A DNA stretch of 40,076 nucleotides from Candidatus Poribacteria bacterium (GTDB lineage: Bacteria > Poribacteria > WGA-4E > PCPOR2b), in the NCBI GenBank assembly GCA_022822005.1, contig JAJECO010000011.1, positions 1 through 40,076 on the forward strand, written 5' to 3'. Below the pieces are notes generated by a model that saw only the letters and a list, made by a program, of their open reading frames with translations, was not told the origin of the DNA and did not search any database. This document shows positions 1 to 40,076 of the stretch, in pieces; position 1 is the first letter of the stretch; each line of letters begins with the position of its first letter. Both the position numbers and the translations under genes were made by a program.

Positions 1-40
1 AGGGTCATTTAGTTTTTCTGTAGGTGCCTGCATCCCGCCT

Positions 41-107
41 GTCCCGATTCATCGGGGATTTATCGGGGAGGGATTTCCCAATCCCGACACGTCGCTCTAT
101 GAGCGAC
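41..107. repeat. Cluster of three short hairpins
   Basis: Three small inverted repeats sit side by side upstream of aapJ. The first (about 42-57) has a 6-7 bp stem, CCCGAT pairing with ATCGGG. The second (70-79) pairs GGGA with TCCC. The third (91-107) is a perfect 7 bp stem, GTCGCTC with GAGCGAC, around a 3-base loop. G/C-rich palindromes packed this closely look like a REP-type intergenic element or the end of an upstream transcription unit. No T-run follows, so a classical terminator is not supported. Apart from this cluster and a possible -10 box, I see nothing else in positions 1-306. Confidence 0.45.
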
Positions 108-249
108 TTCCCGACTCCGACTTTTCAAACAAAACGGGTAATAAGCCTAAAACTGAATAGCCCTACCTTGGGAGCGAGTCAATTGACAATGACCATTAGT
201 TGTGTTAGAATTCTTGTCGAAGCTAAACTATTCTAGACTGCTGGAAGTT

Positions 250-300
250 TATAATATTCGCGGTTCTTAGTTCATCCTTATTCCGAAGTAAAAAGGGAGG
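250..300 (+). promoter_or_regulatory. Possible -10 box and ribosome-binding site of aapJ
   Basis: TATAAT occurs at 250-255, but no good -35 hexamer lies 16-18 bases upstream, so the promoter is tentative. A strong Shine-Dalgarno, AAAGGGAGG, ends at 300, six bases before the ATG at 307, and fixes that start. Confidence 0.4.
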
Positions 301-306
301 ATTTTA

Positions 307-1323
307 ATGCGTAGGTTCTGGTTCAGTGTTTTATTATTTGCGATAGCTATTTCACTGATGGTTGCGTCATTGGCGATCGGACAGGACAGTGTATTGGATA
401 AAGTAAAGGACAGAGGGAGGTTAGTTTGCGGAGTATACGGCGGCTTACCCGGCTTTAGTTTTCTCAACCAAGACGGCAAGTGGAACGGTTTTGACGTGGA
501 TTATTGTCGAGCACTTGCTGCCGCTATTTTTGGAGATCCCGACAAGATTGAGTTCGTGCCGCTAAAAACACCGGAACGTTTTCCCGCGCTTCAGACAGGG
601 GAGATAGATGTATTAATCCGAAACACTACTTGGACACTTACCCGCGACACTCAAGTAGGGGCAGACTTCGCTCCGCCTACCTTCTATGATGGGCAGGGAT
701 TCATGCTGCGCAAAGAACTTGGCGTCACCTCCTTAGAGGAGTTAGCAGGCGCGAGTATCTGTGTTACCGCTGGTAGCACTACTGAGTTAAACCTCGCGGA
801 TACGATGCGAGCTTTAGGCGTAGATTTTAAGCCAGTTGTTTTCGAAGAGATTGATACGCTTTACAATAGCTATGAGCAGGAACGTTGTGATGTAGTTACA
901 AGCGATAAGTCCCAACTGGCCGCACGTCGCAATGTGTTAAAGAATCCAGAGGCGCATGTCATCCTTGATGTAACTATCTCAAAGGAACCGTTGGGACCTG
1001 TTACCATTCATGGCGACAACAAGTGGAACGATGTCGTTAGCTGGGTTGTTTATGCCACATTCTTCGCCGAGGAGCACGGAATCACCCAATCAAATGTCAG
1101 TACTTATGAATCGAAAAACCCAGAGATCGGACGTTTCTTGGGGGAAACCGGCGATATGGGAGGGAAACTCGGTCTGTCAACAGATTGGGCGCGTCAGGTT
1201 ATCGCTGCCGTTGGCAACTATGGTGAAATTTTTGAACGCAACCTCACCCCTATTGGTCTGCCGCGTGGCGTTAATAAGCCTTGGACCCAAGGGGGCTTGT
1301 TGTACGCGATGCCGTTCCGTTAG
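307..1323 (+). CDS. aapJ: General L-amino-acid ABC transporter, periplasmic binding protein
   Basis: This is the solute-binding component of a polar amino-acid ABC importer. It captures amino acids in the periplasm and delivers them to the membrane permeases. The 338-residue protein starts with a Sec signal peptide (about residues 1-26, hydrophobic core after MRRFWF, likely cut after IGQ). A family 3 solute-binding fold follows, with the N-lobe opening LVCGVYGGLPGFSF and the segment GFDVDYCRALAAA. The C-terminal WTQGGLLYAMPFR is the ending I associate with AapJ proteins, and the length matches that family. The start is supported by a Shine-Dalgarno six bases upstream. It leads an operon with aapQ, aapM and aapP, interrupted only by a lipoprotein gene. 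The family assignment is firm; the exact substrate range is inferred. Confidence 0.93.
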   Translation: MRRFWFSVLLFAIAISLMVASLAIGQDSVLDKVKDRGRLVCGVYGGLPGFSFLNQDGKWNGFDVDYCRALAAAIFGDPDKIEFVPLKTPERFPALQTGEIDVLIRNTTWTLTRDTQVGADFAPPTFYDGQGFMLRKELGVTSLEELAGASICVTAGSTTELNLADTMRALGVDFKPVVFEEIDTLYNSYEQERCDVVTSDKSQLAARRNVLKNPEAHVILDVTISKEPLGPVTIHGDNKWNDVVSWVVYATFFAEEHGITQSNVSTYESKNPEIGRFLGETGDMGGKLGLSTDWARQVIAAVGNYGEIFERNLTPIGLPRGVNKPWTQGGLLYAMPFR

Positions 1324-1424
1324 CAGATAGTCATGGCTGTACTGTGCGGTTAGAAAGGTTATTCATGTATTCTGTCAACCTTCATTAGTTAGACAAACCC
1401 CTCCAATAGGAAAGGCTCTCAAGT

Positions 1425-1943
1425 ATGAAACCCACTGATGTTCTCGGATTTGTAATAGGCCTCAACATCTTCTTTGTAATAGGATGTCAGCAGCTGCAGA
1501 ATCAGATCACAGGGAAACCTGACGATACCGGTGTTTCCGTTTCTGCTGATGATGTTGTGCCCGATGAAATACAAACGGGAACCGTGGTCATTGATGATAC
1601 AGTTGAAGAGTGGGGTATTGATGAATATGTCCTGAACTCTGCGACGATAACAGGTGATACACTGGAACTCAATGTCTCTTATGGTGGCGGCTGCGAGAAC
1701 CATCAATTCACCCTGGTTTCCTCGGGTGTTTTCCTAGAGTCATTTCCGGTACAACTCAGGGTAGACCTCGCCCACAATGCCAACAACGATTCGTGTGAGG
1801 CATGGCTAACGGTTGATTATTACTTTGATCTGAGCGCAATTAAAATACTGTATCAGGCGGCGTACCAGCAAGGAGCGGGCACCATTATTTTACTTCTTGA
1901 AGACGTTCCAAATGGTCAATTGGTCTACGATTTTCCAATGTAG
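1425..1943 (+). CDS. Putative lipoprotein of unknown function inside the aap operon
   Basis: I do not recognise a characterised family. The 172-residue product begins with a short hydrophobic stretch ending in FFVIGC, a lipobox with the acylated cysteine near residue 21, so a lipid-anchored envelope protein is likely. The mature part is acidic, then enters a compact domain with GGGCENH, a second cysteine in DSCEAW and a FDLSAIK segment. The two cysteines, about 40 residues apart, could form a disulphide. A Shine-Dalgarno-like AGGAAAGG ends nine bases before the ATG. It sits between aapJ and aapQ, about 100 bases after aapJ and 35 before aapQ, so it is probably co-transcribed. An accessory role in uptake is a guess from position only. 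Confidence 0.7.
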   Translation: MKPTDVLGFVIGLNIFFVIGCQQLQNQITGKPDDTGVSVSADDVVPDEIQTGTVVIDDTVEEWGIDEYVLNSATITGDTLELNVSYGGGCENHQFTLVSSGVFLESFPVQLRVDLAHNANNDSCEAWLTVDYYFDLSAIKILYQAAYQQGAGTIILLLEDVPNGQLVYDFPM

Positions 1944-1978
1944 ACCACACTGTTCTCGGGATCACGTTACACAACACA

Positions 1979-3163
1979 ATGGAAAACAACTCAACTAAAA
2001 GTGTTTCAGAAAAAATCCCTTTTTGGCGGGATGTTCGGGGCCTGCGTGTGCTGTTCCAAGTCATCTTCCTTGTTGGAGTGGTTCTGTTATCTGGAATTCT
2101 CTACACAAATATGTTAAGAGGACTTCGGGGACTCGGCCTGACCTTAAACCTCGATTTTCTCAATAACGAAGCTGGGTTTGGGATAGCTGAAGGGATCGCC
2201 TATGAACCATCCGATACCTATCTGAGGGCGTTTTGGGTGGGCGTGGTAAATACCATTAGGGTTAGTGTTATAGGAATCGCGTGCGCGACGATCTTGGGAC
2301 TTGTTATCGGTATCGCGCGACTATCAAGCAACTGGCTTGTCAGAAATCTCGCAGCCATTTATATCGAATGCTTTCGTAACATTCCGCTCCTACTACAGAT
2401 TCTGTTTTGGTATACGGCTGTAATCCTACAACTTCCCTCGGTACGAAAGAGTCTCACATTCTTCGGGCACGTGTTCATCAACCAACGGGGGGTATATCTT
2501 CCATCACCTCAACCTACATCGGGTGTGAAGATTTGGGTCGCTTGTCTTGCCGTAGGATTTATTTTAGCCCTGATCCTCTACCTTGCGCGCTTGAGGGAAC
2601 TTCGGCAGATGGAACAACCCGGTTTCCCTGCAAAGTGGGCTCTGCCAACGTTTTTGGTAGTTGCCCTTGTGGGCTGGTTTTTGACGCCGGGGAGACCATT
2701 TACTTTGGAACTGCCAGCTTTGAAGGGATTTAACTTTGCTGGAGGGATATACCTTTCACCCGAATTCTGCGCGCTCGTGATCGGGCTTGTTATGTATACC
2801 GGAGCTTTCATCGCTGAAGTAGTGAGAAGCGGCATACAATCCGTAGCGAAGGGGCAACAAGAAGCTGCTAAAGCGATTGGTCTAAATGAATTTCAAACCC
2901 TCAGATTGATTGTCCTACCCCAAGCTTTGCGCGTTATTGCCCCGCCACTCACCAGCCAGTATCTGAACCTTACCAAAAATTCCAGTCTAGCGGTCGCAAT
3001 AGGCTTCCCAGATCTATTCAACATCGGTAACACGATGATGAACCAAACCGGACAATCCATCCCGATTTTTGGCATGATCATGATAAGTTACCTAATTATC
3101 AGCTTGGCCACATCCGCGTACATGAATTGGTACAACCGCAGAATTAACCGAATTGGACGATGA
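1979..3163 (+). CDS. aapQ: General L-amino-acid ABC transporter permease, first subunit
   Basis: This is one of two inner-membrane permeases of the amino-acid importer. The 394-residue protein has an N-terminal membrane helix (about 25-47), a periplasmic stretch, then the permease core. The conserved EAA loop that docks on the ATPase reads EAAKAIGLNEFQTLRLI, followed by PQALRVIAPPLTSQYLNL. The extra hydrophobic helices between about residues 180 and 250 agree with AapQ being longer than HisQ-type permeases. No strong Shine-Dalgarno precedes the ATG, so the start is the weakest part of the call. The last codons overlap aapM by four bases (ATGA), which implies translational coupling. Confidence 0.92.
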   Translation: MENNSTKSVSEKIPFWRDVRGLRVLFQVIFLVGVVLLSGILYTNMLRGLRGLGLTLNLDFLNNEAGFGIAEGIAYEPSDTYLRAFWVGVVNTIRVSVIGIACATILGLVIGIARLSSNWLVRNLAAIYIECFRNIPLLLQILFWYTAVILQLPSVRKSLTFFGHVFINQRGVYLPSPQPTSGVKIWVACLAVGFILALILYLARLRELRQMEQPGFPAKWALPTFLVVALVGWFLTPGRPFTLELPALKGFNFAGGIYLSPEFCALVIGLVMYTGAFIAEVVRSGIQSVAKGQQEAAKAIGLNEFQTLRLIVLPQALRVIAPPLTSQYLNLTKNSSLAVAIGFPDLFNIGNTMMNQTGQSIPIFGMIMISYLIISLATSAYMNWYNRRINRIGR

Positions 3164-4365
3164 GAGGAAAGAGGCGCGTGGGAGAACGGACACCAGATGT
3201 AACAATTAAACCACCCACTGATTCCAAGAGTATGTTGCAGTGGCTGAAGGCGAACCTTTTTAATACTTGGTATAATGCGCTCCTCACCCTTTTGGCCGTT
3301 GTCTTCTTATACATTGTCTTTAAGGGCATTCTGAGCTGGGCGTTCACTGAGGCAAATTGGAACGTTATACCTGCTAACTTGCAGATTTTTCTAGTCGGTG
3401 CTTATCCAAGAGAAGAAATATGGCGTGTATGGATTGTGATTTATACTTTGGCTCTGATGTTGGGACTGAGTGCCGGCATTTGGGGTGGCTTAGCCCTCCG
3501 GCTTGCTATCGTCATCGGAAGCGTTGGGGGAGGTTTGGGGATTATCCTGGCTTTTTTCCCCATCGCCCTCTCGAATAGATTCGGTCTATTGGGCGGAGTA
3601 GCGTTCCTGGTAGTGGCATTTTTCTTAATCCGTGGAAAGATAGGATTGCGCCCTTGGGTTCTGGGTGGTTGGCTGCTATCATTTCCTTGGACTATGATAT
3701 GGCTGCACGGATTCGCGGGTTTACCCACTGTTTTTACAAGCAGCTGGGGCGGGCTTCTCTTAACACTTATTCTGGCGGCTGTGGGTATCGTTGTATCGTT
3801 TCCACTGGGAGTTCTTTTGGCTCTCGGACGACGGAGCACTCTTCCTGTGATTAAGTGGGTTTCAACAGCGTATATTGAGACGGTGCGCGGTGTGCCCTTG
3901 GTGACAATTCTGTTTATGGCACAAATTATGGTACCCATTTTCTTGCCGGATTTTCGTATTGACAAGATCTTGCGGGCAATGCTTGGTATCACACTTTTTT
4001 CTGCTGCTTATATGGCAGAGAACGTCCGTGGAGGACTGCAATCGATCCCGACGGGACAGTACGAAGCGGCTCATGCGGTGGGCCTCAACTACCCTCTTAC
4101 GATGTTACTTGTTGTCTTACCACAAGCCCTTCGCTCGGTTATCCCGGCAATTGTTGGACAGTTTATCAGCCTCTTTAAGGACACATCGTTGGTCACTGTC
4201 ATCGGACTGTTAGATTTATTGGGTATAGCCAAAACAGTTATTGCAAACCCTGACTGGTTGGGACTGCAAGCTGAGGTATATCTGTTCGCTGCGATAGTCT
4301 ATTTTGTTTTTAGCTACTCTATGTCATATATCAGTCTGAGGATTGAAGATGCTCTGGGAGTTTAG
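3160..4365 (+). CDS. aapM: General L-amino-acid ABC transporter permease, second subunit
   Basis: This is the partner permease of AapQ in the same inner-membrane channel. The 401-residue protein has a basic cytoplasmic N-terminus, a helix near residues 40-55, a run of closely spaced hydrophobic segments between about 85 and 195, then the permease core. Its EAA loop reads [17 protein letters not shown] and is followed by [19 protein letters not shown]. The length is typical of AapM. The ATG overlaps the aapQ stop as ATGA. The aapP gene follows after five bases, so the three products are likely made in step. Confidence is high for the family. Confidence 0.92.
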
Positions 4366-4370
4366 TAGGT

Positions 4371-5174
4371 ATGAGATTATCTCGTGTACACTCGGAAGGG
4401 AGCGATGAAATAGTGGCAGATCTTGAAAATACGCCAGACGATTCAATCATTATCTGTGAGGAGGTCCATAAATGGTTCGACGATTTCCATGTGCTCAGAG
4501 GCATTACTACCACGTTCGAAAGAGGGGAGAAAGTTGTGATATGCGGACCTTCAGGATCGGGGAAATCCACATTTATCCGCACCATAAATCGTCTGGAAAC
4601 ACATCAGCAGGGACGTATTATCGTTGATGGTATCGAACTCAGTGATGACCTCCGTAACATAGAACGTATCCGCCAAGAAGTTGGCATGGTCTTCCAACAG
4701 TTCAATCTGTTTCCTCACTTGACTGTTCTACAAAACGTGACGTTAAGTCCCATCTGGGTTAAAAAGATGGCGAAAAGCGACGCGGAATCCGAGGCTTTAG
4801 CGCTACTTGAACGAGTTGGCATTGAAGAACATGCTCACAAATTTCCGGCACAGATTTCGGGCGGGCAACAGCAGCGTGTCGCAATTGCGAGAGCCTTGGC
4901 GATGCAGCCTAAGATTATGTTGTTCGATGAACCCACAAGCGCGTTAGATCCTGAAATGATTAACGAGGTCTTAGATGTAATGCGTGAGTTAGCTGCGTCC
5001 GGCATGACCATGTTGGTTGTCACACATGAGATGGGGTTCGCCCGTGAGGTGGCAGATCGGATTATCTTTATTGATGAGGGAGCGATTGTCGAAGAGGCAG
5101 CACCAGCGATTTTCTTCGATAATCCACAGAATGAACGCACCCAACTCTTTATTTCGCAAACGCTACAACATTAG
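4371..5174 (+). CDS. aapP: Amino-acid ABC transporter ATP-binding protein
   Basis: This is the cytoplasmic ATPase that powers AapQM. The 267-residue protein has a Walker A motif GPSGSGKST, a Q-loop in [17 protein letters not shown], the ABC signature [14 protein letters not shown], Walker [13 protein letters not shown] and the switch histidine in VVTHEMGFA. This is the full set for an active polar amino-acid uptake ATPase (GlnQ/AapP type). About 25 extra N-terminal acidic residues precede the domain, so translation might begin further in. The gene starts five bases after aapM and is the last gene of the operon. I see no strong terminator before the cold-shock promoter. Confidence 0.93.
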
Positions 5175-5300
5175 ATAGAGCTAAAGTGGATAAAAAAAAT
5201 TCAAGGTGAGGAACAACCAAAAATTCACCGAAAAGCCTGTTCTACCGCGCAAAATTCGATCTAAATCCACTGTTCGATATTTTTCTATCGGAATTCTTAC

Positions 5301-5329
5301 TTGCATTACTATTCTGAATCAAGTATAAT
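5301..5329 (+). promoter_or_regulatory. Sigma-70 promoter of the cold-shock gene
   Basis: A -35 hexamer TTGCAT (5301-5306) and a perfect -10 TATAAT (5324-5329) are separated by exactly 17 bases. Transcription from about 5336 would give a 5' leader of roughly 140 bases before the ATG at 5478. Long leaders are characteristic of cold-shock mRNAs. The rest of 5175-5477 holds no gene that I can see. Confidence 0.65.
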
Positions 5330-5477
5330 TTATCTGTAACTGTACAATGGATTGAAGAAGTGGTGTTAGGTTCAAATAGAAGCATTTCCCCGGCTGTATG
5401 CTGTATTTTGTACCTCTTGCGCTAAATCCTGATTTTCATTTGCAGTTCTGAATCTTTAGGAAAGGAGGTACACACCG

Positions 5478-5684
5478 ATGGCAACAGGTCGAGTGAAATG
5501 GTTCAGCGATCAAAAAGGTTACGGATTCATCGTAACCGACGAAGGGCAAGATGTCTTCGTTCATTATTCCAACGTTGAAGGAACTGGCTTCAAAACCCTT
5601 GATGAGGGACAAGAGGTCGAGTTTAACGTTGTGGAAGGGGACAAAGGACTCCAAGCCGAAGAAGTCAGAAAAATTGACGGCTGA
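5478..5684 (+). CDS. csp: Cold-shock domain RNA chaperone
   Basis: This is a small cytoplasmic single-stranded nucleic-acid-binding protein that melts mRNA structure. At 68 residues it is one complete cold-shock domain. It has the opening [15 protein letters not shown], which includes RNP1 (KGYGFI), and RNP2 (VFVHY), and it ends in the usual AEEVRKI strand. A strong Shine-Dalgarno (AAAGGAGG) lies just upstream. It has its own promoter and an intrinsic terminator, so it is a monocistronic unit. The long leader suggests post-transcriptional control as in other csp genes, but temperature response cannot be read from sequence. Which csp paralogue it is cannot be decided here. Confidence 0.95.
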
Positions 5685-5716
5685 TAAAGCTGACAAAAAT
5701 CAAACCGGGAAAAAAG

Positions 5717-5743
5717 GCTCTCAAGTAATTGAGAGCTTTTTTT
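5717..5743 (+). terminator. Intrinsic terminator of csp
   Basis: A perfect 8 bp stem, GCTCTCAA with TTGAGAGC, around the tetraloop GTAA is followed by seven T residues. It lies 33 bases after the csp stop. Confidence 0.92.
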
Positions 5744-5882
5744 ATTGGATTGGATAGACTCAATGAACAATTAGGTTCGAGTATCGCATTCCAGCAACTT
5801 ACCCGCCCATGCGCTGCACGAAATCAGAAGTCACTGGTATGGTTTAATAGAGCAAGACTAGCTGAGAAGCTACTGCCTCTCC

Positions 5883-5913
5883 AAAAAACGAGTCAGATTG
5901 GCAGATCTCGTTT
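5883..5913 (-). terminator. Probable terminator of the PCP_red gene run
   Basis: Read on the minus strand, AAACGAG pairs with CTCGTTT across a 14-base loop and the stem runs into six T residues. It lies about 30 bases after the stop of the TPR gene, the last gene of the minus-strand run. Confidence 0.65.
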
Positions 5914-5941
5914 CAATTATCTTCCTCTCATGCAAGCGGCT

Positions 5942-6454
5942 TTATCTTTTTCGGAATACGCCCCAACCTTGACGAATTCTATTTTTCCATGTAGGCAGGT
6001 CGTCGCCATCCTCAACGCTTGCGTTCTCATCACTTTCCGAATTTCCTTCTATTACATGCTGGTAGGCAGGTATTTCCTCTTCCACGTCAAACTGGGGCGT
6101 GCTCTGGATTAACCCAATATTGCGGCGTGCCTCATCAAAATCCGGATTAATCATTAACGCCTGCTTCCAACAGGCGAACGCCAACCGCGCGTTGCCTTGC
6201 TTGTAACAGATAACCCCCAACTTGTTGTAGGCCTCAGTTAAGGTGGGGTCAACAGAAAGCGCTCGCTTAAATGCTTCGATCGCGCTTTCAGTCTTACCTT
6301 GGTTCATGTAAGCACTTCCAAGGTTATAATGTATCTCCGCAAGATTCGGATCTTTACGAACGATCTCTTCCCATTGAGCAATCGCCTCTTCAAAGCGATT
6401 CTGTTCCCAATATTCAATGGCTCGATCGTTAGCGATTTCAGCTTGCTTACTCAT
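5942..6454 (-). CDS. Tetratricopeptide repeat protein
   Basis: This is a soluble protein-protein interaction scaffold with no signal peptide. Its 170 residues hold three consecutive TPR units (about 5-38, 39-72 and 73-106) with the classic pattern, for example AEIHYNLGSAYMNQGKTESA and EAYNKLGVICYKQGNARLA. A charged linker and a basic tail (WKNRIRQGWGVFRKR) follow. It is the last gene of the minus-strand run that starts at the UspA gene at 12164, but a gap of about 290 bases separates it from the BrxF-like ATPase gene, so it may have its own promoter. Its partner is unknown; the neighbouring PCP_red proteins are candidates by position only. The ATG has only a weak ribosome-binding site. Confidence 0.85.
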   Translation of the reverse strand: MSKQAEIANDRAIEYWEQNRFEEAIAQWEEIVRKDPNLAEIHYNLGSAYMNQGKTESAIEAFKRALSVDPTLTEAYNKLGVICYKQGNARLAFACWKQALMINPDFDEARRNIGLIQSTPQFDVEEEIPAYQHVIEGNSESDENASVEDGDDLPTWKNRIRQGWGVFRKR

Positions 6455-6746
6455 GAATCATTCCAATCTGGTGGTATAGGTGGGTTGTGTAGGCTTGATA
6501 TTAGCATCCGCGAACAGCCAATCTGTTGCAGTTTATTTCCACTCTTGAGAGTTTGCGTAGATCGTATTTGTCCGGTTCTCTTTACCAAGCCGCCTCAATA
6601 TCAAGGAAGGCGATTAATTGTAACATTGCTAAACAAACTATATCACATTTCGCAATTTCAGTCAACATCAAAGTCAAATAAACAGTGGCATTTAGAGATA
6701 CCCGCAGAGGCCCAGTAGGGATTTTAAAACAGCCTTACAAACAGGT

Positions 6747-7247
6747 TCAATTTGAGTTGATTCGGATCTCCCCGGCAAGATTCCAGCTAAAGTCAAGGCA
6801 GTAGCCATGTTTTTTGCTTTCAGGCACGCAGATGATGCAGTACTTACCGTCACGGGCGAAACGATCGGTGATAGCAACAAGATTGAGTTCGTAGGAATAG
6901 ATCATTTCAATAGCATCAAAAACGAGGAGATTGCGCGTTTGAAAATGTCTATCAAGTAGATCTTCGATAGCGATTTGTATCAGGAGGTGTATCTTTGCTT
7001 TCGCGCCGGCGTAGGCAATTGAGGCCCGCTGCTTATCTAATTCATCAAGCAGATACAGATTCAGGTTCACGTAACAATCTGTAGCGTTGTCGTATCTTCC
7101 TTTGAGCAGATGCTTGACTAAGTTCGTTTTGCCTGATTGGAAATCTCCGATGAGACAAATGGTCCCGTGCTCAGGTCCCGAATCAATGTGAGAGATTAGA
7201 GCTTGGTAGGCTTTCCACTGATTTTTATTGAGCGGGTATATTGGCAT
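6747..7247 (-). CDS. P-loop ATPase resembling BrxF
   Basis: This is a 166-residue single-domain NTPase with a Walker A motif GDFQSGKT near residue 34. A strand CYVNLNLYLLDEL is followed by the charged helix DKQRAS. A Walker B-like strand reads LLVFDAIEMI. From memory, the order of P-loop, then VNLNLxLL, then LLxFDxIE resembles BrxF, the small P-loop protein of BREX phage-defence loci. No other BREX gene (methylase BrxX, PglZ, BrxC) is in the window. Here it sits just downstream of a coiled-coil PCP_red protein, so a house-keeping or partner-ATPase role is equally possible. The P-loop is clear; the BrxF resemblance is a recollection that needs a profile search. No convincing Shine-Dalgarno supports the start. 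Confidence 0.7.
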   Translation of the reverse strand: MPIYPLNKNQWKAYQALISHIDSGPEHGTICLIGDFQSGKTNLVKHLLKGRYDNATDCYVNLNLYLLDELDKQRASIAYAGAKAKIHLLIQIAIEDLLDRHFQTRNLLVFDAIEMIYSYELNLVAITDRFARDGKYCIICVPESKKHGYCLDFSWNLAGEIRINSN

Positions 7248-7334
7248 GGGGTTAGACTCATCTCAGAGAGGAGACGTCAAGAAATCTTCCCAGTGGAAGT
7301 GTGGCAGAGGAAACTCCTCCGTTTCTTTACACTG

Positions 7335-7748
7335 TCAAAAGGTTGCGGCTTTTTCAAAGAAGTCAATTTCGATCACATCTACGTTCGCCTGTCGAGCATT
7401 GTCAGCGACCCGCTGAATAACCATCTCGCGCACAAACGGGATAGGGATACGTTTGACACGGTGGACGACTTCCTCCGTGCAGCGGATTGAGGTATTCCCC
7501 AAGAATGGCCCTTCTTCCGACTTTGCCTCAGAAGGATGATCGCATGTCTCCGGCACAAGCTGCTGCAATCGCATTGAGACGTAATCAGTTACCCACCCTT
7601 TGAGTGCTTCTCCTTTCTCCTCATTAACAGCAGTTGGCTGGGGTCTCTCGTCCAACTTCTGGCTAATACCAACCAACAAATCTTCCAATCGATTCAACCG
7701 ATCCTCAACCGCAGATAACCGTTCTTCAACTCTGTTTTCGCTATTCAT
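7335..7748 (-). CDS. Coiled-coil protein with C-terminal PCP_red-like domain
   Basis: The 137-residue protein has two parts. Residues 1-40 form a heptad-patterned helix (VEERLSAVEDRLNRLEDLL), likely an oligomerising coiled coil. Residues 90-137 align by eye with the PCP_red domain found twice nearby: CTEEVVHRVKRIPIPFVRE, then a VADNAR helix and DVIEIDFFEKA. A cysteine replaces the usual initial tryptophan. The start is well supported by GAGGAG eight bases before the ATG. It lies between the radical SAM gene and the BrxF-like ATPase gene in the same direction. PCP_red (Pfam PF08369) is known from the C-terminus of the BchB subunit of dark protochlorophyllide reductase. Function here is unknown; docking or tetrapyrrole handling is inference. 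Confidence 0.75.
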   Translation of the reverse strand: MNSENRVEERLSAVEDRLNRLEDLLVGISQKLDERPQPTAVNEEKGEALKGWVTDYVSMRLQQLVPETCDHPSEAKSEEGPFLGNTSIRCTEEVVHRVKRIPIPFVREMVIQRVADNARQANVDVIEIDFFEKAATF

Positions 7749-7862
7749 TATTTTTTCTCCTCAACTGTGCAAACATCATGCGTGAAACGTGGTTTAATTT
7801 TGAATCGCTGAGTAGATAAAGACTGACACAAACGCACTGAAAGTATATCTATCAGCTTTATT

Positions 7863-9164
7863 TTAGCGCCGAGGTCTGAAGGACGGAATTCCTGTCTTAT
7901 CAAACCGTTTTTTGACAGCTTTCATGATTTCCGGGGTAATTTCAGAGTAGCCGTGTTCGCGGGCATATTTCTCGACACTTTTGGTGACCATCCCCCGCGC
8001 GAAGGAGGGCACCCGGTCTAATCTTTGCTGCGCAGCCTCTGTCCATTGTAGCTCGTAGTCGGTTTCAGCTGCGAACGGGGTAGTCTTCTCAAACTTAATG
8101 TTTGTCTCTCCGGCCTGCCCTGGTTGATAATCGCAGGAGGGATCTTCAGCAAGATAGTTATCAGTAGCGGCATAGGCACGTGCTCGGCAGCCGCCGCAGA
8201 CGTCTCGAAATTCGCAGACCCCACACTTGCCCTCCAGTAATTTTCGATCTCGTAACTCTTGAAAGACCTTGGATCGGTTCCACAGCGTTGCAAAACTGTC
8301 CATCTTTAGATTGCCAACGCTGACCGGCATATACGGACACGGCGTCAGATCGCCTTCAGGAGTGATACGGCAGTAGTAGATACCACAGGGACACGTGCCA
8401 CTCGGATACGCTTGTAGGAAAGGCGAGTCTGATTGTTGCTCATAAATGACTCGTTTGTAGTGGGGTGCACATTTTGCTGCGACCAGCATTTTACCGCGAT
8501 ATTTAGCCTGCAACTCAAACAAGGTGGAGAGCATCGTTTCATATTGAGCGGGGGTGATGTCCATCACAGTTTTGCCTCGACCAGTTCTCACAAGGAAATA
8601 GAGGTTGAAGACCTTGGCACCGAGTTCATAGGCAAAATCAACAATTTGTGGGATCTCATCGTAATTCCAACGGGTCACAGAGGTCTGCACAAGAAAATCG
8701 AGGTTTGCGCGCTTCAGTGCCTCGACACCGTTCATGGTGCCTTCCCAAGCCCCTTCCATTCCTCGGAACTTGTCGTGATTGACCGGATCCACAGCATCCA
8801 AACTGATACCTGCGCCAGCGACACCATGGTCGCTCATTCTCTGAACCGTTTCGTCGTTCAGCAGGACACCGTTCGTACCCATCACTACTAAGAACCCGGT
8901 TCGAGCTGCGTAGTCTGAGATTTTCAGAATGTCAGGACGCAGCAACGGCTCCCCACCGGTGAGGATCAGAAGAACGTTCGGATTGATTTCAGCAATTTCA
9001 TCAATCACACGGAAGCACTGGGATTGGGTCAACTCTGAATCCCGATAATACCCATCCGGGAACTCGTTGGTATCCACAAACCCAGCGGGGAGATAGCAAT
9101 GTGTACATTTGAGATTGCATAGCCGTGTGATATTCCATGAAACGGCTTGGATTTTTGTTTCCAT
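7863..9164 (-). CDS. Radical SAM/SPASM protein with C-terminal PCP_red domain (AhbC/AhbD/NirJ-like)
   Basis: This 433-residue enzyme cleaves S-adenosylmethionine with a [4Fe-4S] cluster held by C16, C20 and C23 in the motif CNLKCTHC; the SAM-binding GGEP motif is near residue 70. A cysteine-rich SPASM-type region spans 258-344 (CPC, YYC, TPCPY, then CGVCEFRDVCGGCRARAYA) and would bind auxiliary clusters. This ending resembles the haem-pathway enzymes AhbC, AhbD and NirJ, which modify sirohaem or coproporphyrin side chains. Residues 373-421 add a PCP_red domain (WTEAAQQRLDRVPSFARGM). AAGGAA five bases upstream supports the start. It lies among an Mrp ATPase and other PCP_red proteins. Radical SAM chemistry is certain; a tetrapyrrole substrate is inferred, and peptide modification by a SPASM enzyme remains an alternative. 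Confidence 0.88.
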   Translation of the reverse strand: METKIQAVSWNITRLCNLKCTHCYLPAGFVDTNEFPDGYYRDSELTQSQCFRVIDEIAEINPNVLLILTGGEPLLRPDILKISDYAARTGFLVVMGTNGVLLNDETVQRMSDHGVAGAGISLDAVDPVNHDKFRGMEGAWEGTMNGVEALKRANLDFLVQTSVTRWNYDEIPQIVDFAYELGAKVFNLYFLVRTGRGKTVMDITPAQYETMLSTLFELQAKYRGKMLVAAKCAPHYKRVIYEQQSDSPFLQAYPSGTCPCGIYYCRITPEGDLTPCPYMPVSVGNLKMDSFATLWNRSKVFQELRDRKLLEGKCGVCEFRDVCGGCRARAYAATDNYLAEDPSCDYQPGQAGETNIKFEKTTPFAAETDYELQWTEAAQQRLDRVPSFARGMVTKSVEKYAREHGYSEITPEIMKAVKKRFDKTGIPSFRPRR

Positions 9165-9201
9165 CGTCGTTCCTTAAAACGCAATATGATGTTATGTATT
9201 T

Positions 9202-9267
9202 CACCGCAGAGAACGCAGCGTTTTTTTCATTAGGTTTTGAGCCCAAGGACCCGGCATCTCTGCGGTG
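9202..9267. repeat. 11-bp inverted repeat in the intergenic spacer
   Basis: CACCGCAGAGA (9202-9212) is matched exactly by its complement TCTCTGCGGTG (9257-9267), with 44 bases between. CACCGCAGAGA resembles a motif common in dispersed intergenic repeats of many bacteria. It lies between the CopD-like and radical SAM genes, so it would sit inside the transcript if they are co-transcribed. Confidence 0.6.
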
Positions 9268-9293
9268 CACATGTTTTGACGTGGATCCCCTTC

Positions 9294-9803
9294 CTATTGA
9301 TCTCCTATCATCTGGCGGAGATACAGAGAGCATGCAAAGACAACAAGCCCAACACCTATCGTAAAAATTCCGAATAGGTCTACTTTCCTTTGTAGCTTGG
9401 CAACCACCGAATCGTCGAAATTGGGATTTTCCACTGCCGATTCCAAACGGCGATTGAAAACGGCGATATGCAGGCTATGAAACAGTGTCATCAGTCCAAC
9501 AAAAACAAGTTTCGCAATAAAAACAATAAAATAACCGTAGTCCTGAGAAAAACGCATCTGCGTTTTTAGTCCGACGATGAACAGGTTCATCGCACCGGTG
9601 ATTAGGAGAATGTGGATTGTAAAGCGGATAATATGCCGCAGGCGATTCCGAATTTCGGACGCGCGTTGGACGCTTTCAACCATTTGAAAATGCTGCCTCA
9701 GAATCGGTGTTGCAACGGCAATTGACAAAAAGATGCCACCCAACCAAACGATCGCAGCAGTGAGATGTATCCAACGGATGAAGAGTTCGACAATTGGGAA
9801 CAT
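9294..9803 (-). CDS. CopD-like integral membrane protein
   Basis: This is a 169-residue inner-membrane protein with about four helices. The first reads FIRWIHLTAAIVWLGGIFLS, the WIHL...WLGG pattern of the CopD/YcnJ superfamily, which also resembles the first helix of HemJ, the oxygen-independent protoporphyrinogen oxidase. Further histidines lie in helix-associated positions (RHIIRFTIHILLI and FHSLHIAVF), so haem or metal binding is plausible. No strong Shine-Dalgarno precedes the ATG. It lies between the zinc-ribbon/PCP_red gene and the radical SAM gene. A HemJ-like role would fit a tetrapyrrole module, but sequence alone supports only CopD-like. Confidence 0.75.
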   Translation of the reverse strand: MFPIVELFIRWIHLTAAIVWLGGIFLSIAVATPILRQHFQMVESVQRASEIRNRLRHIIRFTIHILLITGAMNLFIVGLKTQMRFSQDYGYFIVFIAKLVFVGLMTLFHSLHIAVFNRRLESAVENPNFDDSVVAKLQRKVDLFGIFTIGVGLVVFACSLYLRQMIGDQ

Positions 9804-9885
9804 AAATGGGTAAGTTGACGTACACGGACCGATCTATTGCAGCTTGTGTGAGATGCATATCATCCGTTTTCGCTGTGATAGCCTC

Positions 9886-10386
9886 TTACATCCCAAAGTT
9901 ACCGCGTGCGGTATCCATCACTTCAGTGGTGATTTCAGGGTGTCCATTTTCACGGGCGAACTCTTCGATGCTAGCCTTCGCCATTGAGCGGACAAAACTA
10001 GGTACGCGCTCCAAACGCTCCAACGCTTCGGGGGTCCATACTGGCCCGGTCGGTTCCTGCTCTTGAAATGCTTCTGTCACAGCCGATGCGAACGGGCATT
10101 TCCCACCGTCTTCGGTGGAACCCACCGGTGCTTCTGAGGTCAGATTATTCGGATTCTTTTGACTCAGGAAGGATTGTACCATCTCCATTGGCTGCGCGGC
10201 TTCGCTCCTGCCACCAAGTTGAACATTGAGGGATTTTAGCATCTGGGTTTCCCACGGATTCATGTGCATCGCGAACTCAGCAAAGCAGTCTGGACACTCA
10301 AAGATTGCAGTCAGCGACCCTTGATCCGGCGTCGTTGTTTCCTTAAATTCCATCGCTGTGTTACATTCAAGGCATAAGAATTTCAT
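9886..10386 (-). CDS. Zinc-ribbon protein with C-terminal PCP_red domain
   Basis: The 166-residue cytoplasmic protein begins with a zinc-ribbon-like module whose ligands are probably C5, C8, C31 and C34 (CLEC and CPDC). A variable linker follows with one more cysteine in GKCPFASAV. Residues 116-164 are a PCP_red domain, with VWTPEALERLERVPSFVRSM, IEEFARENG and ITTEVM. This copy and the one at the end of the radical SAM protein are the two most alike in the window. GGAG about ten bases upstream supports the ATG. It starts 20 bases after the Mrp gene, so the two are probably co-translated. I know no characterised protein with this architecture; the metal could also be iron. Confidence 0.82.
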   Translation of the reverse strand: MKFLCLECNTAMEFKETTTPDQGSLTAIFECPDCFAEFAMHMNPWETQMLKSLNVQLGGRSEAAQPMEMVQSFLSQKNPNNLTSEAPVGSTEDGGKCPFASAVTEAFQEQEPTGPVWTPEALERLERVPSFVRSMAKASIEEFARENGHPEITTEVMDTARGNFGM

Positions 10387-10406
10387 TGACTGACTCCGTT
10401 TATATG

Positions 10407-11300
10407 TTATATTTGCGATTCAAAGAACATCCGAATTTCATCTGTGATGCTGAAAAATGTTTGTCCTGCGGGAGTATCTCGGTATTGATCAACAAACACG
10501 CTACCTTCATCTGCAGCGATAGAGATTCGTGGATCGAACGGTATTTTGCCGAGCAGAGAAACCTCAAATTGACTCGCCATCTCCTCCGTGTTGCCCGACG
10601 GAAACAGTTCTTCAGTTTTGCCACAATCGGCACACACATAGGCGGCCATATTTTCGACGATGCCGATTACCGGTGCGTTGAGCAGTTTCTTTGCCATCGT
10701 CAGCGATTTTTTGACGACAAGCTGGGACACTCCAGAAGGGATTGTAACAACAACTGTGCCGCCGAGATTAGGCAGGAGATCGACAAGATTTGGCAATCGG
10801 TCAGTACCGGGGGGAAGATCAATCAGCAGATAATCAAGAGATCCCCACTCGGTATCAGAGAGAAATTCACGGAGGGCACTCATCTCCATAGTTCCTCGCC
10901 AAGTAAAGGCATCCTTCTGCGTTTGGGATTCCCAGAGAACTGGAGTTTCGTCATCCTTGAGGAACAGATCCATCGACATCACCTTGACCCCAAGCGGGCT
11001 GATGGCAGGTTTAACACCATCGTCACCATAATCAATTCGCTGCCCTCTCACCCCCATCATTTTAGCGATCGAGGGACCATTGATGTCGGCATCAATCACG
11101 CCAACATTGTGCCCACGCAACCCAAGTACCGAAGCGAGGTTTGCCGTGACCGAACTCTTGCCGACGCCGCCTTTTCCACTCATGATGGCAACAGTGTGGC
11201 GGACCGACGCCAATCGTTGTTGTAAGCGATTGACTTGCTGTGTCACTTGTCCAACGATATTAGAGCCGCCATCGGCGGGAAGGTCTTTGTAGGTTTTCAT
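10407..11300 (-). CDS. mrp: Mrp/NBP35-family P-loop ATPase (iron-sulphur carrier)
   Basis: This is a 297-residue cytoplasmic ATPase of the Mrp/ApbC/NBP35 family, whose members carry and insert Fe-S clusters into target proteins. The deviant Walker A is SGKGGVGKSS (residues 41-50), the switch I aspartate is in VIDADINGPSI, and switch II is LLIDLPPGTDRLP. Family members usually have LPPGTGD, so the second glycine is replaced here. C223 and C226 (YVCADCG) are the pair that binds a bridging cluster in dimers. The N-terminal domain of unknown function seen in many bacterial Mrp proteins is absent. The gene is nine bases after the UspA gene and 20 before the zinc-ribbon/PCP_red gene. An obvious local client is the cluster-rich radical SAM protein. 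Confidence 0.9.
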   Translation of the reverse strand: MKTYKDLPADGGSNIVGQVTQQVNRLQQRLASVRHTVAIMSGKGGVGKSSVTANLASVLGLRGHNVGVIDADINGPSIAKMMGVRGQRIDYGDDGVKPAISPLGVKVMSMDLFLKDDETPVLWESQTQKDAFTWRGTMEMSALREFLSDTEWGSLDYLLIDLPPGTDRLPNLVDLLPNLGGTVVVTIPSGVSQLVVKKSLTMAKKLLNAPVIGIVENMAAYVCADCGKTEELFPSGNTEEMASQFEVSLLGKIPFDPRISIAADEGSVFVDQYRDTPAGQTFFSITDEIRMFFESQI

Positions 11301-11309
11301 GTTTTCTCA

Positions 11310-12164
11310 CTAATGATAAATAAACAACGGTATACCCGCCTGCGCCACCAAGGATTTGGTCACACTGCCGAAAACGAACTCAGACACGTTTCGTTTCCCA
11401 TATGCTCCCATAACAAGCAGATCAATTTCGTGCTCTCGGATGTAGGACAGAATGGCTTCATCTGCCCTTCCTCTCAAGTGGACCGTTTCAGGTTGCACTC
11501 CATATCTTTTAAAATAATCACCGAGCCTGCCGAGCAACTGTATTCCACGACTCGCACTATTGTTGACATTCAGGAGAGTGATGTCGCATTGATTCCAGAT
11601 ATGAAGCAGGAGAAACATCTGAATTGCTTTGGTAACTTGGACACTGTTATCATAAGCAACAAGTACTTTTTTAATCTGCCTGACAGATTCGGGAACTGCA
11701 AGGACTGCGGTCAATCCTTTATGGAGAATTCTATCCAAGGTGTTGCCCGGTTCGTGGCTGATGTTATACCGAAAAAAGGTCTTCTGCCCAATTATAATAA
11801 AATCGTGAAATTTTGATTCCTCAATAATTTCCCGAAATGGGCTGCCCATCTCTGAATGGATTGAGTGGTGAATCTTTTTCTCCTGACAGTGTTTCCCAAA
11901 ATCCGTAAGAACTCCATTTACTATCTCTCGCGTATCTTCGAGGTGTTGTCGGTCAGCGACCCGATCATAGATTGGTCCAATGGACGCAGAACCCGTTGCA
12001 CGCCGGATACCGGGCAAATCAATTACGCCAATGCCAGTTAGCGATGCGTTATGTTCAAGGGCGATTTGTGTGGCATATTCGACCGCTGCCTGAGAATAAC
12101 TTGAGCCGTCGAGACACACCAGGATTTCTGCAAAATGTGAAGGATTTCTGAGAGACATTGGCAA
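11310..12164 (-). CDS. Tandem universal stress protein (UspA family)
   Basis: The 284-residue cytoplasmic protein has two Usp domains, about 10-150 and 160-284. The first opens ILVCLDGSSYSQAAVEYA and the second VLVAYDNSVQVTKAI. Only the second keeps the ATP-binding signature G-x2-G-x9-G-S (GAYG then GS, in MGAYGKRNVSEFVFGSVTKS); the first is degenerate, so ATP would bind mainly in the C-terminal half. It is the first gene of the minus-strand run leading to Mrp and the PCP_red proteins. A perfect FNR-type palindrome lies 82-95 bases upstream, which suggests oxygen-responsive expression, as known for Usp genes in Pseudomonas. A methionine two codons in is an alternative start; neither has a clear Shine-Dalgarno. 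Confidence 0.9.
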   Translation of the reverse strand: MPMSLRNPSHFAEILVCLDGSSYSQAAVEYATQIALEHNASLTGIGVIDLPGIRRATGSASIGPIYDRVADRQHLEDTREIVNGVLTDFGKHCQEKKIHHSIHSEMGSPFREIIEESKFHDFIIIGQKTFFRYNISHEPGNTLDRILHKGLTAVLAVPESVRQIKKVLVAYDNSVQVTKAIQMFLLLHIWNQCDITLLNVNNSASRGIQLLGRLGDYFKRYGVQPETVHLRGRADEAILSYIREHEIDLLVMGAYGKRNVSEFVFGSVTKSLVAQAGIPLFIYH

Positions 12165-12245
12165 ACTGCGATCTAAATTGGCACATGCCCGGTGTGGATA
12201 TACGCTGGATAATTCATTTTCAGAGGGTGATTAGACACACTATAT

Positions 12246-12259
12246 TTGATAAAGATCAA
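12246..12259. promoter_or_regulatory. Perfect FNR/CRP-superfamily operator
   Basis: The sequence TTGATAAAGATCAA matches the FNR/ANR/DNR consensus TTGAT-N4-ATCAA exactly. It lies between the divergent UspA and sigma-fusion genes, 82 bases upstream of the UspA start. Confidence 0.6.
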
Positions 12260-12378
12260 TAGCACACTCTTGGTTCTGTTCCATTTGATCGGGAGATTAG
12301 CACGTAGCACCGTCACGGCGTGGGTCACGCCTAGGCCAGTTTCCTGCGAGGGCAAGTTGTGTAATTGATAAAACAATT

Positions 12379-12392
12379 TTGATATGAGTCAA
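12379..12392. promoter_or_regulatory. Second FNR-like site (one mismatch)
   Basis: TTGATATGAGTCAA matches the FNR consensus except for G in place of A at the first base of the right half-site. It lies 133 bases from the perfect site in the same 503-base spacer (12165-12667). Apart from the two sites and an AT-rich stretch near 12410-12450, I see no gene in the spacer. Confidence 0.4.
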
Positions 12393-12667
12393 TGGTATTC
12401 TTAAAGCAATTCAAAGTTAAATATAACATATCATCAATGGAATATCAATAGGAAATACGTATTACCGGTTTAGAGGAATGAACGAAACCATCCCAAAATA
12501 TTGCATCTTCCGGGAAATTCGAGATTTCACACAATTTCTTAGCGTGAACTGAGCTCTTTACGCAAAAAAAATAGTCTTGCTGGGAACATCCGCCAAAAAT
12601 CTGCGTCATCCATAATAAGCGTGTAGCATTTACACTACAACCCAATACTTGATACACGGAGATTCTG

Positions 12668-15478
12668 ATGGCACAAAGTGACTCGGAACTTATAAAGCGA
12701 ACGTTGGAAGGCGATGAAAACGCATTCGGTTTTTTAGTGGATAAATACAAGGGCGCGGTCCACGCCCTTGCCTACCGCAAAATCGGGGACTTTCACATCG
12801 CCGAAGACATTACGCAGGACACCTTCCTCAAGGCATATCAGAAATTATCAACGCTGAAGCATCACGCTCATTTTCCGGGTTGGCTGTATGTGATTGCAGC
12901 GAGGTGCTGCATCTCCTGGTTCAGAGAAAATCAACACCCAACCCAATCCCTTGACCAAGTAGACACGGCGCAAATTGAAGCATCGGCTCAAACGAAGTAT
13001 GCTGATAATCGTTTGCGTAAGGAAGTCCGAGATGCGCTTGATAGCCTGCCTGAAGGTGACCAGACTGTTCTAACGTTACATTACTTGGGTGGAATGACCT
13101 ACGAAGAAATTAGCAGTTTCATCGGCACTTCAACTAGTGCCATCAAGAACCGTCTCTATCGTGCTCGACACCATCTAAAGGAGGAGGTAATCAAAATGAT
13201 ACATCAAACTTGGGGAACTTTCCAACTCCCACCGACACTCACACAACAACTGATTGAAAACCTCTATCGCCTTAAGCCGACTGCAACACCGAACGGTAAA
13301 CCGCTCGCGCCTTGGGTCACCGCGATTACGCTAGGGGTGGCAACGTTGCTTGTCACAGTTGGTATGTTCACAACTTCACAATTCCGGCATCCCTATTCTC
13401 TTAGTATATCCACCCCAGTAGAGATGGTAGAATTGGCGGAAGCATCGATTGCCATGACTCCCTCGCAAAAACCACGGCTTTCAAATCACTCTGGTGGAGA
13501 CAAAAGTCCTGCTTTGGCTGTCGCAGCCGGTGCGGACGATACAACGGAGATAGAAAATCCGCGGGGAAGCATTTCTGGACAGGTTATTTATGCGGACTCA
13601 AACAAGCCCGCTGCTAACCTACCAATCCGCGCTGTTGGTATGGAACCGGGTATGGAAGTACGTATCACACACACAGATATGGCTGGCGTGTACATCTTGA
13701 AGGATATAATCACAGGACCGTACGTTGTCATGATTGGTGATACGTGGGAATGGCACAAGATTTTTGCTTGGCGTGCTCCCGCCCAAGAAGGCATCCATGT
13801 GAAAGCCGATAATGTGTATACTGGAGTGGATTTTTTGTTGACCCCGGGGGCGTTTGTGGAGGGTCAGATTACAGACGGTGCCACGGGACAACCTGTGGCA
13901 GGGATGCAGATTCAGGTTTACGACGCTACACATCCACCAAGTCAGGGTATGGGACATCGGCTCGAAACTGATACAAATGGACGCTATCGATTCCGTGTGG
14001 CCCCCGGATGGGTAGGTATCTCTGCTAACCCAAGTAATACCGGCTCAGAATATTACTTTGAATATCCTGAAGGGCAATCTGGAGAGGAAATCGCGGAGGG
14101 TGAAACAATTTCTGACATTGATTTCGTCTGTCATCGTGGGTACACCATACACGGCACTGTCCAGAGAGCAGATAACGAACCGGTGGCGGAAGCATCTGTC
14201 CGTTTGGCTATGGGCACTGGGTTTAACCTCCACACCCAGACCGATGAACGAGGACAATTTAGACTCAACGGTATTCCTAGAAACATACATGAAGTAATCG
14301 TAGATGCTGAACATGAACTTCTACACGGACGAGGAGCCTGGTCGAAAGGGCAGACAGATCCCGTGGTAATTACAGTTGCCCAACGAATCACTGCCACTAT
14401 TGTTGGGCAAGTGATCGACGAAAGCGGCAATCCAATCGCCCACGCTGGCGTTGGGTTAGGTTGGGAGGAGGGGTATGATGGAAGATCGACCTCCTCACCC
14501 ATTACAGAAACCGATTCAGAGGGAAACTTCACCGTGGGCCCGAAATTCCATAGAGAGTGGCTGGAGATTGGTAGAGTCTATCAGGTTTATGCGAAAGCAG
14601 CCAACTATGGAATAACCTCCTCTGAATGGTTCACCTTAGGAGAAGGTGCTAGGGACGTTCCAGATCTTGTACTGCCAAAGGCAGAATACTTCATCGCCGG
14701 ACAGGTTGTTGACTCGCAGGGGCATCCCATCAGTGGAGCACTTGTGAACGCTGAAGGTTCTCGCACAGGAGTAATCACCTTCACGGACTCAGAGGGAAAA
14801 TTTCACCTGAAGGATATTGCTGATCGCCGCGTAGGTGTATATGCATGGCATGCAGGTTACCTTCCCTCGAACCCGGGTGCCAAATTCGAGGCAAACCGAG
14901 AAGACCTGCAACTGGTTTTGCCGCCTTTGCCGCCCAAGAGATCGATGTTAACAGATGACAAAGACAATACAATAGAACCTTACCTAGAACCTTACCCTTT
15001 CCCACATCCATTGGAGGGCAAACCTGCGCCTGAGTTGAAGGTTGACCGTTGGTTCAATACCGAACCGATAGGGCTGGGATCGTTACAGGACAAGGTTATT
15101 GTCCTAAATTTTTGGTCAAGCATCGTCAATTCAGAAGATTGCACCGTTTGGTTCTCTGTGCTGAATCGTATCCACGACCAATATAGCGATGAAGGGGTTA
15201 TCGTAATCGGGGTGCATACTTCTGCCGATCTCGAACACTATCCCGATATCCAAGGAGCTATTGACCAAGAGCAAATTAGATACCCAATCGGAATTGCCAC
15301 AAAGGACTCAGAGAATAAATTCGGTGCCACGTTCAGAGACTACTCAATCGATCCCATTCCAACAATTTTACTCGTAAACAAGGTAGGCGAGATGCAATCT
15401 CTGTTCCGAATCGGACAATCTCTTAGCCAATTGAAACAATCTCTTGAAGCAAAGGTGCTAGTGTTGTTGAAGGAGTAA
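12668..15478 (+). CDS. ECF sigma factor fused to a membrane helix, carboxypeptidase-regulatory repeats and a thioredoxin-like domain
   Basis: This 936-residue protein joins transcription control to a surface module. Residues 8-75 are sigma region 2 (FGFLVDKYKGAVHALAYRK, AEDITQDTFLKAY) and 120-172 are region 4 with its helix-turn-helix (GGMTYEEISSFIGTSTSAIK). A membrane helix lies at 216-235. About five carboxypeptidase-regulatory-like beta repeats follow (roughly 301-390, 396-490, 494-573, 579-670 and 676-750), then a TlpA/AhpC-type thioredoxin fold (783-930). The thioredoxin site reads NFWSSIVNSEDC and lacks a CxxC pair, so disulphide chemistry is doubtful. Everything after 235 should be periplasmic. 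GGAG six bases upstream supports the start. A strong internal ribosome-binding site precedes M177. Sigma factors of this kind are, as I recall, frequent in Poribacteria and Planctomycetes; the signal sensed is unknown. Confidence 0.88.
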   Translation: MAQSDSELIKRTLEGDENAFGFLVDKYKGAVHALAYRKIGDFHIAEDITQDTFLKAYQKLSTLKHHAHFPGWLYVIAARCCISWFRENQHPTQSLDQVDTAQIEASAQTKYADNRLRKEVRDALDSLPEGDQTVLTLHYLGGMTYEEISSFIGTSTSAIKNRLYRARHHLKEEVIKMIHQTWGTFQLPPTLTQQLIENLYRLKPTATPNGKPLAPWVTAITLGVATLLVTVGMFTTSQFRHPYSLSISTPVEMVELAEASIAMTPSQKPRLSNHSGGDKSPALAVAAGADDTTEIENPRGSISGQVIYADSNKPAANLPIRAVGMEPGMEVRITHTDMAGVYILKDIITGPYVVMIGDTWEWHKIFAWRAPAQEGIHVKADNVYTGVDFLLTPGAFVEGQITDGATGQPVAGMQIQVYDATHPPSQGMGHRLETDTNGRYRFRVAPGWVGISANPSNTGSEYYFEYPEGQSGEEIAEGETISDIDFVCHRGYTIHGTVQRADNEPVAEASVRLAMGTGFNLHTQTDERGQFRLNGIPRNIHEVIVDAEHELLHGRGAWSKGQTDPVVITVAQRITATIVGQVIDESGNPIAHAGVGLGWEEGYDGRSTSSPITETDSEGNFTVGPKFHREWLEIGRVYQVYAKAANYGITSSEWFTLGEGARDVPDLVLPKAEYFIAGQVVDSQGHPISGALVNAEGSRTGVITFTDSEGKFHLKDIADRRVGVYAWHAGYLPSNPGAKFEANREDLQLVLPPLPPKRSMLTDDKDNTIEPYLEPYPFPHPLEGKPAPELKVDRWFNTEPIGLGSLQDKVIVLNFWSSIVNSEDCTVWFSVLNRIHDQYSDEGVIVIGVHTSADLEHYPDIQGAIDQEQIRYPIGIATKDSENKFGATFRDYSIDPIPTILLVNKVGEMQSLFRIGQSLSQLKQSLEAKVLVLLKE
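13180..13198 (+). promoter_or_regulatory. Internal ribosome-binding site and in-frame ATG within the sigma fusion
   Basis: GGAGGAGG (13180-13187) is followed after eight bases by ATG (13196-13198), which is M177 of the fusion and in frame. It lies exactly at the end of sigma region 4. Re-initiation here would give a separate 760-residue membrane protein without the sigma domains. Confidence 0.5.
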
Positions 15479-15510
15479 AACGGGTATACAAGAACATGGG
15501 AGGTTATCGA

Positions 15511-16836
15511 ATGAAACGAAAACAGCAAGGCTTCATGCTAAAAAGGGGCACAAAAGAACAACGGAGAGATAGCCGGGGGAAAATTTCGATTTCTTTATTA
15601 TATTCCTTGGGGTTTTTGTTATTACTTCTTTGGTCTGTTGGTTGTAGCCCAAATCTGAATCCACAGGACACCATTTCCAATGCAGGAACAGAAGCTGATT
15701 TTAATGGGGTGTTAGCAGTTGTAGATATCTCTGATCCTGCAAAGCCTGTCAAGGTTTCTTCGACTTTCCTTCCTTCAAAACTACACTATTATAGTAGTCT
15801 AACTGTCTGGAAGCAGTTCGTGTTAGCAACCACAGCTTATGGCGTACACCTTTTAGATATGGAGAAGCCGGCAGCACCAAGACTGCTGTGGAATCTTCCG
15901 CTTCCAATGCTTTCAGGAAAACCCGTGATCTTCAAAAATTATGCTTTTTTCCCGACTCAAAATGGGTTGAATGTCCTTCACCTCAAGAACCCACTGGAAC
16001 CACAATGGGTGTTTCCAACAGGGGGAAAGGGAAATCTCCGCAGTCACCTCATTGACCTAAAAATCAAGGGAGACTATGCTTATACATACGACGTGCACAA
16101 GTACTTGCATGTGTTAAATCTCTCACAGCCTGAACAGCCTAAATTAGTTAATTCCTACGCGATTCAATCTCCTCCTTCCGTTCTATTGCTACGAGCCTTA
16201 GGCGAAGAAGCAAGACCAATCAAAATCAACGTCGATTCTTTAACGGATAGAATCCGCGCCTTTCATTTAGAGCGATTATATTTACTGTCAGCCCTTTCGA
16301 ACCACCTTGCCGATCGGACTAACTTGATTGAGTTAAGTGCCAATTGGAGGGTTAGAGTCGTTACAACCCCGCAATATATCTGCTGGGTGTATCGCTACGA
16401 CGATTATTCTCAATTGTGGTTCTTACCGTGGCAAGAGAATCATATTTATTCCTTAGATGTTATTCCGGCATATACGAAGTACCTGTATAGTTCGGGCAGG
16501 CATCCCGGGGGTGAAGATATAACAGATGTCATTAGAGGAGAGTGGGAGGATGAAAACACGCTTTATCTTATTTTTGAAACCGATTGGAAAACAACGAAAA
16601 TTAACCAAAGCGAAGGAGGGCGTGTTACAGACTTTCAACTTTCGACGGATTTGGCTTATATCTTAAGGGAACATGGTGTGTTATTTATTGCGAAACTATC
16701 TACCACGGACAGGTTGGAATTGAAAGGAATGGCTCTCCTCGAAAACCTCCCCCAGTCATCGCAGACACTTACCTTGGATAAAAACTTCCTTTATGTATTG
16801 GGTGAGAAATCCCAACCGGAGGTTCAAAGCAAGTGA
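15511..16836 (+). CDS. LVIVD-repeat-type lipoprotein
   Basis: The 441-residue product is a predicted lipoprotein. A basic N-terminus and a hydrophobic stretch (about 28-43) end in the lipobox WSVGC. The mature part contains short repeats such as GVLAVVDISDPAKPVKVSS, GVHLLDMEKPAAPRLLW and YLHVLNLSQPEQPKLVN, the pattern of LVIVD repeats that build beta-propellers on cell-surface proteins. I place the start at 15511, because GGGAGG at 15498-15503 is correctly spaced for that ATG, rather than at the in-frame ATG at 15496, whose own codons contain that motif. It follows the sigma fusion after about 30 bases and is probably co-transcribed. Its ligand is unknown. Confidence 0.8.
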   Translation: MKRKQQGFMLKRGTKEQRRDSRGKISISLLYSLGFLLLLLWSVGCSPNLNPQDTISNAGTEADFNGVLAVVDISDPAKPVKVSSTFLPSKLHYYSSLTVWKQFVLATTAYGVHLLDMEKPAAPRLLWNLPLPMLSGKPVIFKNYAFFPTQNGLNVLHLKNPLEPQWVFPTGGKGNLRSHLIDLKIKGDYAYTYDVHKYLHVLNLSQPEQPKLVNSYAIQSPPSVLLLRALGEEARPIKINVDSLTDRIRAFHLERLYLLSALSNHLADRTNLIELSANWRVRVVTTPQYICWVYRYDDYSQLWFLPWQENHIYSLDVIPAYTKYLYSSGRHPGGEDITDVIRGEWEDENTLYLIFETDWKTTKINQSEGGRVTDFQLSTDLAYILREHGVLFIAKLSTTDRLELKGMALLENLPQSSQTLTLDKNFLYVLGEKSQPEVQSK

Positions 16837-16996
16837 GGGGGGAAATTTTCAATAGAGCAGGAAAAGAGGGAAGTTTCTGTGGTTATACCTTATCTTCTAA
16901 CCTTGCTTGTAACTGTTTAGTCAGTTTTGCAAAGGTGGCAAAATACGGCATAGAGTCGTTATTGCCTAAACTGCCTGAGAAACGTAATTGCTATGT

Positions 16997-18940
16997 CTAT
17001 TCTTGCGTCGTTCCCTCTTTATCGCTCTCCGCTTCAGCTGCGTGTTCGCCTTGCTGGTAATATGTCCCAAGCACCTCATTGTCCAGACTCCGTCCCTCCT
17101 CAATCACCTGCGCTGCAAAATCTAGGTTGATTGTTGTGAGGTCGGCTTCTTGTGCTCGCTGCTCGACACGGGATTGCGTGATGTTCCGCATAAATCCAGC
17201 GGGTACGAGGTTCAGTCGTGCACGGGCATCTAGCGTCCATTCAAGCGGACTTTCAAACGTTTCTTCTTGGGAGGTATCATCGGACTCGCGGGATTGCGCG
17301 ACAGCTTTCAGTTCAGGTGCATCTTCACGGACAGCGGAAGCCTGATCCATACTCTCGTTGATAATTTGCATCGCGAATTCGTTGGTGATTGTGCCGATCT
17401 TCTGAACACGCGCCGATTTTTCGATTCGCGCTTTGACGTTACGTCGCATATATCCGCGCGGGACATTCCGCAACGCTTTTTTGGCTTGATCAGACCACTG
17501 GAGGCGCACACCGTCAAAGGTCTGCTCCTCACTGACACCACCCTCCTGATCTGCAACCCTCTGGAGTGAATCTTTATCAACCATCTGGAATTTGTCACCG
17601 TCTACGCCGCAAACGGGGCATTTTACGGGCTGCTGGTCTTTGGCAGCATAGCCGCAATCACCACAGATGTAGGTCTTAATAGCATTAGAATCGAGAACTG
17701 TTTGCGTTGCGACCTCTTTGGCAACTTTGGTCATCCGTTCCGCTGAACGTCCCGGCATAAAGGTCTCCATCGCCTGCTCAATAACGCTCTCGGTAATCAC
17801 AGAGTGTCCACGTTCAATAGCAAAACGGTGGACAGCGGTGCGTGCGATGCCCTGCACCTGCGGCGGTGCCTTCGCCATTCGATCTAAGGCCTCCTGTGTC
17901 CAGACTACTGTCTCCTCCGCTCTGACATCAACTTTGGGGACGTACCGCTGGCTCGACAGAAACACATTACACGGGGCAAGCCGTAATAAGTTCTCGGTGT
18001 TGCTGCCGATATCCATATCGGGATCGCTGTGAACGCCAATTCGACCCAACATCAGCATCCACGGTTCTGTCTTTCGGGCATACTGCAAAATCTTCTCAAA
18101 CGCTTTGCCGTCCAGCAAGGTAATTTTAAGATCGTAGTTGTGGTCTTCCTTGGCGATAGTCCGGGCAATCTCCAGATGGGATTGATAGATTTTGGCAAGT
18201 CCGGTGTCGATGACCTCTTCGTGCAGCTGTTCCTGCTCTTTGAATCGGAAGGTTTTGGAGGCACGCTCGGTTAGCACGCTGACAACCGAATTAAACACCA
18301 CATAGTGAAGATAGGGATCATACACACCAACGGCTTCAACTTGTCTATCAAATGCCTTACCAAGTCGGATTGCTGTTTTCAGTCCGGCGAAGGATTCGGG
18401 ACTACCATCAATTCCAACGAGAATATGTCCTTTCTGTTCGTGTATCTCTTCTATGTTTCGGACCACAAGGGTATCGGTCTCAATACGCCGCACAACCCGC
18501 TCAACAACACCGCCGAGTAGACTGTCCTTAACCGCCCCCATACCAAGGGCACCCATAATTACAAGATCGTAATCACTTCCTTGAATGTCTTCTGCCAACT
18601 TGATGAAGTGCTTACCCTCAGGCATTTTGGCTTCAAAGGGAATGTCATTTTCGGCACATTTCTTCTTCATAACCTCCAAGTACGAATCGGAGATTAACTG
18701 TAGCCCCATTGTAATCAATGTGTCATGAATGCGGCGCTGTTTCTCAAGTTCAGCTTCATCTTGGTATTCTTCGGGGAGCGTGTACTCCATTTGCTTGAAG
18801 CGAACATCGTGCATCTTCGCTGCATAAACGTGAGAGCCAACGAGTTGCGACTGAAATTTTTTGGCGAACTCCACAGCGAAATTGACGCTCGCGTCGGAAT
18901 GGTCTGAATTATCGACCGGCACATAGATTTTCTTAAACAT
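16997..18940 (-). CDS. Usp-Usp-PCP_red-rubredoxin-PCP_red-PCP_red multidomain protein
   Basis: This 647-residue cytoplasmic protein has an unusual order of domains. Two UspA domains come first (about 1-165 and 170-332), with ATP-site patterns GALG-x9-GG and GRIG-x9-GS. A first PCP_red domain (346-395, VWTQEALDRMAKAPPQVQGI) follows. A rubredoxin/rubrerythrin-type iron site occupies 424-455 (YICGDCGYAA, then CPVCG), giving four cysteines for one Fe. A second PCP_red (481-535, QWSDQAKKALRNVPRGYMRR) and a third (567-615, EWTLDARARLNLVPAGFMRN) complete it. The last two share an extra residue before the arginine and form a sub-type. It converges on the lipoprotein gene and lies downstream of fumC. 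A redox- or ATP-linked stress role is inferred; I know no characterised protein of this architecture. Confidence 0.88.
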   Translation of the reverse strand: MFKKIYVPVDNSDHSDASVNFAVEFAKKFQSQLVGSHVYAAKMHDVRFKQMEYTLPEEYQDEAELEKQRRIHDTLITMGLQLISDSYLEVMKKKCAENDIPFEAKMPEGKHFIKLAEDIQGSDYDLVIMGALGMGAVKDSLLGGVVERVVRRIETDTLVVRNIEEIHEQKGHILVGIDGSPESFAGLKTAIRLGKAFDRQVEAVGVYDPYLHYVVFNSVVSVLTERASKTFRFKEQEQLHEEVIDTGLAKIYQSHLEIARTIAKEDHNYDLKITLLDGKAFEKILQYARKTEPWMLMLGRIGVHSDPDMDIGSNTENLLRLAPCNVFLSSQRYVPKVDVRAEETVVWTQEALDRMAKAPPQVQGIARTAVHRFAIERGHSVITESVIEQAMETFMPGRSAERMTKVAKEVATQTVLDSNAIKTYICGDCGYAAKDQQPVKCPVCGVDGDKFQMVDKDSLQRVADQEGGVSEEQTFDGVRLQWSDQAKKALRNVPRGYMRRNVKARIEKSARVQKIGTITNEFAMQIINESMDQASAVREDAPELKAVAQSRESDDTSQEETFESPLEWTLDARARLNLVPAGFMRNITQSRVEQRAQEADLTTINLDFAAQVIEEGRSLDNEVLGTYYQQGEHAAEAESDKEGTTQE

Positions 18941-19030
18941 TCTTCTCCCTCCAATGTCAACTTTCCATTAACAAGTTGTGTCTATTGACTCTATGTTCCA
19001 ATGTCTTTTGTTCGTGTTAAGTTTAACTTT

Positions 19031-20419
19031 CTACTTGGGTCCAATCATCTGACCGGGAACGACAACGCGATCAAACTCTTCCTCGCTTAACAAGTTAAGT
19101 TCCACCACAGTCTGTCGTAGCGTTTTGCCTTCCTGATGAGCAGTTTTGGCAACCAATGCCGCATTGTCGTAGCCGATGTAAGGATTAAGCGCGGTGACAA
19201 GCATCAGTGAGTCGTTTAGGTATTCTTGGATTTTTTCGCGATTCGGCTCGATACCAACAACGCAGTTTTCATTGAACGAATCACAGGCATCTGCAAGCAA
19301 GCGGATGGATTGGAGTGCATTAAAAGCGATAACAGGCATAAACACATTCAACTCGAAATTGCCTGATGCCCCTGCAATCGCAACCGTCGTGTCGCTGCCG
19401 ATAACTTGGGCGCAAACCATTGTCATAGCTTCGCACTGCGTCGGGTTCACCTTCCCTGGCATAATCGAACTTCCCGGTTCATTCTCTGGCAACAGGAGTT
19501 CACCAATTCCGCAGCGAGGACCACTACCGAGCCAACGCAGGTCATTTGCTATTTTGTTCAGGGCACATGCCAGTGTTTTGATAGCACCGAGCGCCTCGAC
19601 GATAGCGTCTCGAGCACCGAGCGCCTCAAACTTATTCGGCGCCGTCACGAAGGGGAACCCGGTGCGTTTCGAGATTGCGGTCGCAGCTCTTGCTGCATAT
19701 TCAGGGTGGGTGTTCAGCCCAGTACCGACCGCTGTTCCACCGATAGGCAGTTCGTATAGGTGTGGCAGCGCGTGATCAATAGCCCGAAGCGAGTTATTCA
19801 ACTGCGTGACATATCCAGAAAACGCCTGCCCCAATGTTAACGGAGTGGCGTCTTGGAGGTGAGTGCGTCCGGTTTTAACAATATCCTGAAAGGCTTCAGC
19901 TTTTGCTGAGAGTGCATCCCGCAGGTCCGTCACCGAAGGAATTAGATGATTGTGAATGCGATCGACGACAGCAACATGAATAGCGGTTGGGAAAGCATCG
20001 TTCGTAGACTGAGACTTGTTGACATGATCGTTTGGGTGGATAGGTTCCTTACTGCCGAGGACCCCGCCAAGCATTTCGATGGCACGGTTCGAGATAACTT
20101 CATTGACGTTCATATTGGTCTGGGTGCCGCTGCCGGTCTGCCAGACAACCAGCGGAAAGTGATCGTCTAGGCTGCCATCGATTACTTCCTGTGCAGCTCT
20201 AATGATAATTTCAGCCAGATCCGCGTCCAGCGCGTCCAACTCTGCGTTCACTTCAGCGACAGATTGTTTGACAATACCGAGTGCCCAGATCATCTCACGC
20301 GGGAAACGTTCCCCACCAATCTTGAAATTTTGCAATGAACGCTGGGTCTGTGCGCCCCAATACCGATCTGTTGGGACCTCAATCTTCCCCATGCTATCTG
20401 ATTCAGTTCTTGTTTCCAT
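19031..20419 (-). CDS. fumC: Fumarate hydratase, class II
   Basis: This enzyme catalyses reversible hydration of fumarate to L-malate in the TCA cycle, as an iron-independent cytoplasmic tetramer. The 462 residues match the class II family in length. Diagnostic features are the opening [20 protein letters not shown], the substrate segments [18 protein letters not shown] and [19 protein letters not shown], the catalytic-site region [16 protein letters not shown] and the superfamily signature [16 protein letters not shown]. It starts 19 bases after sdhB in the same direction, so succinate-to-malate conversion appears to be one transcription unit (sdhC-sdhA-sdhB-fumC). Nothing is missing or odd in the sequence. 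Confidence 0.96.
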
Positions 20420-20438
20420 CTACCTCTCCACACCTACA

Positions 20439-21185
20439 TCATTGTTTCGGGCGAAAGATCCGAAATAGCTTCTTGATTGGGTCATAGAATTGGTCAACCA
20501 CCCGCTCTTTGAGCGGAATGATGGCATTATCGGTAATCGTGATATGCTCAGGACAGACTTTTGTGCAGCATTTGGTAATGTTACAATAGCCGATGCCATC
20601 CGTATTTTTTAACTCCTCCAGCCGATTTTCAGTGTCGAGGGGGTGCATTTCCAGTGCCGCAGCGTAGACAAAAAATCGGGGTCCAATGAACTTATCGTGC
20701 AGATCATGCTCGCGCAACACATGGCACACATCTTGGCACAGGTAGCATTCGATACATTTACGAAATTCTTGAACGCGATCAATGTCCTCTTGCGCCATGC
20801 GCCAAGTGCCATCGTCGGCGTCGGCTGGTCTCGGATTGAACGGTTTGATTTTTTTCTTAACCTCAAAGTTCCACGAGACATCCGTCACCAAATCCTTGAT
20901 AAGTGGAAACGCGTGCATCGGCTCAACGGTAACTGGTGCGTCAAGCGGAATCTCGTTAAGCCGGGTCATACACATCAATTTGGGATTTCCGTTGACCTCC
21001 GCTGAACAGGATCCGCACTTGCCGGCTTTGCAGTTCCATCGAACAGCGAGATCGTTAGCTTGCTCCGCCTGAATCTTATGAACTGCGTCTAGGACCACCA
21101 TCCCCTCAGAAACTTCGGTCTCGTAATCGACGAATTTTCCTTCGTTAGCGTCGCCTCTCCATATTCTGAAAGTTGCTGTTGCCAT
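20439..21185 (-). CDS. sdhB: Succinate dehydrogenase/fumarate reductase iron-sulphur subunit
   Basis: This subunit carries electrons from the flavoprotein to the membrane anchor of complex II. The 248-residue protein has ligands for three clusters: [2Fe-2S] at C52, C57, C60 and C72; [4Fe-4S] at C144, C147 and C150 with C211; and [3Fe-4S] at C154, C201 and C207 by analogy to the family (motifs CIECYLCQDVC and CNITKCCTKVCP). The start overlaps the sdhA stop by one base (TAATG), which implies translational coupling. The sequence style is closer to the Sdh1/fumarate-reductase-like subunits of Actinobacteria than to E. coli SdhB, matching the unusual anchor subunit next door. The physiological direction is inferred from the linked oxidase genes. 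Confidence 0.94.
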   Translation of the reverse strand: MATATFRIWRGDANEGKFVDYETEVSEGMVVLDAVHKIQAEQANDLAVRWNCKAGKCGSCSAEVNGNPKLMCMTRLNEIPLDAPVTVEPMHAFPLIKDLVTDVSWNFEVKKKIKPFNPRPADADDGTWRMAQEDIDRVQEFRKCIECYLCQDVCHVLREHDLHDKFIGPRFFVYAAALEMHPLDTENRLEELKNTDGIGYCNITKCCTKVCPEHITITDNAIIPLKERVVDQFYDPIKKLFRIFRPKQ

Positions 21186-22999
21186 TAGCCCATCTCCTCT
21201 ATCACGTCTTGAAGGTCTTCACGAAGTTCAGGTATCGGTTCCCGGCTGACCTCCATTTCACCGTCCGCATTCTTGCGAACAACGGTGTTATACTTGCCTG
21301 CGCCCGGCTCCTCCTTCTCAGGATAATCGTCACGAGAATGGGCACCGATGCTCGCTTTTCGCTCTAACGCCGCAAGCGCAATGGCTTCGGATATTGTGAG
21401 CATGTGTTCCAGATCCAGTGCTGTGTGCCAGCCCGGATTATACTCACGATTGCCGCCGACTCCTGCTTGGTCTGCGCGTTGCACGAGCTTGTGGATTTCT
21501 TCCCCCGCATTATGTAACCCATCGTCGCTCCGAGCGATACCGACGAGGTCTTGCATCATATCCTGCAAATCGTACTGGATTTGGAATGGATTCTCGCCAT
21601 CTGCATTGTCGAACGGCTTTAACGCCTCGCTTGCGACCGCCTCAATCTCTGCTTCGTTTACTTTACCTACGCCGTTTTCTTTGGCAAATTGTGCGGCGTA
21701 TTCACCGGCACGCTTACCGAAAACCAGTAGGTCGGAGAGCGAGTTACCGCCCAAGCGATTCGCACCGTGCAAGCCTGCACCGCATTCACCACCTGCAAAA
21801 AGCCCCGGTACTGAGGTCATCTGTGAGTCCGCATCGACACGAATTCCGCCCATGACATAATGCGTTGTCGGTCCTACCTCCATCGGCTCTTTGGTGATAT
21901 CAATATCCGCCAACTGCATGAATTGGTGATACATGCTGGGTAGCTTCCGTCTGATATGCTCTTCGGCGTTTGATATTTTCTCCGAAATCCATGAAATATC
22001 AAGGAAAACACCACCGTGGGGACTTCCGCGTCCCTCCTGCACCTCGCGGACAATACATCGAGCCACATGGTCACGGGTGAGGAGTTCTGGGGGTCTGCGG
22101 GCATCTCTATCGCCCTGTGTGTATCGCCACCCTTCTTCGGGATCATCGGAGGTTTGATTCTGATAAAGCTCCGGTATATGATCAAACATAAACCGATCCC
22201 CCTCGCTATTTGTCAGAATCCCTCCCTCACCGCGGACCCCCTCTGTTACTAATATACCTCGCACACTTGGGGGCCAGACCATACCTGTCGGGTGAAATTG
22301 CACGAACTCCATATCAATCAGTTCGGCACCCGCATGGTAAGCGAGCGAATGTCCGTCGCCAGTGTATTCCCAGCTATTGCTCGTAATTTTAAATGCCTTG
22401 CCAACGCCGCCAGTGGCTAACACTACCGCTTTGGCAGAGAAGATCTTGAACCGTCCTTTTTCGCGCTCGTAACCGAATGCCCCGACAACGCGACCATCGT
22501 CTTTCAGCAGTGATATAACTGTGCACTCCATGTGCACATCAACGCCTTGATGGATGCCGTGATCTTGCAGGACGCGAATCATTTCCAAGCCAGTCCGGTC
22601 TCCGACGTGGGCAAGTCGAGGATATTGATGACCGCCGAAATTACGTTGTAAAATACGTCCGTCTTGCGTTCGATCAAACAGTGCGCCCCAAGCTTCCAGT
22701 TCGCGGACTCGGTCCGGTGCTTCTTTGGCGTGGAGTTCTGCCATCCGCCAGTTGTTAAGATATTGACCGCCACGCATGGTGTCGGCAAAGTGAACACGCC
22801 ACCCATCCCGCTCATCGACATTTGCAAGGGCTGCGGCAACACCACCTTCAGCCATAACAGTATGTGCTTTGCCAAGCAGCGATTTACACACCAAGCCTAC
22901 AGACACCCCGGCGGAAGAGGCTTCGATAGCGGCTCTCAGCCCCGCACCACCTGCGCCGATGACTAACACATCATATTCATGCGTTTCGTATTGTACCAC
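21185..22999 (-). CDS. sdhA: Succinate dehydrogenase/fumarate reductase flavoprotein subunit
   Basis: This is the catalytic subunit of complex II, oxidising succinate with covalently bound FAD. I place the start at a GTG (22999), which overlaps the sdhC stop by one base (TAGTG) and is preceded by GGAGG with eight bases spacing. This gives 604 residues; the longer frame reaching 23116 would run far into sdhC. The dinucleotide fold is DVLVIGAGGAGLRAA, the FAD-linking histidine is H46 in KAHTVMAEGG, and the active-site region includes EFVQFHPTGM and TEGVRGEGG. A later GGIRVDADSQ segment and GANRLGGNSLSDLLVFG are also typical. No key residue is missing. Confidence 0.95.
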   Translation of the reverse strand: MVQYETHEYDVLVIGAGGAGLRAAIEASSAGVSVGLVCKSLLGKAHTVMAEGGVAAALANVDERDGWRVHFADTMRGGQYLNNWRMAELHAKEAPDRVRELEAWGALFDRTQDGRILQRNFGGHQYPRLAHVGDRTGLEMIRVLQDHGIHQGVDVHMECTVISLLKDDGRVVGAFGYEREKGRFKIFSAKAVVLATGGVGKAFKITSNSWEYTGDGHSLAYHAGAELIDMEFVQFHPTGMVWPPSVRGILVTEGVRGEGGILTNSEGDRFMFDHIPELYQNQTSDDPEEGWRYTQGDRDARRPPELLTRDHVARCIVREVQEGRGSPHGGVFLDISWISEKISNAEEHIRRKLPSMYHQFMQLADIDITKEPMEVGPTTHYVMGGIRVDADSQMTSVPGLFAGGECGAGLHGANRLGGNSLSDLLVFGKRAGEYAAQFAKENGVGKVNEAEIEAVASEALKPFDNADGENPFQIQYDLQDMMQDLVGIARSDDGLHNAGEEIHKLVQRADQAGVGGNREYNPGWHTALDLEHMLTISEAIALAALERKASIGAHSRDDYPEKEEPGAGKYNTVVRKNADGEMEVSREPIPELREDLQDVIEEMG

Positions 23000-23805
23000 T
23001 ACAAAATCCTCCAGTCCGACAAAACGCCCATCGAACACAACCGAACATAAACATCCGAAAATCCCACCCAGCAGAGACTCATCCACGCCCAGAGCATGTG
23101 CCGACGATTCAGACAACTGACGCAGTTATACGCGGTCCGACGAATGGGTGCACCTGAAAGTCTATCGCGGATGCCCCCAACAAGATGACGTAGCGAATGG
23201 CAACCGAGTGTATAGCCACCCAGCAAGATAGCATTACCCGTTAAGATTAGTGTGCCGATTCCGATACCAAACGATTTTCCACCGTTCCCGTTGTCAAACC
23301 ACAGTGCTTTCCAAGCATCATAGGCGAGAATTACTACGAAGATAAGTGCAAAGTACAGAAAGTATCGATGCACATTTTGAATAATCAACGGAAATGAGCC
23401 TTCGCCTCGGTATTCCTTACGTGGTTCGCTGACGGTACATGAAGGTGGGTCCGCCCAAAAGGCTTTGTAATAAGCACCGCGATAATAGTAACAGGTAAAA
23501 CGAAAACCGAGTGGTGCCCAAAGAATAAGGAGGCTCGGTGGAACCCAGAGTGGTAACCAGTCAGGTCTCCCAGCCAACCAGCTATGTCCCGAAATATGTC
23601 CTGCGGGATCAAAGAGCAGCGGAGCATAGAAGGGAGACAGATATGGTCCGTGATGATAGTGATCCCCTTGAAAGACCACCCATAGCGAATAAAGACCGAA
23701 AACAGACAACCCCAGAAAAACCGCCAAGGGTTGGAGCCACCAAGCGTCGTGACGTCTGGTTTGACCGAATCGGCGGTCGGTTAAAGTTAGTTCCGGATGG
23801 TTCAT
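22999..23805 (-). CDS. sdhC: Succinate dehydrogenase membrane anchor, Sdh1/type-F-like
   Basis: This 268-residue integral membrane protein anchors SdhAB and passes electrons to quinone. It has about five helices, more than the short SdhC or SdhD of E. coli. The opening DAWWLQPLAVFLGLSVFGLY and the following PYLSPFYAPLL recall the Sdh1 anchor of Mycobacterium (type F complex II). Histidines in NVHRYFLYF and GCHSLRHLVGG are candidate haem or quinone-site ligands. No second anchor gene is present, in line with a single large subunit. AAGGAGT six bases upstream fixes the start, 11 bases after sco. The type-F comparison is from memory and should be tested. Confidence 0.85.
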   Translation of the reverse strand: MNHPELTLTDRRFGQTRRHDAWWLQPLAVFLGLSVFGLYSLWVVFQGDHYHHGPYLSPFYAPLLFDPAGHISGHSWLAGRPDWLPLWVPPSLLILWAPLGFRFTCYYYRGAYYKAFWADPPSCTVSEPRKEYRGEGSFPLIIQNVHRYFLYFALIFVVILAYDAWKALWFDNGNGGKSFGIGIGTLILTGNAILLGGYTLGCHSLRHLVGGIRDRLSGAPIRRTAYNCVSCLNRRHMLWAWMSLCWVGFSDVYVRLCSMGVLSDWRIL

Positions 23806-23816
23806 AAACAGACTCC

Positions 23817-24488
23817 TTATTTTTCAAGCAACTTTTTCATATCCTTACGCAGTTGATACAGCGAACCAGGACTTCGGCTATCATAGTAACCCCGCACCCG
23901 CTGATTTTGATCAACGAGCACAAACCGCGTGCTGTGGAGAATCTCGCTCCCACGATGACCGGCGGCTAAGTTAAACCCTTCATGAGCCAACTGATAGATA
24001 GCTTCTTTCTGCCCTGTCAAAAAAGTCCAACGACTGCCATCGGCGCCATAATCATCCGCATAACGAAAGAGAACTTCAGGAGTATCCCGTTCAGGATCTA
24101 CGGAGAAAGAGACAAAATGGACCTCCTCCGCGGTGAATTCGTCCTGAAGGCTCGCCATTTGGATAGTCATTGGCGGACAGATTGTTGCACAACTGGTAAA
24201 GATGAAATCTGCGACCCAGACTTTGTCGTGGAGATCAGACAACGCAAAGGATGCACCACTCTGATCGGTCAAGGAAAAGTCCGGCAGTTGTTGTTGAGCC
24301 GCGAGTTCTGACAGTGAAGTTGTCGACTCAGCAGTTGTGCCGGACTTTTGATGAACGAATGACCAGAGATTTGCACCCAAGATGCCAGCAATCACGAGGG
24401 CTAACCCCCCCCAGAGAAGGCCACGCAGTATACGCTCGTTGGGTCTGGTCTCCTGTTTTGGAGATTTGACTTCGGCTTCCATAGACAT
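23817..24488 (-). CDS. sco: SCO1/SenC/PrrC-family copper chaperone
   Basis: This membrane-anchored periplasmic thioredoxin-fold protein delivers copper to the CuA site of cytochrome oxidase. The 223-residue protein has an N-terminal helix (about 24-45) and the SCO domain. The copper ligands are C100 and C104 in FTSCATICPP and H185 in LHSTRFVLVD, all present. The segment FVSFSVDPERDTPEVL is characteristic. It lies among cytochrome oxidase genes, downstream of coxIV-type and subunit III genes and directly upstream of sdhC. The spacer before it (24489-24543) contains an imperfect inverted repeat. Target CtaC carries a complete CuA motif, so the pairing makes sense. Confidence 0.94.
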   Translation of the reverse strand: MSMEAEVKSPKQETRPNERILRGLLWGGLALVIAGILGANLWSFVHQKSGTTAESTTSLSELAAQQQLPDFSLTDQSGASFALSDLHDKVWVADFIFTSCATICPPMTIQMASLQDEFTAEEVHFVSFSVDPERDTPEVLFRYADDYGADGSRWTFLTGQKEAIYQLAHEGFNLAAGHRGSEILHSTRFVLVDQNQRVRGYYDSRSPGSLYQLRKDMKKLLEK

Positions 24489-24543
24489 GCAGCATAACCC
24501 CTAAGACGTGCAACGTAAAATTTTCTCACGTTTCACGCTTGAC

Positions 24544-24873
24544 TTAGTGAGATGCATCAACGACCTGAGATTCCGCTTTAGCTCCCTCATGGCGTGCACC
24601 ATCCATTAGATCTGGCAGCAACATAAACACGAGAAAAACACAGATGATAAACGGCGTCAGCGCAATTACCATCAAGGTCTTCTGCTCAAATTTTAGATGC
24701 ATGAAATAGAGCGCGACATAAAGTGCCTTAGAACATGCCATGCCGATCAGCAAGAGTGCGATCACAATCTTGGGAAAAGGCATGTAGACTACGGCAACTT
24801 CGGCGATTGTGAGTATGATGAGAATCACAAATATTCTCATATATTTCGGATGTTCTTTATGAGCGTGTTCCAT
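24544..24873 (-). CDS. Cytochrome c oxidase subunit IV family protein
   Basis: This small membrane subunit of the haem-copper oxidase stabilises the core complex. At 109 residues with three helices it matches the CyoD/CtaF/COX4 prokaryotic family. The first helix follows HPKYMRIFVILIILTIAEVAVVY, the second carries MACSKALYVALYFMHLKFE, the hallmark of the family, and the third is FIICVFLVFMLLPDL. The N-terminus is histidine- and lysine-rich. It starts 20 bases after a subunit III gene, so the order is the usual III-IV. No catalytic residues are expected. Confidence 0.9.
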   Translation of the reverse strand: MEHAHKEHPKYMRIFVILIILTIAEVAVVYMPFPKIVIALLLIGMACSKALYVALYFMHLKFEQKTLMVIALTPFIICVFLVFMLLPDLMDGARHEGAKAESQVVDASH

Positions 24874-24893
24874 CTTGATTCTCCATGTGATGA

Positions 24894-25520
24894 TTACAGT
24901 AGATAGACAAAAGTAAAGACCATGATCCAGACAAGGTCAACGAAGTGCCAATATAGCCCCAAAATCTCGACCTTGTGGTTATTCTCTGCTGTGTATGTTC
25001 CCCGCAGCCCCTGAATCAAGATAACAATAAGGTAGATGACCCCACCAGTGACATGTGCACCGTGGAAACCTGTAATTGTGTAGAAGGTGGGACCAAATAG
25101 TGTGGAACCTGACATCCCGTGGGGAAGCGTGGTGAAGGTTAGACCGTGCGTAATCAGGTGAGTCCACTCATACGCTTGCAACCCTAAAAAGATTAGTCCG
25201 CCCAGAATAGTCAAGCCGAGGAAGGTACACATCCTCGATTGGTTACCGTTCTGGATGGCTTCGAGAGCTTTGACCATTGTAACACTACTACAGATTAACA
25301 GAAAGGTCATACCCGCAGTGAGGTTAATGCCGAGCACCTCGGATGGGGGTGCCCATTCTGCGGCGCCAGCGCGTATAGCACCGTAGGCAGCAAGCAACGC
25401 ACCAAAGGACATTGCGTCACTAATAAGAAAAAGCCACATTCCCAACTTGCCCAAACTGTCGGGCGTGAGGGACGGTTCGTAGACATCTGCGGAATGATCG
25501 AGTGTCGTGGTTTGTTCCAA
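24894..25520 (-). CDS. ctaE: Cytochrome c oxidase subunit III
   Basis: This is a 208-residue subunit III of the A-type oxidase, a non-catalytic membrane subunit. It has five helices: LGKLGMWLFLISDAMSFGAL opens the first, TFYTITGFHGAHVTGGVIYL contains the conserved FHGxHV motif, and the last ends in YWHFVDLVWIMVFTFVYLL, which includes the family WHFVDxVW signature. It starts three bases after the small CPSC membrane protein and precedes the subunit IV gene. A second, diverged subunit III-like gene lies upstream at 25810. This copy keeps more of the canonical subunit III motifs. Confidence 0.93.
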   Translation of the reverse strand: MEQTTTLDHSADVYEPSLTPDSLGKLGMWLFLISDAMSFGALLAAYGAIRAGAAEWAPPSEVLGINLTAGMTFLLICSSVTMVKALEAIQNGNQSRMCTFLGLTILGGLIFLGLQAYEWTHLITHGLTFTTLPHGMSGSTLFGPTFYTITGFHGAHVTGGVIYLIVILIQGLRGTYTAENNHKVEILGLYWHFVDLVWIMVFTFVYLL

Positions 25521-25523
25521 TTT

Positions 25524-25778
25524 TCACACTCCTTTCACATTTGAAGGTGGTTTACGATTATCGGTCCGATGTGTGCGGTAGTAGACGTAGAACACACCAC
25601 CGCCAATTAGACCGGAAACAATATAGGGCATCGCCATAAGGAATAGAATACTCCACTTGAAGCCCTGAACAATTGGGTCATCCATCGTTTTACATGAGGG
25701 ACAGGCTTCTGCAACTGTTGGTATCAACAGTGCAAGGACCAGAATCCCTATTATGAATGAAAAATATCGATCAATCAT
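25524..25778 (-). CDS. Small membrane protein with CPSC motif, cox-linked
   Basis: The 84-residue protein has a hydrophobic N-terminal segment (likely signal peptide, ending near VAEA) followed at once by CPSCKTMDD, then a second helix ILFLMAMPYIVSGLIGGGVFY and a basic tail. The topology suggests a short periplasmic CxxC segment with the tail in the cytoplasm. It sits between two subunit III-type genes with only three bases to the downstream one, so it belongs to the oxidase operon. As I recall, similar small CPxC proteins accompany oxidase genes in other phyla, but I know of no assigned function. A role in copper or thiol handling during oxidase assembly is a guess. Confidence 0.75.
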   Translation of the reverse strand: MIDRYFSFIIGILVLALLIPTVAEACPSCKTMDDPIVQGFKWSILFLMAMPYIVSGLIGGGVFYVYYRTHRTDNRKPPSNVKGV

Positions 25779-25809
25779 AAGAAAATCTCCTCGTCGTTTT
25801 CTTCTTCAT

Positions 25810-26418
25810 TTAGATCAAGTATACAAGGACATATAGAAGGGGCCACAATACAACAACAAACGCCCAGTAGATTGCACAAACTTCTACGCCAACATAGTGA
25901 TTCCCGGAAAACCGACCGGCTACTGTCTTAGCGAAAACGGCTAACAGCCAGAGGACGGCTACCAGAACATGCAAAGCATGACAACCGATGAGGACATAGA
26001 AGACTGAGCCGTATACTCCCGACGAAAGCGTAAATCCATGATGCACTAACCGTACCCATTCAGAACCTTGCACAACAAGGAAAATTATGCCAAGAAGCCC
26101 CGTAGCAAAAAGCCAGTTTCTAAGTTCTCTCTGACGATCTTGTCGAATAGCTCGGAGTCCCTGAAACACGGTATAACCGCTCAAGAGTAGGACGATTGTA
26201 TTGAGTCCAGTTATGCCAATAGGCAAGCGAACATCCGCCTGCGAAGGTGGGGGCCATGTGACACTCCCCAAACGGAACACAAGGAACGTTCCGATCAACC
26301 CAGCAAAAAACATGATCTCCGCACCCAAGAGTACCAGCACGGCGAGTCGTGCATTGCTGATGGGACGGTGGCTTGCCCCCTCGGTGCGTTCGTATGATGT
26401 GTGCTCTAGCTCGTTCAT
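25810..26418 (-). CDS. Second haem-copper oxidase subunit III-like protein
   Basis: This 202-residue five-helix membrane protein belongs to the subunit III superfamily. ARLAVLVLLGAEIMFFAGL and VFYVLIGCHALHVLVAVLWLL (the GxHxLHV motif) mark the family, and the end reads YWAFVVVLWPLLYVLVYLI, where the usual WHFVD is replaced by WAFVV. It is therefore a diverged paralogue of the product encoded at 24894. It lies between the 43-residue membrane protein and the CPSC protein. It may pair with the same oxidase, or fill the place of another small subunit, as in cytochrome bo3 where CyoC has five helices. The ribosome-binding site is weak (AGGAGG is visible about ten bases upstream on the minus strand in a purine-rich stretch). 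Confidence 0.85.
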   Translation of the reverse strand: MNELEHTSYERTEGASHRPISNARLAVLVLLGAEIMFFAGLIGTFLVFRLGSVTWPPPSQADVRLPIGITGLNTIVLLLSGYTVFQGLRAIRQDRQRELRNWLFATGLLGIIFLVVQGSEWVRLVHHGFTLSSGVYGSVFYVLIGCHALHVLVAVLWLLAVFAKTVAGRFSGNHYVGVEVCAIYWAFVVVLWPLLYVLVYLI

Positions 26419-26500
26419 CAGAATAGGAGGTAAAAGTTAAAAAAGGAGAAAAGTCTCCATCGCGAAACAGTCGAGGTTAGAAAATTTCGATCACAATATA

Positions 26501-26632
26501 TTAGTTTTTGACGAGCGCAAGTATCGTCGCAAGCACGAATAGGACGATAAACACCACGAATAAGAACCAACCGATACGTCGGTTTTGACTCCGTTTTTCT
26601 TGGTTATTCTGATTTTGCTGATCTTGTTCCAT
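26501..26632 (-). CDS. 43-residue single-helix membrane protein in the cta operon
   Basis: This short gene encodes 43 residues: a polar, glutamine- and asparagine-rich N-terminus (MEQDQQNQNNQ), a basic patch (EKRSQNRR) and one hydrophobic helix (IGWFLFVVFIVLFVLATIL) ending in ALVKN. Its ATG overlaps the ctaB stop by one base (TAATG), the same coupling seen at sdhA/sdhB, which argues strongly that it is translated. The positive-inside pattern puts the N-terminus in the cytoplasm. Size and position recall the single-helix accessory subunits of haem-copper oxidases (CcoQ or CtaH-like), but the sequence is too short to assign a family. Confidence 0.7.
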   Translation of the reverse strand: MEQDQQNQNNQEKRSQNRRIGWFLFVVFIVLFVLATILALVKN

Positions 26633-27534
26633 TACGTAACCTTATCAAGCGCCATGATTAGAAACACGCATGGCAAATATATCAATGAGGCGTAGAGCAA
26701 CCGTTTTGCTGCGATCATAGATCGAGAGATCGATAGGTTGACCCCAAATCCAAGAAAGATGATGCCCAATATCAGAGCGGCATAAAAATAAACGATACCA
26801 GCGATGCCTATTAGCGTGGGCAGTAGTGCGACAACCAAGAGTCCAAGACAGTTGATGACAATCTGTCTGTTCGTGCTCCTGCCGTCAGGATGAATGACTG
26901 GCAACAAACGGAATCCAGCTTGTGCGTATTCATCACGGTAGATACATGCAATCGACAATGAGTGGGGTAATTGCCAAAGGAAGAGAATTGCAAAAAGCAC
27001 ACCCGCCTCAATATTGAGTGTTCCTCGCGCTGCAACCCAACCGATAACAGGCGGCAATGCGCCCGGAAACGCACCTGCAACGGTGCATAGTGACGTTTTC
27101 TGCTTCAGCGGCGTATAGACAAAGAGATAGGTTACAACAATCGCTGAAGTAACCAACGCGCTTAAAGGATTTACAAAAAACGTTAGATAGAGCAAACCAC
27201 CACCAGTGAGCAAGACTCCGAAAAACAGCGCTGCAGTCGGCCGAATCCGTTGATCCGGCAATGGACGGTGACATGTTCGCACCATGCGGGCATCTAAATC
27301 GCGTTCGAGGTATTGGTTCAGGGCTAATACTCCTGCCGCTGACAACCCCGTGCCGATAATGGCGCATATCAGTTGCATCCAATTAAGCGTTTGTGGTGAA
27401 GCGATATAAAAGCCAGCGGAGGTTGTAATCAGTATCATCGAAACGAGCCGCGGCTTCGTCAACTCGACAAAAGTCGACACACGTCGGCTCATTTGAGATA
27501 GGTCAACCCCTACGGCCTGTGTCGTCGATATCAT
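26632..27534 (-). CDS. ctaB: Protohaem IX farnesyltransferase (haem O synthase)
   Basis: This is a membrane prenyltransferase of the UbiA family that attaches a farnesyl group to haem B to make haem O. The 300-residue protein has the signature N-x3-E-x-D-x2-M-x-R-T in LNQYLERDLDARMVRTCHRP, a second conserved region QLPHSLSIACIYRDEYAQAG, and about eight helices. The start overlaps the ctaA stop by four bases (ATGA) and the stop overlaps a small membrane protein gene. Together with CtaA it provides haem A for the oxidase encoded at ctaD and ctaC. All residues expected for the prenyl-diphosphate site are present. Confidence 0.95.
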   Translation of the reverse strand: MISTTQAVGVDLSQMSRRVSTFVELTKPRLVSMILITTSAGFYIASPQTLNWMQLICAIIGTGLSAAGVLALNQYLERDLDARMVRTCHRPLPDQRIRPTAALFFGVLLTGGGLLYLTFFVNPLSALVTSAIVVTYLFVYTPLKQKTSLCTVAGAFPGALPPVIGWVAARGTLNIEAGVLFAILFLWQLPHSLSIACIYRDEYAQAGFRLLPVIHPDGRSTNRQIVINCLGLLVVALLPTLIGIAGIVYFYAALILGIIFLGFGVNLSISRSMIAAKRLLYASLIYLPCVFLIMALDKVT

Positions 27535-28673
27535 GCAGACACCTCGTCGGAAACAAGCCCTCGACTTGTAACAACCTCTGATCTGCTTGCGAACTGAAAA
27601 ACGTTCAAAGTCAGTATAACGGAGACGATTAGCATTAAAGCACCAATTGCAACATGAGCAGTTGTGATTGTTACACCAGCAACAGGAGAAATACCCCTTC
27701 CAAAAGCAGTGAACTCAGCGAGATACGCACCGAAGCCCAATGCCAACTGTACGACAAGCAGACCACTCAGTAGCAAAGCGGGACGAACAAAAGTCTGATT
27801 TTCCAAATGATTCTTCAAGGTCCGCCTCAAGAGCAGAAATATGTGAACTGTTACTAACCCTGCGAAAAGCAGATGGGCATCCAGTCGTTCCCCAGCATGT
27901 CTCAATATAGCACCGAAGATGAACTGGAGGTAGATAAGCACCAATGTAATGAGAGCCAAACGTCTCAACCGCGCAGTATCCGTGGCCTCAATTTTCACCG
28001 ATGTTTGCAACCAACTACGCGACGTAAATAACGCAAGACTTGCGATCAATCCAAAAAACGCTTGAGCAAAGCAGGCATGTATGATTGCGAGAACTCTACT
28101 GAGGTTAGTCACACGAAGCCCGCCCATCACCCCTTGAGCGATAACAGCGACGAGGGCGATGACGCCGAGCCATTTCATCCATTTTCGCGCATCCTTCGCC
28201 CAGATTGAAACCATCAATGCAATCGTCAGCAAACCGACGATAGAACCGATTAACCGATGGCTGTGTTCGTACAGAACACCATGAACGTATACATCGAGTC
28301 GCTCGCCCGATTTAATCAGCGTATAGGTGCGTTCATTCGCCTTATCCGCGAGTTTCCACCTGCTGCCCTGTTGCTCAGTTGAAATTATAACATTTTTTGA
28401 GATTGAAATCTCGTTTTTTTCAAGTGCCTTCTGCAGCCCTACAGACAAGTTACCTTTATCCAGATCGGCTTGGAGATTCGAATCAATGCTGAATAGAAAT
28501 CCGCTGACTGTTTGAGACAGCGGATAGAGAAACATATTGTATCCGAAAGTCGTGGGCCAATCGGGAACAGCGAGTCCTGAATCCGTGCTGGTTACGAGTC
28601 CACCCATGCAGATTAGGATGAAAGTTGTAACAGCAGTTAGTACAGCAAGTCTATGAAGCCATGGATGATACAT
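27531..28673 (-). CDS. ctaA: Haem A synthase
   Basis: This integral membrane oxidase converts haem O to haem A. The 380-residue protein has about eight helices in two four-helix halves. The opening LICMGGLVTSTDSGLAVPDWP is typical of COX15/CtaA. Conserved haem-ligand histidines appear in YEHSHRLIGSIVGLL, AIIHACFAQAF, LVTVHIFLLL and TTAHVAIGALM. The periplasmic loop between helix 1 and the EHSHR motif is long, about 90 residues, as in the longer COX15-like proteins, and has a lysine-rich region of its own (KALEKNEISISK). It heads a co-directional run through ctaB, oxidase subunits, sco and complex II. Confidence 0.93.
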   Translation of the reverse strand: MYHPWLHRLAVLTAVTTFILICMGGLVTSTDSGLAVPDWPTTFGYNMFLYPLSQTVSGFLFSIDSNLQADLDKGNLSVGLQKALEKNEISISKNVIISTEQQGSRWKLADKANERTYTLIKSGERLDVYVHGVLYEHSHRLIGSIVGLLTIALMVSIWAKDARKWMKWLGVIALVAVIAQGVMGGLRVTNLSRVLAIIHACFAQAFFGLIASLALFTSRSWLQTSVKIEATDTARLRRLALITLVLIYLQFIFGAILRHAGERLDAHLLFAGLVTVHIFLLLRRTLKNHLENQTFVRPALLLSGLLVVQLALGFGAYLAEFTAFGRGISPVAGVTITTAHVAIGALMLIVSVILTLNVFQFASRSEVVTSRGLVSDEVSA

Positions 28674-28777
28674 TGAACCAGTTCTATTCCTCTTACGCTT
28701 TAGCAGCTTGATTTGTTAATTCTGTATTTTTAGATACGGCTTAGCCTTTGTGATAAAGCGAACCAAGTTTCTTTGGA

Positions 28778-28802
28778 GATATTCAGAGTTGCTCTGAATA
28801 TC
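28778..28802. repeat. Perfect 11-bp hairpin
   Basis: GATATTCAGAG and its exact complement CTCTGAATATC flank a 3-base loop (TTG). It lies between the small membrane protein gene ending at 28815 and ctaA starting at 28673, both on the minus strand. No T-run follows on the minus strand, so it is a stable hairpin or operator rather than a clear terminator. Confidence 0.7.
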
Positions 28803-28814
28803 AAGCAATATTTA

Positions 28815-29108
28815 CTATCTATGCCGCACGATTCGAATGACGGTACTAGTTTTTACAAAGAATGCAGTGAACATCAAAAAGGCAAACCAACCAATCAAAA
28901 TACCCCACGGTCGTTGGATAATCAACGCTCTTGATGTATATACAAAGTAAGATCCGTAAGCAAGCACAGCAAAAAAGAGTAACAACATAAGGGCTTGGAG
29001 CAATTCTCTAACGACAAAAAGCGATTTGGGTAGCGAAGCCTCTGCTTCTTCCCGTCGGGTGTGCCCTACGATAAGACCAACTACCATGGTCGTCAACCAA
29101 CCCAACAT
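28815..29108 (-). CDS. Small two- or three-helix membrane protein
   Basis: I do not recognise this 97-residue protein. It has hydrophobic segments at about 1-16, 36-55 and 68-86, with charged stretches HTRREEAEASLPKS between the first two and a basic end (RIVRHR). The ATG is preceded by a modest AGGGAT motif. It follows a 54-residue membrane protein gene after six bases, and the two look like a small operon upstream of ctaA. Position beside haem A synthesis suggests an oxidase accessory or assembly role, without any motif to prove it. Confidence 0.65.
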   Translation of the reverse strand: MLGWLTTMVVGLIVGHTRREEAEASLPKSLFVVRELLQALMLLLFFAVLAYGSYFVYTSRALIIQRPWGILIGWFAFLMFTAFFVKTSTVIRIVRHR

Positions 29109-29114
29109 TAATCC

Positions 29115-29279
29115 CTACGGTCGATTATGCAGTTCGTGGTCTGCTTCCCTAGTAGCAATAAAGTGGAGGGTCCCAAAGAAAAGGGCTATCGCGATGAAAA
29201 ATACCACAGAAAGTAGAACCACTTCTTTCACTGCCCGCCGAAGTGTTAAATGGTATCTGGTATCTTTAGGCACCTGCAT
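29115..29279 (-). CDS. 54-residue single-helix membrane protein
   Basis: This short gene encodes 54 residues: a basic N-terminus (MQVPKDTRYHLTLRRAVKE), one long hydrophobic helix (VVLLSVVFFIAIALFFGTLHF) and a short polar tail with two histidines (DHELHNRP). AAGGAAA about ten bases upstream is an acceptable ribosome-binding site. The gene lies six bases before the 97-residue membrane protein gene in the same direction. The 224-base spacer upstream (29280-29503) separates it from the truncated RND gene and should hold its promoter; I see a small GACAG/CTGTC hairpin there but no confident promoter. Function is unknown. Confidence 0.6.
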   Translation of the reverse strand: MQVPKDTRYHLTLRRAVKEVVLLSVVFFIAIALFFGTLHFIATREADHELHNRP

Positions 29280-29503
29280 TGTTCCGATTTCCTTCTGTTA
29301 TTTCTCGGTCAGGGCAAGACAGCAAGTCTGTCGATTTTTCACTCTCCTACAGAATCAAGTTTTCCACACTGGAAGTACCATTTTTCAAGTTTCTATAAAA
29401 AACATATCCTGCTTATTTAAATTTTTTAATATGCGTGACATTGTTCGTTGTTCCCTACAAACTCAAATCCACCCCTTGCTTCCGTTACCGGTGGTGTTGA
29501 CCC

Positions 29504-30061
29504 CTAAGCCTCCGCATCATACTTGCGCACAGAAAATCGATCAAGAATCATGTAAAGTACTGGAATGATGGTCAACGTGCAGATCGTCTGTATGATAATC
29601 GCACCGATTTCGACACCCGCCAAAGTTGCCCGCATAACTGCTACCCCACGGTCACCGAGCGTCTGCGGAAACATACTGATGATGATCGTCAAATTTGTCA
29701 TAATAATAGTCCGTAATTTTAGCGGACACGCCTTCAGCAATGCTTCTTTAATTGGCATTCCACGTTGCCGAAAAATGTGCGTCTGAGCGAGCAGTAAGAT
29801 TGCGTCATTAACGACAATCCCAATCAACATGATGAGTGCCAACAGTGAAAAAATATTAATGGTCATGCCAAAGATCGACATTGACACCACCGCACCAACA
29901 AATCCCAAGGGGAGAGTAAGCATGATCGTAAAAGGGTAGAGATAGGATCCCAACAGGGCAGCAAGTAGCATGTACGTCAGAATGACCGCTTGAACTAATG
30001 CCACACTAATCGCCTGATAAGCTTCGATTTGATCTTCGGCATCGCTCCCCAAAGCATTACC
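29504..30061 (-). pseudogene. C-terminal remnant of an RND efflux pump
   Basis: About 185 residues match the last fifth of AcrB/MdtB-type RND inner-membrane pumps, which normally have about 1,000-1,050 residues. Visible features are LTLPLGFVGAVVSMSIFGMT, the helix motif LIGIVVNDAILLLAQ, the segment RTIIMTNLTIIISMFPQTLG and the terminal PVLYMILDRF. Upstream, the frame meets a stop at 30062-30064 and there is no ATG; only a TTG at 30052 could start it. The missing 80 percent includes both large periplasmic domains and the proton-relay helix TM4, so it cannot pump. The adaptor and TolC genes upstream look intact, and two unrelated envelope genes occupy the position where the pump N-terminus would be. 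A deletion with replacement, or an assembly join, would explain this. Confidence 0.8.
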
Positions 30062-30548
30062 TTAATATTAAATATGCGCCGATAGAGGAGGTCCCCAGCA
30101 GACACCCGAACAATGCCCATTTAAACTGAAGTTTTTTCGTTTTCACCTTATAAGCATCATAGTAGAAAGCGATATATTCCGGGGACTTGCCCAAAACGCG
30201 TGCGGTCGGTAGAAAAGGTTGGTAGAACTGCGAGACAGCAGACCCGACGCCTGGGAAAAAGAAGCCTGCCGTGAACCAGAACGTCCTATTGAGATGCCTT
30301 GAAGCGTCTTTTTCAGCATCGGTGATGGCTTGTTCTGCGACAGAGGTCAGCGCATCGGGCGTAATGGGAGAGTCATCGACCGCAACGATTTCGTAGCGTT
30401 TCGTTTCAATGACATCGTACTGTTTTGGCTGACCGTTGACATCTACAGTGATTCGCTCGGTTTCTTGGCAAAGTCCGCTCGTCTGTGTTCCGAAGATCAA
30501 CAGCATGATGAGAAGTCCGAATAAGATGAAATGGGTATTGATTTTCAC
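30057..30548 (-). CDS. Secreted or membrane-anchored protein of unknown function
   Basis: I place the start at a GTG (30548) preceded by GAGGAG with eight bases spacing, giving 163 residues; the longer frame up to 30713 would overlap the preceding lipoprotein gene. The product begins with a signal peptide (MKINTHFILFGLLIMLLIFG), likely cut near GLCQE. The mature part is acidic in its first half, has KDASRHLNRTFWFTAGFFFPGVGS and ends in a hydrophobic segment LFGCLLGTSSIGAYLIL. The FFFPGVGS segment recalls small membrane proteins of unknown function with glycine-rich helices. It lies between a PKD-like lipoprotein gene and the RND remnant. No function can be given. Confidence 0.65.
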   Translation of the reverse strand: MKINTHFILFGLLIMLLIFGTQTSGLCQETERITVDVNGQPKQYDVIETKRYEIVAVDDSPITPDALTSVAEQAITDAEKDASRHLNRTFWFTAGFFFPGVGSAVSQFYQPFLPTARVLGKSPEYIAFYYDAYKVKTKKLQFKWALFGCLLGTSSIGAYLILR

Positions 30549-30561
30549 TGGCGTTTCTCCT

Positions 30562-31242
30562 CTACTTGCGTTTCTGATAGACGTGTCCAGTCGAGGTTGC
30601 TGTCCAAAACAGGACGAGTAATTCGCCATCCCAGGTGTACGTGCTGACAATCGGCTCAGTGGAGCCGTCAGAGAACCAATAGATTGTCCCTTTCCTCTCA
30701 TCAAAGGATTCAATCAATTGATACGAACCGTAGAAGAACGTGTCGTTCTCTTGGTATTCCCGTGTGAATGTTGTCGTTGTCAGTCGCATAGAGCCAAATG
30801 CTTCGGTTGTTTGACCGCCGACTTCTTCCCGGATGAGTTGATAGTGGCCGCTGAGTGCGTCGGCGACGCGATATGCTTTTGAATAGACGATAATTGTCGC
30901 CGATTTTGAGGCAGTTTCCTCACCTTGATCCCGGATGGCGATGTGAACCTTAACCGTCTCATCCGGCTGGATTTCTGAAGCGGTGAGTTCGGGAGCCGTC
31001 CATTCGACTGTTGCAGTCTCTGTGCTGTTCAAGGTTCCCCCAGAGACGTGCCATGTGTAGGTTAAGTCATCGTTTTCAGGGTCGAAAACGCCGACGTTAA
31101 ATTCAACGGTTTCGCCATAGCGCACGGCTTCTGGAACGGTGAACGTCTGGATTTCGGGCGGATCGTTTCTCAGGCTTTCAAACTCGTCGCAACCGCCGAG
31201 TATGAGTACCGAAACAAGCACAGCAAGGAGAGAACGCAACAT
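30562..31242 (-). CDS. Lipoprotein with PKD/Ig-like domain
   Basis: The 226-residue protein has a lipoprotein signal peptide with lipobox LILGGC (cysteine near residue 18). Residues about 28-125 look like a PKD/Ig-like beta sandwich: PPEIQTFTVPEAVRYGETV, then FDPENDDLTYTWHVSGGTL, the D-x-E-x-D-x-LTYTW pattern of PKD domains. The last 100 residues form a second beta-rich part (GHYQLIREEVGGQ through STYTWDGELLVLFW), perhaps a lipocalin-like or calycin-type sheet. It starts 17 bases after the adaptor protein gene, so it could be read with the efflux genes. Ligand and function are unknown. Confidence 0.75.
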   Translation of the reverse strand: MLRSLLAVLVSVLILGGCDEFESLRNDPPEIQTFTVPEAVRYGETVEFNVGVFDPENDDLTYTWHVSGGTLNSTETATVEWTAPELTASEIQPDETVKVHIAIRDQGEETASKSATIIVYSKAYRVADALSGHYQLIREEVGGQTTEAFGSMRLTTTTFTREYQENDTFFYGSYQLIESFDERKGTIYWFSDGSTEPIVSTYTWDGELLVLFWTATSTGHVYQKRK

Positions 31243-31259
31243 TTTTACAATAGAACTCC

Positions 31260-32852
31260 TTATTCAACAATGTGAATGCCCACACCGTCGGTTAACTGCC
31301 GGTGTCCAGAGATAATCACGGACGTTGTTTCGTTGATACCTTCAAGGATAGATATATTTTCGCCCCAAACCAGTCCGACTTTTACAGTCTGTTGGCGTGC
31401 TCTGCCATCTGCTGCAATGAAAACGTGTCCTATCCCATTTTGGATGTTTAAAACGGCTTCGCGGGGGAGCAGCAGCGAGTCATCGGGGGCCGACAGGTTA
31501 ATGTTGACTTCCACAAACATACCCGGCTTGAGCCGGTATTCCGGGTTTGGAATCTCCGCCTTGACTCTTACGGTACGGTCTTCCGGGGTCACAATTGGAC
31601 TGATGAAACTGATTTTCCCGACGATGTACTGTTGCCCGGTGGAAATACTTACCGCGGTCCCATCTGCTACATTGCTGAGGTCTGCTTCAGCGACCGTAAA
31701 AATCACCTTGACCACATCCATTTTGACAATTGTTAGAATTGGTTTCGCCCCCGGTCCACTCGCGGCGAATGCATAATCGCCAAGATCGGCGTTTCGATTC
31801 ACCACGATACCGTTTACGGGGGAGATTATTGTTGCATCAGCAAGTCGCTTTTTGGCGAGGTTGACTTGTTCATTTGCTTGATCAAATTGCGCTTGTGCGG
31901 AGGCGATGTCGTACTCCCATGCTCGGATGTTAACCAGTTTTTGTGCGGATAGTAAATTCGCTTCTGCCTGCCGGACTTGAGATTCCGCCACTTTGATCCG
32001 TGTTTTCCAATCCTCGGTATCTATTGTAAGCTGGGCGAGTGCAAGTGATGTCTGTGCTTGATTGAGTTGGGCTTCGGATGCGCTAATATCTTCCTCCCGC
32101 GCCCCCTCTTCAACCAAGCTTAACTGTTCAGCAGCACTTTCGTATTGCGCCTTGGCACTGTCAAGTTGGGCTTTGGCGTTGTCGAAATTTTGGTCGCTGA
32201 TTGCCTCTTTCTGGTGGAGTTTCTGCACGCGATCAAAGTTCGCTCGTGCATTTTCCAACCCCGCTTTCGCCCCGGAAACCGCCGATTTTGCCTGTTGGAT
32301 TTCCTGATTTCTCGCGCCCTCCATCGCCTTTTTCAGGTTCGCTTCGGCAGCCGTGACACCCGCTTTCGCCTGCTCAAACTGAGATGTCGCTTGTGCTCGC
32401 GCCAACGCTTGCGCTTGTTTCAACTGTGCCTTTGCCGCATCGATCGATGCGTGGGCGGCTTTCGCTTGCGCTTCGATCTTGATTTGTGCGGTCGCTTTGA
32501 CGGTCAAAAGTTGTGCTTCCGCCGCTTTTAACGCCGCTTCTGCCTGTTTCAACGCAAGACGAAGTTCTCGCGAGTCGGTTTGTGCAAGCATATCACCTTT
32601 GTTGACTTGATCCCCTTCATCGATCTTCAACACCACCAGTTTTCCAGAGGTATTGGCGTAAATCTCGACCATCGCATCGGCTTCTAAGTTCCCGGTATAA
32701 ATGATTTCCTGTTCAATCTTGTCACGTTGAGGTGTGGCAACCTTGACCGGCTTAGGCTTTGAAACTTCTTGAGCGTAAGCGTAGTTGAAACTCAATCCGC
32801 CGAACCCCACACACAAAAGCAAGATAAAGTTTTGAAATCCATCTAATCGCAC
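31260..32852 (-). CDS. Efflux periplasmic adaptor (membrane fusion protein)
   Basis: This HlyD/AcrA-type adaptor links an inner-membrane pump to TolC across the periplasm. I place the start at a GTG (32852) preceded by AAGGAGG with five bases spacing. This gives 530 residues with a clear signal peptide (LDGFQNFILLLCVGFGGLSF, cut near YAQE). The longer frame begins with TTG at 32879. The domains are a lipoyl half (DAMVEIYANTSGKLVVLKID), an unusually long alanine- and glutamine-rich coiled-coil hairpin (about 75-320), the second lipoyl half (ATIISPVNGIVVNRNADLGDY) and beta-barrel domains. The hairpin is much longer than in AcrA, more like adaptors of ABC exporters such as HlyD. The only inner-membrane partner nearby is a truncated RND gene. 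Confidence 0.88.
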   Translation of the reverse strand: MRLDGFQNFILLLCVGFGGLSFNYAYAQEVSKPKPVKVATPQRDKIEQEIIYTGNLEADAMVEIYANTSGKLVVLKIDEGDQVNKGDMLAQTDSRELRLALKQAEAALKAAEAQLLTVKATAQIKIEAQAKAAHASIDAAKAQLKQAQALARAQATSQFEQAKAGVTAAEANLKKAMEGARNQEIQQAKSAVSGAKAGLENARANFDRVQKLHQKEAISDQNFDNAKAQLDSAKAQYESAAEQLSLVEEGAREEDISASEAQLNQAQTSLALAQLTIDTEDWKTRIKVAESQVRQAEANLLSAQKLVNIRAWEYDIASAQAQFDQANEQVNLAKKRLADATIISPVNGIVVNRNADLGDYAFAASGPGAKPILTIVKMDVVKVIFTVAEADLSNVADGTAVSISTGQQYIVGKISFISPIVTPEDRTVRVKAEIPNPEYRLKPGMFVEVNINLSAPDDSLLLPREAVLNIQNGIGHVFIAADGRARQQTVKVGLVWGENISILEGINETTSVIISGHRQLTDGVGIHIVE

Positions 32853-32875
32853 CAATCCCTCCTTGTAACGGTTAT

Positions 32876-34243
32876 TCAAACTTTAGCCCCAATTGCGCGT
32901 TCCAATCGTGCAACAGCGACGATGTAGTCATGAATGGCTTGCAGACGATTGACCTGCGCTTGTGTGTGGGACAACTCAACGTCCGTGAGCTCAACGCCAG
33001 TGATGAGTCCTGCTTCGTGTTGGACATTCGCAATACGCAATCCTTCCTCCGCTTGCTCGACAATGCCCTCTTGCGCCTCAATCAGTTTCTGCGCCGCTTC
33101 AAGATCAAAAACAGCTGACTTAACCTCAAGTCTGATACCGTCAACGAGTAGGTCTTTATTCGTCCGAATCTGGTCGAGACTCACCCGTGCTTGATTGATC
33201 CGTGCCCGTGTAGCGAATCCATCGAAAATGGGGAATTGAACCATCAATCCAACACTCCAAGAAGTATCAAACGCTTGACGCTCGCTGTCATTGAAGATGT
33301 AGTTGCCAAATGTGGAAACCCTCGGCTTATTCCCGGCTTTGGCAACCTTGACCTGCTTCTCACCCATCTGCTCTCGGATTTCGATTTGCCGAATCTCGGG
33401 CCGTCGCTCAAGTGCGGTTGCAATCGCCTGGTCAACTTTTACCGACTTCAGTTCAACGTGTAGGCTGCCATCTATTAAGACAGGAGCATCAAGCGGTAGT
33501 CCCAGTGTTAGTTTGAAGTTTTCTTCGGCGAGTTTGCTTTGGTTCTGCGCTTGGATAACCTGCGATCGAGTATTGACAACCTGGACGTTTGCGCGAATCA
33601 CTTCCAACCGGGTGGTAATGCCTGCGGCTTTCTGTTGTTGTGCAAGTTCAGAGCGTCTTTCAACTTGAGCCAATGATTGCTCAGCGACGTCAGCGAAAGC
33701 CTGCACCAACAGCACGCTGTGGAACGCTTGGCGAACCTTCAGCTCAATATCAAGTTGAACCGCTTCTAACGTTCGTTCCGCTGCCTGCTTGCCTAAAACT
33801 GCCTGCCGGTAAATATTGCCTAGTTGCCCCCATGTAAATAGGGGATACGTCGCCTGCGCACGTCCCTGAAAATTGTGTGTTGCACCCATTTCAATTTCGA
33901 TCGGTTCGGTGTCGGCTGGCAGCCCCCCAAGATTCAATGGGAAGTCTCCATCTAACACAATCGTCGGTAGATCGCCATCGAATGTGTAGCCGGTATCTAA
34001 CATCAGCTGCGGCAGCAACGCGGCACGGGCTTCTTTGACTTTCTCGTCGGCAAGTTCCACATCTTTCTGAGCGACTTGAAATTCACGGCTGTTGCTCAAA
34101 GCATAGCTAATACTTTGAGCAAGCGTGAAAGTTTGTACAGGTTCCTCTGTTGCTGCCGTCCCCCGATTAAGGGTGGAAACAAGAATCCAGCCAAGCGTTT
34201 GAAGTAACAAAACAACTCTAAGGTCGGTGCATTTCCTAAACAT
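32876..34243 (-). CDS. TolC-family outer-membrane efflux protein
   Basis: This outer-membrane channel works with an adaptor and a pump to expel compounds. I choose the ATG at 34243, which has AGGAG six bases upstream; the ATG two codons earlier abuts that motif. The 455-residue protein has a signal peptide (cut near GTAATEEP) and two repeats of the OEP family: residues about 35-225 begin FTLAQSISYALSNSREFQVAQ, and about 245-450 begin KVDQAIATALERRPEIRQIE. The spacing and the helix-rich sequence are typical of TolC trimers. A four-base overlap with the long reading frame of the adaptor and the shared direction support a common operon. Confidence 0.92.
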   Translation of the reverse strand: MFRKCTDLRVVLLLQTLGWILVSTLNRGTAATEEPVQTFTLAQSISYALSNSREFQVAQKDVELADEKVKEARAALLPQLMLDTGYTFDGDLPTIVLDGDFPLNLGGLPADTEPIEIEMGATHNFQGRAQATYPLFTWGQLGNIYRQAVLGKQAAERTLEAVQLDIELKVRQAFHSVLLVQAFADVAEQSLAQVERRSELAQQQKAAGITTRLEVIRANVQVVNTRSQVIQAQNQSKLAEENFKLTLGLPLDAPVLIDGSLHVELKSVKVDQAIATALERRPEIRQIEIREQMGEKQVKVAKAGNKPRVSTFGNYIFNDSERQAFDTSWSVGLMVQFPIFDGFATRARINQARVSLDQIRTNKDLLVDGIRLEVKSAVFDLEAAQKLIEAQEGIVEQAEEGLRIANVQHEAGLITGVELTDVELSHTQAQVNRLQAIHDYIVAVARLERAIGAKV

Positions 34244-34313
34244 ATACATCTCCTGATGTGTGGCGATGCGTAAATGGTCAGGAGTTCACTGTGGATTCAT
34301 CAAAACGAGTATG

Positions 34314-34364
34314 TGAGGCGGTGAGGGAACGAGAGTTTTACTGATACACTCCCTCATCGCCTCA
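34314..34364. terminator. Strong 15-bp stem-loop after ctaD
   Basis: Positions 34314-34328 pair with 34350-34364 over 15 bp, with a single G-T pair, around a 21-base loop. It lies 61 bases after the ctaD stop and before the TolC gene, both on the minus strand. No T-run follows, so it may act as a rho-assisted terminator or mRNA-stabilising hairpin that separates the oxidase and efflux units. Confidence 0.55.
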
Positions 34365-34425
34365 AAGTAATGAGCGGTTGAACAATCTGGAAACGCTATC
34401 CCCATTAACTCGCGTCAACGGTTCC

Positions 34426-36294
34426 TTAGTCTGCCGTGGCTCCGGCAGGGACAGGCTCACCCTCACCGTGCTCCGATTCGCCGTTCGGCTGCGTCTGCGG
34501 AATCCAATCTGCCTCAGCATCGGGAACACTGTACTCATAGGGACCGTGATATACGTGCGGAATCGCATCGAAATTGCCATGAGGCACAGGTGTTGGTGCA
34601 TGCCATTCGAGAGTCGTCGCTTGCCAGGGATTCTGTTCAGCGACTTTCCCGCGGAATATACTCCAGAACACATTGATTAGCAGCAAAAACTGAGCCACAC
34701 CCAAAATAAATGCACAGACTGTAATAAACACATTTATCGGTTGTGCAGATATCGGTTGCATTTGTTGTAAGAATTCATACTGCATCGGGTTGGCGATCCG
34801 TCGCATGTGTCCCCCAACACCGAGGATGTGCATCGGGAAAAAGACACCGTTAAAAGCGAGGAATGAGATCCAGAAATGGATCTTGCCAAGGGTCGCATTC
34901 ATGTGTCGTCCATACATTTTGGGGAACCAGTAGAAAATACCGCCAAAGATAGCGAAGACGCTCCCACCAAAGACAACATAATGGATATGCGCAACGATGA
35001 AGTATGTATCGTGGATGTAGATGTCTACCGGCGCATTTGCCATAAAGATACCGCTGAGACCGCCAATGACAAACATCGAGATAAAAGCGAGTACGTTTAG
35101 CATCGGCACAGTGAATCGGATCGACGCACGGTGCAGGGTACCGAGCCAATTAAAGGTTTTGATTGCCGAAGGAACGGCGATTAACATGGTAGTGGTCATG
35201 AAACTCAATCCCAATGCCGGGTTCATCCCGCTCTGGAACATGTGGTGTCCCCATACAATCCAACTGAGAAAGGCGATCGCTATCATAGCAAAGACCATTG
35301 ACTTATATCCGAAGATCGGCTTTCTGGCAAAGACAGGGAGCATTTCGGACGCCATACCCATGCCGGGCAGAATGAGGATATACACCTCTGGATGCGCAAA
35401 GAACCAGAAGAGATGCTGCCATAGTAACGGTTCGCCACCACCTGCCGCAGCAAAGAACGAAGTTCCTGCCATCCGGTCAAAGAGGATCAGCGCGAGCGCG
35501 GAAGCGACAACAGGGAATGCGAGCAGTAGAAGAATTGCCACGATAAAGAGCGCCCAAATCGCAAGCGGGAGACGGAACCAGGTCATGCCCGGTGCACGCA
35601 TGTTGATAATCGTGGTAATATAGTTGATAGACCCCATCAGCGAGGAGATACCCATAACAATGAGGCTGATACACCAGAGATTCTGTCCCCAATCCACGCC
35701 GCTAAGCTCAGGGACTGAAGAGAGCGGCGCGTAGCCAGTCCAGCCCGCAGCGGCATGACCACTGGGGACAAAGAATCCAGCCATCATGATAATAGTTCCC
35801 AGTATATTGGACCAGAAGGAGAGCATATTCAGGACCGGGAAAGCCATATCCCTGGTCCCAATCATCAGTGGGATGAGGAAATTACCGAACGCACCAACGA
35901 GTAGCGGCACAACGACGAAGAAAACCATGATGGTGGCATGCATTGTGAACAGTGAATTGAAAAACGCTGGGTCTATCACGCCGCTGGGCATGTTAGTCTC
36001 TAACCACGTTTCTTTATCGTCATCGAACCGTTCTTCCCACTTTCGGTCTGCCGCGGTTGTAACCTCGCCTTCCTCCTGATACGCTTTGGAGACCCCAATA
36101 ATAGGGAGAGGCTTGTCGGGCCAAGCAAGTTGCCAACGGAAAAGCATCGCAAGTCCGCCCCCGACCATGAACATAATCAGGCCGAAGATCAGGAACTGCT
36201 TACCGATCATTTTATGATCAAGCGAAAAGATGTATTTACTAACAAAACTCTCTTCATGATGATGATCATGAGATTCATGTGCGTGATCATTCAT
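34426..36294 (-). CDS. ctaD: Cytochrome c oxidase subunit I
   Basis: This is the catalytic subunit of an A-type haem-copper oxidase, reducing O2 to water and pumping protons. The 622-residue protein has about 12 helices. Haem and CuB ligands are visible: the low-spin haem histidine in LFTMHATIMVFF, the HPEVY motif with the CuB histidine, the cross-linkable tyrosine and the K-pathway entry (WFFAHPEVYILILPG), the CuB pair in WGHHMF, and the haem pair in FIVAHIHYVVFGG. The D-pathway region GNFLIPLMIGTRDMAFP is present, which makes it an A1-type pump. The N-terminus is histidine-rich (HAHESHDHHHEE), possibly a copper-holding tail. AAGGAGT nine bases upstream supports the start. ctaC precedes it by 24 bases. 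Confidence 0.97.
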   Translation of the reverse strand: MNDHAHESHDHHHEESFVSKYIFSLDHKMIGKQFLIFGLIMFMVGGGLAMLFRWQLAWPDKPLPIIGVSKAYQEEGEVTTAADRKWEERFDDDKETWLETNMPSGVIDPAFFNSLFTMHATIMVFFVVVPLLVGAFGNFLIPLMIGTRDMAFPVLNMLSFWSNILGTIIMMAGFFVPSGHAAAGWTGYAPLSSVPELSGVDWGQNLWCISLIVMGISSLMGSINYITTIINMRAPGMTWFRLPLAIWALFIVAILLLLAFPVVASALALILFDRMAGTSFFAAAGGGEPLLWQHLFWFFAHPEVYILILPGMGMASEMLPVFARKPIFGYKSMVFAMIAIAFLSWIVWGHHMFQSGMNPALGLSFMTTTMLIAVPSAIKTFNWLGTLHRASIRFTVPMLNVLAFISMFVIGGLSGIFMANAPVDIYIHDTYFIVAHIHYVVFGGSVFAIFGGIFYWFPKMYGRHMNATLGKIHFWISFLAFNGVFFPMHILGVGGHMRRIANPMQYEFLQQMQPISAQPINVFITVCAFILGVAQFLLLINVFWSIFRGKVAEQNPWQATTLEWHAPTPVPHGNFDAIPHVYHGPYEYSVPDAEADWIPQTQPNGESEHGEGEPVPAGATAD

Positions 36295-36318
36295 TCTATA
36301 TCGACTCCTTTCTTTCGA

Positions 36319-36999
36319 TTATTCTGTCCATCTTTCATTTTTCCATGCTTCGTAATCTTCAGCCGTGTGGACGGTGAGGTATCCGAGCATCCCGGAGTGT
36401 CCAAAACCACAGAGCTCAGCGCAGGGGATTTCATACGTGCCCGGTTTCGTTGCTTCAAACCACATGTTTATAAACCTACCGGGAAGGGCATCCTGCTTGA
36501 GTCTAAGCTGAGGGACAAAGAAGCTATGAATAACATCATCGGCCGTGAGCCTGATATGCACGACCTCATTGACGGGGACGTGCAGTTGGTTCTCAAGCTG
36601 TAGGTCATCGTCGGTGCCCCATTCGCCATCGGGTCCCGGGTAGGTCATGTCCCAGTTAAATTGTTTCCCGTTCACCTGAACGACAGCACCGGGGTTGCCG
36701 GGAAACTTGGAAGGGAATTTAATATCATTCCATTGTGGCAAGCTCAACATTGCGAGTCCGAACACAATGACGGTGGTAGCAGCGGTCCACACAATTTCAA
36801 GGGTTGTGCTACCCTCAATGTACTCCGCTTTACGACCTTCTTGGAAACGGTACTTGATGATGAAGACGATAAGGACCGCCATAACAGCTACAAAAACAAT
36901 GGCAGTAATCCAGTAGATTAAGATAAAGAGGTTATCCACCCCTTGTCCAAAAGTTGAGACATTCTCTGGAAGCCATGCAGGAAAATTCAGCCACTTCAT
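36319..36999 (-). CDS. ctaC: Cytochrome c oxidase subunit II
   Basis: This subunit receives electrons from cytochrome c at its binuclear CuA centre in the periplasm. I choose the ATG at 36999, with AGGAG six bases upstream, giving 226 residues; the frame extends further upstream to 37233 but would run into the ABC permease gene. Two helices (about 22-45 and 66-85) precede the cupredoxin domain. The CuA motif C-x3-C-x3-H-x2-M is complete (C193, C197, H201, M204 in CAELCGFGHSGM), with the other histidine ligand in DVIHSFFVPQ. No cytochrome c domain is fused to it. It is followed by ctaD and preceded by an ABC exporter. Confidence 0.95.
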   Translation of the reverse strand: MKWLNFPAWLPENVSTFGQGVDNLFILIYWITAIVFVAVMAVLIVFIIKYRFQEGRKAEYIEGSTTLEIVWTAATTVIVFGLAMLSLPQWNDIKFPSKFPGNPGAVVQVNGKQFNWDMTYPGPDGEWGTDDDLQLENQLHVPVNEVVHIRLTADDVIHSFFVPQLRLKQDALPGRFINMWFEATKPGTYEIPCAELCGFGHSGMLGYLTVHTAEDYEAWKNERWTE

Positions 37000-37043
37000 T
37001 AAGAGCTCCTTTCTAAACTGCTGAATTTGTAGGTCAATCTCTT

Positions 37044-37838
37044 TCACGCTGCATTCGGACGGCGATGTGCGGTTAAAGCAGCGCCCAAATATGTTACAAC
37101 ACAGAACAAGCCAGTAACGAGCAGCGATAACGTGAGTTGAGGAATCTCCTGAGAGATCGTGGATGCGTTGAAATACAAACAACGACGCAAGGCTGCAATT
37201 CCGTAGGTGAGTGGGTTCAACTTCATCGTCCACTCAAGCAATAGCGGCACACCAGATACGGGGAAGAAGGCACCGGAGAGCAGCCAAATAGGGATGAGGA
37301 TAAGATTCATAATCGCATGAAAACCCTGTGTTGAATCCATTCGCCATGCGATAATTAATCCTAAGTTTGTCAGACCAAAGGACAGGGTCAACATCACACC
37401 GAGTGTTGAGAACACAGAAAAGGGATTCAACGGCACACCCACCATCGGTGCGAGAAACAGTAAGAGGGCACCCTGAAAGAGTGCCAAAGTTGTACCGCCA
37501 AGGGATTGTCCCAGCACGACAACAGATCTTGAAACTGGCGCGACAAGCACACCTTGTAGAAAACCCTCTCGACGGTCTTGAACGATTGAGATTGTCGCGA
37601 AAATTGTTGTAAACAGCAGCGCGAGCGTGATGATACCAGGGTAAAAATATTCTATGTAGCTCGTTCCTTCAGGAACACCGGGAGGATTGAATGAAGCGTT
37701 TAGTCCGCCTCCCAAAAGCAGCCAAAAAATCAGTGGTTGCGCAATCGCGCTCACTAGGCGGCTCCGTTGGCGCAGAAACCGGATAATTTCACGCCACCAA
37801 ATCGTCGCCACAGGAAGTAAGAATTTTGCTATTAACAA
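37044..37838 (-). CDS. ABC-2 type transporter permease
   Basis: This is the membrane half of an ABC exporter. The 264-residue protein has six helices and the ABC-2 signature region: the elbow WWREIIRFLRQRSRLVSAIAQPLIFWLLLG, the coupling segment VQDRREGFLQGVLVAPVSR and the later PVSGVPLLLEWTMKLNPLTYGI. It resembles DrrB/NodJ-like permeases. The frame begins with TTG and no clear Shine-Dalgarno is seen, so the start is uncertain by a few codons. The ATPase gene ends 16 bases upstream. It lies directly upstream of ctaC, and similar ABC-2 pairs are found beside oxidase assembly genes in other bacteria as I recall. The substrate is unknown. Confidence 0.88.
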   Translation of the reverse strand: MLIAKFLLPVATIWWREIIRFLRQRSRLVSAIAQPLIFWLLLGGGLNASFNPPGVPEGTSYIEYFYPGIITLALLFTTIFATISIVQDRREGFLQGVLVAPVSRSVVVLGQSLGGTTLALFQGALLLFLAPMVGVPLNPFSVFSTLGVMLTLSFGLTNLGLIIAWRMDSTQGFHAIMNLILIPIWLLSGAFFPVSGVPLLLEWTMKLNPLTYGIAALRRCLYFNASTISQEIPQLTLSLLVTGLFCVVTYLGAALTAHRRPNAA

Positions 37839-37854
37839 AGTTCAGTGGATGTTG

Positions 37855-38808
37855 TCAAATGTGGTTGCTTTTCAATACTTCTGAATTTTCGTTGACCTTG
37901 TCTTCTGCGAAGTGCCGCCCGGTAAGTTTGATGAAAACATCTTCCAGCGTCGGCTTTGCAAAACGCACGGATTGAATTTCGCTTGGAAAAGCAGCGACCA
38001 CATCCCGAACAAATTCATGTCCGTTGTGGCATTCAATGCGCAGCGTTCCCTCGATTAAAGCAACCCCATACCCAAACTGTTGGTCAATTTTCGGTGCGAG
38101 CTGCTCTGGTACTGGAGAATCAACAATGACAATATCTCCACTGACCTGCCTTTTCAACTCGTCGGGTGTTCCAACAGCGGTCAACTTTCCCTCGTTGAGA
38201 ATCCCAACGCGGTCACACGCTTCAGCATCGCCCAAAATGTGCGTTGTCAAAACCACCGTTGTTTCCTGCAAGTCAGCTAAATAGGTTCTGAAACTTCGGC
38301 GTGCCCCAGGATCGAGACCAGTGCTCGGTTCATCCAACAGCAAGAGTTTCGGTCTGTGGAGAGTTGCCTTTGCAAGCTCCACGCGTCGCTGTAAGCCACC
38401 AGAGAGTGTTTCCACCCGCTCATCAGCGCGATCCGTCAGTTCAAATTGGTCAAGCGTTTCTTGGATTCGCTGCTTCAGTGTGTTACCACGCAGTGCGTAC
38501 AGATGACCGTGATGTCGGAGATTCTCTGTGACCGTGAGCTTTTGATCCAGACTTGGATGCTGAAAAACCACACCTAGATACTGCCTGATGCTCTGTAATC
38601 CGCTGCCAAGTTGATGACCAAGAATATTGACCGCAGCCGGATCAGCCGGAATCAGGGTGGAGAGTATCTTGAAAAGTGTGGTTTTACCGCTGCCATTTGG
38701 GCCTAGAAACCCAAAGACTTCCCCTTGCGAAATGCTAAAGGTTACATCTGCAAGTGCACGTCGAGTCCCGTAAGCGTAGGACAGGTTCTCGACTTTGACA
38801 GGGAACAT
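37855..38808 (-). CDS. ABC-2 type transporter ATP-binding protein
   Basis: This cytoplasmic ATPase powers the neighbouring permease. The 317-residue protein has Walker A GPNGSGKTT, a Q-loop in VVFQHPSLDQKLTVTENL, the signature LSGGLQRRVELAKA, Walker B LLLLDEPSTGLD and the switch histidine in LTTHILGDAEACDRVG. About 90 further residues after the ATPase domain form the C-terminal extension common in DrrA/CcmA-like exporters. The short gap to the permease marks an operon pair. Exporters of this type move lipids, drugs or haem-related compounds; the cox neighbourhood hints at an assembly role, but that is inference. Confidence 0.92.
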   Translation of the reverse strand: MFPVKVENLSYAYGTRRALADVTFSISQGEVFGFLGPNGSGKTTLFKILSTLIPADPAAVNILGHQLGSGLQSIRQYLGVVFQHPSLDQKLTVTENLRHHGHLYALRGNTLKQRIQETLDQFELTDRADERVETLSGGLQRRVELAKATLHRPKLLLLDEPSTGLDPGARRSFRTYLADLQETTVVLTTHILGDAEACDRVGILNEGKLTAVGTPDELKRQVSGDIVIVDSPVPEQLAPKIDQQFGYGVALIEGTLRIECHNGHEFVRDVVAAFPSEIQSVRFAKPTLEDVFIKLTGRHFAEDKVNENSEVLKSNHI

Positions 38809-38822
38809 CTTCCCTCATTTGC

Positions 38823-39605
38823 TTATTTTAGCGCGAGTGTAAAGTCTTGGGTAACCGTTCCTCCGGCTTCAACAGTCACTGAAACAGGTTCGGCTTTATT
38901 TGTACCACAGGCCTCTTGCCAATACGCTAACTTATAGGTTCCCGGTGGGACATTCTCAAGCGTATATTTCCCATTCTCGTCGGTAACTGCAAAATAGGGA
39001 TGGGGGATATACGCGATCCAAGCTTTCATCCACCCGTGCACATCACATTTAACAGCCACGGGTCCTTCCGCTTTCTTTACTGCCTTAACATTCATCTTCC
39101 GTCGAGTTCCCGGCTGCGATTTATTGAACGCAGGATTCGTCGAACTAAAGATATGAACGTTATGGTTGATTCTGTCGGGATTAATCATGGTCAATCGTTT
39201 CCCGACCGGTAGGAGGCGCACGTGTGGATTAAAATGGCATCCTTTCTGGTCAATTTCGTATTTAGCATCGCTTGGAAAATCCGCTCCTGATGAGATGTCG
39301 GTTAGATAAACGATGGTGTTTTGCAGACCATTTCCTTCACCAAGAACAATTGATTCATCGAACTTGTCGGTCTTACCACAAACTTGCGCATCTTTGGTAA
39401 TTTCCAGCTTTTTCATCTCAGGCGCGGCACCATCAAATTTTACCATCCCACTGATAGTACCGCCGTTAGAGACACTCATTGCTTTATAGGAAGCCGGGAA
39501 GACCAGCGATTCAACCTCTTCGTCTCCACCGGCAGCGACAGCTGTGGTAACGCAAACACATGCAATGAGCAGGGTTAGGATTGTAACAACTTTGGTTTTC
39601 ATCAT
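38823..39605 (-). CDS. Secreted cupredoxin-like protein with carboxypeptidase-regulatory domain
   Basis: The 260-residue protein has a signal peptide (about 1-25, cut near AVAA) and no other helix, so it is periplasmic. Residues 48-130 look like a beta sandwich (GGTISGMVKFDGAAPEMKKL) and 130-200 like a plastocyanin-type fold: a histidine pair in RINHNVHIFSS and the loop C-D-V-H-G-W-M (VKCDVHGWMKAWIAYIPHP). A C-x2-H-x2-M spacing with an upstream histidine is the arrangement of type 1 copper ligands. The end (TDENGKYTLENVPPGTYKLAYW) is a carboxypeptidase-regulatory-like domain. AAGGAG precedes two adjacent ATG codons, of which the second has the better spacing. It lies next to oxidase genes, so a copper electron carrier is plausible. 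Confidence 0.8.
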   Translation of the reverse strand: MMKTKVVTILTLLIACVCVTTAVAAGGDEEVESLVFPASYKAMSVSNGGTISGMVKFDGAAPEMKKLEITKDAQVCGKTDKFDESIVLGEGNGLQNTIVYLTDISSGADFPSDAKYEIDQKGCHFNPHVRLLPVGKRLTMINPDRINHNVHIFSSTNPAFNKSQPGTRRKMNVKAVKKAEGPVAVKCDVHGWMKAWIAYIPHPYFAVTDENGKYTLENVPPGTYKLAYWQEACGTNKAEPVSVTVEAGGTVTQDFTLALK

Positions 39606-39704
39606 TGAACTCCTTTTGAAATTATTGTTGAAACAGGTTATAAGTGAGAGGAACCATATCTGATTGCTTCAAATACAGTTAAGACATTTGAACTTTCTTC
39701 CTAT

Positions 39705-39725
39705 AAGAGAAATTTTCTCTTTTTT
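39705..39725. repeat. AT-rich hairpin with T-run
   Basis: AAGAGAA pairs with TTCTCTT across a 3-base loop, and T residues continue to 39725 on the plus strand. It lies between the partial haem-binding gene and the cupredoxin-like gene, both on the minus strand, so its orientation as a terminator does not match the genes. It might slow transcription in either direction. Confidence 0.35.
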
Positions 39726-39763
39726 ATGATTTACCTCTCATTTGTTGCAGTTGAACAGTATTC

Positions 39764-40076
39764 TTATGTATCTTGTCGTCTCCTGACGCTATTTTTCAAA
39801 CCGAAAAGGAGGCCAACAGAAATAAGGGCAACTAGTGGCGGATAGACGAATCGCCTGTTCGATGGAACAGGATCAAGCACGAATGTGTACCACGTTGAAA
39901 TTGCTCGCTTCGTTTTTACATCACCATTCGAACCATCCCATGCAGAAAAAGCGATGGGTATAAAGACACCCGGTGTAAACTGGACGTCATTTCTTTTATC
40001 CTCAGTGGTGAGCGATCTTTTAACCCATAGTTGATATTGTCCATCTTTGTATACACTCTCAGCCTGTATTGGGCTT
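39764..40076 (-). CDS. C-terminal part of an ethylbenzene-dehydrogenase-type haem-binding protein (partial)
   Basis: A minus-strand reading frame enters from the window edge and runs 103 codons to a TAA at 39764-39766; no start is inside the window. The visible part contains QLWVKRSLTTED, FTPGVFIPIAFSAWDGSNGD and AISTWYTFVL, which match by eye the end of EB_dh domains (gamma subunits of DMSO-reductase-type enzymes and related b-type cytochromes). A single hydrophobic helix (VYPPLVALISVGLLFGL) and a basic tail (KNSVRRRQDT) follow, so the domain is periplasmic and anchored at its C-terminus. Such proteins bind haem b and pass electrons. It would lie upstream of the cupredoxin-like gene in a common direction. 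Confidence 0.7.
   Translation of the reverse strand, partial: SPIQAESVYKDGQYQLWVKRSLTTEDKRNDVQFTPGVFIPIAFSAWDGSNGDVKTKRAISTWYTFVLDPVPSNRRFVYPPLVALISVGLLFGLKNSVRRRQDT

Follow-up and report, generated by a model that had tools for sequence, protein, structure and literature searches.

In the nirJ/heme d1 set, a radical SAM/SPASM enzyme is encoded beside the one respiratory enzyme that depends on the modified tetrapyrrole (PMC7242693). The locus described here resembles the set beside cd1 nitrite reductase, in that its radical SAM/SPASM enzyme falls into the same group and likewise lies next to a respiratory enzyme. The AsnC-type NirDLGH decarboxylases and a cd1 gene were, however, not found among the profiled genes of the window (the whole 40,076-nucleotide stretch of a Poribacteria contig that was analysed), and the annotated nirJ locus we inspected lacks the PCP_red, Usp and zinc-ribbon proteins of the module. 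A second relative is the heme b synthase AhbD (TIGR04545), the top-scoring NCBIfam model for the module radical SAM enzyme (322 bits over the full model length). That enzyme differs from AhbD in carrying an extra C-terminal PCP_red domain, in scoring below the cut-off of 500 bits and in going with a respiratory complex, not with heme synthesis. The TIGR04053 radical SAM/SPASM family shares 34–35% identity with the module enzyme in Thermus, and its genes adjoin respiratory nitrogen-oxide genes (nosZ, nitrite reductase). Among the matches listed, the alignments to this family end ahead of the PCP_red region, and its annotated neighbourhoods contain no module genes. PCP_red itself is known from the C-terminus of BchB/ChlB of dark protochlorophyllide reductase, but the module proteins are without the nitrogenase-like core. 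The OR-N type CydAA′ of Nitrospira and Nitrospinota belongs to the bd superfamily and is thought to use cytochrome c (PMC12342949, PMC10839748). The CydA-like protein discussed below is likened to it on these two features. Literature searches on PCP_red, PF08369 and 'PCP reductase' returned no paper describing the module.

PCP_red proteins and the conserved core

The conserved core consists of a Usp-PCP_red protein, an Mrp-type ATPase, a zinc-ribbon-PCP_red protein and an AhbD/NirJ-like radical SAM-PCP_red enzyme. All features given here lie on the minus strand. A profile search of the whole genome with PF08369 (cut-off 32.5 bits) gave six matches in four proteins, every one on the contig of the window, and five of the six are above the cut-off. 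The zinc-ribbon protein (166 aa, 9886..10386) scores 69.7 bits at 9904–10038 and the radical SAM/SPASM protein (433 aa, 7863..9164) scores 65.2 bits at 7911–8045; both are thus clear members of the family. Three further domains sit in a 647 aa protein (16997..18940), for which Pfam gives the architecture Usp-Usp-PCP_red-rubredoxin-like (RUBY_RBDX)-PCP_red-PCP_red. They score 44.2 bits (17771–17902), 35.2 bits (17375–17497) and 33.5 bits (17117–17239). This gene lies outside the interval covered by the earlier note, and across the three phyla its ortholog lies next to cox and core genes. The sixth match (7347–7475), at 25.5 bits in this search and 23.9 bits by Pfam, is below the cut-off and belongs to a 137 aa protein with a coiled coil and a divergent PCP_red (7335..7748). 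Weak alone, it recurs in the conserved ortholog (54–96% identity across the order). The earlier note had proposed three PCP_red proteins; two of these are unambiguous, the coiled-coil protein is weak, and the fourth, at 16997–18940, had been missed.

The predicted model of the zinc-ribbon-PCP_red protein matches 2kru with an rmsd of 1.2 Å over 54 columns (probability 1.00, E 2.3e-3), and so shows the PCP_red fold of 2kru and 2l09. Its cysteines C5, C8, C31 and C34 are invariant. Across 218 distinct PCP_red domains we found no conserved Cys or His, so docking fits the domain better than direct metal or Fe–S ligation. The whole-genome PF08369 search revealed neither BchB nor further PCP_red proteins elsewhere in the genome. 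The suggestion, made in the earlier note, that PCP_red is employed outside chlorophyll synthesis is supported.

The Mrp/ApbC-type Fe–S carrier ATPase (297 aa, 10407..11300) belongs to the ParA/NUBPL P-loop family (PF10609, 260 bits against a cut-off of 27.1). The equivalog models MrpORP (263 bits, cut-off 450) and ApbC both score below their cut-offs. Its position directly before the zinc-ribbon-PCP_red gene is conserved. Pfam bore out the radical SAM, SPASM, ParA/Mrp-type ATPase and Usp domains read earlier.

Several neighbours are restricted to Poribacteria. The second Usp protein (UspA2; 284 aa, 11310..12164), an accessory identified by Pfam, occurs in Poribacteria families f1 and f2 only, and the coiled-coil-PCP_red gene is conserved after the radical SAM gene in f1, f2 and f4. 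The membrane protein at 9294..9803 (169 aa), in a conserved position, had been proposed as a CopD/HemJ-like partner. Its CopD assignment stands marginally (PF05425, 33.2 bits against 32.1), but the HemJ/UPF0093 model (PF03653) gives 21.6 bits against 34.2. In Gemmatimonadota and Acidobacteriota tblastn found no match, and the protein is not supported as a universal part of the module. The TPR and BrxF-like P-loop proteins (5942..7247), also named as partners, were rejected as module parts because they are present in the genus of the window only; the BREX-3 BrxF model NF033453 gives 19.6 bits against a cut-off of 50.

Gene order and co-occurrence with a CydA-like gene

Gemmatimonadota and Acidobacteriota have the same core, whose genes keep a nearly constant order and adjoin a CydA-like gene and three cytochrome c genes. 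In Gemmatimonadota (20 loci) the order is Mrp, zinc-ribbon-PCP_red, Usp-PCP_red, radical SAM-PCP_red, CydA-like, cytochrome c, cytochrome c, cytochrome c/EB_dh. In Acidobacteriota it is CydA-like, cytochrome c, cytochrome c, cytochrome c/EB_dh, Usp-PCP_red, Mrp, zinc-ribbon-PCP_red, radical SAM-PCP_red. The expectation of the earlier note that at least four genes would keep their order elsewhere is borne out in substance: the four core genes share a conserved neighbourhood in these two phyla. In Poribacteria, the CydA-like, cytochrome c, cox and module genes form a single long cluster. A class-level outgroup genome (G007) has a reduced version adjoining the CydA-like gene; it has radical SAM-PCP_red and CydA-like genes and gave no COX1 match.

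On the contig itself, the CydA-like cluster is represented by a cytochrome c/EB_dh-type protein cut by the contig end (39767..40076), which is 37% identical over 103 aa to its Gemmatimonadota ortholog. It is followed by an exported CarboxypepD_reg protein of the cytochrome cluster, whose ortholog position is conserved (38823..39605), an ABC ATPase conserved in Poribacteria (37855–38808) and a putative ABC permease (37044–37838), both assigned to the respiratory cluster. The adjacent heme-copper oxidase, whose cluster is conserved, has its COX1 and COX2 genes at 34426..37233. Profiles further identified Sco, Cox4, two Cox3, CtaB and CtaA, subunits and assembly proteins of heme-copper oxidase (23817..28673). 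Their genes adjoin the 647 aa Usp protein gene, an arrangement conserved in Poribacteria. An Rfam search of the window gave no matches.

The CydA-like protein is a member of the cytochrome bd superfamily. Aligned with the canonical CydA of the same genome, it conserves both heme-ligand histidines (equivalents of H19 and H186). The equivalents of M393 and E445 and the Q-loop motif are absent in this alignment, the C-terminal part of which is uncertain.

Among 580 sampled genomes of the three phyla, 145 of the 146 CydA-like-positive genomes also have PCP_red (p-values uncorrected for phylogeny): 66/66 in Poribacteria, 51/51 in Gemmatimonadota and 28/29 in Acidobacteriota. The lone exception is a CydA-like fragment that lies at the edge of a contig. 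As a rule the module has heme-copper oxidase genes nearby as well. Poribacteria without the module have no CydA-like gene, though they often retain heme-copper oxidase, and eight such genomes carry COX1; thus the module follows the CydA-like complex, and the heme-copper oxidase was rejected as its sole partner. Taken together, the coupling of the module to the CydA-like complex is strongly supported. The earlier partner list missed this cytochrome complex with its cytochromes c, which gives the module its meaning.

A mirror-tree distance correlation (radical SAM, zinc-ribbon, Usp, Mrp, CydA-like, COX1) did not discriminate between the genes, and its best-hit step mis-assigns some of them. This step reports a zinc-ribbon protein in G007, where a separate gene was not found. 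Plasmid searches returned no module homologs; the matches were bchB, canonical cytochrome oxidase and radical SAM relatives.

Possible role in maturation of the CydA-like complex

The radical SAM enzyme scores 322 bits with AhbD, 301 with NirJ2 and 125 with PqqE, which agrees with its earlier assignment to the AhbD/NirJ group. The CxxxCxxC cysteines (C16, C20, C23) and the SPASM cysteines (C258, C276, C314, C317, C323, C326, C344) do not vary among 15 proteins from two phyla. The predicted model (pTM 0.74) has a low-confidence linker (pLDDT <50 at 350–369) ahead of PCP_red. The nearest solved folds are the peptide-modifying SPASM enzymes PqqE and SkfB, among matches that contained neither an AhbD nor a NirJ structure. 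A tree with NirJ, PqqE and MftC had very long outgroup branches, and the placement is not based on it.

Since the module occurs almost only where the CydA-like complex does, it probably helps to build this complex. We consider it highly probable that the module is dedicated to the CydA-like complex, and we favour, with less assurance, the reading that the core genes serve the maturation of a respiratory complex in the membrane, made up of the CydA-like cytochrome and three cytochromes c. In this reading, the cytochromes c would join the CydA-like protein in one complex. Mrp would deliver Fe–S clusters to the radical SAM enzyme, which may carry out an AhbD/NirJ-like reaction on heme or another tetrapyrrole bound for the complex. 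PCP_red, present on every special protein of the set, could be a shared docking handle joining enzyme, carrier and Usp scaffold, comparable to its C-terminal place in the tetrapyrrole enzyme BchB. The lack of conserved Cys or His and the low-confidence linker point to such docking. A tetrapyrrole as the substrate of this chemistry is plausible, at slightly less than even chances, given the profile scores and the occurrence of PCP_red otherwise in BchB. The module perhaps makes or fits a special heme for the complex. The fullest version, in which an undescribed modified heme or tetrapyrrole from radical SAM-PCP_red is the cofactor of the complex in at least three phyla and PCP_red serves tetrapyrrole enzymes in general as a docking domain, also outside chlorophyll synthesis, is speculative and rather unlikely. 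Against the maturation reading count the missed AhbD cut-off, the usual nearness of heme-copper oxidase genes, the fact that canonical cytochrome bd is not known to need a module of such a kind, and the peptide-modifying nature of the closest solved folds.

Those same folds, PqqE and SkfB, raise the alternative that the enzyme modifies a protein: as a SPASM enzyme it would introduce a cross-link or other change into one of the subunits of the CydA-like complex, and PCP_red would serve in the manner of a RiPP recognition element. The conserved SPASM cysteines and the small helical PCP_red domain without metal ligands would fit, but the profile scores widely favour the tetrapyrrole group, the other known home of PCP_red is BchB, and we noticed no gene for a short precursor peptide within the conserved order; we regard this as unlikely. 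The highest profile score, that of AhbD, would also suit an oxygen-independent heme b synthase converting coproheme to heme as a low-oxygen back-up for ChdC, with the module serving general heme supply. With ferrochelatase and ChdC-family genes present, coproheme may be at hand, and the module adjoins CtaA/CtaB in Poribacteria. However, the score does not reach the AhbD cut-off, the module goes with the CydA-like gene and not with heme enzymes, and three further PCP_red proteins would be unneeded for a general back-up. Ferrochelatase and ChdC-family genes are present in the module-free sisters (f3) as well; general heme supply was on this ground rejected as the main role, and we judge the proposal improbable. 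HemN_C matches in the searches do not separate HemN from HemW. Least probable of all is a regulatory or stress-sensing complex (Usp, rubredoxin, zinc ribbon) of the respiratory chain in place of an assembly system. The set's two Usp proteins and its rubredoxin-like domain would agree with it, but it does not account for a radical SAM enzyme and an Mrp carrier fixed in the same neighbourhood across three phyla.

The module is thus carried by sponge-associated bacteria and by members of two further phyla. With the maturation reading, PCP_red outside photosynthesis gains a testable role, as does a gene group recurring in Poribacteria, Gemmatimonadota and Acidobacteriota. If it is true, a respiratory complex of the bd superfamily in three phyla would require its own maturation machinery, a dedicated gene set comparable to the one making heme d1 for nitrite reductase, and the CydA-like complex may hold a heme not yet known.

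PCP_red proteins of the window

A profile search of the 6.0 Mb genome gave six PCP_red matches, all on the 40 kb window contig and distributed over four proteins. Three of these had been recognized in the earlier note: a zinc ribbon protein (ZnR-PCP_red, 9886-10386), a radical SAM/SPASM enzyme (rSAM-PCP_red, 7863-9164) and a coiled-coil protein (7335-7748), whose match is weak when taken alone. The fourth, which had been overlooked, is a 647-residue protein (Usp-3PCP, 16997-18940) with two Usp, three PCP_red and one rubredoxin-like domain. A Mrp-type ATPase, a second Usp (UspA2) and a CopD-like protein are encoded among them. A heme-copper oxidase cluster that includes CtaA, CtaB and Sco takes up most of the remaining window.

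Usp-3PCP and UspA2, adjacent in sister genomes, are separated here by 15496-16836 and by the gene for a 936-residue fusion protein (12668-15478, plus strand) that combines ECF sigma-70 regions 2 and 4 with an AhpC/TSA-like domain and five repeats of CarboxypepD_reg. RND efflux parts (AcrB fragment, HlyD, OEP; 29507-34249, minus strand) separate COX1 from CtaA; in the sister region L140, these two genes lie near each other without such parts between them. Fumarase and fumarate reductase/succinate dehydrogenase genes (19031-23805, minus strand) lie between Sco and Usp-3PCP, an interval from which they are absent in several other Poribacteria families.

Gene order in three phyla

PCP_red is present in 71 of the 85 Poribacteria genomes, with six domains in most of them; it is absent from one family of the same order and from nearly all members outside the order. 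When the window genes were compared with 20 regions by tblastn, three families showed the order ctaA-ctaB-cox3-cox3-cox4-sco, Usp-3PCP, (UspA2), Mrp, ZnR-PCP_red, CopD, rSAM-PCP_red and coiled-coil-PCP_red. Some genomes carry the module in two parts, both retained. The TPR and BrxF-like partners suggested earlier were not upheld, both genes being limited to the window's genus in this comparison; the BrxF identity scored 19.6 against a cut-off of 50. A chlorite-dismutase/ChdC-family gene lies about 5 kb or less from the module in two genomes (G016:C19:57299-57718 and G014:C10:4494-4805) and elsewhere in the others.

The expected conservation beyond this genome was borne out, with the core neighborhood found in Poribacteria, Gemmatimonadota and Acidobacteriota. 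A ZnR-PCP_red scan matched an Acidobacteria genome, a Gemmatimonadales genome and two further bacterial genomes, one of which shares its phylum with the Gemmatimonadales match. The Gemmatimonadota order (20 regions, few gaps) is Mrp, ZnR-PCP_red, Usp-PCP_red, rSAM-PCP_red and a cytochrome bd superfamily gene (CydA-like), followed by two cytochromes c, cytochrome c/EB_dh, CarboxypepD, COX2 and COX1. Most Acidobacteriota regions read CydA-like, two cytochromes c, cytochrome c/EB_dh, Usp-PCP_red, Mrp, ZnR-PCP_red and rSAM-PCP_red; COX genes, where nearby, are mostly on the opposite strand. CopD, also proposed as a module part, has a fixed position in Poribacteria but gave no tblastn match at the module regions of the other two phyla.

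At two loci (L115 and L117, around 9100-13500), Mrp-ZnR-PCP_red stands beside other large frames without an adjoining rSAM or Usp; the remaining PCP_red proteins of the L115 genome are at separate loci. At locus L119, a small ferredoxin-like frame (10520-10770, read from the DNA by eye) begins at the ZnR-PCP_red stop, and its product is possibly an electron donor.

Association with a CydA-like gene

A CydA-like profile (A3) was run against the genomes of the three phyla. PCP_red occurred in all 66 CydA-like-positive Poribacteria (3/17 without the gene), in 51/51 Gemmatimonadota (21/149 without) and in 28 of 29 Acidobacteriota (4/268 without). Fisher tests, which ignore phylogeny, gave extreme values (6.8e-34 for Acidobacteriota; 5.8e-31 and 2.6e-13 for the other two phyla). 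The Acidobacteriota exception (G513) is a fragment at a contig edge. Most of the 21 Gemmatimonadota have a strong PCP_red match inside a frame of about 530-770 residues, a length that would fit BchB; two others (G104 and G247) carry partial module gene sets on short contigs. One of the three Poribacteria (G066) has CopD, rSAM-PCP_red and coiled-coil-PCP_red on a short contig. The sequences show the domain architecture, a gene order conserved in three phyla and a near-perfect association with one CydA-like gene.

The heme-copper oxidase follows the module less closely. Eight module-free Poribacteria genomes have COX1 without CydA-like, and the class-level outgroup G007 has rSAM-PCP_red, Usp and CydA-like with no COX1 match, which links the module to the CydA-like complex. 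Basic heme synthesis does not explain it either, since ferrochelatase and ChdC-family genes (the latter scoring just 58-68 bits in the order) occur in the order's sampled genomes both with and without the module.

In the genome studied here, the CydA-like gene lies off the window (C63:24238-25977), clustered with genes for a Rieske protein, the subunits of a split cytochrome b and a cytochrome c protein containing eight CxxCH motifs. These lie upstream of it (region L145, 1-17764) and possibly encode a bc-type complex. Pfam assigns the protein to cytochrome bd subunit I (67-82 bits), and a search with its profile reached bd oxidases of solved structure with E-values no better than 1e-12. When it is aligned with the genome's canonical CydA, both His ligands and the FFxE-motif Glu are retained; neither the Met and Glu ligands nor the quinol-loop motif was seen in this alignment, whose C-terminal part is uncertain. 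The cytochromes c encoded alongside suggest a cytochrome c as redox partner. Such a partner has been proposed for the OR-N enzymes (PMC10839748, PMC12342949).

Radical SAM enzyme, PCP_red domain and proposed role

The rSAM-PCP_red protein scores 322 bits with the AhbD profile (cut-off 500), 301 with NirJ2, 274 with TIGR04053, 189 with NirJ and 125 with PqqE. The Poribacteria and Gemmatimonadota proteins share its CxxxCxxC and SPASM cysteines without change. In the predicted model (pTM 0.74), the radical SAM core is joined by a low-confidence linker (350-369) to a PCP_red bundle at the C-terminus. Among the matches listed, PqqE and SkfB are the closest solved folds and no AhbD or NirJ structure appears, so the fold does not discriminate between a heme and a peptide substrate. 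TIGR04053 radical SAM genes in Thermus and a haloarchaeon (L149, L150, L154) adjoin respiratory nitrogen-oxide genes, namely nosZ and genes for nitrite reductase and a cbb3-type oxidase-like subunit.

The module loci yielded 218 distinct PCP_red domains, which have W, P and R positions in common and no conserved Cys or His, making iron or cluster ligation through such residues impossible. A docking domain would be the simpler reading. The ZnR-PCP_red structure model matches 2kru.

Our limited literature search found no paper describing the module, which may have been described earlier. Judged from sequence, the module would be a maturation system for the CydA-like complex, in which Mrp may deliver Fe-S and the chemistry may take place on a tetrapyrrole.
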